Below, piece after piece: positions 1-38,416 of a DNA stretch of 38,416 nucleotides. The position numbers were made by a program, and so were the translations under genes. Source of the DNA: Clostridium sp. (lineage in GTDB: Bacteria; Bacillota; Clostridia; Clostridiales; Clostridiaceae); the NCBI GenBank assembly GCA_031292145.1, contig JARLHR010000178.1, positions 1 through 38,416 of the forward strand, in the 5' to 3' direction. Every line of letters begins with the position of its first letter. Within the stretch, counting starts at the first letter, position 1. The notes under the pieces were generated by a model. It worked only from the letters and a program-made list of their open reading frames with translations. It was not told the origin of the DNA and did not search any database.

Positions 1-150
1 AAAATAATAGACCAGTATGCTCGTCTATTTCGCGTCATACTGCGTCAGCAAATTGCGCTAATAGGCCCGCTATGAACGGAATTTACTTCCTTGTCTGACA
101 CAAAATATACGTCACATCTTTGGTCTATTATTTTCTTTCATGTGCCTAAG
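1..150. repeat. Family A foldback repeat, copy A1
   Basis: A palindromic repeat whose outer arms AAAATAATAGACCA (from base 2) and TGGTCTATTATTTT (ending near 134) are exact inverted repeats. The right side continues into TGTGCCTAAG, the inverse of the TTAGGCACA motif that precedes copy A2 at 9569. The inner part contains a second hairpin with the conserved segment CTAATA-GCC near 57-66. The left flank lies outside the window. No coding function is visible. It resembles small bacterial foldback/MITE-like repeats, but I do not recognise the family. Confidence 0.75.
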
Positions 151-232
151 TCGAACATTTAAATTTCTTTTCTATAGAGTATATCTACTCAAATCATATG
201 AATATTGGTGCACCTGTGCTAAACTTTTAGTG

Positions 233-454
233 TATATCTGCACCAGAAATCACATACATTTGTGTGCAGCAGGCATTTGAAAATTTCGATACTAAAAGCA
301 ATTAGAGGAAGGTTGTTCCACTTTTGCTTGTCCAACCGAATGGTTGGAGCAAGCTGAAGTGGGCGCAACCTTCCTCTTAGTGCTTTCAGCGAAATTTTCA
401 TAGTCCTGTGAAACACAAATGTATTTGATTTCGGTTAGTTATCACATAAGTCTA
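233..454 (+). repeat. Family B foldback repeat, copy B1
   Basis: Long imperfect palindrome centred on the loop GAAT at 338-341 (apical stem CCAACC/GGTTGG). The outer arms are ATACATTTGTGT and ACACAAATGTAT. The right end ATCACATAAGTCTA runs into the SPFH gene and supplies its TAG stop (454-452, minus strand). Two asymmetric internal loops shared with the other copies are present: TT opposite GCG, and T opposite AG. The outermost terminal inverted repeat seen in B3 and B4 is not recognisable on either side. Confidence 0.85.
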
Positions 455-1397
455 TTTTCCACCTTTATTTCCTTTAAGCATTTCCCCAATTGCAGCTATG
501 CTTCCAAGAGATGATAATGTCTCATTTGGTAATATTAGCTTATTAGCTGGATTATTAGCCATTTCTTTAAGAGCTTCGACTTGTTTTAAAGCTATGACAG
601 TTTCATTAGTTCCAGATTCAATGATAGCTTGGTTTACTTTTCTTATTGCCTCTGCTTCTGCAGCTGCTATTTCCTCTATAGCCTTTGCTTTACCTTCCGC
701 TTCTAGCAATTGAGATTCTTTTAAACCTTCTGCCCTTCTTATATTTGCTTGCTTTTCCGCTTCTGCTGATAGTATTTTAGCTTGTTTTTCTCCTTCAGCT
801 TTTTCTATTTGAGATTGTCTTAATCCTTCTGCTTGAAGAATCATAGCTCTTTTATCTCTTTCAGCCTTCATTTGCTTTTCCATTGCTTGCTGGATTTCAG
901 CTGGTGGAACTATGTTTTTAATTTCTACTGAAAGTATTTTTATTCCATATGCATCAGTAACTTCATCAATGATACTTAAAAGATCTTGATTAATAGCATC
1001 TCTTCCTGATAAAATTTCATCTAATGACATATTACCCAATATATTCCTCATGTTAGTTGTAGCTGAATATACCTGATTGAAAGCTTTCTATATTATATAC
1101 TGCATCTCTCGAATTTAATACCTTATAAAATATAACATTATCCACTAATATTTTAACATTATCTTTAGTTATAACTGATTGTGGCTCAACATCTAAAATT
1201 TGTTGTTTAGTAGAAATCCTTTTTCTAACAAAATCTACGAATGGGACAATAAAATGTAACCCTGGTTCTAATACTCTATGAAATTGTCCAAATCTTTCTA
1301 CAACACATACATAACCTGTGTTTACAACTTTTATTGATGATAGTACTACTGCAAATATAAACAGTAAAATTATTCCCAAAACTATAATAACACCCAT
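452..1397 (-). pseudogene. SPFH/Band-7 (stomatin/QmcA-like) protein, frameshifted
   Basis: Two adjacent reading frames make one stomatin-like protein of about 316 residues. The first (1397 to 1053) has an N-terminal membrane anchor and the start of the Band-7 domain (VVERFGQFHRVLEPGLHFI). The second (from about 1074 to 452) carries the rest, including [19 protein letters not shown], and an alanine/glutamate-rich coiled coil of about 100 residues. The frame breaks near 1065-1074, between SGI and YSATTNMRN. Relatives have one extra residue there and a continuous frame, which fits loss of 5 bp, perhaps one copy of a GTATA direct repeat. An AGGAGG ribosome binding site precedes the ATG at 1397, inside the end of the upstream NfeD gene. 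SPFH proteins scaffold membrane microdomains and pair with NfeD. This copy is probably inactive unless translation shifts frame or the base calls are wrong. Confidence 0.85.
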
Positions 1398-1401
1398 AAT
1401 A

Positions 1402-1836
1402 TTAATCCTCCTGAACCTTTTCTATTTTTAATTTAATTCCTTCTATTCCTGTAATAACGAACTTATCCCCTTCATGAATTGTATTGCCATCATTTACTAC
1501 AGTCCAATATTCTCCATTAACCTTTACTTGCGCTTTGTCACCAATTTCCTTTTCGCTTGTCATAACTTTGCCAATATAGGTTTCTTCCATAAGTGGTATG
1601 CTTGTGTGTGCAACTTTAAATTTTTTCTTTAGTAGAGGATAGCCCACTACCAATGAAATTATATTTAATATAGAAAATACAATTATTTGCATTATTAATG
1701 GTAACCCTAAAACACCACATATTGCAGCCCCAACAGCTCCCACTGAGAATAACATAAAGCAAAAATTACTGGTTAAAACATCTATTGCAATTACACAAAA
1801 AGCAACAATTAACCAAAAGACAACCAATCCATTCAT
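1402..1836 (-). CDS. NfeD family membrane protein
   Basis: A 144-residue protein with three or four N-terminal hydrophobic segments (about residues 5-75), then a soluble C-terminal beta-rich NfeD OB-fold domain (about 80-144: IGKVMTSEKEIGDKAQVKVNGEYW). This is the short NfeD1b form without a ClpP-like protease domain. Such genes are typically paired with an SPFH gene, as here, where the downstream SPFH start lies 4 bp beyond this stop. I chose the second ATG (1836) because the GGGGGG Shine-Dalgarno touches the first ATG (1842) but lies 6 bp from the second. Family knowledge suggests a role in membrane organisation with its SPFH partner. Because that partner is frameshifted, this gene may now act alone or be relict. 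Confidence 0.85.
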   Translation of the reverse strand: MNGLVVFWLIVAFCVIAIDVLTSNFCFMLFSVGAVGAAICGVLGLPLIMQIIVFSILNIISLVVGYPLLKKKFKVAHTSIPLMEETYIGKVMTSEKEIGDKAQVKVNGEYWTVVNDGNTIHEGDKFVITGIEGIKLKIEKVQED

Positions 1837-2083
1837 CTTCATCCCCCCTTAATAATGTACTAAATATTGTCAAACTTAGTATATTACTTTTAACTCAAAT
1901 ATAAAAGCATTACATGTAATAAATTTATTATACATCCATAAAAATATTTATTCAAGGTATTTTTTATTATTTAATGAGTTATTAAATACTACTTTTTTTG
2001 ATTTTACTACATAATTATATTCTAATATGTTAGTATATAATTATTACTAATATAATAAAGTTATTTTTATGAGGAGTGATCAC

Positions 2084-3982
2084 ATGGATTTTATCAAAGT
2101 TGCTGCAGCTTGCCCTAAAACGAGGGTTGCAGATATTGACTATAATGTAGAAAATATTTTATTATGCATAAATGATGCAAATAAAGACGGAAATAAATTT
2201 ATAGTTTTCCCTGAACTTTGCATTACCTCTTATACTTGTGGAGATTTATTTTTACAAGAATACTTAATTAATAAATCTTTAACTGGTATTAAACAAATAT
2301 TAGATGCTACTAAGGATAATGATATTTTAATTGCTGTTGGTTCTCCCCTTCTTTATGGCAGCACTTTATATAATTGCGCATTTTTATTGTTTAAAGGAAA
2401 TGTTCTAGGAATAGTACCAAAATCTTTCCTTCCAAATTATAGTGAGTTCTATGAAAAACGATGGTTTACGGAAGGGCTTTCTGTAGAGAATGAAAAAGTA
2501 GATTTACCTTTTCAACAAGACGTTGCCTTTGGTACAAACTTAATTTTCGCATCTGATGTTGCAAGTTTTGGAATTGAAATCTGCGAAGACTTATGGGTAG
2601 CAATTCCACCTAGTTCGTATCTTTCTCTTATGGGTGCTCATATAATTGGAAATCTTTCTGCCTCAAATGAGCTTGTAAGCAAAATGGATTATAGAAAAAG
2701 CCTTATTTCAAATCAAAGTGCTAGAACAATGTGTAGTTATATATATTCCTCTGCTGGAGTTCATGAATCTACTACTGATGTGTTATTTAGCGGTCATTTA
2801 CTAATAAGTGAAAATGGTTCATTGTTAAAAGAAAATAATAGATTCCAACGAGAAAATGAAGTCATTTCTTCTATAGTTGATGTATTTAAATTAAAGGCTG
2901 AAAGGATGAAAAACCTTAGTTTTAGAGATTCATCTAAATTCATAAATAAAAAGCCTAATGTAATTAAATTTGAATTTAGTGATTTATCAGTTAAAGATTT
3001 CGATAGATTTATAGATAAACATCCTTTTGTACCTTCTTATGAAAAAGAAAGAGAAGTAAGATGTAAAGAAATATTTAATATTCAAGCTGCCAGCTTGGCT
3101 AAAAGATTAGAGCATACAAAATCTAAAAAAGCCGTAATAGGAATTTCAGGTGGATTAGACTCAACTCTTGCACTACTTGTAATAGTTAAAACTTTTGAAT
3201 TACTTAATTTAGATAAGAAAAATATTGTAACTATAACTATGCCTGGCTTTGGTACTACTGATAGAACTTATAATAATGCTATTAATCTATGCAAAGAATT
3301 AGGTACTGATTTAAGAGAAATTAATATTGTTAAAGCATCTCTTCAACATTTTGAGGATATTGGTCATAATAAGGATATTCATGATGTTACTTATGAAAAT
3401 GTTCAAGCAAGAGAAAGAACCCAAATTTTAATGGATCTTGCTAACAAAGAAAGGGGTCTTTTAATAGGTACTGGTGATTTATCAGAACTTGCTCTTGGCT
3501 GGTGTACTTATAATGGAGATCATATGTCAATGTATTCTGTAAATCCTTCTATTCCTAAAACGCTTGTTAGATATTTAGTACAATATGTAGCTCAAAATGA
3601 ATCTACAGAAATTATCTGTGACATACTTATGGATATTTTAGATACACCAGTTAGTCCTGAACTATTACCTAAAGATGAGAATGGTGAAATAGCCCAAAAG
3701 ACAGAAGATATTGTAGGTCCTTACGAACTTCATGATTTCTTCTTATATCATTTTATAAAACACGGCTCTGCAAAAGAAAGAATATATTTCTTAGCTAAAG
3801 CTGCATTTAAAGATGATTATTCTGAAGAAGAAATACAAAAATGGCTTGATAAATTTATGTTTAGATTCTTTACACAACAATTTAAAAGAAGTGCTCTTCC
3901 TGATGGCCCTAAGGTAGGAAGTATTTCCCTAAGCCCAAGAGGTGATTGGCGTATGCCATCTGACGCTGCACCCTGGAATTAA
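2084..3982 (+). CDS. nadE: Glutamine-dependent NAD+ synthetase
   Basis: A two-domain enzyme of 632 residues that makes NAD+ from nicotinate adenine dinucleotide, ATP and glutamine-derived ammonia. The N-terminal nitrilase-type glutaminase domain (about 1-270) shows the catalytic Glu in FPELCITSY, Lys in PKSFLPNY and Cys in GIEICEDLW. The C-terminal synthetase domain has the PP-loop GISGGLDSTLALLV near residue 355 and the later GTGDLSELALGW motif. An upstream in-frame ATG at 2069 overlaps the GAGGAG ribosome binding site (2071-2076), so the ATG at 2084, 7 bp after it, is the better start. The gene stands alone, with a hairpin terminator at 4040-4076. Length is normal for the fused glutaminase form. 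Confidence 0.96.
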   Translation: MDFIKVAAACPKTRVADIDYNVENILLCINDANKDGNKFIVFPELCITSYTCGDLFLQEYLINKSLTGIKQILDATKDNDILIAVGSPLLYGSTLYNCAFLLFKGNVLGIVPKSFLPNYSEFYEKRWFTEGLSVENEKVDLPFQQDVAFGTNLIFASDVASFGIEICEDLWVAIPPSSYLSLMGAHIIGNLSASNELVSKMDYRKSLISNQSARTMCSYIYSSAGVHESTTDVLFSGHLLISENGSLLKENNRFQRENEVISSIVDVFKLKAERMKNLSFRDSSKFINKKPNVIKFEFSDLSVKDFDRFIDKHPFVPSYEKEREVRCKEIFNIQAASLAKRLEHTKSKKAVIGISGGLDSTLALLVIVKTFELLNLDKKNIVTITMPGFGTTDRTYNNAINLCKELGTDLREINIVKASLQHFEDIGHNKDIHDVTYENVQARERTQILMDLANKERGLLIGTGDLSELALGWCTYNGDHMSMYSVNPSIPKTLVRYLVQYVAQNESTEIICDILMDILDTPVSPELLPKDENGEIAQKTEDIVGPYELHDFFLYHFIKHGSAKERIYFLAKAAFKDDYSEEEIQKWLDKFMFRFFTQQFKRSALPDGPKVGSISLSPRGDWRMPSDAAPWN

Positions 3983-4016
3983 ATGAATAATAAATAATTA
4001 ATTATTCATTATTCAT
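3983..4016. repeat. AT-rich perfect-type palindrome after nadE
   Basis: A 34-bp palindrome directly following the nadE stop codon. It begins ATGAATAATAAATAATT and ends AATTATTCATTATTCAT, with one mismatched pair. It is followed by short direct repeats of ATTCATC up to about 4027. It could form a cruciform or RNA hairpin. It has no coding role that I can see. Confidence 0.7.
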
Positions 4017-4039
4017 CATTCATCATTAATTTAAAAAAC

Positions 4040-4076
4040 TTCCACTTTTTGCACTGAATTGTGGAATTTTTTTTTT
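4040..4076 (+). terminator. Rho-independent terminator of nadE
   Basis: Stem TTCCAC (4040-4045) / GTGGAA (4061-4066) with a 15-nt loop, followed by a run of ten T residues. It separates nadE from ilvE, which therefore probably has its own promoter in 4077-4146. Confidence 0.7.
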
Positions 4077-4146
4077 AGTAGTGCTAAAATAGATGTTATT
4101 AATCAAACAACGGCAATAAGCCTATACAGATATGGAGGAATAGAAA

Positions 4147-5175
4147 ATGGGGAAAAAGATAGATATCGATTGGAGTAAATTAGGATTTGATTATATAAAA
4201 ACAGATCTTCGTTATATTTCAATTTGGAAAGATGGAAAATGGGATGAAGGAAAACTTACTGAAGACAATATGCTTCATATGAGCGAAGCTTCAACAGTTC
4301 TTCATTATGGTCAAAGTAGTTTTGAAGGTTTAAAAGCTTACAGAACTAAAGACGGAAAAGTACAATTGTTTAGACCAGACAGGAATGCTGCTCGTATGAA
4401 TGAAAGCTGCGACAAACTTCTTATGCCGCATGTTCCTGAAGAAAAATTTATCGATGCTGTTATGCAAGTTGTAAAAGCTAATATAGATTATGTACCGCCA
4501 TACGGTACTGGTGCTACTTTATATATAAGACCTGTTATCATGGGTGTTGGACACAATATCGGAGTTAAACCTGCTCCAGAATATATATTTACAGTATTCT
4601 GTATGCCAGTAGGACCTTATTTCTCTGGTGGATTAAAACCTTGTAGCTTCATTGTTCAAGATGAATTTGATAGAGCTGCACCTAATGGAACTGGTAAGCA
4701 AAAAGTTGGAGGTAACTATGCTGCATCGTTAGAAGCTCATGCTAAAGCAGTTGCAGATGGATATGCAGATTGTATTTACTTAGATCCAGCAACTCATACA
4801 AAAATTGATGAAGTTGGTGCTGCAAACTTTATTGGAATTACTAAAAACAATGAATTCGTTACGCCAAAATCGTCTTCAATTTTACCAAGTATAACTAAAT
4901 ATTCTTTATTACATATCGCTGAACATTATTTAAATATGCCAGTATATGAAAGAGAAGTTTTTGTTGATAAATTAGATGAATTTAAGGAAGCTGGTGCTTG
5001 TGGTACTGCCGCTGTAATAACACCAATCGGAGCTATTGACTATAATGGTAAGAGATATGTATTCCACAGTGAAACTGAAGTAGGTCCTACAATAAAAAAA
5101 TTATATGACATTCTTTGCGGAATTCAACTTGGTGATGTTGAAGCTCCAGAAGGTTGGATATACGAAGTAAAATAA
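4147..5175 (+). CDS. ilvE: Branched-chain amino acid aminotransferase
   Basis: A 342-residue class IV (fold type IV) PLP-dependent aminotransferase that interconverts leucine, isoleucine and valine with their 2-oxo acids, using glutamate/2-oxoglutarate. Visible signatures are [14 protein letters not shown] near residue 53, the catalytic lysine region [18 protein letters not shown] near 181-198, and DEVGAANF near 222, all typical of the IlvE subgroup of about 340-360 residues. The ATG is preceded by TGGAGGAAT (GGAGG at 4133). It sits between the nadE terminator and foldback repeat B2, whose end begins about 14 bp after the stop, so it is probably transcribed alone. Confidence 0.95.
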
Positions 5176-5189
5176 TAAGTCACATAAAA

Positions 5190-5440
5190 AATAGAGATAT
5201 TCAACACGTAATCTATACTTATGTGATAACTTAACGAAATCAAATACATTTGTGTTACACAGGACTATGAAAATTTCGCTGAAAGCACTAAATGGGAGCT
5301 TGCACCAACTTTAGCTTGCTCCAGCCAAACGGCTGGACAAGCTAAAGTTGAACAAGCTCCCATTAAGTGCTTTTAGCATCGAAATTTTCAAATGCCTGCT
5401 ACACACAAATGTATTTGATTTCTAGTGCAGATATCCACCT
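5190..5440 (-). repeat. Family B foldback repeat, copy B2 (inverted)
   Basis: Inverted copy relative to B1, centred on the loop AAAC at 5327-5330 (apical stem CCAGCC/GGCTGG). Outer arms ATACATTTGTGT / ACACAAATGTAT match B1, but the inner arms differ from B1 on both strands: AATGGGAGCTTG pairs with CAAGCTCCCATT, whereas B1 has AGAGGAAGGTTG with CAACCTTCCTCT. Both asymmetric internal loops are preserved. The end next to ilvE carries ATAGAGATATTCAACACG, a variant of the terminal inverted repeat seen in B3. The far end is not clear. The rest of the ilvE-5628 gap (5441-5627) is AT-rich promoter-like DNA. Confidence 0.85.
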
Positions 5441-5627
5441 AAAGCCTAGTAAATGTACATAAACATTTCAACAACAAGCTCAATGTACGTAATATTTTTC
5501 AAAATATATTATAATAATCTTAGCGTAAAACTATAGTCTAGTAACAAATAGTAATTTATGGTGAACAACAGTAAGTTTTTCTGAATATAATACTAAATTC
5601 ACTAGGTATAAGAGTAGGAGTGGTAAA

Positions 5628-5924
5628 GTGAGAATTTTAAAATATCATTTGTTTCCAGAGGCATATGGCTCTAATGGAAAATTTGTGTCTAAAGAAGGTA
5701 CTGTAAGTAATTTAATAATTGATACTGGAATGCTTTTAAATTTGGATGTGGATAAAGTAATTCCTAAACTTAATACATTAAATAAAATGTTTTTACAAGG
5801 TGAGTATCCTCGTGCTGGGGAGTGGGAACCTTTTGAAATCACACAAGAAGAATATCAAGGGTTAGTAAATCACTTATGTTCTTTACCTTTATCAAGACCA
5901 TATAGAACTCTTGAGAATACATAA
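5628..5924 (+). CDS. Small protein of unknown function
   Basis: A 98-residue predicted soluble protein that I do not recognise. It starts at a GTG, with an AGGAG ribosome binding site 7 bp upstream (5616-5620), which supports it being a real gene. The sequence is of mixed composition with no signal peptide, membrane segment or cysteine motif. The C-terminal half contains PRAGEWEPFEITQEEYQGLV, suggesting an ordered, slightly acidic fold. It lies alone between foldback repeat B2 and another small orphan gene at 6026. No function can be assigned. Confidence 0.65.
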   Translation: MRILKYHLFPEAYGSNGKFVSKEGTVSNLIIDTGMLLNLDVDKVIPKLNTLNKMFLQGEYPRAGEWEPFEITQEEYQGLVNHLCSLPLSRPYRTLENT

Positions 5925-6025
5925 TAGTTTGCTTTTAAATAATACGCAAATTTCTTAAAGCATGCAATAATAGTAAATTATTGTGAATTTTGTTAAATCT
6001 CTACAATATAAGGTGGATGTATAAA

Positions 6026-6367
6026 ATGGATATAGGAACAATTTTAATTTTGTCACTGCTTCTATTTGTGATAATATATTTTTCAGTTAGGTTAGCAATT
6101 AATCCATTGTTAAACAAGACAGAAAAAATAATCACTGAAAATAATGATGTTGGATTAGTTAAGTTACGGGATATAGAAATATTAAGTGATGCTGAACTTG
6201 AGCAAGTAATAAAATTATATAAAAATAAAAGTGTTGAAAAAAAAGACTATGAGCAGTATCAAAAATATGAAAAAGTCTTAAATGAATTGAAGGAGATTGA
6301 ATATTTATCTGTTGAACAATATTCAAGTAAGGTTAACAAACTTAAAAGGTATTTCAAAGTTGATTAG
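6026..6367 (+). CDS. Small single-pass membrane protein, unknown
   Basis: A 113-residue protein with one N-terminal transmembrane segment (about residues 4-27, ILILSLLLFVIIYFSVRLAI) and a charged, helical cytoplasmic tail rich in Lys and Glu (for example EIEYLSVEQYSSKVNKLKRYF). An upstream in-frame TTG (5990) would add 12 residues. The ATG at 6026 is preferred because AAGGTGG lies 9 bp before it. I do not recognise the family. It is 101 bp downstream of the 98-residue orphan, on the same strand, and about 90 bp upstream of repeat B3. Confidence 0.6.
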   Translation: MDIGTILILSLLLFVIIYFSVRLAINPLLNKTEKIITENNDVGLVKLRDIEILSDAELEQVIKLYKNKSVEKKDYEQYQKYEKVLNELKEIEYLSVEQYSSKVNKLKRYFKVD

Positions 6368-6453
6368 TATTTGATTTGTGCACATTTTTCTTATATTAAG
6401 CATTATAGTTAGACAATATCACCTGCAATTTTTTAAGTCTACATTTCAACATT

Positions 6454-6772
6454 ATATAGATATCCAAATTTCATACTAGACCTATTACTGATAAAATATT
6501 CTAATAAAAAGTTATACTTAAAAGCATATACAAACAAAGAAATTAGAGATACATGTTTATGCAGCAAGCATTTGAAAATGAGCTGTCAAAAGCACTTAGC
6601 TGAAGGTTGTTCCACTTATGCTTGTCTAAATGAATATTTGGAGCAAGCATAAGTGGGTGCAACCTTCTGCTTAGTGCTTTCAGCGCAATTTTCATAGTCT
6701 TGCGAAATAAACATGTATCTAATTTCGGTTGATTGCGCTTAAGTCTATATTTCGTGTTGGATATCTATATTA
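6454..6772 (+). repeat. Family B foldback repeat, copy B3 (full length)
   Basis: The clearest complete copy, about 320 bp. It is bounded by the terminal inverted repeats ATATAGATATCCAA (to 6467) and TTGGATATCTATAT (6757-6770). The central palindrome has its loop GAAT at 6632-6635, apical stem CTAAAT/ATTTGG and outer arms AGATACATGTTTAT / ATAAACATGTATCT. The latter replace the ATACATTTGTGT pair of B1/B2 on both sides. Just left of it (6435-6453), TTTAAGTCTACATTTCAAC resembles a further right-end fragment. With its flanks it fills the 529-bp gap between the genes at 6026 and 6897. Confidence 0.85.
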
Positions 6773-6896
6773 AAACACAGCTTTTTATTTTTAAAAATAC
6801 AAATTATACTTCTAAGTTTTTATAATTGTAATACGATAATATAAATAATAATTATTTTATAGAAACTAGAATAAAAAATATAAGGGGAGTGGTAAT

Positions 6897-7340
6897 ATGT
6901 CTAGTAGTAAAGTAACTTCTATCAACAAATATACTGTGGGTAATATTTCTAAGATTTCTACTAATACTTCCATAACCAAAAGACCATATGATAACACTTC
7001 TTTTTCTTCTGGCAAAAGAGATGAGAAATCTAAGTCTTTTAAAAATACTTTAAAATCATCAACTTCAAAAGAATCATCAGATGATAAAACTGATGATTTT
7101 GCTAGCTTACTTAGCAATGAACTAAATGATAGATTAATTTTAGATAGCAGAGAAACCTTAAGAGTTATTCATACAAATTTTGATAACACTCATTCAACTG
7201 AAACTAATTCTAATCCCAAAACTGATTCTCCTGAATTACACGCCAAGCTTAGAGACGCTATGAAAGTAGAAGTTGATACTTCTGAGATATATAAGAAACT
7301 CCAACTATTAAAGGCTATAAAAGCAGATTCTAATAAATAA
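6897..7340 (+). CDS. Low-complexity Ser/Thr/Lys-rich protein, unknown
   Basis: A 147-residue hydrophilic protein, probably largely disordered in its first 80 residues (runs of Ser, Thr, Lys and Asp). A more regular helical C-terminus follows (SPELHAKLRDAMKVEVDTSEIYKKLQLLKAIKA). There is no signal peptide or membrane segment. The AAGGGGAG ribosome binding site sits 7 bp before the ATG, and a good terminator follows, so it is probably expressed. Its composition resembles small clostridial flagellar- or spore-associated proteins only in a general way. I assign no function. Confidence 0.6.
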   Translation: MSSSKVTSINKYTVGNISKISTNTSITKRPYDNTSFSSGKRDEKSKSFKNTLKSSTSKESSDDKTDDFASLLSNELNDRLILDSRETLRVIHTNFDNTHSTETNSNPKTDSPELHAKLRDAMKVEVDTSEIYKKLQLLKAIKADSNK

Positions 7341-7343
7341 AGC

Positions 7344-7388
7344 GAAGGTTGCCCCAAAGTTAATTTCTTCTTTAGGACAACCTTTGTT
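7344..7388. terminator. Bidirectional terminator
   Basis: Inverted repeat AAGGTTG (7345-7351) / CAACCTT (7378-7384), with additional CCC/GG and AAG/CTT pairing inside, between the convergent genes at 6897 (+) and 7392 (-). T-rich flanks on both strands suit termination in both directions. Confidence 0.65.
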
Positions 7389-7391
7389 TAT

Positions 7392-9098
7392 CTATACCGC
7401 TGCAAGTTCATGTAATTTTCTATATGCACCTTGTTTTTTAATCAATTCTTCATGAGTCCCCTTTTCCATTATTCCATTACTTCCAAGAACAATTATTTCA
7501 TCCGCATTTTTAATTGTTGATAACCTATGTGCTACTACTATGGTAGTTCTTCCAGCGCACAATTTTTCTAATGATTCTTGAATTATACGTTCAGTTGCAT
7601 TATCTAATGCAGATGTTGCTTCATCTAGTATTAATATTGGTGGGTTTTTAAGAAAAACTCTAGCAATTGAAATACGTTGTTTTTGACCTCCAGATAATTT
7701 TACTCCTCTTTCTCCAATATATGTATCATAACCTTCTGGTAACGTACTTATAAATTGATGAATATTAGCCATTTTAGCTGCCCTTATTAATTCTTCTTCC
7801 GTTGCATCAGCTTTTCCAAATAGGATATTATCTCTTATAGTTCCAGTAAATAAAAATACTTCCTGTTGAACTATTCCAATGTTCTCTCTAAGTGAATCTA
7901 ATTTAATATCATAAATGCTATTGTTATCTATTAAAATATCTCCACTTTCAACTTCATAAAATCTTGGAATAAGATTGCAAAAAGTTGTCTTCCCACCACC
8001 GGAAGCTCCAACTAAAGCTAACATTTTACCTTTTTCAATTTTTGCCGATATATCATCTAATACTTTTTTCCCCTCATAGCTAAATACAACATTTCTAAAC
8101 TCAATTTCTCCATGTACCTTATTTAATTCGATGGCATCTTTTTTATCACTTTCTTGTTCAGCATTCATAATTTCCATATATCTTTGAAACCCTGTTATTC
8201 CATTTTGGAATTGCTCCATAAAATCAATTAACTTCTTTATTGGAGTAATAAATGAGTTTATGTATAACATATAAGCCATATAATCTCCAATACTTATTAA
8301 TCCAATAAAAGTGAATATACCTCCACCTATTAATCCTACATAATTAAGAATATCCATTCCAAATCCTGCTCCAGAAGAATATTCAGCCATCACTTTATAT
8401 GCCTTCTCTCTTGCATTAATAAACTTTGCATTCCCCTTTTCAAACTTTTCCTCTTCAGCTTTGTGACTTACAAATGCCTTTGATATTTTTATTCCTGAAA
8501 TGCTGTTTTCTAAATTAGCATTTACTAATCCTGTTTTAACTTTTGTATCAAAAAATGCTTTATTCATTTTATTTCTTTCAAATAAAGTAAACCATATTAT
8601 AAAAGGTACAAATGCAAAAATCAATAATGTAAGTGATATATTTATGGTACATAATATTATAAATGATCCTATAAGCATAACAATAGAAATAAATAAATCT
8701 TCAGGGCCATGATGAGCAAGTTCTGAAATATCCATTAAATCATTGATAATTCTAGACATTATATCACCAGTCTTATTATTATCAAAAAAACTATTAGGTA
8801 ATTTTTGAAGATGGGTAAATATATTTTTTCTCATATCCCCCTGCATTCTAACTCCAACAACATGTCCCCAATATTGCATGAAGTATCCACATGCAGCTTT
8901 TATAAAAAAGATGATTAACAATGTAATACCAAAAATAATAATTGTTCTAAATTCTCTATTAGGAATAGAGTTATTAATTAAGCTCCTTGTCATCATAGGA
9001 TATACTAAATCACATAAAGATGCTATAAATGCAACAATTAAATCAAGTGTAAATAGCAACTTATACGGTTTGTAAAACGAAATAAACTTTTTTATCAA
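7392..9098 (-). CDS. ABC exporter, fused permease/ATPase
   Basis: A 568-residue half-transporter of the MsbA/LmrA/BmrA type. The N-terminal six-helix transmembrane domain (about 1-310) is followed by a nucleotide-binding domain (about 330-568) with Walker A GASGGGKTT, Q-loop IGIVQQEVFLF, signature LSGGQKQR, Walker B ILILDEATSALD and H-loop VVAHRLST. All catalytic motifs are intact, so it should form an active homodimer, or a heterodimer with a partner elsewhere. The substrate cannot be deduced; relatives export lipids, peptides or drugs. It is a single gene with an AAAGGTGAA ribosome binding site. No neighbouring gene points to a cargo. Confidence 0.92.
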   Translation of the reverse strand: MIKKFISFYKPYKLLFTLDLIVAFIASLCDLVYPMMTRSLINNSIPNREFRTIIIFGITLLIIFFIKAACGYFMQYWGHVVGVRMQGDMRKNIFTHLQKLPNSFFDNNKTGDIMSRIINDLMDISELAHHGPEDLFISIVMLIGSFIILCTINISLTLLIFAFVPFIIWFTLFERNKMNKAFFDTKVKTGLVNANLENSISGIKISKAFVSHKAEEEKFEKGNAKFINAREKAYKVMAEYSSGAGFGMDILNYVGLIGGGIFTFIGLISIGDYMAYMLYINSFITPIKKLIDFMEQFQNGITGFQRYMEIMNAEQESDKKDAIELNKVHGEIEFRNVVFSYEGKKVLDDISAKIEKGKMLALVGASGGGKTTFCNLIPRFYEVESGDILIDNNSIYDIKLDSLRENIGIVQQEVFLFTGTIRDNILFGKADATEEELIRAAKMANIHQFISTLPEGYDTYIGERGVKLSGGQKQRISIARVFLKNPPILILDEATSALDNATERIIQESLEKLCAGRTTIVVAHRLSTIKNADEIIVLGSNGIMEKGTHEELIKKQGAYRKLHELAAV

Positions 9099-9202
9099 TT
9101 AAATTCACCTTTCTTTCTCTATAATATGAATAAAACCTTGATAGCTTGTATATACTTTACTGTGATACATAATTTTCCAACTGTAAGGTGGTGATAAATT
9201 TT

Positions 9203-9454
9203 ATGAGAAGATTGTTTTATGTTTTTAATTTTTCATTAGCAATACTATTACCCTTATTCTCATTTAATATAATATTGAGTAAATCCAATCCCGATCATTT
9301 TTTTCCTTTGATTTTTATATGCTTAGGCTTTTGTGATACATTCCTTGGCATAAACTTGCTAAATGCAGATAAAAAAGTTTTAAGTATTTCAAGTTTCATA
9401 CTTGCAAGTTTTTTGTTCATTCTAGTTGGAGCCAAGCTATGCATATATAGTTAG
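9203..9454 (+). CDS. Small multi-pass membrane protein, unknown
   Basis: An 83-residue hydrophobic protein with about three predicted transmembrane segments: FVFNFSLAILLPLF-like near 5-25, FFPLIFICLGFCDTFLGINLL near 32-52, and ISSFILASFLFILVGAKLCIY near 60-82. The ribosome binding site AAGGTGGTG (9185-9193) overlaps upstream in-frame GTG codons at 9188/9191, so I chose the ATG at 9203. It is divergent from the ABC exporter, with which it may share an intergenic promoter region. I do not recognise the family. Confidence 0.6.
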   Translation: MRRLFYVFNFSLAILLPLFSFNIILSKSNPDHFFPLIFICLGFCDTFLGINLLNADKKVLSISSFILASFLFILVGAKLCIYS

Positions 9455-9568
9455 TAACTATATTTACTTGTAGTATTATATCCTAATTGTATTAGTTAAT
9501 AAACTCCCTTTTGCTTTGCTGCCAAAACAAAAACACTGCATCAAACTTACATTTGTGCAATGTTTTAC

Positions 9569-9716
9569 TTAGGCACAACGAAAAATAATAGACCAATATG
9601 CTTGCCTGTTTCGTGCCATACTGCCTCAGTAAAGTCTACTAATATGCCTATATGAGCAGACTTTACTTCCTTGTTTTACACAAAATATTCAGCGCATCTT
9701 TGATCTATTATTTTTT
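9569..9716. repeat. Family A foldback repeat, copy A2
   Basis: Second copy of the A1 element in the same core orientation: TTAGGCACAA, then AAATAATAGACCA, ending TTTGATCTATTATTTTTT. The inner hairpin is GTAAAGTCT / AGACTTTAC. In A1 the same place holds AAATTGCG / CGGAATTT, so both strands changed together. The loop segment CTAATATGCC is close to A1. It ends about 8 bp from the stop of the cysteine-rich gene at 9724, so it forms that gene's 3' region. Confidence 0.75.
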
Positions 9717-9723
9717 CACCTTA

Positions 9724-10164
9724 TTACTTAGAATTATATTTCTCAAAAATCTTATCAGCTACATTGTTATTCATTTCTTTTAGCTTATTTAAATAAAGAA
9801 ATGTACTTCCTTGATATTCTTGTTCTTCCCCCAACAGAGCTATCTCATAGGAATTTCTTAATATACTTATTATACAGTTATCAAAGTGCTCTTCAGTACA
9901 GCTTTTACAGGCTTTTAAAGTTTCAACTATTCCATCAAGTAAAAATTCTCTTTCATATACTTTGAAATCTGTACTTGGTATCTCTTCTCTTCCATTTTCA
10001 ACAAATGTAACCTTATTAATCATACAACTTTTTATACATTCTTTAGCATATGCAACAATGCATTTTTCTTTTTCACAACTTCCACATACTTCTTCTGATA
10101 AACAGCAGGGAGTTAATTTGTCTACTAACTTACTAAAGTTCACATCTTTAAATAAAACACTCAT
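9724..10164 (-). CDS. Cysteine-rich protein of unknown function
   Basis: A 146-residue soluble protein with about eleven cysteines, ten of them in its first two-thirds. They include CC near 19-20, CGSCEKEKC near 27-35, ECIKSC, and a later CKSC plus one C in HFDNCIIS. The spacing suggests metal or Fe-S cluster binding, but no standard ferredoxin or zinc-ribbon pattern is complete. GGGG precedes the ATG by 7 bp. It stands alone, with family A repeat A2 directly after its stop. Such cysteine clusters are common in anaerobe regulatory or electron-transfer proteins. I infer metal binding only and do not recognise the family. Confidence 0.7.
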   Translation of the reverse strand: MSVLFKDVNFSKLVDKLTPCCLSEEVCGSCEKEKCIVAYAKECIKSCMINKVTFVENGREEIPSTDFKVYEREFLLDGIVETLKACKSCTEEHFDNCIISILRNSYEIALLGEEQEYQGSTFLYLNKLKEMNNNVADKIFEKYNSK

Positions 10165-10268
10165 ATAAAATCCCCTTATTCATACAATTTATTTTTAAAT
10201 AATAATTATTATTTAAACTATACCTTATAATAGAAATTTTTTCAATATTTTATTTTTAGAGAATAGAT

Positions 10269-10937
10269 CTAAATTCCATCTAATATTTTATCCTTATAAT
10301 TTTCCAAATCACCATTAAACACCCCTGCTATTTCAACAGGTTTATTGTTGAATACAAATATATTTCCCCGGAAATATATTGCTTCATCTAAATCATGGGT
10401 AACTAATATTACCATTCTTTTTTCTTTTTTAAGTAAATTTTTAAATTCATCAATTATGGTATATTTCAATTTATAGTCCAATGATTTAAACGGCTCATCC
10501 ATCAGAATTACCTTTGACGGTTTGCCAAATGCTCTTGCTATATTAACTCTTTGTCTCATTCCTCCGCTTAGTGCATTTGGAAACTTGTTTTTAATATCGT
10601 AAATACCAACTAAATTTAAAATCTCATCTACTTTAGCATCAATAACTGATTTATTATAATATTTCTTTAAAGTAATTTCTAAATTTTCTTTAACTGTAAG
10701 CCAATCTATTAATCTATCTTCTTGAAAAACATAGCTTATATCACTTAATGATATTCCATTTATTTCTCCACCTTGTATTTCTGTCAATCCTGCTATAATG
10801 TTCAAAAGAGTGCTTTTTCCGCACCCTGACTTTCCTACTATACAATTTATATTATCATCACAAAAGTTTATATTAAAATTTTTAAAAATCTCTTCATTTC
10901 CATAGGATTTATTTAAATTTCTAATATTTATATTCAT
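10269..10937 (-). CDS. ABC importer ATPase (SsuB/TauB-like)
   Basis: A 222-residue ATPase with Walker A GKSGCGKST near residue 35, Q-loop YVFQEDRLIDW, signature LSGGMRQR, Walker B VILMDEPFKSLD and H-loop VTHDLDEA. The EDRLIDW Q-loop and the short length are typical of the nitrate/sulfonate/taurine importer ATPase group. Its ATG overlaps the permease stop by 4 bp (ATGA), indicating translational coupling as the last gene of a three-gene operon. It energises uptake of the ligand bound by the lipoprotein at 11664-12665. Confidence 0.93.
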   Translation of the reverse strand: MNINIRNLNKSYGNEEIFKNFNINFCDDNINCIVGKSGCGKSTLLNIIAGLTEIQGGEINGISLSDISYVFQEDRLIDWLTVKENLEITLKKYYNKSVIDAKVDEILNLVGIYDIKNKFPNALSGGMRQRVNIARAFGKPSKVILMDEPFKSLDYKLKYTIIDEFKNLLKKEKRMVILVTHDLDEAIYFRGNIFVFNNKPVEIAGVFNGDLENYKDKILDGI

Positions 10938-11689
10938 TTATTCCACCTATATATTTTTTTGTATAATAATTTATTTATTATCTCTAAACCTAGCGATATA
11001 ATAACAATAATTACAATCCAAGCAAAAATTCCGGGAGTATTAAAGTTCACTTTTTCTAATTGTATCTGAGATCCTATACCAAACTTTGGCTGACCATGCA
11101 CTTCCCCAGCGATTACTACCTTAAACGTAAGGGAAAATGTTGATACGAAAATACTCATAAAATAAAACTTCATTACAGGAATATATACTTTTTTAATTTT
11201 ATCAGTTAAACTCACTTCATATACTTTAGTCATTTCAAGTATCTTCTTATCTATTTGCAAAAGATTATTCCTTATTCCTTCATATAATATTGGCAATATT
11301 ATTGCAAACCCAACAACAAAAGGAGTCTTTTCTTTATCAAACCAAACTAATGAAAGTACGACAAGTACCATTGTAGGAATTGTTTTTCCAAAGGAATTAA
11401 TGGGTTCCATTAAATACTTAAAAAAGGGATACACAACTGAGAGTACCCCTAAAATCATTGATAAAACCAAAGCTGCCACATAACTTAAGAGAGTTCTATA
11501 AAAACTACTTAAAATTATCTGCCAGAAATTTTTACTATTAAAAATTTCTTTAGTAGCTTCAATTATTTGCTCTAATCTTGGTATATATATATCGTTATTT
11601 ATTATTACAGCAATTAACTGCCATATTCCTATAAAAAATATACATGATAAGAAAGTATATATTTTACTTTTCCATGAATATTTCATCAT
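10934..11689 (-). CDS. ABC importer permease (SsuC-like)
   Basis: A 251-residue BPD-type inner-membrane permease with about six transmembrane helices. The cytoplasmic EAA-like coupling region lies near residues 145-165 (LQIDKKILEMTKVYEVSLTDKIKKVYIP). Its start lies inside the end of the substrate-binding protein gene, with a GGAGGAAAGG ribosome binding site in the coding sequence of that gene, and its stop overlaps the ATPase start. The family (SsuC/TauC/ThiX-like) imports sulfonates, taurine, nitrate or pyrimidine precursors. The ligand here is not determined. Confidence 0.9.
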   Translation of the reverse strand: MMKYSWKSKIYTFLSCIFFIGIWQLIAVIINNDIYIPRLEQIIEATKEIFNSKNFWQIILSSFYRTLLSYVAALVLSMILGVLSVVYPFFKYLMEPINSFGKTIPTMVLVVLSLVWFDKEKTPFVVGFAIILPILYEGIRNNLLQIDKKILEMTKVYEVSLTDKIKKVYIPVMKFYFMSIFVSTFSLTFKVVIAGEVHGQPKFGIGSQIQLEKVNFNTPGIFAWIVIIVIISLGLEIINKLLYKKIYRWNK

Positions 11690-12665
11690 CTGGTACCTTT
11701 CCTCCTATTGTCTTTGGATCAAATGCATTTAATTTTTCAAAATATATTTTATATTCTTTAGTACAATCTTTAATACCTACATATTTTAGATTTGATTTAT
11801 CAACAGCCTTTATTACTATTGGCTTTTTAGCTGAAACTCCTATTTCTTCACAATAATCTCCTAGGGTTTCTTTATTGTTATTTGCCCACTTTTCCACTTC
11901 CTCAACCTGTTTTAATAGTTCATTTACAAATTCTTTATCATTTTCACATAATTCTTTTTTAACTATAATTGTTGATTGAGGATATCCATATTGTGAATTA
12001 TTTATCTTTTTCCATTCTTCATTTAAATCTAACATTATATTAAACTTATCATTTTTACTTTGTACAGTAGATAAAGCTGGTTCTGGTATTACTGCATATT
12101 GGGTTTTTCCTGCTAAAATTATTGGAGCTAATTCATTTACTGTATTTACATAACTAAAATTAATATCTTTATCAATATCAATCCCTTTATCTTTAAGTAT
12201 TGCTCTTGCAATTATATCAGGCGTTAATCCCTTTCCTATGTTATAAATTTCTTTCCCTTTTAAATCATTTATAGTTTGATTTTCATTGGTAGTTCCTATA
12301 TAAAAGGATCCAAAACCTATAGTTCCTGCTATCTTATATTCTTGATTTTTATTATATACAGTAGCCGCTACATTTGAAGGTACAATTGCCACGTCTGGCT
12401 CACTCTTCATAACACTCGTAACTAAGCTGTCAGAACTCTGCTCAATAGTATAATTAATATCATATCCCGATTTAATTTCTGGCTTCTCTTTTATAAGCTT
12501 AGCTACTGCCATAGCTGTAAGTCCATCTGGTGTTACAAATTTTATATCCTTAGTTTCTGTACTTTGCTTCTTAGACTCATTTTGAGCTGCATTATTATTT
12601 CCACATCCCATAAATGTTAATATTGATAATACTATAACTAACAATAATGATAATTTCTTTTTCAT
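11664..12665 (-). CDS. ABC importer substrate-binding lipoprotein (NMT1/SsuA-like)
   Basis: A 333-residue secreted protein. The N-terminal signal peptide ends in a lipobox-like FMGC (Cys near residue 21), followed by an Asn/Gln/Ser-rich linker and a type II periplasmic-binding fold of the NMT1/THI5-SsuA class (DIKFVTPDGLTAMAVAKLI; later LKGKEIYNIGKGLTPDIIAR and AVIPEPALSTV). It is the first gene of an operon with the permease (overlap 26 bp) and ATPase. A promoter with an upstream inverted repeat precedes it. No thiamine, SAM or other riboswitch was found upstream, so the ligand remains open: a sulfonate, sulfur source, pyrimidine or other small molecule. Confidence 0.9.
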   Translation of the reverse strand: MKKKLSLLLVIVLSILTFMGCGNNNAAQNESKKQSTETKDIKFVTPDGLTAMAVAKLIKEKPEIKSGYDINYTIEQSSDSLVTSVMKSEPDVAIVPSNVAATVYNKNQEYKIAGTIGFGSFYIGTTNENQTINDLKGKEIYNIGKGLTPDIIARAILKDKGIDIDKDINFSYVNTVNELAPIILAGKTQYAVIPEPALSTVQSKNDKFNIMLDLNEEWKKINNSQYGYPQSTIIVKKELCENDKEFVNELLKQVEEVEKWANNNKETLGDYCEEIGVSAKKPIVIKAVDKSNLKYVGIKDCTKEYKIYFEKLNAFDPKTIGGKVPDDEIFMEK

Positions 12666-12758
12666 TTTTAATTCCCCCTTTAAAAGCTCCGTTCCTTACC
12701 ATTATAATAAATCAATTTTATTATTGTAATAGTAATTAATTAATATTTACTCTTACTT

Positions 12759-12843
12759 ATAATATCATACTAAAAAAGAAATACCAAATTTAAGTTCCTT
12801 CATACATCAAAGAAGACATGTCTTAACCCTCTTAAAACATGTC
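12759..12843 (-). promoter_or_regulatory. Promoter and inverted repeat before the ABC importer operon
   Basis: Read on the minus strand there is a -35 TTGGTA (12787-12782), a 17-bp spacer and a -10 TATTAT (12764-12759). Upstream of the -35 is the inverted repeat GACATGT (12815-12821) / ACATGTC (12837-12843), flanked by TTAA. This is a plausible binding site for a dimeric regulator of the importer. The regulator is not identifiable. The promoter assignment rests on consensus match only. Confidence 0.45.
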
Positions 12844-12901
12844 CTAAATATATGATAATTGATTTATTAATATTCATAATACACTTTTATTTTATACTGC
12901 C

Positions 12902-13207
12902 TAATATAGATAAACAATTTCATATCAGGATAACATCCCAATGAGAAATTATACTTTTAAGCATATATAAACAAAGAAATGAGATACATGTTTATGAAGC
13001 AGGCATTTGAAAACGAGCTGTTAAAAGTACTTAAAGGATGGTTGTTCCAATTAAGCTTGTCACACTGAAAGTGGGAGCAAGCTCAATTGGGTGCAACCTT
13101 CCTTTTAGTACTTTCAGCGATATTTTCATAGCCCTGCGGAATAAACATGTATCTCATTTCGGTTAATTATGATAAAGTCTGGAATACATGTTGGCTATCT
13201 ATATATA
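12902..13207 (+). repeat. Family B foldback repeat, copy B4 (full length)
   Basis: Full-length copy with terminal inverted repeats TAATATAGATA-CAA (from 12902) and TTGGCTATCTATATATA (13191-13207). The central loop is GAA at 13067-13069, apical stem CACACT/AGTGGG, and outer arms GAGATACATGTTTAT / ATAAACATGTATCTC. A middle arm pair AAAGTAC/GTACTTT replaces the AAAGCAC/GTGCTTT of other copies. Its right terminal repeat encodes the last two residues and TAG stop of the yaaR gene. It fills most of the gap between that gene and the ABC importer. Confidence 0.85.
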
Positions 13208-13614
13208 TCAACAATCATGCCTTGTATTTCATCTATTGTTGATGCCATATTAATATTGTCTTTTTCATCCGAAAGAAGCCCCCTAGTCAATTCTTCCAGC
13301 TTTCCATCAATGGTATCAACAGTTATAAAATATTGAGTTTGCCAAAAGCTAATATCTTTTTTTGTTTCATACATAAATTTTAATATTGATTCTAAATATT
13401 CTTTTATCATTTTCTTATACATAATCACATCAACATAAGTTTTAGTAGTTACAAGCTTGCTCCCTCTTTTTTTGATATCATCTATCATTTTATTAAGCTG
13501 TTCTTCAGACTTTTTTTGTCTTTCTCTATTAAAGCTTCCAGAAAAATCTTTCTTTTCTGAAATAATTTTTCTTTCTGAAGTTATAGTTCCTCTTCTTACT
13601 CTTCCAATTTCCAT
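13195..13614 (-). CDS. yaaR: YaaR family protein (DUF327)
   Basis: A 139-residue soluble helical protein with the YaaR/DUF327 pattern: DFSGSFNRERQKKSEEQLNKMIDDIKKRGSKL near 23-54, then YKKMIKEYLESILKFMYE, and a C-terminal ELTRGLLSDEKDNINMASTIDEIQGMIVDIY. Function is unknown. The family is widespread in Firmicutes, often near yaaQ and holB, which is not the case here. AGAGGTGAAT precedes the ATG. The last codons (Tyr, Arg, stop) lie inside the terminal inverted repeat of B4, so the natural C-terminus has apparently been replaced, without loss of the conserved domain. Confidence 0.85.
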   Translation of the reverse strand: MEIGRVRRGTITSERKIISEKKDFSGSFNRERQKKSEEQLNKMIDDIKKRGSKLVTTKTYVDVIMYKKMIKEYLESILKFMYETKKDISFWQTQYFITVDTIDGKLEELTRGLLSDEKDNINMASTIDEIQGMIVDIYR

Positions 13615-13853
13615 ATATTCACCTCTTTCTTAACTTAAGGTATACTGGTATTTAAAATTAATTATATCAAAATTCTACTTTTTTCTCTACTTATATTATG
13701 ACATTGTACTATTTTAATTATGATTTTTTATGAATATTACCAATTTTTTTTTATGTTTACTATTATGGTTGAAACGATTACTTATCTATAATAAAATTTA
13801 TTTTAATAAGGTATATTTCTTATGCCTTAATGAATTTATAGGAGGTAACAAAT

Positions 13854-14156
13854 ATGATAGTAAAATGTATTGATAATAATCTTTGTTCAACATTAACTTT
13901 AAATAAGGAATATGTGGTTATAGAGGAAGCACCTGAATATTATGTAATTCTTGATGACAAAAGTGAAGAAACAACTTGCAGAAAAACAAGATTTGAGGTT
14001 ATTGAAGATGGTGGTTTAACTAAAAAGACAAAAGCTACTATTACAGAACTAAATTATCAAATAGAAAATAACTTTAAAGATATTAAGCAATTTTCAATCA
14101 GAAAAAATTCTAAAGGTGAAATCAAAGAAATATCAGTAAAATTCAAATACAACTAG
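13854..14156 (+). CDS. Small protein, phage-like KOW/SH3-type N-terminus
   Basis: A 100-residue soluble protein with a strong AGGAGG ribosome binding site 8 bp before the ATG. The first half (VKCIDNNLCSTLTLNKEYVVIEE, later TTCRKTRFEVIEDGG) follows the pattern of short beta-barrel proteins found in phage and Firmicute genomes, with a conserved VKCIDN start and RFEVIE end. The second half is charged and may be a small alpha-beta extension. I can only call it a hypothetical protein. Its TAG stop (14154-14156) abuts the end of foldback repeat B5. Confidence 0.65.
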   Translation: MIVKCIDNNLCSTLTLNKEYVVIEEAPEYYVILDDKSEETTCRKTRFEVIEDGGLTKKTKATITELNYQIENNFKDIKQFSIRKNSKGEIKEISVKFKYN

Positions 14157-14375
14157 CGATAACTACCGAAAACAGAAACATTTTTATTTCGTAGGGCTAT
14201 GAAAATTTCGCTGGAAGGTTCTAAATGGCAGGTTATACCCATTTCTACTTGCTCCAAATGTAAAATTTGGACAAGTAGTAAATGGAACAACCTGCCATTA
14301 AGAACCTTCTGCAGCTCATTTTCAAATGCCTACTGCACAAAAATGTTTCTGTTTTCTAGTTCAGTTATGCTCTTA
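14157..14375 (-). repeat. Family B foldback repeat, copy B5 (inverted)
   Basis: Inverted, diverged copy with loop GTAAA at 14260-14264 and apical stem CCAAAT/ATTTGG. Its outer arms (CAGAAACATTTTT / AAAAATGTTTCTG) and middle arms (GAAGGTTC / GAACCTTC) differ from all other copies but remain complementary. The internal loop T opposite AG is intact, and the second loop is TT opposite GTA. It begins directly at the stop codon of the preceding gene. Confidence 0.8.
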
Positions 14376-14395
14376 AGTTTCATGAACATAAAAAT

Positions 14396-14633
14396 CCTGC
14401 GCCTTCCTCTAAGTGCTTTTAGCATCAAAATTTTCAAATGCCTATTACACACAGATGGTCTAATTTCTTTGTTTGTAGATATACCAAAGCATATAAAATT
14501 CGGACAAGTAATAAATAGGACAACTTCTACTGTTAGAAATCTGCAGCCATATTCTCTAGCAACCGAGCAACAGACTACCAGTTATTTCGGTAGGTTCTGG
14601 CATAAGTCTAGAGTACATGTTGGTTATCTATAT
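14396..14633. repeat. Rearranged family B fragments, B6
   Basis: A mosaic of family B pieces. One inverted left arm (CTAAGTGCTTTTAGCATC, then AATTTTCAAATGCC) is followed by a B5-like inner segment (CGGACAAGTAATAAATAGG) and a right end in direct orientation (CATAAGTCTAGAGTACATG, then TTGGTTATCTATATC). The right terminal repeat supplies the TAG stop of asnB (14630-14628). The foldback can no longer form fully. With B5 it occupies the whole 471-bp gap before asnB. Confidence 0.7.
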
Positions 14634-16472
14634 CAATAAATTTACATTGTACTCCTCAAGCCAAATATTTACTTGAATTAGATAAGCAAGTAATTGTGGC
14701 CCTGTCATTAGTTGACCATACCATGGGGCTTTGTAGGATTCCCCTCTTGTTTCTATTATTTCTCTAACTGCCTTTTCATCAATAATATCATGAATTGGTG
14801 AGGATTTTTTATTTAAAATATCTGTTATCATCTTACATACAATATCTGTATAAATCGGATTATGAGTCTTAGGATATGGGCTCTTCTTTCTGTATATAAT
14901 ATCATTTGGTAATATTCCTTCAAATGCTGCTCTTAATAATCCTTTTTCTCTACCATTATATAATTTTATTTCTGCTGGTAAATTAAAAGCGTAATCTACT
15001 AATCTAATATCAGCAAACGGAACTCTTGCCTCTAATCCATTATACATACTAACCCTATCTTTTCTAGTAAGAAGCTGTACCATAAACCATTTTAAGTTTA
15101 GATACGATACTTCCCTCATTCTATAATCTCTCTTACTTTCACCATCAATATGAGGCACTTTACTCAAAGACTTCTTGTATTGTGTTCTAACTAATTCTTC
15201 TAATGGCATATTCTTTAAATCTCTATTAACTATAGCTTTTCTATCACTAACAAATCTTGACCATGGAAAAGTATCTAAATAGAACATTTCATCTCGTGTA
15301 AACCAAGGGTATCCTCCAAAGATTTCATCCGCACATTCTCCAGTAAGACCAACTACAAAATCTTTACGAATTTCTTTACAAAATAGAAGCATAGATGAAT
15401 CAATATCTGCCATACCTGGTAAATCTCTTGAAATCACAGCATCTTTTAATGCCGCTGCTAAATCCGTATGATTTAAAATTACATTTCTGTGATCACTGTT
15501 TATAAACTTTGACATTTCTTCTGCCCAATATTCATCTGATGTAGGTTGAAATAATGATGCCTTAAAATATTTTTCATTATCTTCGTAATTTATAGAATAA
15601 GTAGTAAGCGTCTTTCCTTGCTTTCTAAATTCTTCTGCAGCTATCATTGAAATAATCGAAGAATCTAATCCACCTGATAGGAATGTACAAACTGGTACAT
15701 CTCCAACTAATTGCCTTTTTACTGCATCTATTAACAATTCTCTTGCATGAACTATTGCTTCTTCTGGAGTTTCATGGAATTCCTTTGCTTCAACTGTCCA
15801 ATATTCCCACTTTTTAATGCTGCCATCACCTGATATCAAGAGGCAATTTGCAGGTGCAACTTCTTTAATATTTTTAAACACTCCACTTCCTGGTATCGTA
15901 GCTGGTCCAAGTCCGAAAATTTCAGTTAGCCCTTCCATATCAATCTCTCTTTTAACCCTTGGATCCGCTAAAATAGTTTTTATCTCTGAGCCAAAAACAA
16001 GAGTATTATTATGCACAGTATAAAATAATGGCTTAACTCCCATTTGATCTCTTGCTAAAAAAACTTCTCTTTTATTCTCATCAAAAATACCAAAGGCAAA
16101 AATACCAATTAACTTATTAATGCATTCTTTTCCCCAACAAATGTAAGATGTAAGTAATACTTCAGTATCAGAATAAGAATCAAAGGTAAATCCTTCTTCT
16201 TTCAGTTCTTTTCTTAAATCTTCAGTATTGTATAATTCACCATTATAAACTAATGTATATTTCTTTCCTTGAAACATTTTAGTCATTGGTTGTATTCCAC
16301 CCTTAGGGTCTACTACAATTAATCTTCTATGTCCTAACAAAACATTTGAAGAAATATAATAGCCTTTAGCATCTGGCCCTCTTTTCTCCAATGTTTTTAT
16401 CATTTTCTCTAAAATTTCTTTATCTTGTACTATATTATCTTTAAAATTTACTAATCCTGCAATGCCGCACAT
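14628..16472 (-). CDS. asnB: Asparagine synthetase, glutamine-hydrolysing
   Basis: A 614-residue enzyme converting aspartate, ATP and glutamine to asparagine. The N-terminal class II glutamine amidotransferase domain starts MCGIAGLVN, so the nucleophile is Cys after Met removal. It is followed by the synthetase domain with PP-loop FLSGGLDSS near residue 265 and the GECADEIFGGYPW motif near 380. The GTG at 16481 lies in the GAGGTG ribosome binding site, so the ATG at 16472 is the start that places Cys correctly. The stop codon comes from the end of family B fragment B6. It is a single gene with an unusual triple hairpin repeat in its leader (16517-16650). No T-box or other known leader was found. 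Confidence 0.95.
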   Translation of the reverse strand: MCGIAGLVNFKDNIVQDKEILEKMIKTLEKRGPDAKGYYISSNVLLGHRRLIVVDPKGGIQPMTKMFQGKKYTLVYNGELYNTEDLRKELKEEGFTFDSYSDTEVLLTSYICWGKECINKLIGIFAFGIFDENKREVFLARDQMGVKPLFYTVHNNTLVFGSEIKTILADPRVKREIDMEGLTEIFGLGPATIPGSGVFKNIKEVAPANCLLISGDGSIKKWEYWTVEAKEFHETPEEAIVHARELLIDAVKRQLVGDVPVCTFLSGGLDSSIISMIAAEEFRKQGKTLTTYSINYEDNEKYFKASLFQPTSDEYWAEEMSKFINSDHRNVILNHTDLAAALKDAVISRDLPGMADIDSSMLLFCKEIRKDFVVGLTGECADEIFGGYPWFTRDEMFYLDTFPWSRFVSDRKAIVNRDLKNMPLEELVRTQYKKSLSKVPHIDGESKRDYRMREVSYLNLKWFMVQLLTRKDRVSMYNGLEARVPFADIRLVDYAFNLPAEIKLYNGREKGLLRAAFEGILPNDIIYRKKSPYPKTHNPIYTDIVCKMITDILNKKSSPIHDIIDEKAVREIIETRGESYKAPWYGQLMTGPQLLAYLIQVNIWLEEYNVNLLI

Positions 16473-16516
16473 TTCTTTCACCTCAAATAGTATTTATATT
16501 ATTAAAATATGCACTG

Positions 16517-16650
16517 CTGAAAAAAGTGCGACAGCACAATCACGATCTTTTACACCTTTAAAAAAAGTGCGACAGCACAATCAAAAACTTCACACCACTA
16601 AAAAAGTGAGACAGCACAACCAAGATCTTTTACATTTATAAAAAAATGCA
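16517..16650 (-). repeat. Triple 40-bp tandem repeat in the asnB leader
   Basis: Three units begin at 16526, 16567 and 16606 (spacing 41 and 39 bp). Each has GTGCGACAGCAC (GTGAGACAGCAC in the third), followed by similar AATCA- and TTTACA-containing sequence and an A-run. On the asnB-sense strand each reads GTGCTGTCGCACTTTTTT: a 4-bp stem, 4-nt loop and T-run, like a mini-terminator. It lies 45-180 bp upstream of asnB within the 312-bp gap to the divergent spoVAF-like gene. The inter-repeat sequence is similar between units, so this is not a CRISPR array. Confidence 0.7.
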
Positions 16651-16719
16651 AAACTCTTGTTTAATTTTCATAATTTTAAACCTCTATTTTCTTTCATAAA
16701 ATTAGAACAAGCAAATTAT

Positions 16720-16748
16720 GAATACAATTTTTCATATATCACATACTA
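16720..16748 (+). promoter_or_regulatory. Candidate sigma-G promoter of the SpoVAF-like gene
   Basis: GAATA (16720-16724), a 17-bp spacer and CATACTA (16742-16748) match the forespore sigma-G consensus (about HATR, 17-18 bp, CATnnTA). It sits 37 bp upstream of the TTG start. The position and gene function fit forespore expression. Based on consensus only. Confidence 0.5.
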
Positions 16749-16784
16749 CCTATATAATATTTAAAAGAGAGAAGGTACGATAAT

Positions 16785-18200
16785 TTGAATGTCTCATCTA
16801 ATTACCAAGAAAATATTCAGTTCATTCATTCGCATTTAGCGATAGATAAAAGTTTTGATATTGTTGAAAGACCATTTGTAGTTGGTGGAAAAAAATCTGT
16901 TTTATATTTTTTAAACGGATTTATTAAAGATAACATTATGGAAGATATATTAAAATCTTTTTTCAATATATCTCCTGAAACTATGAATTCATATAAGACA
17001 ATAGATGATTTTATTAATAATGAGATTCATCATGTATCTGTTAAAGGTGAAACTGATTTAGATAAAGTTATATTATCATTATTAACTGGCCAAACGATAA
17101 TGTTTGTTGAAGGATATCCTGCATTTGCAATTTTAGATTTGCGTACTTATCCTGGTGCAGATTCATCACAACCTGAAAAGGAACAAACCTTAAGAGGTGG
17201 AAGAGATGCCTTTATTGAGAAATTAGTATTTAATTGTGCTTTTCTTAGAAGAAGGATACGAGACCCCAGATTAGTCTGTGAAATACATCAAATTGGTGAT
17301 GTATCAAAAACAGATGTCTGTCTTGCATATTTAGATGGGGTTGCAGATCCCAAAATACATGATTTAATAGTTGACAGCTTTTCAAAGGTAGATATAAAAG
17401 CTTTAACTCTTTGTGACCAAAGTTTAATTGATGTTATGTGTAAAAAAAATTGGCTGAATCCTTTTCCAAAGGTAAGATATACTGAAAGACCTGATGTAGC
17501 TGCTGCACATATAGTTGAAGGAAAAATAATAGTTATCGTTGATAATTCTCCAAATATTATAATGCTCCCAACTGGAATCTTCGATTTTATGCAGGATGTA
17601 AATGATTATTATTTTCCACTATTTACAGGGAATTACTTAAGAATTGTCCGAAACTTGGTAATGTTAGCAACTGTTATGCTGACTCCGTTATATTTACTTT
17701 ATATAAATGGCAATGTATTTCTTCCTCCATTTTTTGATTTTTTAAAACCTCAGGACTACTTTGCCATCCCCATGTTATATCAATTTATACTCTTGGAATT
17801 TGCTATAGATGTGTTAAAATTGGCTGGATTAAATACTCCTAGCCCTCTTGGTAGTGCTATGTCTTTAATTGGAGGTTTAATCCTTGGTGAATATGCAATA
17901 AAAACAGGATGGTTTACTGCTCAGTCTATATTATATATGTCTATAGTAACTATTGGAGACTTTACTCAGCCTAGTATAGAAATGAATTTTGCGCTAAAAT
18001 TCGTGAGAATGGTTTTATTAATACTCTGTGGATTTTTCGGTTTTTGGGGATTTATTGGCGGTATTGTAATTATGCTTATAGTCATGGGAAGTACAAAGAC
18101 AATAGCAGGAGATAAATACTTCTACCCACTAATACCATTTAATTGGAAAAGACTAAAAAACTTACTATTTAGAACAAAAATATCAAACGATGTACAATAA
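16785..18200 (+). CDS. spoVAF: Spore germination protein, GerA/SpoVAF family
   Basis: A 471-residue protein with a soluble N-terminal region (about 1-280) and a C-terminal membrane domain of about five to six helices (about 285-445). Signatures shared with SpoVAF are RGGRDAFIEKLVFN-ALL-like, RRRIRDPRL, KTDVCLAYLDGVADP, YTERPDVAAAHIVEGK and the terminal PLIPFNWK. GerA-type A subunits are very similar, so this could instead be an orphan GerXA, but the YTERPDVAA and PFIPFNWK-type ends favour SpoVAF. It acts in the spore inner membrane during germination. It has a TTG start with AGAAGG 9 bp upstream. No GerB/GerC or spoVA partners are nearby, so it is a solitary gene, probably forespore-specific. 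Confidence 0.82.
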   Translation: MNVSSNYQENIQFIHSHLAIDKSFDIVERPFVVGGKKSVLYFLNGFIKDNIMEDILKSFFNISPETMNSYKTIDDFINNEIHHVSVKGETDLDKVILSLLTGQTIMFVEGYPAFAILDLRTYPGADSSQPEKEQTLRGGRDAFIEKLVFNCAFLRRRIRDPRLVCEIHQIGDVSKTDVCLAYLDGVADPKIHDLIVDSFSKVDIKALTLCDQSLIDVMCKKNWLNPFPKVRYTERPDVAAAHIVEGKIIVIVDNSPNIIMLPTGIFDFMQDVNDYYFPLFTGNYLRIVRNLVMLATVMLTPLYLLYINGNVFLPPFFDFLKPQDYFAIPMLYQFILLEFAIDVLKLAGLNTPSPLGSAMSLIGGLILGEYAIKTGWFTAQSILYMSIVTIGDFTQPSIEMNFALKFVRMVLLILCGFFGFWGFIGGIVIMLIVMGSTKTIAGDKYFYPLIPFNWKRLKNLLFRTKISNDVQ

Positions 18201-18205
18201 AAATA

Positions 18206-18266
18206 TAGAGAAACTCATTGAGAAGTTTATTTATTATATGTTAGTAAGTTTTTTTCACTCAATGAG
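18206..18266 (+). terminator. Inverted repeat after the SpoVAF-like gene
   Basis: CTCATTGAG (18214-18222) and CTCAATGAG (18258-18266) form a 9-bp stem around a 35-nt T-rich loop just after the stop codon. It is not followed by a strong T-run, so termination is only possible. Confidence 0.4.
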
Positions 18267-18306
18267 AATGAATTTAATTAAGTAAGAGGTAAGAAGTAAA
18301 AAGTAA

Positions 18307-18424
18307 GAGTTAATGATGAAATCCCTAAAATGGATTTCTAAAAATATATTTTTTTGAAAAGCCTCAGGCTTTTCTTCCTTAACTCTTAACTCTTAACTCT
18401 TAACTCTTAACTCTTAACTCTTAC
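18307..18424. repeat. Heptanucleotide TTAACTC tandem array with inverted counterpart
   Basis: Six perfect tandem copies of TTAACTC occupy 18379-18420, followed by TTACCT. An inverted, degenerate counterpart (AGGTAAGA and AAGTAAGAGTTAA) lies at about 18286-18313. Between them is a compact hairpin, AAAAGCC TCA GGCTTTT (18357-18373), that could end transcription from both sides. This is a variable-number-type repeat between two convergent genes. Confidence 0.75.
18357..18373. terminator. Bidirectional terminator hairpin
   Basis: Perfect 7-bp stem AAAAGCC/GGCTTTT with a TCA triloop, preceded by a T-run and followed by TTTTCTTCC, between the convergent spoVAF-like and cvfB genes. Confidence 0.6.
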
Positions 18425-18485
18425 CTATAAAAAAGCTTTTTCTTATATACAGTTATTACAAAAATTACAGGTTATAAGCAGAACC

Positions 18486-19322
18486 CTATAAAAGTCTAGT
18501 TCCTTCTTTATCTTGGGCAATTAATTTTTCTTTCATTAGCCCACCTAATGCCATCTTAAAATAATTTTTGCTTGTATTAAATTCTTTTTTTATATCCTCT
18601 GGAGATGACTTATCATTAAATGGCATAAATCCACCATTTTCTCTTAAGCATTTAAGTATTGTTTCACTTAATTCGCTTCTTGATTCTAACCTCTTCTTTC
18701 TTGTTGTTACTCCAATAGTTCCATCTTCGTAAATTCTTTTAACTCTTGCTTTTATTTCTTGGCCAGGATATATGTAATCAAAATGTTCATTTGCTAATAT
18801 TAAACCTCTATATTCGCCATCTATTGCAACATTTAACGTTCCATTTTCACAAGTATCATAAACTATTGCATTCACTTCATCTGAAACATTATATTTCCCT
18901 TCTTCAGCAAGATCTAAATATGAATCTATTCTTGTAGTTCCAGCTAATCTATCAGTTTTATCTACATACATATAAAATAAATATTTTTTTCCTTCTTTAA
19001 GTTTAAAACTTTGTTCCCTTAGTGGAACAAATAGATCTCTCTCAAGTCCAAAGTTTACAAAAGCTCCAATATTATTTTGACTTACAACTTCTAAATAAGC
19101 TATTTTTCCGACTGTTAATAGTGGCTTTTTTAAAGTAGAAATTAATCTATCTTTTGAATCTCTATAGATAAATACTTCTAATTTATCTCCTTCTTTTATT
19201 TCATGACCTTTTGCTGCGCTGTTTGGTAGTAATACTTCATCCCCAAACCTATCTTCAAGATAATATCCAAACTCTACTTTTTTACTTACTTTTAAGTTAC
19301 TATATTCACCTACTGATATCAT
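18486..19322 (-). CDS. cvfB: CvfB/YitL family S1 RNA-binding protein
   Basis: A 278-residue protein with three successive S1/OB-like domains (about 1-65, 68-135, 145-212) and a C-terminal winged helix (about 220-278: SETILKCLRENGGFMPFNDKSSPEDIKKEFNTSKNYFKMALGGLMKE). This order matches CvfB of Staphylococcus and YitL of Bacillus, which bind RNA and influence virulence and stress gene expression. Length is typical (about 280-300). GGAGGAAAT precedes the ATG. Single gene, convergent with the spoVAF-like gene. The exact RNA targets are unknown. Confidence 0.9.
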   Translation of the reverse strand: MISVGEYSNLKVSKKVEFGYYLEDRFGDEVLLPNSAAKGHEIKEGDKLEVFIYRDSKDRLISTLKKPLLTVGKIAYLEVVSQNNIGAFVNFGLERDLFVPLREQSFKLKEGKKYLFYMYVDKTDRLAGTTRIDSYLDLAEEGKYNVSDEVNAIVYDTCENGTLNVAIDGEYRGLILANEHFDYIYPGQEIKARVKRIYEDGTIGVTTRKKRLESRSELSETILKCLRENGGFMPFNDKSSPEDIKKEFNTSKNYFKMALGGLMKEKLIAQDKEGTRLL

Positions 19323-19434
19323 TTTTTATTTCCTCCATTAATCTTAACGACCTTAATCTTTATATTTTTTGAATATTCTATTTCAAAGAAAATTTATCAC
19401 ATATGATTTTTATGTAAACCACATTTGTACTAAA

Positions 19435-19935
19435 TTACTTAAATTCTTTGCTTAATTTTAAATAATGTAAACATGATTTTTTATTTTCTTCAATTTCTTC
19501 TTCTGTTAGTCTTCTTACTACTTTTGCAGGATTACCAAGAATTAGCACTCCATCTTCAAACTCCTTATTTTGAGTTATTAAACTTCCAGCTCCTATAATC
19601 GTATCATTTCCGATTTTAGCACCATTTAGTATTATAGCTCCCATTCCAACTAATACATTATTTTTAATATTGCACCCATGTATTATTGCACCATGTCCTA
19701 TAGTGCATCCGTCTCCGATAATTACATTATTTCCATAATCAACATGTATTACACAATTTTCTTGAATATTTGTATTCTCACCTATAATTATAGGTGCTTC
19801 ATCACCTCTTATGACTGCACCAAACCAAATATTTGTATTCTTTTTAAGAGTTACATCTCCAATGATTACTGCTGTTTCTGCAATATATAATTCATTATCT
19901 AGATTAGGCTTTTTACCTTTAACATTTTTTATCAT
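19435..19935 (-). CDS. Gamma-carbonic anhydrase family protein
   Basis: A 166-residue left-handed beta-helix protein made of hexapeptide repeats, of the YrdA/PaaY/CaiE group. The three zinc-ligand histidines are visible in NCVIHVDYG and IGHGAIIHGC. Relatives have carbonic anhydrase or thioesterase-like activity, and many have no known function. Upstream in-frame GTG/ATG codons (19944, 19941) overlap the GGAG ribosome binding site, so the ATG at 19935, 8 bp after it, is preferred. It is divergent from the PHP-domain gene and has no evident operon partner. Confidence 0.88.
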   Translation of the reverse strand: MIKNVKGKKPNLDNELYIAETAVIIGDVTLKKNTNIWFGAVIRGDEAPIIIGENTNIQENCVIHVDYGNNVIIGDGCTIGHGAIIHGCNIKNNVLVGMGAIILNGAKIGNDTIIGAGSLITQNKEFEDGVLILGNPAKVVRRLTEEEIEENKKSCLHYLKLSKEFK

Positions 19936-20051
19936 TAACATCACTCCATCGGAATCCTAAAGTTATTTTAACATTACATTCAGTTGTTGTCATTATTTTG
20001 CTCATCTTAATAATAATATATATTATAAATAATTTTTTAGAGGTTATAATA

Positions 20052-21074
20052 TTGGGCAAGAAAAATTCACCTGAAAATGCATTGAATATAGATGATCTTA
20101 ACTTTTACTACGGAATTCCTCATGCACACTGTGGTTTTTCAACCGGATATGGCACTCCTGTTGAAGCTTTTAACTATGCAAGACATAATGGCCTTCATTT
20201 TCTAATTCTAACTGACCATAATAACTACCTTACAAAAAATGTACGAGTAAAAGACCATGAAATAAGTAAATGGGATGCAGCTAGATACTTGGCATCACGT
20301 TACACTAAAAAACATGAAAACTTTTTAGCATTAATAGGATTTGAAAGTAAAACCAATCCATTTGGAGATATTAATATAATAAATCCAAATAAATTCTTTA
20401 CAGGTGTAGTAGATAATATGCAATTATTAGTTCTTTGGATGCTTAATAATCCTAACGCATTTATTTCAATTAATCATCCACATAAAAACATAAAAAGTTT
20501 AGAATATAATCCTATTTTAAATAAATTGATAACTTCAATAGAAGTTGGAAACGGCTCTGCTCCAAATAAATATCTAAGATATGAAAAATATTATTATCAT
20601 TTACTTGATAGCAATTGGAAATTAGGTGCTATAAATGGTCAAGATAATCATAGGTTAAATTTTGGTGATGAGGAAAACTTGACATGTATAATTGCAAATG
20701 AACTCACAAGTACTTCATTAGTTAATGCTTTTAGAAATCGCCATACATACTCAACTGAATCTAGAACCTTAACTATGTACTTTACAATAAATAATAACTT
20801 CATGGGAGAAATAATTCCTTTAAAAAATGAGAATTTGCAATTTTTAATTTTTGCTAATGATCCATCTCATAAAATATTAGAAATTGATATTATTTCTGTT
20901 GGAGGAACCATAATAAAAAAAATAACTGCCTTAAACTTAAATAAAGTAAAATATCTGTATAATCATGAAGCCCATCAAAATGAACTCTGGTATATAGTAA
21001 AGGTCGTATTAGACAATAATAAAATTGCTATCAGTTCTCCTATTTTTAGAGATCGCAGCATCACTCTCACTTAA
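20052..21074 (+). CDS. PHP-domain metal-dependent hydrolase
   Basis: A 340-residue protein with PHP motifs in order: PHAHCGFSTG near residue 22 (first metal site), ILTDHNNY near 52, GFESK near 95, INHPHKN near 140 and GQDNHR near 205. The fold fits a trinuclear-metal phosphoesterase. Related standalone PHP proteins cleave phosphate esters of nucleotides or histidinol phosphate, but the C-terminal beta-rich part (about 235-340) does not identify a substrate. The TTG at 20052 has AGAGG 8 bp upstream. The upstream frame (from 19998) is a hydrophobic stretch without a ribosome binding site. A strong terminator follows. Confidence 0.8.
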   Translation: MGKKNSPENALNIDDLNFYYGIPHAHCGFSTGYGTPVEAFNYARHNGLHFLILTDHNNYLTKNVRVKDHEISKWDAARYLASRYTKKHENFLALIGFESKTNPFGDINIINPNKFFTGVVDNMQLLVLWMLNNPNAFISINHPHKNIKSLEYNPILNKLITSIEVGNGSAPNKYLRYEKYYYHLLDSNWKLGAINGQDNHRLNFGDEENLTCIIANELTSTSLVNAFRNRHTYSTESRTLTMYFTINNNFMGEIIPLKNENLQFLIFANDPSHKILEIDIISVGGTIIKKITALNLNKVKYLYNHEAHQNELWYIVKVVLDNNKIAISSPIFRDRSITLT

Positions 21075-21120
21075 ATTTCTTCAATTATGAGTTTAGGAAT
21101 ATGAAAGAAAATAGTAATTA

Positions 21121-21162
21121 AAATAACTCTAAAATATATTTTCTAATATTTTAGAGTTATTT
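21121..21162. terminator. Strong bidirectional terminator
   Basis: Perfect 16-bp stem AAATAACTCTAAAATA (21121-21136) / TATTTTAGAGTTATTT (21147-21162) with a 10-nt loop, between the convergent PHP gene and the 106-residue membrane protein gene. Confidence 0.8.
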
Positions 21163-21231
21163 CTAATTTAAAAGTTTTATGTTCTTTAGTTAGGGATCTT
21201 CAAAAAAAATAACTAATCATATTCTGGTCCC

Positions 21232-21552
21232 TTATTTATTTTTCTTTACTCTATTAGGTTTAGCTTTTGGCTTAATCATTATTTGTTTTTCTTTCTTTTT
21301 GGGTCCACCTGTTTGCATAATATCCATAAACCATAAGAAAAACAATACTACTAAAATTGAAAATACACTTGAAACATATAAATTTGAATTACCTATAAGC
21401 ATCTGAGCCACAAATAACCCTATGGCTATAGCTAATGGAATCCACTTATTTATACGCACTTTACCAAATATAAATTTTTTACATAATGCATTTACTCCTA
21501 ATATAACAGCACATATAACTACAAATATAAGAATTGTTTGTACAATATTCAT
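21232..21552 (-). CDS. Small membrane protein with basic tail, unknown
   Basis: A 106-residue protein with three predicted transmembrane segments (about 4-22, 36-53, 60-80) and a strongly basic C-terminal tail rich in Lys and Pro (GGPKKKEKQIMIKPKAKPNRVKKNK) that should lie in the cytoplasm. AGGAGG lies 12 bp before the ATG. I do not recognise a family. It is divergent from the Lrp gene and convergent with the PHP gene. Confidence 0.6.
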   Translation of the reverse strand: MNIVQTILIFVVICAVILGVNALCKKFIFGKVRINKWIPLAIAIGLFVAQMLIGNSNLYVSSVFSILVVLFFLWFMDIMQTGGPKKKEKQIMIKPKAKPNRVKKNK

Positions 21553-21799
21553 TTTGCCACATATCCTCCTAAATAAAAATCTATATGGTTATAATAATTT
21601 ATATATAAATTATTATCAAGCATTTCACTTATATATTTTTATTTTATTTATTTACTTTTTATTAAAATGTTAATGAAATTTATTAATATATCAATATTAT
21701 AAAATTTATTTTTACACTTTTATAGTTTTATCTTTAAATTTTCTAATATATTTGATAAAATATAAAAAGTATAGTATATAAATAATATGAGGTGATATG

Positions 21800-22267
21800 A
21801 TGACTTTAGTCCCAAACAACAATTTAGATGAACTAGATTTACAAATACTTGACTTATTAATTAAAGATTGCAGAACTCCTTATTTAGAGATTGCTCGAAT
21901 ATGTCATGTAAGTGGTGGTACTATTCACGTAAGAATGAAAAAAATGGAGGACATGGGAATAATAAAAGGTTCTAGGATAATCTTAAATATGCCTAAATTA
22001 GGATATGATGTATGTTGCCTTGTTGGAATATATGTTGATAAAACCTCTTCTTTTAACTCTGTATTTGATAAAATGTCAAATATAAAAGAAGTTGTGGAAT
22101 TACATTTAACTACTGGTAACTATTCCATGTTTGCTAAAATAGTTTGCACTACTATCTCTGATTTGCAAGATGTATTACTTAATAAAATAAATAATATTGA
22201 TGGTGTACAAAGAACTGATACTTTTCTTTCTCTATCTCAACCTATTGATAGAAACATTTCATTATAA
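21800..22267 (+). CDS. Lrp/AsnC family transcriptional regulator
   Basis: A 155-residue regulator with an N-terminal winged helix-turn-helix (about 8-60: LDELDLQILDLLIKDCRTPYLEIARICHVSGGTIHVRMKKMEDMGII) and a C-terminal RAM ligand-binding/oligomerisation domain (about 75-145, with ELHLTTGNYSMFAKIVC). The family senses amino acids or related metabolites. The GAGGTG ribosome binding site (21789-21794) is too close to the ATG at 21797 and lies 5 bp before the next ATG (21800), hence this start. Neighbours (DUF378 and CmpB-type membrane proteins) do not reveal a regulon; a possible distal target is asnB or ilvE. Confidence 0.9.
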   Translation: MTLVPNNNLDELDLQILDLLIKDCRTPYLEIARICHVSGGTIHVRMKKMEDMGIIKGSRIILNMPKLGYDVCCLVGIYVDKTSSFNSVFDKMSNIKEVVELHLTTGNYSMFAKIVCTTISDLQDVLLNKINNIDGVQRTDTFLSLSQPIDRNISL

Positions 22268-22342
22268 AAAATTACTTAATTCGAATAAAAACATAATTTC
22301 CAATACATACTAAGTATATATTGCATAAAGGAGTGTGTTTTT

Positions 22343-22540
22343 ATGAAACTTTTAAATACGATTTCACTTATATTAATTATTATTGGAGGAATAAATTGGG
22401 GACTAGTCGGTTTCTTTCAATTTAATTTAGTTGATTTTGTTTTAGGAAGCTTTTCACTATTATCAAAAATTGTTTATTGTTTAGTGGGAATTGCTAGTAT
22501 ATACTCTATTTCTTTTTTTATTAAAGAAATAGCTTACTAA
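22343..22540 (+). CDS. DUF378 family small membrane protein
   Basis: A 65-residue protein with two transmembrane helices and the DUF378 signature GGINWGLVGFFQFNLVDFVLG followed by SKIVYCLVGIASIYSI. It is short and typical for the family, which has no known function. AAAGGAG precedes the ATG. It is 75 bp after the Lrp gene and may be transcribed with it. Confidence 0.85.
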   Translation: MKLLNTISLILIIIGGINWGLVGFFQFNLVDFVLGSFSLLSKIVYCLVGIASIYSISFFIKEIAY

Positions 22541-22677
22541 TGCTTGGATTACATTTATTAATTATTTCTTAAATATTTTATAAGAAACTTTTAATTTAAA
22601 ATTAATGTTATTAATCGTATTTTGATATATAATAAGTTAATAATACTAATTATTTATTATAGGAGGTAAGTTTATCC

Positions 22678-23430
22678 TTGCGAACGATGTTAGATTTTAA
22701 TTTTTATAATTTAATATATTTCTTTGCATTTTACTCTTTTAGTGGTTGGTGCCTTGAAGTTCTATATTATTTTAAAAATGAGCGTAGATTTGTTAATAGA
22801 GGTTTCTTGCATGGACCTTTTTGTCCCATATATGGATTTGGAGTTGTATTTCTTGTAACTTTTTTTGATGCCTATAAAGATAACATACTTTTATTATTTT
22901 TCTTAGGATTTTTCTTCACTTCAGTCTTAGAATATTTTACTGGACTTTTTCTTGAAAAAACATTCAAGAGCAAATGGTGGGATTATACTGATGATCCATT
23001 TAATATTCAAGGATATGTTTGCCTGCCTTATTCATTACTTTGGGGTGCTGGCGAAGTTATAATAGTTAACATAGTACATCCTGCTATCATAAATGTAGTT
23101 GAAAATATCCCCCATACTTTTGGTGAGATATTCATTTCAATGATCATTATTTATTTAATTATTGATTTTACATTAACTATTGCTTCACTGATGCAATTTG
23201 ATAAATTTTCATATGGCTTTCAATTTGCACCTGCAAATTTCTTATTTGACAAGCCTTATGTACTATTGGGTTTAACAAAAGAAAGGACAATTGATAAAAT
23301 TAAAACTTTTGAATCTATACTTAACAAATTTAAATTCAATTTAAATAATAGAAATCCAAAGTATAATTTTTCAAACCTTCAATTAAATCATATTATAAAA
23401 GTTATAAAGGAAAAAATTAAAAGAGATTAA
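22678..23430 (+). CDS. Putative ABC transporter-type membrane protein (CmpB family)
   Basis: A 250-residue integral membrane protein with about five transmembrane helices and the PF06541 (ABC_trans_CmpB) pattern: FYSFSGWCLEVLYYF, FVNRGFLHGPFCPIYGFG, EYFTGLFLEKTFKSKWWDYTDDPFNIQGYVCLPYSLLWG. The family is annotated as putative ABC-transporter type IV, but no ATPase is adjacent and the function is unproven. The TTG start has AGGAGGT 10 bp upstream. The next ATG (22687) is too far from it. The stop overlaps a terminator. Confidence 0.85.
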   Translation: MRTMLDFNFYNLIYFFAFYSFSGWCLEVLYYFKNERRFVNRGFLHGPFCPIYGFGVVFLVTFFDAYKDNILLLFFLGFFFTSVLEYFTGLFLEKTFKSKWWDYTDDPFNIQGYVCLPYSLLWGAGEVIIVNIVHPAIINVVENIPHTFGEIFISMIIIYLIIDFTLTIASLMQFDKFSYGFQFAPANFLFDKPYVLLGLTKERTIDKIKTFESILNKFKFNLNNRNPKYNFSNLQLNHIIKVIKEKIKRD

Positions 23431-23457
23431 GGTAAACTACTTACCATAATCTCTTTT
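23419..23457. terminator. Bidirectional terminator
   Basis: AAAAGAGATTA (23419-23429) pairs with TAATCTCTTTT (23447-23457), extended by GGT/ACC. It overlaps the stop codon of the CmpB-like gene and faces the convergent gene ending at 23466. Confidence 0.75.
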
Positions 23458-23465
23458 ATTTTAAC

Positions 23466-25220
23466 CTATTTCATCTTTTTTATCTCATCAAATAATTCTA
23501 TAGCGGCATTTCTTGGCCCATTCTTTTCTTGCCCCTTTAATCCTAAACAAGTTTTAATCTGTCCTACTTTAACTTGTCCTTTTTCAAACATTTCTTTAAA
23601 ATACTTCTCAATAATTACATTTGTTTCAGCTTGTTTTTGGGCTGGTCCAAAAGGATTTGCAAAAAAAGACTCCACCAATCCCTTTTCTGTAGTTGTTCCT
23701 TTGGCCATTCTAGCGCCTGCTTTAAACACCTTTATTGCTTCTTCTGGAGTTTCAAAGTAATTTAAATATTTTTCTCCCTCTCCAACTCCATCATAATTAT
23801 TAGCATAAAAGAAGAAGTCTACTGGATGTCCCTTTGATATTTCTTTATAAGATGCTACTGGTACAACTAATCTTGCATTTACCTTATCTGGATTCATGAA
23901 TATACTTCTATCCATTTCTTTAAAGGCATATCCTTGATCTAAATCATCCAATCTAACAAAAGCTCCTATTTCAGTTCCGTATCCATTGATAACACCATCT
24001 TCTAACTTAAATGTACCCATATCATCAAAAATAATAGTCATATCTGAAATATAGTCTTCACTTAACCCTCTAAACGCTTCTAAGCTTTCTGATTTTCCAG
24101 CACCACTATCTCCCATTATAACAACATTTGCTTCATCTCCACTTTTTAAAACAATATTTACCATAGATCCATGTATTGGTAAATAGCCTCTTTTTATCAT
24201 AATTAAATTATAAAGAGTTAATGTCATTTTTTTAATATAGCCAAAATAGTCAATCTTTTCTGAATGGCTTACATATCCAAGCATTATTTCATTTTGATTA
24301 TCATCAAAGAATACTGTCTTTAATTCATCATCCTCATCATCTTTAGCACCAAAAACATAAATAATATCTGGCTTCCTTCCTCTTGTTTCTTCACTTCTCG
24401 CCATTTCAAACAAGTTACATAAAGTTATTCCATGCTCCATAAAATCCCTATGAAAATATATAAATGTAAGCAGGCCTCCTATTTTAGCAGGATAGCAGAA
24501 CCAATGTTCTTTATTTATTTGAGCATATTTTAATGGATTATAGTTTATTTCTGCAAACATACCATCCCTAGTATTCTTTTTAGGATAAGTAATAAATGGC
24601 GTTTCCAATAGAATGTGATCTATAAACGGAATTTCCTCCAGTTGCTCGTAACCATCAGGAGCCACCCATTGCATTTCATGAATCATAATACAAGCATTTC
24701 CCCCAGCTGGTATTTGTCTATATACTTTTGGCTGATATCCAACAACATGCATTTCAATTTTTCTGTACAATTTTAAGATCAATGTAGAAAAATTAGCATT
24801 CGCTTCTGTAAAGCTAACTGCTGCAAGACCTTGTTGAATCTTATATCTATGAACTATAGTATATCTTTCAAGTCTTCTCCAAAATAAATATAAATCTTCT
24901 ATAAATGCTATAAATTTATCCCTATCTTCTAATAATTTAAAATATGATTTGCTGATTTCGATAACTTCTTCGACACTCATAACTGTTAAATATTTTATTA
25001 CCATAGTTAAATCTCGTCTAATATCTATAAGACTATCTGTTTCTAATGTCTGATTTAAATATCTGTATACTAGCGAATTTTTCTTTTTAGCTCTTCTTAA
25101 ATAAACTTCTAAAATTCGCCTAAATCCATCACTTTCTAATATGGATTCGAAGCTATTGCAGTATTTTGCTGTAAAGTTTATCATTACTTTATCATTACTC
25201 ATAGAAAATTCTTTTTTCAT
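23466..25220 (-). CDS. HPrK/PEPCK-like P-loop protein, orphan
   Basis: A 584-residue protein. The C-terminal half carries a P-loop GDSGAGKSESLEAFR near residue 365 that closely resembles HPr kinase/phosphorylase, followed by IIFDDMGTF and SIFMNPDKVNARLVVPV, which recall the PEPCK/HPrK fold. The N-terminal half (about 1-330) has no recognisable domain and is rich in aromatic and charged residues. No HPr serine-phosphorylation site protein or PTS gene is adjacent. The upstream in-frame GTG (25250) lies before the GGGGG ribosome binding site, so the ATG at 25220, 7 bp after it, is the start. It is plausibly a kinase or phosphatase-like regulatory ATPase of unknown substrate. Confidence 0.75.
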   Translation of the reverse strand: MKKEFSMSNDKVMINFTAKYCNSFESILESDGFRRILEVYLRRAKKKNSLVYRYLNQTLETDSLIDIRRDLTMVIKYLTVMSVEEVIEISKSYFKLLEDRDKFIAFIEDLYLFWRRLERYTIVHRYKIQQGLAAVSFTEANANFSTLILKLYRKIEMHVVGYQPKVYRQIPAGGNACIMIHEMQWVAPDGYEQLEEIPFIDHILLETPFITYPKKNTRDGMFAEINYNPLKYAQINKEHWFCYPAKIGGLLTFIYFHRDFMEHGITLCNLFEMARSEETRGRKPDIIYVFGAKDDEDDELKTVFFDDNQNEIMLGYVSHSEKIDYFGYIKKMTLTLYNLIMIKRGYLPIHGSMVNIVLKSGDEANVVIMGDSGAGKSESLEAFRGLSEDYISDMTIIFDDMGTFKLEDGVINGYGTEIGAFVRLDDLDQGYAFKEMDRSIFMNPDKVNARLVVPVASYKEISKGHPVDFFFYANNYDGVGEGEKYLNYFETPEEAIKVFKAGARMAKGTTTEKGLVESFFANPFGPAQKQAETNVIIEKYFKEMFEKGQVKVGQIKTCLGLKGQEKNGPRNAAIELFDEIKKMK

Positions 25221-25624
25221 TCCATTGCCCCCTATATGAAGTTTTACCACTATAAATATTGCATTTTTATTTTAAATTCCACATATTTAATTAATTATAA
25301 CATATTTTTTGCAATATTCAATCATTCTTTTTTGCAATTATTATATGTTTAATAAACAATTAGTTGTTTATATTTTAAACTACTCTTTGCTTTATTATCT
25401 GTAATAGATAGTTTAGATGTGATATACTTATTTTACCATATATACTCAATAAAATTACAATTTGTGAATATTCATTACTAATATATAAAATTCATTCGTA
25501 TTTAGCAAATATGGTTATCAAATAAATCAAACATAGAGTTTGGATATATACAATCTTATTTATAGATACGCCAAAAAATATTCCGTAGAATATAATTCAA
25601 ATCATAAGGAGTAAACTTCTATTT
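25221..25624. other. Intergenic region, divergent promoters
   Basis: A 404-bp strongly AT-rich gap between the divergent HPrK-like gene and the metallo-beta-lactamase gene. I see no repeat of families A or B, no hairpin of note and no small ORF with a ribosome binding site. It presumably holds the two promoters. Confidence 0.4.
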
Positions 25625-26506
25625 ATGAAAAAAACTTACTATATAAAAAAGATATATTTATTACTTTCCATAGCATTCTTTATATTTTCCATTTTCACAA
25701 TTGGTTGTAATCCTTTTGTAGCTAATTCATCACAAAATATTAAACCTGATCCCAATATGATGTTGGTACATTATATAGATGTAGGGCAAGGAGATAGTAT
25801 CCTCATTCAAGTGAACAATAAAAATCTTTTAATAGATTCAGGACCTAAATCTGATGAAAATAAACTCTTTAGTTATTTATCCAATCTGCATTTAGATAAA
25901 TTAGACTATATAATTGCAACCCATCCTCATGATGATCACATTGGAAATATGGCTGAAGTGATAAAAAAATATGATGTTTCAAGATTTTATGCTCCAAAGG
26001 TTGAATCTACAACAAAAACTTTTGAGAAAATGGTTGATGCATTAAAAGGTAAGAATTTAAAAATAAATGTAATAAAGAAAGGTACAAATTCTATTGATTT
26101 AGGTGAAAATACTAAGATCACTGTCTTCTCCCCTTCTAAGGCTTCTTATGAAGATATAAACAACTATTCACCTGTTATAAAAATAGAATATGGCAACACC
26201 TCGTTTTTGTTTACTGGAGATGCTCAGGCAGACGTAGAAAAAGATATACTCTCTACTAATGAAGATATTAGAGCAGATGTCTTAAAGATTGGTCATCATG
26301 GATCATCAACTTCTACCAGTATGAATTTTCTTAGCAAAGTAAATCCATCTATATCAGTAATTTCTGTAGGTAAAGATAATATTTATAATCACCCTAATGA
26401 AAATACTATTAAGCATCTAAATGAAAAAAATATAACAATATATAGAACCGATCAAGATGGAACAATACTTCTTTGTTCTGATGGCTCTAAAATTACTAGG
26501 AAATAA
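25625..26506 (+). CDS. Secreted ComEC/Rec2-type metallo-beta-lactamase hydrolase
   Basis: A 293-residue exported protein. The N-terminal signal segment ends near IFTIGC (possible lipoprotein Cys near residue 28), followed by a metallo-beta-lactamase domain of the ComEC/Rec2 C-terminal type: MLVHYIDVGQGDSILIQ, THPHDDHIGNM (metal ligands), FLFTGDAQ and KIGHHGSSTSTS. All metal ligands are present. The Competence_B membrane domain of ComEC is missing, so this is the standalone extracellular form. Related proteins may degrade DNA or other phosphodiesters at the cell surface. AAGGAG lies 13 bp before the ATG. Its stop lies about 6 bp from family B fragment B7. Confidence 0.88.
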   Translation: MKKTYYIKKIYLLLSIAFFIFSIFTIGCNPFVANSSQNIKPDPNMMLVHYIDVGQGDSILIQVNNKNLLIDSGPKSDENKLFSYLSNLHLDKLDYIIATHPHDDHIGNMAEVIKKYDVSRFYAPKVESTTKTFEKMVDALKGKNLKINVIKKGTNSIDLGENTKITVFSPSKASYEDINNYSPVIKIEYGNTSFLFTGDAQADVEKDILSTNEDIRADVLKIGHHGSSTSTSMNFLSKVNPSISVISVGKDNIYNHPNENTIKHLNEKNITIYRTDQDGTILLCSDGSKITRK

Positions 26507-26512
26507 ATACTC

Positions 26513-26598
26513 GCGTGTAATCAACCGAAATTAGATACATGTTTATTTCGGTAGATTATCGCATAAGTCTAAGTTATATGTTGTTTATCTATATATGT
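26513..26598. repeat. Deleted family B copy, B7
   Basis: Two opposed family B ends without the central hairpin. An inverted right end (TAATCAACCGAAATTAGATA) joins directly to a direct right end (TTTCGGTAGATTATCGCAT, then AAGTCTAAGTTATATG and TTTATCTATATATG). It bridges the convergent metallo-beta-lactamase and MFS transporter genes, touching both 3' ends. Confidence 0.7.
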
Positions 26599-26601
26599 GC
26601 T

Positions 26602-28143
26602 TTAAACTATTAATTTCTTTCTGTTTTTGCTTCTCATTAATAGAACAAATACGATTGCGATAACAGCTGCAACAGCTGTTACAGCTAATGTATAATCAAT
26701 TGCATCTAAATATGCTTGTTTATATACTAGTTGGGTAATTGCAGTTATTGTCCCCCCAGTTGCATCGCCTTGTGAATATCCATCTTGCATATATAATGCT
26801 TGAATTTTATTGGCAGCTTCACTAGCAGCTAAATTAAATGATGTAACTTGATCTGATAACCTATTATAATTCAAATTAACTCTGCCTTGTATTACAGTTG
26901 TTGTAATTGTTATACTTAATGAACCTGCAATTTGTTTAATTGTATTATTTAGCGCCGATGCTTTTCCTGCTAATTTAGGATCAACAATAGCATTCATCCC
27001 TGCTGTTGTTACAGGCATCATCGAAAGTCCAATTCCTATATTTCGTATTGTCATTACTACCTCTATATAAAGTTTGGTTGTATCCATATTAATACAAGTC
27101 AATTTATATGAACTTACAATTAATATAAGTATTCCAATGGTAGCTGGGATTTTTGCACCAATCTTATCAAATATTTTACCGCTAATAGGCATTATAAGTG
27201 CCGATGCCATAGCAGATGGTAATAAAATCATTCCTGTTTTTATCGGTGTATAATTCCTCATATTTTGTAAAAATAAAGGCATTATATACATTACAGCCAT
27301 TAATACAGAAAACAGTAAGCATTGTATAATTTGGCTTATAGTAAATTCAAAATTCTTTAAAACACGTAATTCTATTAGTGGATCTTCAATACTAAGTTCA
27401 TTTATTATAAATAATATCATTCCAAAAACTCCAACTGTTAATAAAAGAGGATTTTTTATATCGCCCCAATCTATTGTAGAACCTTCACCTAAAACATATA
27501 AAATACTAACTATAGATATAGTAGAAGTTATAAAGCCTATATAATCAAATTTAGCAACTGATTTTTTTCGAGTATCTCGAAGGCATATTAATGCCATAAA
27601 TGTTCCTAATATACCTATAGGAACATTTATATAAAATATTATTCTCCAATCTAATTTTTCAAGAATATATCCTCCAAGAGTTGGTCCTATGGCTGGAGCA
27701 GCTAAAACTGCAATCCCCCAAAATCCCACTGCAGTACCAAGTGTCTCCTTTGAAAATGTTCGCATCATCATAGTCATACCAATAGGCATTATCATCCCAC
27801 CGCCTATAGCTTGTATAATACGAAATGCTATCATAGCTCCATTACTCCAAGCCATTCCACATAAAAATGACCCTGCAGTAAAAGTGATAAGCGCAAATAT
27901 AAACATTTTTTTTAATCCAAATACATCTCCTAAATATCCAGTTAGTGGTACTATCGCACCTAATGTAAGAGTATAAGCCGTTAATACCCACTTTACATCA
28001 TCTAGCGAGACTCCAAATACTGACATTATTTTAGGAACAGCAATATTAGCAATACTAGTATCTAGTGCAGACATAAAAGAACCTATTACAATTACTAAAA
28101 GAATCAGCCACTTAGATAAATCTTTTTTCTCTTTTTCGGCCAT
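26602..28143 (-). CDS. DHA2-type MFS multidrug transporter (EmrB-like)
   Basis: A 513-residue, 14-helix major facilitator of the DHA2 (EmrB/QacA) group. Signatures include SFMSALDTSIANIAVPKI in helix 1 and antiporter motif C (AAPAIGPTLGGYI) near residue 155. It exports drugs by proton antiport. The ATG at 28158 overlaps the previous gene's stop and the GGAGG ribosome binding site, so the ATG at 28143 is preferred. It is the last gene of an operon with a TolC-like protein and two membrane fusion proteins, so it probably works in a tripartite-like assembly. Confidence 0.92.
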   Translation of the reverse strand: MAEKEKKDLSKWLILLVIVIGSFMSALDTSIANIAVPKIMSVFGVSLDDVKWVLTAYTLTLGAIVPLTGYLGDVFGLKKMFIFALITFTAGSFLCGMAWSNGAMIAFRIIQAIGGGMIMPIGMTMMMRTFSKETLGTAVGFWGIAVLAAPAIGPTLGGYILEKLDWRIIFYINVPIGILGTFMALICLRDTRKKSVAKFDYIGFITSTISIVSILYVLGEGSTIDWGDIKNPLLLTVGVFGMILFIINELSIEDPLIELRVLKNFEFTISQIIQCLLFSVLMAVMYIMPLFLQNMRNYTPIKTGMILLPSAMASALIMPISGKIFDKIGAKIPATIGILILIVSSYKLTCINMDTTKLYIEVVMTIRNIGIGLSMMPVTTAGMNAIVDPKLAGKASALNNTIKQIAGSLSITITTTVIQGRVNLNYNRLSDQVTSFNLAASEAANKIQALYMQDGYSQGDATGGTITAITQLVYKQAYLDAIDYTLAVTAVAAVIAIVFVLLMRSKNRKKLIV

Positions 28144-28157
28144 TATGCATACCTCCA

Positions 28158-28811
28158 TTACTTAACGTGAATTTTAACTATAGCATTAGTACCAGGTAGT
28201 AATTGAGGATTAATCTTATCAAGTTCAATTTTGACAGGCACCCTTTGCACTACTTTAGTAAATGTGCCACTAGTTGATGTTGGAAGAAGTGAAAAAGTAG
28301 AATTTGAAGCCTTACCAACATATTTCACTTTACCTGTAAATGACTTTCCTTCAATTTCATCTATTGTAATATCCACAGCTTGTCCTTGTTTTACTTTTCC
28401 TAATTTAGTTTCTTCTATATTTGCACTAATATAGAGCTTTTGTGGATCAACAATCATTGCAAGGGATTGTCCTGCTGCTTCAATTTCTCCTTCATTACCA
28501 ATTTTTTTAATAACAATTCCACTGATTGGTGCTCTTATTATAGATTGATCTACATTAGCATCTGGAAGGCTTCCCATTTCTTGTCTTCCCAAGATTTCAT
28601 CTTGAGATACATTATCTCCTTCCTCTACATTAAATTCGAGAAGTTTTCCTGAAATCTGCGGACTTACTTTAATTAAATCTCCTGTAACTCTTGCATCATC
28701 CGTAGAAACAAAGTAATTATTATCATACCAATAATAAAATCCTATTCCACCAAGTGCTCCAATCATTACTATTAATATAACGCTCATTACTATTTTACGC
28801 TTTTTACTCAT
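28158..28811 (-). CDS. Short EmrA-type membrane fusion protein
   Basis: A 217-residue HlyD-family adaptor with an N-terminal transmembrane anchor (about 7-27), a barrel-sandwich lipoyl half (DDARVTGDLIKVSPQISGKLLEFNVEEGDNV), the second lipoyl half (IIRAPISGIVIKKIGNEGEIEAAGQ) and a beta-barrel. The long alpha-helical hairpin of EmrA, normally between the two lipoyl halves, is absent: only about 15 residues separate them. It therefore cannot reach a TolC channel itself. It directly precedes the MFS transporter gene. GGGGTG provides the ribosome binding site for the ATG at 28811. Confidence 0.88.
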   Translation of the reverse strand: MSKKRKIVMSVILIVMIGALGGIGFYYWYDNNYFVSTDDARVTGDLIKVSPQISGKLLEFNVEEGDNVSQDEILGRQEMGSLPDANVDQSIIRAPISGIVIKKIGNEGEIEAAGQSLAMIVDPQKLYISANIEETKLGKVKQGQAVDITIDEIEGKSFTGKVKYVGKASNSTFSLLPTSTSGTFTKVVQRVPVKIELDKINPQLLPGTNAIVKIHVK

Positions 28812-28829
28812 ATGATTTTTCACCCCTTA

Positions 28830-29819
28830 CTATCTAATTCCTATTTCAGCAAACATTCCAGGCTTTAGAAGCGGATCTTTATCTTTGAACTTAACCTTTA
28901 CAAGAACATTTTTATTTTTTGAATCTACCGCTGAATCTATTACTGATATTTCTCCTTCAAACTCCTTATCTGGTATTTCAGATATTTTAATTACAACTTT
29001 TTGATTAACAGATATTTTATTAATATACGTAGAAGGTATATACGCATTTATACTGATTGTATCTAAATTAGCAATTGAAAGCAGTGATGCTCCCGCTGCA
29101 GCTAGTTCACCATTATTAATATTCTTAGAAATAACTACTCCAGATATTGGAGATGTAATTATTCCATTTTGAAGCTGAACCTCAGCTGTATTTAAAGCTG
29201 CTTGCGCGCTCTTTACTTGTGCTTCTACAATTGCTATACTCTCCGCACTTTCACCTTTGTTTAACATATCCAAAGCTGCTTGCGCTGATTTGTATGTAGA
29301 TTCTGCTACAGTTACAGATGTCTCACTTTGATCAAGCTGAGACTTAGTAATTCCACCTGCATTAAAAACATCTTTATTTCTTTCATTACTAGCTTTAGCA
29401 TTTTCACAGTTTGCCTTAGCACTTTCAAGGGCTGCTGTAGCCTGTTCTATCTGCTCAGGTCTTGACCCACTTTTAATTTTATTTAAGTTTGCTTGTGCTA
29501 CATCCATACCTGCTTGTGCCTGATTAACTTGAGCCTCTAAATATTTTGAGTCTAGAGTAATTATAGTATCACCTTTATTTATTGTAGAACCAACATCTAC
29601 ACTTAAATTTGAAACTCTCGCATTAATTTTAGATGTTATAACTGCACTTTCATCTGCTTGAACTTTTCCTGACATAAAATAAATAATGCTATTTTCTTGA
29701 ACGCCAGCGATTTCATCAACATTAGTACTAGTATTATCATTTTTATTATTACTACATCCATATATAGTTGAAATAACCATTAATGCTATAATCATTACTC
29801 GCATAATACTTTTTTTCAT
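28830..29819 (-). CDS. HlyD/AcrA-type membrane fusion lipoprotein
   Basis: A 329-residue adaptor with an N-terminal signal ending in YGC (probable lipoprotein Cys near 22), a first lipoyl half (VQADESAVITSKINARVSNLSVDVGSTINKG), an alpha-helical coiled-coil hairpin of about 120 residues rich in Ala, Gln and Ser, a second lipoyl half (GIITSPISGVVISKNINNGELAAAG) and a beta-barrel. The GGGGGG ribosome binding site selects the ATG at 29819; the longer frame to 29888 overlaps the TolC-like gene. It sits between the TolC-like and short EmrA genes. Its hairpin could contact the TolC-like protein. Confidence 0.9.
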   Translation of the reverse strand: MKKSIMRVMIIALMVISTIYGCSNNKNDNTSTNVDEIAGVQENSIIYFMSGKVQADESAVITSKINARVSNLSVDVGSTINKGDTIITLDSKYLEAQVNQAQAGMDVAQANLNKIKSGSRPEQIEQATAALESAKANCENAKASNERNKDVFNAGGITKSQLDQSETSVTVAESTYKSAQAALDMLNKGESAESIAIVEAQVKSAQAALNTAEVQLQNGIITSPISGVVISKNINNGELAAAGASLLSIANLDTISINAYIPSTYINKISVNQKVVIKISEIPDKEFEGEISVIDSAVDSKNKNVLVKVKFKDKDPLLKPGMFAEIGIR

Positions 29820-29856
29820 ATTATTTTGCCCCCCTTTATTTCTTAAATGATTTATA

Positions 29857-31134
29857 TTATTTTGAAAATGCAATCCAGGGCTTTTCAATTTCTTCCTTTA
29901 AAGTATTATATCTATCGATTGCACTTCTTAGTTGAATATTTAAATCTTCACTATTTGAAACTTGAGTGTCATAATCTATTTTAGTTATTAATCCATCATC
30001 ATATTTTACCTTTGAAATTTTAAGTTCTTTATTATAAAGCATTATATTTTTCTTTAGAAAATTAATAGTATCTTCTGTAGTAAGAAGCATTGTATAAAAA
30101 CTTCTTAACTGATCCTTAAATTGTTTCTTTGTTTCATCTAAATTAGTTTCCCCTTCATAAGCACCTAGCTTAGCATTTAAATATGCTAAACGTATTGACA
30201 GTTTATATGCATAAGTCTCTCTTTCTTGATAATAATTATCCATCTTAGTTTCATATTCTTCATAAGCTTTCAAATCTCCATCATTATTAAATACTGGCTT
30301 ATCATCTGATGGTTTATCTGTTACATCTGGTACCTTATGATCGCTATCATTAAAAAAGTCTTTGTCTAATTTAATTATTTGCGTACTATATTTTAAATAA
30401 TTTTCTATAGCATCATCAAAATGCTCATCAACTGAACCATCTATTTTAAATACATCATATTTTATATCTTCCTCTAGACTATACTTCGTCACATCTTTGC
30501 CTGTTAAAACTTTAAAGCTATACTGCGCATCTTTCAAAGTGTTCTCACTTGATTTAAGTTTATCTTCTAAATCTTCTATCTTAAGCGAATCTGCATCTAA
30601 ATCCACTGAAGTTGCACTACCTATATCACTCCTTAATTGTGTAATATTAAGTTCTCTATTTTTAAGTTCTATATCATTTTTCGCCTTGTCTATTTTCATT
30701 TGATTCGTAACAATATCATTATAGGCGGTAGTAACTTTTTGTATTAGCTTATCTTCATCAAAATCTCTCTGCTGCTTACACTGCTTTAACTCAATGTCAC
30801 GAGTATCTTTATCAAGATCTTTTTTATCGTCAGAAGTCTCAATTTCAAGCTTACCAACTAGCTGCGGATCATCATCAATCTTTTCATTAACATCATTAAT
30901 CTTATCCTTATAATTTATTTTCTTCTCGTCAAGTGCCAATATCTCACTACTATTAATAGCTAGTTTTATAGAATCATCTAAAGTAAGAACTGGCTTCATA
31001 TTTTCTTGATTTTTTATATTTGTGCTTGCACTAGCATTTTGTGTAATATCTGCTGCAAATGTTGGCATAGTACTTCCACTTATCACACTTACTCCTATTG
31101 CAAAAGCAATTATTCTATTTAAATTTTTTTTCAA
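29857..31134 (-). CDS. TolC-family outer-membrane-efflux-like protein
   Basis: A 425-residue exported protein. The signal peptide is cleaved near TFA-AD (about residue 28), and the rest is dominated by long alpha-helical coiled-coil segments in two related halves (LTLDDSIKLAINSS-E-LALDEKKINYKD; later TKKQFKDQLRSFYTMLLTTEDTINFLKKNIML and KYDDGLITKIDYDTQVSNSEDLNIQ), the TolC repeat pattern. An acidic low-complexity insert lies near 255-275. No clear beta-barrel region is visible, as expected for a monoderm. The TTG start (31134) has AGAGGTG 7 bp upstream. First gene of the efflux operon. Confidence 0.82.
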   Translation of the reverse strand: MKKNLNRIIAFAIGVSVISGSTMPTFAADITQNASASTNIKNQENMKPVLTLDDSIKLAINSSEILALDEKKINYKDKINDVNEKIDDDPQLVGKLEIETSDDKKDLDKDTRDIELKQCKQQRDFDEDKLIQKVTTAYNDIVTNQMKIDKAKNDIELKNRELNITQLRSDIGSATSVDLDADSLKIEDLEDKLKSSENTLKDAQYSFKVLTGKDVTKYSLEEDIKYDVFKIDGSVDEHFDDAIENYLKYSTQIIKLDKDFFNDSDHKVPDVTDKPSDDKPVFNNDGDLKAYEEYETKMDNYYQERETYAYKLSIRLAYLNAKLGAYEGETNLDETKKQFKDQLRSFYTMLLTTEDTINFLKKNIMLYNKELKISKVKYDDGLITKIDYDTQVSNSEDLNIQLRSAIDRYNTLKEEIEKPWIAFSK

Positions 31135-31188
31135 AATTTCTCACCTCTTTGTTATACTTATTCTTTCTATATGCTATATGTTAGTTTA

Positions 31189-31228
31189 ATTGAATATCAT
31201 TTTCAATAATCAATGATACTCATCATTG
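31189..31228. promoter_or_regulatory. Two palindromes in the divergent efflux/TetR promoter region
   Basis: ATTGAATATCATTTTCAAT (31189-31207; ATTGAA/TTCAAT arms) and CAATGATACTCATCATTG (31211-31228; CAATGAT/ATCATTG arms) are adjacent inverted repeats between the TolC-like gene and the divergent TetR gene. They are candidate TetR operators. A longer-spaced pair ATGGAAATA (31297-31305) / TATTTCCAT (31329-31337) lies nearer the regulator. Assignment is by position only. Confidence 0.45.
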
Positions 31229-31373
31229 TAAGTTATAAAACATTTTATATTATATTTGTTCGTTAACTTACAGATTCTTCAACATTGATTGATATTATGG
31301 AAATATTGTTGTATATTTTTATTAATGGTATTTCCATGTATTATATAATCTATCTAAATTCTGAGGTGGCTGC

Positions 31374-31949
31374 ATGACTAAAAAAGTTGATTTACGTGTA
31401 TTAAAAACACGCGAAAATATTAAAACTGCTTTCATTAATTTACTATTAATTAATGATTTTAAAGATATTACAATTCAAAATATTATAGATGAAGCTTTAA
31501 TAGGCAGATCAACTTTCTATGATCATTATTGTGATAAATATGATTTACTTGAGCATTTAGTAAATGAAGTGTTAACTGATTTTAACTTTTTTATTAAAGA
31601 AAGGTTTAATCTAAGTTCTCGCGGCGATTTTATAAATTTTTTCTCGAGTATAATTGAGTACTATTCAAAACAACGAAATGTATTTTTAGCATTACTTAAA
31701 GTTCATACTGAATCTATTGATTTATATAATGGTTTATTAAATATATTAAAGGAAGGCTGTTCATCTTATTTAGATAATATAGAAATTAAAACCAAATTTA
31801 ATATTCCTAAAGAATATTTTTGCCGCATATATGCCTCAACCGCAATGACTTCAATTCAGTGGTATATTGAAAATAATGAAGAATATACTACTCAATACTT
31901 TATGGAATCATTTAATACATTAAAAATGCTATTCTCTGAATTACTTTAG
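31374..31949 (+). CDS. TetR/AcrR family transcriptional regulator
   Basis: A 191-residue regulator with an N-terminal helix-turn-helix (about 12-58: RENIKTAFINLLLINDFKDITIQNIIDEALIGRSTFYDHYCDKYDLLEHLV) and an all-helical ligand domain of the TetR_C_8-like type. It is divergent from the TolC/HlyD/EmrA/MFS operon, so most likely it is its local drug-responsive repressor. GAGGTGG precedes the ATG. The TAG stop forms part of a TTAGGCACAATCAAG motif that recurs at other repeat sites. Confidence 0.9.
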   Translation: MTKKVDLRVLKTRENIKTAFINLLLINDFKDITIQNIIDEALIGRSTFYDHYCDKYDLLEHLVNEVLTDFNFFIKERFNLSSRGDFINFFSSIIEYYSKQRNVFLALLKVHTESIDLYNGLLNILKEGCSSYLDNIEIKTKFNIPKEYFCRIYASTAMTSIQWYIENNEEYTTQYFMESFNTLKMLFSELL

Positions 31950-32005
31950 GCACAATCAAGAAAATAACCCTAAGTAATACTATCTTCATATTACTTAGGG
32001 TTATT
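31947..32005. terminator. TTAGGCACAAT motif plus perfect 17-bp terminator hairpin
   Basis: The motif begins at 31946 (TTAGGCACAATCAAGAAAA) and runs into the stem AATAACCCTAAGTAATA (31963-31979) / TATTACTTAGGGTTATT (31989-32005), a perfect 17-bp match with a 9-nt loop. It sits between convergent tetR and yprB-like genes. On the minus strand it is followed by TTTTCTTG, so it can terminate both. Confidence 0.75.
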
Positions 32006-32008
32006 CTA

Positions 32009-32752
32009 CTAATTTAAATTATCTTCTAATTCTTCTTTTGTGTCATCATCTTCAACTTCTTCTATTTCCTCTATTTCTTCTTCCAACTGTTCATCATTCA
32101 TGCTGTCTTCAAAAATATATTTTTTCCAGTTAACATATATATAATATAAATTTATAACATCTTGCTCATTATATAGAAGAATTTTTTCTATTTTTTCTTC
32201 TGGCATCCTTTTGAAATAACCTTTGTCCTTCATAACTTTATGAAAAGTTTTAGCTAGATTAGACCCACTAATGACTTCCCCTTCTCTAAAAATTTGAAAA
32301 ACTTTTTCTAGTTTTTTTAAGCCTATAGATAATTTCTTATATTTTTCATATTCCTTTTGAATATCAATAGAAGCAAATTCTTCATCAAAATTATAATATA
32401 TACTATTTTCTTTAAAAAGATAATTTATAACTGTAAAATCATTATTACCTGAAAAAGTGATTATTGCTTTTTTTCCTTTTTCTTTCATTTTGATAAAATA
32501 TTCCTTAGCTAGATACAATATATTTATTGCCTCATCTCTGTCTTCAATCATATATTGTGTAACCAGGATATTGTTATTTTTCTTATCATATTCACACGCC
32601 CCAAATACTCCAATACATTTAGGCTTTTTATAAACGTAGTGTTCAAGATCAAAGAATATAATTTCTTCTGGAGCGTATTCTTTTCCTTCAGATTTCATCA
32701 TATATTCCTCTATATATTCTTCTACCCTAACCCTATTTTCACGAATAATCAC
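32009..32752 (-). CDS. YprB-like ribonuclease H-fold exonuclease
   Basis: A 247-residue protein of the RNase_H_2/YprB type (DEDD nuclease superfamily). Motif I IIFFDLEHYVYKKPKCIGVFG (residues about 32-52, Asp and Glu), motif II region IITFSGNNDFTVINYL near 98, and a C-terminal motif LLYNEQDVINLYYIYV near 195 carry the metal-binding acids. The C-terminus is a run of Glu and Asp. It begins with GTG preceded by AGGAAAG and lies 14 bp after the HAD gene, so the two form an operon. Substrate unknown. Confidence 0.8.
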   Translation of the reverse strand: MIIRENRVRVEEYIEEYMMKSEGKEYAPEEIIFFDLEHYVYKKPKCIGVFGACEYDKKNNNILVTQYMIEDRDEAINILYLAKEYFIKMKEKGKKAIITFSGNNDFTVINYLFKENSIYYNFDEEFASIDIQKEYEKYKKLSIGLKKLEKVFQIFREGEVISGSNLAKTFHKVMKDKGYFKRMPEEKIEKILLYNEQDVINLYYIYVNWKKYIFEDSMNDEQLEEEIEEIEEVEDDDTKEELEDNLN

Positions 32753-32766
32753 AGTATCACTCTTTC

Positions 32767-33498
32767 CTATAAGAATTGTATATCCTCAATATCCAAGTTG
32801 TATATTACATCTTTTCTTTCAACAACCACATTAACTTTTTTTATTAATTCTCTATCTTTTAAAACCTTTTGTAAAAGTTCCTTAGTTGGATTCATACAAT
32901 ATGGATGTTTTACATTTCTAAACATAGTATAATCTCCTGCTGTATCACCATATGCATAACTTTCATTTAAATCAATATTATACTTTTTTGACAAGCCATT
33001 TATAGCCTTCTTTTTACTTTTGCTATCCCACATAGGAACTACTTCCCCTGTATATATATTATTATTATCTATAATATATTTTGCACCTATGTAATCAGTA
33101 AATCCATATTTCATTGCCATCTCTCTAACAAGTTCTGAAGGCGAACCAGATATTATGATTAAAATATGCCCATTAGCCTGATGCCATTTTATTCTATCCC
33201 TTGTAAAAGTATATACTCTATCACCCTTTTGTTCTACAACTTTTTTCGCTATATAATCCATTTGATACTTTTGTAATCCTTTAATCGACTCAACATATAT
33301 ATCTATCATTTTTAAAAGATAATTATCATAATCACCTTGTCTCTTATCCCATTTCATAAAATATGGTCTTAAATCATTATACCATCTTTCAGACCCTATA
33401 ATCTCATATTTAACCATTTTTTTAAATACTTCTGTTATTAATCCTTCTCTGTATAATGTTCCATCTAAATCAAAAAAAGCTCCTATATTTGACACCAT
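32767..33498 (-). CDS. HAD-superfamily phosphatase (subfamily IB, SerB-like)
   Basis: A 243-residue hydrolase with all four HAD motifs: FFDLDGTLYREG at residue 8-19 (nucleophile Asp), IISGSPSE near 115 (Ser), Lys near WDSKSKKKA (about 157), and YGDTAGDYTMF near 182 (metal Asp). The length and cap position suggest subfamily IB, related to phosphoserine phosphatase. The true substrate is unknown. First gene of an operon with the YprB-like nuclease. Confidence 0.85.
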   Translation of the reverse strand: MVSNIGAFFDLDGTLYREGLITEVFKKMVKYEIIGSERWYNDLRPYFMKWDKRQGDYDNYLLKMIDIYVESIKGLQKYQMDYIAKKVVEQKGDRVYTFTRDRIKWHQANGHILIIISGSPSELVREMAMKYGFTDYIGAKYIIDNNNIYTGEVVPMWDSKSKKKAINGLSKKYNIDLNESYAYGDTAGDYTMFRNVKHPYCMNPTKELLQKVLKDRELIKKVNVVVERKDVIYNLDIEDIQFL

Positions 33499-33625
33499 CT
33501 CACATCCTTTTTACTTATTTTATTATACTTTACTTTTACATTTTGGAAAAGCTTATGCAAATATAAAATTATTCTAAAAAATGAATAATTAATTCATCTG
33601 CCTCATACTTTCATATATGCATAAA

Positions 33626-33657
33626 AACACTATTAATACTTGTATATTAATAGTGTT
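33626..33657 (-). terminator. Terminator after the nitroreductase gene
   Basis: AACACTATTAATA (33626-33638) / TATTAATAGTGTT (33645-33657), a perfect 13-bp stem with a 6-nt loop, followed by TTTTT on the minus strand. It ends transcription from argS/nitroreductase before the HAD gene. Confidence 0.75.
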
Positions 33658-33674
33658 GTTTAAATTATTTCCCC

Positions 33675-34211
33675 TTATTCTATAAAAGTTGAAATTTCAC
33701 TTATATTCTTTCTTACTTTCTTTCGTATATCACTATTTTCAGGATATCCTATAGCTACTACTAACCTAATTCTTTTTAATTTATTAACATTTAGAAGCTT
33801 TTTAAGTTCCTTTTCATTGAACCATCCTAAAATGCATGTACCAAGTTCTTGCTCAGTTGCAGCCAGACATATATGTTCTGTTGCAATTCCTAAATCAACA
33901 GATCTATAATCTTGTTGCTTCATTAAAGCGCCCGCACGTGAAGTTAAATTTCCACTTTCCTCTATAACAACAATAAATGCTTGACACTCAGTCGTAAATT
34001 TATTCATAACTTTATCTTGCAGGCAAAGTGCAACTTTAGCTGATAATTCTTTATTATTTACTACAATAAAGTTCCACGGTTGACTATTACATGCAGATGG
34101 TGCTACCTGCGCTGCCTCAATACATTTAATTAATTTTTCTTTTTCGACCGGCTTATCTAAATACTTTCTACAACTCTGACGTCTATTTATTAATTCAAAA
34201 AAATCTTCCAT
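33675..34211 (-). CDS. Nitroreductase family flavoprotein
   Basis: A 178-residue FMN-dependent oxidoreductase. Signatures are INRRQSCRKYLDKPVEKEKL at the N-terminus and APSACNSQPWNFIVV near residue 37 (FMN-binding Asn/Gln), with a C-terminal GTCILGWFNEKELKKLL. Such enzymes reduce nitro compounds or quinones with NAD(P)H. It follows argS by 46 bp on the same strand, with AAGGAG before the ATG, and is probably cotranscribed with argS. The natural substrate is unknown. Confidence 0.9.
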   Translation of the reverse strand: MEDFFELINRRQSCRKYLDKPVEKEKLIKCIEAAQVAPSACNSQPWNFIVVNNKELSAKVALCLQDKVMNKFTTECQAFIVVIEESGNLTSRAGALMKQQDYRSVDLGIATEHICLAATEQELGTCILGWFNEKELKKLLNVNKLKRIRLVVAIGYPENSDIRKKVRKNISEISTFIE

Positions 34212-34257
34212 AAAAATTCTCCTTATTTTCTCATCTTTTCTGCTATTGTCTGTACTT

Positions 34258-35949
34258 CTACATTGTTTCTATAACATCTACTCCAAGTAAATATAATCCA
34301 TTTTTTATTACTTGTAAACTTGCTTTAACTAAATTTAATCTAGTAGCTTTTAAAGTTTCATCTTCTAAATTTAATACTGAATGTGTATTGTAAAATTTGT
34401 TGAATCCTTTGGCAACCTCTATTACATATCTTGTTAGTATTGATGGCTCTAGCTTATCCAATGCCAAAGTTATTATATTATTGAAGTTAGCTATACTCTT
34501 TACTAATTCAAATTCTTCTTTTGAAGATAACTTGCTATAATCAACAGTTCCAGTACAATCATTTCCTTTATTTAATATACTATTTCCTCTAGCATATGAA
34601 TATTGTACATATGGACCTGTTTCTCCATCAAATGATAAAATTTCTTTCCAATCGAAAACAATATCTTTTTCCCTTGAATTTTTAAGGTAAGTGAATACTA
34701 CCGCTCCAACACCAATCTTCTTTGCAACTTCTTCTTTATTTTCAAGTTCTGGGTTCTTTTCATTTATTACTTCCATAGTTTTTTCAACTGCTTCTCGAAG
34801 TAAATCATCAAGTAATACAATTGATCCATTTCTTGTTGAAAGTTTTCTATCTGCAAACTTAACTAATCCAAAACCTACATGTACACAATCTTTTGCCCAT
34901 TCATGTCCTGAAAGTTCTAATACCTTAAATACTTGTTTGAAATGCAAGGCTTGTGGAGTTCCAACTACATACACACATTTATAAAAATTATAAATATTCT
35001 TTCTATATATAGCCGCTGCTAAGTCCCTGGCTGCATATATTGATGCTCCATCCCCCTTAAGCACTATGCATGGCGGCATATTGTAATCTTCTAACATAAC
35101 AACTTGAGCACCATTACTTTCTACTAGAAGTCCTTTTTCTCTTAATTCATCAACAACAACTTTGATCTTGTCATTGTAGAATGCTTCACCAGACAACGAA
35201 TCAAATTTAACCCCTAGAATATCATAAATTCTTTTAAATTCCTTTAAACTTAATTCTCTAAATTTAGTCCAAAGAGCTGAGGCTTTTTCATCACCAGTTT
35301 CTAATGCTTTAAAGTTTGCTCTTCCTTCATCTTCTAAAGTATGATCTTTTTCTGCTTCCTCATGAAACTTTACATATATTCTAAGCAGCTCATCAATTGG
35401 AGCCTTTTCTAAAGCTTCTTCATCTACCCATCTATCATAAGCTGATATAAGCTTGCCAAACTGAGTCCCCCAATCTCCTAAATAATTTAAGCCAACTGTA
35501 TTATATCCTTGTTTTTCAAACATCTTATATAAGGTATTTCCTATAGCTGTCGTAAATAAATGTCCTACATGAAAAGGCTTAGCTATATTAGGTGAAGAAT
35601 ATTCAACACATACGGTTTTACCTTCACCTATATTTGATGCACCATAATTATTTCCATCTTCTAAGACTTTCTCAATTGTATTTTCTGCAAATACTCCTTT
35701 ATCAACAAAAAAGTTAAGATATGGGCCTATATTTTCAATTTTTTCAAATTCTTTAGTAGACATAATGCTTTTTAATTCTTCTGCTATTATATTAGGGGCT
35801 TTTCTCATAACTTTTGATAGCTGAAAACACGGAAAAGCATAATCCCCCATTTCTGTTTTTGGTGGTATTTCAATTAAATTTTCTATAACCTTAACATCTA
35901 ATTCAACATTAGCTTTTATTAATTCTGCAACTTTGTTTTTATAATTCAT
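34258..35949 (-). CDS. argS: Arginyl-tRNA synthetase
   Basis: A 563-residue class I synthetase. It has the N-terminal Arg-tRNA synthetase additional domain (about 1-85), HIGH-type motif [16 protein letters not shown] near 123, the KMSKS-equivalent [18 protein letters not shown] near 370, and the DALR anticodon-binding C-terminus (about 445-563). It charges tRNA-Arg with arginine. AGAAGGA precedes the ATG. A T-box-like antiterminator/terminator (35982-36030) is found just upstream. Length is typical of clostridial ArgS. Confidence 0.96.
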
Positions 35950-35981
35950 AAATATCCTTCTAATTTTATATTTTTAAATAC

Positions 35982-36030
35982 AAAAAAATCCATCTCTCAC
36001 AAACAAAGAGACGGATTGTCCGCGGTACCT
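35982..36030 (-). promoter_or_regulatory. T-box-like antiterminator/terminator before argS
   Basis: On the minus strand AGGTACCGCGGACAATCCG (36030-36012) resembles the T-box antiterminator, in which GGNACCGCG pairs with the tRNA acceptor end. It overlaps a terminator: AGAGACGG (36007-36014) pairs with CCATCTCT (35990-35997), followed by a T-run on the minus strand (35988-35982). T-boxes control aminoacyl-tRNA synthetase genes, which fits argS. But only 7 bp separate it from the upstream M50 gene stop, so Stem I and the specifier loop must be absent or lie inside that gene, and none was seen there. Confidence 0.5.
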
Positions 36031-36037
36031 TTTAATC

Positions 36038-36694
36038 CTAAAAAATGTGCATCACTAAAGAAGCAAATTTAAACAACGCGCCCACTATAATATTACTTGG
36101 TATTTGTATTATCCTTCCTCCAACATACAGGAGTAATAACATTATTAACATTTGATATTGGTAAAACTTATCTTGATATTTATAAAAAGTTTTTGGACTT
36201 AAATCTCTAAAAAGACTAAATCCATCTAGCGGTGGTATTGGTATCAAATTAAACAATCCTATACTCACATTAATTACTAGTACATATTGCAACATAGAAT
36301 ATAATACATTCGCTAATGCTTGTGGTAAAATTGCATATGCAAATCTCACATAAATACCCAAAACCACCGCCGTCACTATAGCAACTAGAAAATTTGCAAT
36401 TGGCCCTGCTAAACTTACCTTTAAATCATCTTTATGATAATTTTTATATGCAGATGGATTAGTTTGCACTGGTTTTGCCCATCCAAATCCAAATAACAAA
36501 ACTGCAATAAATCCCATTGGATCAATATGTGTGATTGGATTTAAGGTTAATCTTCCTTGAAATCTTGGAGTTTTATCTCCTAATTTATCGGCTACTAAGG
36601 CATGGGCATATTCATGAAATGTAAAAGCAATAAGCATTGCTGGAATCATTAATATCTTGTTCAATATAAAATTTGTATCAAATAATGAATTCAT
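36038..36694 (-). CDS. M50 site-2 protease family protein
   Basis: A 218-residue integral membrane metalloprotease with about five to six transmembrane helices. Zinc-binding HEYAHALVA lies near residue 28, and the second conserved motif LFNLIPIPPLDG lies near 163-174, together forming the membrane-embedded active site. It belongs to the small Bacillus YwhC-type group, which lacks a PDZ domain. Targets are unknown. AAGGAGGAG precedes the ATG. The stop is 7 bp before the T-box-like sequence of argS, so that sequence also terminates this gene. Confidence 0.88.
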   Translation of the reverse strand: MNSLFDTNFILNKILMIPAMLIAFTFHEYAHALVADKLGDKTPRFQGRLTLNPITHIDPMGFIAVLLFGFGWAKPVQTNPSAYKNYHKDDLKVSLAGPIANFLVAIVTAVVLGIYVRFAYAILPQALANVLYSMLQYVLVINVSIGLFNLIPIPPLDGFSLFRDLSPKTFYKYQDKFYQYQMLIMLLLLYVGGRIIQIPSNIIVGALFKFASLVMHIF

Positions 36695-36783
36695 ATTCTC
36701 CTCCTTTAGTTATACATGCTTTGTATTATACCATATTTCCACTTATTCATACACTTTTTTCATTTATACACTTAAAAAATAAA

Positions 36784-36820
36784 TAAAGAGTATTCAATAT
36801 AAAAAATTGAACACTCTTTA
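36784..36820 (-). terminator. Terminator between the orphan protein gene and the M50 gene
   Basis: TAAAGAGTATTCAAT (36784-36798) / ATTGAACACTCTTTA (36806-36820) forms a 15-bp stem with one mismatch and a short loop, with T-rich flanks on the minus strand. It ends the upstream 36905 gene. Confidence 0.7.
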
Positions 36821-36821
36821 T

Positions 36822-36902
36822 TAAGGCACAATGAAGAAAATAATAAATTAATATACTTATATATTAGGCACAATCAAATAAATAACAATTTCATTTGCCT
36901 AA
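36822..36902. repeat. Two TTAGGCACAAT motif copies
   Basis: AAGGCACAATGAAGAAAATA (from 36823) and TTAGGCACAATCAAATAAAT (from 36864) lie in tandem 41 bp apart. The second is closed by TTTGCCTAA (36894-36902), making an inverted pair. The motif matches the outer flank of family A copies and the site after the TetR gene. The second copy stops 2 bp before the stop codon of the 36905 gene. Confidence 0.6.
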
Positions 36903-36904
36903 TT

Positions 36905-37951
36905 TTATTTGTCATTTAAATTCTTATAAGCTAATTTTCCATCATTATTCATAGTAGCAATAAAACCTTCTTTTATTTGAATAAGTTTTCCGTCATATTC
37001 AGTTTCCTTACCGGTCGTTAAATTCTTTACACTTCCTTTTAAGTTATCATTAACTAATATTTCACTTTCATTGCTGAAATATATATCATCGGAATTTACA
37101 ACCGAGTCAAGGGTAACTTTCTTCCAAGTAGAGGTATCATCGCCAATTTTACCATAAGTTATACTTGATATCTTATCTCCATTAAGTTCGCCCATATAGA
37201 TTACATCATTTCTATCAATTCCCAATAGAGTTAATTTCTTATTAGAGTTAAAATTCAATTGTTTGTTTGGATTTGTAACTAAGAATTTACTATTTACTGT
37301 ATCTTCATAAATCAATCTATCTTCATGTGGTATTACTTGCATATTACCTAAAACATTAGCTTGAAGTGTAACTTTAGTTAATGTTCCATTTATATCTACT
37401 CGATAAACAACACTTTTTAAACCACCTTTATATATATCTAAATAATATACTCCTGTAATAGTCGATTCACTTACTTTTTTAACTTCCATGCCTTCCTGAT
37501 AAGTACATATATCTTCATTATTTTCAGTTGTAGTTGCTTCAGATGAATCTTTAGGATTATATGTTACAAGCTGAATTTTATTTTCTCCATTCTTATTAAC
37601 CTTTTTAACAAGAATAAGCCTATCTCTATCTGATAACCATTTATGATAAAGAATTTCTCCACCATTATCTGTCTTTATTTGATTACTAGTTCCTGTTTTT
37701 GTATCTTCAATATATACAGCTTTATTTTGACAATAAGTTAAATATGCACCATCATAAGATATGTTTATATTTTCTGCATCCTTTGGTATAGATGCGTTAA
37801 CATCTTTTGTTTTATTTTTACTTAAATCTATCTTCTGACTTTTAAAATCTGATGTTTGCTTAAATACAAATCTATCTAAAACGTATAATCCCCCAACTTG
37901 TAATACTATAGATAATATTGCCCAAGCAATTATCCTCTTAAACATCTTCAT
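36905..37951 (-). CDS. Membrane-anchored beta-propeller-like protein, unknown
   Basis: A 348-residue protein with one N-terminal transmembrane anchor (about 8-28) and a predicted extracellular beta-rich region of repeating segments (for example YDGAYLTYCQNKAVYIEDTKTG, KWLSDRDRLILVKKV, VIPHEDRLIYEDTVNS) that look like propeller blades. I do not recognise a family. AAGGTGAGG gives the ribosome binding site. It starts 20 bp after the upstream phosphodiester glycosidase gene, so they form an operon and may act together at the cell surface. Confidence 0.65.
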   Translation of the reverse strand: MKMFKRIIAWAILSIVLQVGGLYVLDRFVFKQTSDFKSQKIDLSKNKTKDVNASIPKDAENINISYDGAYLTYCQNKAVYIEDTKTGTSNQIKTDNGGEILYHKWLSDRDRLILVKKVNKNGENKIQLVTYNPKDSSEATTTENNEDICTYQEGMEVKKVSESTITGVYYLDIYKGGLKSVVYRVDINGTLTKVTLQANVLGNMQVIPHEDRLIYEDTVNSKFLVTNPNKQLNFNSNKKLTLLGIDRNDVIYMGELNGDKISSITYGKIGDDTSTWKKVTLDSVVNSDDIYFSNESEILVNDNLKGSVKNLTTGKETEYDGKLIQIKEGFIATMNNDGKLAYKNLNDK

Positions 37952-37971
37952 ATCTTGACCTCACCTTCTGT

Positions 37972-38416
37972 TTATTTAACAATAATTGCTGTTGGGATAG
38001 ATCTCTCACCCATACTATATGATGGTGTATTAATAATGTCTCCGTCATAATACATTGTTGTTGATTTTCCGCCATCTAAATTCATTGCATTAACTGCGCC
38101 AAGCTTGTATATTACCTCTTGTGCTTCTTTTAATGTAGCTCCTAAACTACTTGCACCTCTACCATCTATAACCAAAAGAATTATTGAACCATCTCTGCAT
38201 TGCCCTATAACAGTTCTTGGAGCTATTCCCCAGCCTCCATCTCCACTCATAGGAGTCATCTTTCCATTAATAACTAATGATGGTCCAAAACTTAAAGCTT
38301 CTTGAACTCCAAGTTCTTGAAGTTTTTCTACAGAATACTTACCTACAAGCATTACCCCTTCTTTATTTATAGCAAGCAAATCAGCTTCTTGATTTGCAGT
38401 TAAATCATTATATATA
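37972..38416 (-). CDS. Phosphodiester glycosidase family protein (NAGPA domain), 5'-truncated by the window edge
   Basis: The C-terminal 147 residues or so of a secreted protein with the NAGPA (PF09992) domain: LSFGPSLVINGKM, WGIAPRTVIGQCRDGSIILLVIDGRG and AVNAMNLDGGKSTTMYYDGDI. The frame stays open to the window edge, so the start lies outside. The family's founding member uncovers mannose-6-phosphate in animals, whereas bacterial members are thought to act on surface glycans or phosphodiesters. It is followed by the propeller-like gene at 36905 in the same operon. Confidence 0.85.
   Translation of the reverse strand, partial: IYNDLTANQEADLLAINKEGVMLVGKYSVEKLQELGVQEALSFGPSLVINGKMTPMSGDGGWGIAPRTVIGQCRDGSIILLVIDGRGASSLGATLKEAQEVIYKLGAVNAMNLDGGKSTTMYYDGDIINTPSYSMGERSIPTAIIVK

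Follow-up and report, generated by a model that had tools for sequence, protein, structure and literature searches.

The question raised by this locus is why a repeated foldback sequence should keep its two arms complementary while the arm sequences themselves diverge. In the window, the whole 38,416-nucleotide stretch of Clostridium sp. DNA analysed here, a sequence-only reading had placed five such hairpins at 233, 5190, 6454, 12902 and 14157. All five were found there, two of them (B2 and B5) on the minus strand, with core scores between 119.8 and 165.3 bits. The B1 hairpin (248–431, plus strand, core 267–411) has an unrecognisable left end and a decayed right terminal repeat, and B2 (5192–5421, minus strand, hairpin 5237–5421, core 5257–5401) carries a degenerate terminal repeat at 5192 (TAGAGATATTCAAC). 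Two copies on the plus strand are complete elements, B3 (6455–6769) with the terminal repeats TATAGATATCCAAA and GTTGGATATCTATA and a hairpin at about 6545–6724 (core 6562–6705), and B4 (12905–13203) with both terminal repeats and a hairpin at about 12980–13158 (core 12997–13139); the right end of B4 overlaps the stop codon of the minus-strand ORF at 13195–13614. The B5 hairpin (14170–14355, minus strand, core 14189–14335) belongs to a divergent subfamily and begins directly after the stop codon of the ORF ending at 14156. Further traces of the family are a weak hairpin fragment at 14378–14447 on the minus strand (16.8 bits, E = 0.043), a right terminal repeat at 14603–14632 on the plus strand without mismatch to the end pattern, and a core-less plus-strand remnant at about 26500–26593, in which two right outer arms are accompanied by a right terminal repeat (26564–26593). 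All five hairpins share a common imperfect fold. For B1 the folding energy is −100.3 kcal/mol compared with −40.7 (sd 3.75) for shuffled sequences (z = −15.9), and full-length B3 gives z = −11.7. The arms quoted earlier are present, except that the middle arm of B1 contains one mismatch (AAAGCAA/GTGCTTT).

The hairpin is the core of an element larger than the sequence-only reading saw, about 285–340 bp long and bounded by the inverted ends TATAGATANCCAA..TTGGNTATCTATA. This end pattern is matched 80 times in G000, the genome of the window itself, and 24 times in genome G008, and a reversed control pattern is matched in neither. The terminal repeat of C. neonatale LCDC 99-A-005 (G021) differs, and a long form of 750–900 bp in this species carries two hairpins in inverted order. 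There is no gene inside the 285–340 bp units; in two C. neonatale units ORFs of at least 40 and at most 61 codons traverse the hairpins. Of 68 genomes of the genus, 17 contain matches to the family. The window's own genome gives at least 150 matches, at least seven of which are one place matched on both strands, so its copies number well over a hundred. Of 22 hairpins within 400 kb of G008, seven are not matched by a hairpin at the corresponding place in genome G040. An empty site with a TA duplication was identified by comparing G008 (1332094–1332226) with G040 (1356717), the duplication being read at this one site only, from a core-deleted copy; in C. neonatale the target duplication could not be read. 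The window gave no Rfam match at gathering scores, and at a relaxed threshold positions 180–480 matched only miRNA-precursor models far below gathering. Two queries against plasmid sequences and one against phage sequences gave no family match either, and the family did not turn up in Rfam or in the open-licence papers searched. The sequence-only reading did not recognise the family; its kind is already known, a MITE with IS630-type ends and a TA duplication. Integron attC sites were also considered on account of the extrahelical bases and were set aside on the spacing and boxes typical of such sites.

Family B probably belongs to the non-autonomous DNA transposons of IS630 type, with an imperfect-hairpin payload that would favour the spread or tolerance of the element. 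An IS630-type transposase would move the elements in trans, and a candidate is present in the related species G040, where a 1,200-bp element (L342, 808–2007) with HTH_33 (8.3e-15) and DDE_3 (8e-27) matches in two overlapping frames sits between two hairpin elements. When IS630-type ends were compared with MITE ends, eight of 24 end-to-end comparisons reached at least 28 of 40 positions (best 34) and the remaining 16 gave 18–27 of 40; among random 40-mers two in 100,000 reached 28. The hairpin core is absent from the transposase element, so this transposase does not need the hairpin for its own element. A second trace of an IS630-type partner is a fragment at a contig end in G041, and the IS630-type regions of G043, G057 and G052 contain no hairpin match. 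PF13358 was not detected in C. neonatale, in Clostridium sp. CMCC3677 (G022) or in the 282-contig draft of G000, and G008 retains decayed pieces only; these genomes therefore either lack the mover at present or it was missed. The decayed DDE_3 sequence of G008 was rejected as mover, its 5 kb having no good matching ends. No autonomous copy between paired ends was found in the 3.43 Mb searched, overlaps included.

Covariation, which had been set as a check of the structural claim, is above chance within the genome as well as across species. Among 28 copies of the window's own genome (alignment A2, taken from the 33 copies then in hand with L006, L007, L009, L016 and L020 left out) 30 of 71 pairs show changes on both sides, a value reached in none of 500 shuffles. 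In alignment A5, like A3 a hand-picked subset, the count of further pair types is not above the shuffles (108 of 500). Placed on trees, pair-keeping double changes number 162, 38 and 57 in the sets from G000, C. neonatale and G008 together with G040, as against maxima of 19, 14 and 16 in neutral simulations. The first two sets come from a motif search in which up to three mismatches were tolerated and the arm-pairing score had to reach 30, a procedure biased towards copies that are paired and carry the motif, and the third comprises the 60 unique sequences among 69 full-length matches of 111. Pairs are kept more strongly on internal branches than on tips, the odds of internal versus tip being 2.07, 4.55 and 3.11 (neutral maxima 1.64, 2.45 and 2.06). 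With restored pairs excluded the odds are 1.57, 2.99 and 2.09 against neutral maxima of 1.86, 2.53 and 2.07, so that the largest set then lies within the neutral range.

Copies that stay in place appear to behave differently from those that multiply. Three same-place copy pairs in two species about 96% identical contain ten paired-position changes, all of them one-sided. One of these pairs (G008 1244605) lies in inverted orientation in G040 and may stem from an independent insertion; the other two pairs give five one-sided and no two-sided changes. The alignments at G008 1231409 and 1168263 (64% and 51% identity), with 18 and 7 two-sided kept changes, were judged to join different copies and excluded. 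Among the pair states found in no more than one G000 copy, 23 are GT and 25 AC, 19 are compensated and 65 are other mismatches. Taken together, the excess of pair-keeping on internal branches and the one-sided changes at shared places suggest that the fold is important when the element spreads and not in resident copies. The earlier proposal of structural selection therefore stands in part: covariation is present and the motif is mostly kept as the stems diverge, but resident copies lose the structure. If selection acts, it would act on the lineages that spread.

The bulges had been described as two internal loops left unpaired in every copy. The asymmetries exist, but in the fold the T opposite AG pairs with the A and leaves the G bulged, and the TT opposite GTG forms wobble pairs around one bulged base. 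In ten hand-picked hairpins drawn from five genomes and counted by eye, the first asymmetry is present in nine and the second in eight, the exceptions coming from G022 and G005. Most bulges are retained, but the loops are not absolutely fixed: next to the G bulge, two of 22 aligned relatives have one base more, and the second asymmetry is missing from two of ten hairpins. Across six genomes the bulged motif is mostly conserved although the stems differ. The motif columns of G000 have fewer internal-branch changes than other columns (39 internal and 92 tip changes versus 565 and 700, p = 0.001), and C. neonatale shows the same direction without significance (9/24 versus 152/215, p = 0.14).

A more specific reading, to which we give a minor chance, is that an IS630-type (DDE) transposon family carries the hairpin to promote its own spread, the hairpin acting in cis as a structured module of RNA or single-stranded DNA whose bulge motif is strand-specific. 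An excess of G.T over A.C among pair changes on internal branches would point to selection on a single-strand structure. The ratios there are 31:16, 9:2 and 6:7 in the three sets, so that the excess of G.T in two is not replicated in the third, and the observed fraction is reached in 2, 1 and 56 of 60 neutral runs. Pooled, the ratio is 46:25 on internal branches (p = 0.017) and 139:109 on tips (p = 0.065), with one set opposite. The raw counts (232:125 in G000, 51:24 in 30 copies) were set aside as evidence because the copies are related. Fork orientation in G008 gave 28 of 65 with the fork among the places listed (p = 0.32), base 1 being taken as the origin. Should the module reading be true, it would describe a structure-dependent accessory of DDE transposition, so far in one Clostridium clade.

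Without any selection, complementarity could result from hairpin-templated correction, in which one arm of a single-stranded palindrome is copied from the other, perhaps at each transposition. This we regard as improbable. The G000 double changes that occurred without an intermediate (82 internal, 80 on tips) are what it would produce; however, copying would erase the bulges, most of which survive, the same-place pairs contain no two-sided change, and 76 of 118 G000 tips have no double change. The argument that templated repair would remove the loops had been made before and agrees with the survival of most bulges, with double changes still found on the other 42 tips.

Use of the hairpin by the host, to terminate or stabilise transcripts of neighbouring genes or to offer RNase III a site in them, is very unlikely. 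All 37 scored hairpins are intergenic, 28 of them nearest the 3′ end of a gene, and the palindromic repeats NEMIS and ERIC are described as acting in mRNA; but hairpin orientation is mixed, only 11 of 32 lying with transcription, resident copies decay and presence varies among close species. Least probable of all is a REPIN-like system in which a Y1 transposase (IS200/IS605 or RAYT) recognises the hairpins in single-stranded DNA. Bulged imperfect hairpins are typical of Y1 sites, and the units of C. neonatale contain a pair of inverted hairpins; but PF01797 has no match in G008 or C. neonatale, its only match in G000 is interrupted (G022 and G005 have intact frames), and inverted ends with a TA duplication fit IS630-type transposition.

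For the IS630-type MITE we favour the following picture. The payload is a roughly 70-pair imperfect hairpin bulged at set positions, or two inverted hairpins in the long form; pairing is, statistically, retained more in copy-producing lineages than in single copies; and the folded single strand may raise the spread or tolerance of the element, the simplest way being to bind a factor. The folding of small bacterial palindromic repeats is often put down to nothing more than their inverted ends. Here the hairpin is internal, with branch-wise signs of being retained for its help in multiplying the element. With copies abundant in many species and a candidate partner transposase available, what MITE hairpins are for would become a directly testable question.

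REP/REPIN palindromes are imperfect hairpins present in many copies between genes, and in this they resemble family B; family B is far longer, has terminal repeats and a TA duplication, and occurs in G008 and C. neonatale without a Y1 match. The G040 IS630-type element is related through its ends (best 34 of 40) and differs in its 1,200-bp length, its transposase frames and the missing hairpin core. ERIC, Correia/NEMIS and related palindromic MITEs share, as far as they are described in PMC2229807, the terminal TA, the intergenic position and long stem–loops; by its description there ERIC/IRU is set apart from family B by its 127 bp and its other hosts. Another close system is RUP of Streptococcus pneumoniae, presented in PMC2229807 and PMC3049150 as a MITE whose presumed mover is IS630-Spn1, with TA targets, IS630-like terminal repeats, high copy number and tight folding. 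Compared by description only, family B is longer (285–340 bp, or 750–900 bp with two hairpins), and its hairpin is an internal payload whose motif bulges are kept across species.

The five foldback elements that the sequence-only reading had proposed are borne out, their hairpin cores lying in the window at 267-411 (B1, plus strand), 5257-5401 (B2, minus), 6562-6705 (B3, plus), 12997-13139 (B4, plus) and 14189-14335 (B5, minus). The predicted fold of B1 has -100.3 kcal/mol (z = -15.9) and that of full-length B3 a z of -11.7. Two-strand drawings of ten hairpins, which come from five genomes, reveal one common plan (features counted by eye) with the apical stem as its variable part: a bulged base occurs in CTTGTCC/GGAGCAAG in nine and in TTGTTCCA/TGGGTGCAA in eight of them, and CTTA/TTAG forms a small internal loop, a single T.T in four of the ten. 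An alignment of 22 hairpins, taken from six genomes, shows no variation in the TTGT of CTTGTC or in the GGA of GGAGCAA; 19 have G as the bulged base, two have A and one has T, and in two of the 22 rows an extra base stands opposite it.

The hairpin forms the core of a longer unit. In the window's own genome (G000) and in the related Clostridium genome G008 this unit measures about 285-340 bp and has TATAGATANCCAA and TTGGNTATCTATA as its ends, with TAGACTTAT/ATAAGTCTA further in; neighbouring units sometimes abut, TATA being common to both. The C. neonatale unit (G021; about 750-900 bp) reads terminal repeat, minus-strand hairpin, spacer, plus-strand hairpin, terminal repeat. In the two units checked the spacer held no sizeable ORF, and by eye the two hairpins within one unit are of unlike sequence type. 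Similar two-hairpin units are found in G008. A further hairpin type (GTTGTTCCAAATGTGCTAG..) was seen in related units of the stretches L130 (15247-16031), L122 (501-1217; G008) and L342 (517-820; G040, the close relative of G008).

The pairing of the arms is kept beyond chance. An alignment of 28 of the 33 copies collected from the own genome has standard pairs in 97.8% of its pair cells. Both partners have changed at 30 of the 71 pairs, a count that none of 500 shuffles reached (their mean was 12.1); a slid-partner control gave 4-6 such pairs. In the six-genome comparison both partners had changed at 18 of 30 pairs (1/500 shuffles) and the covariation score was 0.521 versus 0.210 (sd 0.015), while further pair types were unremarkable in number (108/500 shuffles). 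Since the copies are related, changes were placed on trees by parsimony, and neutral evolution from the consensus was simulated along the same trees, 60 runs per set. Pair-keeping double changes numbered 162 in G000 (118 copies; neutral maximum 19), 38 in C. neonatale (36 copies; 14) and 57 in G008 and G040 together (60 copies; 16).

Among recent changes the fold is not maintained. The pair states unique to one G000 copy comprise 23 GT, 25 AC, 65 other and 19 compensated, and three same-place copy pairs, one of them inverted in orientation, show ten one-sided and no two-sided changes. On internal branches the balance moves toward pair keeping in all three sets, with 221:80 versus 216:162 at the tips in G000 (odds 2.07, neutral maximum 1.64), 72:15 versus 58:55 in C. 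neonatale (4.55, 2.45) and 66:19 versus 114:102 in G008 and G040 (3.11, 2.06), so that the odds exceed every neutral run in each set. With restored pairs left out they are 1.57, 2.99 and 2.09 against neutral maxima of 1.86, 2.53 and 2.07, which places G000 inside the neutral range. Along internal branches the motif columns show less change than other columns do, a difference that is significant in G000 (p = 0.001) and falls short of significance in C. neonatale (p = 0.14). The internal G.T:A.C ratios, which bear on the strand, are 31:16 in G000, 9:2 in C. neonatale and 6:7 in G008 and G040; the neutral runs came up to these values in 2, 1 and 56 cases out of 60, respectively. The branch statistics suggest that the fold and its bulges matter at the birth of new copies.

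G008 and G040 were compared over 400 kb (95.9% identical across aligned parts). G008 has 22 hairpins there, some of them weak, and for seven (1117308, 1127400, 1201203, 1332112, 1446157, 1453254 and 1469897) the corresponding place in G040 holds no equivalent hairpin. At a single insertion, that of a copy whose core is deleted, the empty site is clean and shows a TA overlap of two bases; several other gaps contain genes or other DNA, and further element gaps are not clean. The family is a MITE, a small gene-less inverted-end unit whose ends are of IS630 type and whose insertion at TA is seen at one site. A 312-bp element, about 97% identical between the two genomes, occupies the same place in both but faces opposite ways (L136 4541-4852, that is G008 1244541-1244852, and G040 1266624-1266939), either by in-place inversion or by two insertions. 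At G008 1317574 only TATATATATCTATA is present where G040 carries an element (1341711-1342035), which may be what an excision or a deletion left behind. In the window B2 begins about 17 bp past the ilvE stop, and by eye (12 relatives, 470 bp shown) the gap behind ilvE holds element-like inserts of other sequence in the genomes G043 (near the stop), G008 and G041 (without hairpin). B2 and B3 (5192-6769) flank in inverted order two small ORFs (5628-5924 and 5990-6367) with no Pfam match; the region is bordered on one side by ilvE and on the other by an ORF that, by eye, has a likely homologue behind ilvE in several relatives.

The TA targets point to IS630-type transposases, and such an enzyme would mobilise the MITE in trans. 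Their domain PF13358 (DDE_3) had no match in G000, G021 or the further Clostridium genome G022, two decayed matches in G008, and matches in nine of 15 further genomes, seven over the cut-off. The G040 match sits between two hairpin elements, in a 1,200-bp element with ends TATAGATATCCAAA..TTTGTTTATCTATA and an HTH_33 frame (8.3e-15) overlapped by a DDE_3 frame (8e-27); IS630 elements often use programmed frameshifting. When three IS630-type ends (two from G040, one from a G041 fragment) were compared with eight MITE ends, eight of 24 comparisons agreed at 28 or more of 40 positions (best 34) and the other 16 at 18-27; against one MITE end, 28 of 40 was reached by 2 of 100,000 random G040 40-mers.

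Context was scored for 37 hairpins in two 400-kb stretches, same-place copies counting in both. ORFs of at least 100 codons contain none of them, nor do divergent gaps, which make up 12-13% of intergenic bases; a gene 3' end is the nearest neighbour for 28 of the 37, and in codirectional gaps 11 of 32 read with the genes. The 65 places listed in G008 span 0.96 to 5.13 Mb of 5.55 Mb, and none of them falls within the 25% that surrounds base 1 (0-0.95 and 5.13-5.55 Mb). A second foldback repeat (AAAATAATAGACC..GGTCTATTATTTT) occupies 1-134 and 9581-9714 of the window, its halves being 81-84% alike and its two folds having z = -4.8 and -6.1, and by eye a similar end stands beside a hairpin in the flank of L081 from the Clostridium genome G005. 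At 16520-16646 three tandem copies of a ~40-bp repeat (AAAAAAGTGCGACAGCACAA..) adjoin an asparagine synthase ORF.

At least 150 hairpin matches were listed in G000, at least seven of them one place read on both strands, and 85, 65 and 13 in G021, G022 and G005. Matches occur in 17 of 68 Clostridium genomes; a 40-genome search found them in six, the own genome counted in, and in none of its 15 genomes outside the genus. A scan for the exact motif in 84,980 species, one genome each (genomes near the window's own may be left out), returned 65 stretches, all in records named Clostridium or in one Bacillota metagenome bin. In open-licence papers we found nothing on this hairpin family, and 'Clostridi' is absent from the main text of a MITE review (PMC10969869). 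A known kin in kind is RUP, which passages of PMC2229807 and PMC3049150 describe as moved by IS630-Spn1 at TA targets.
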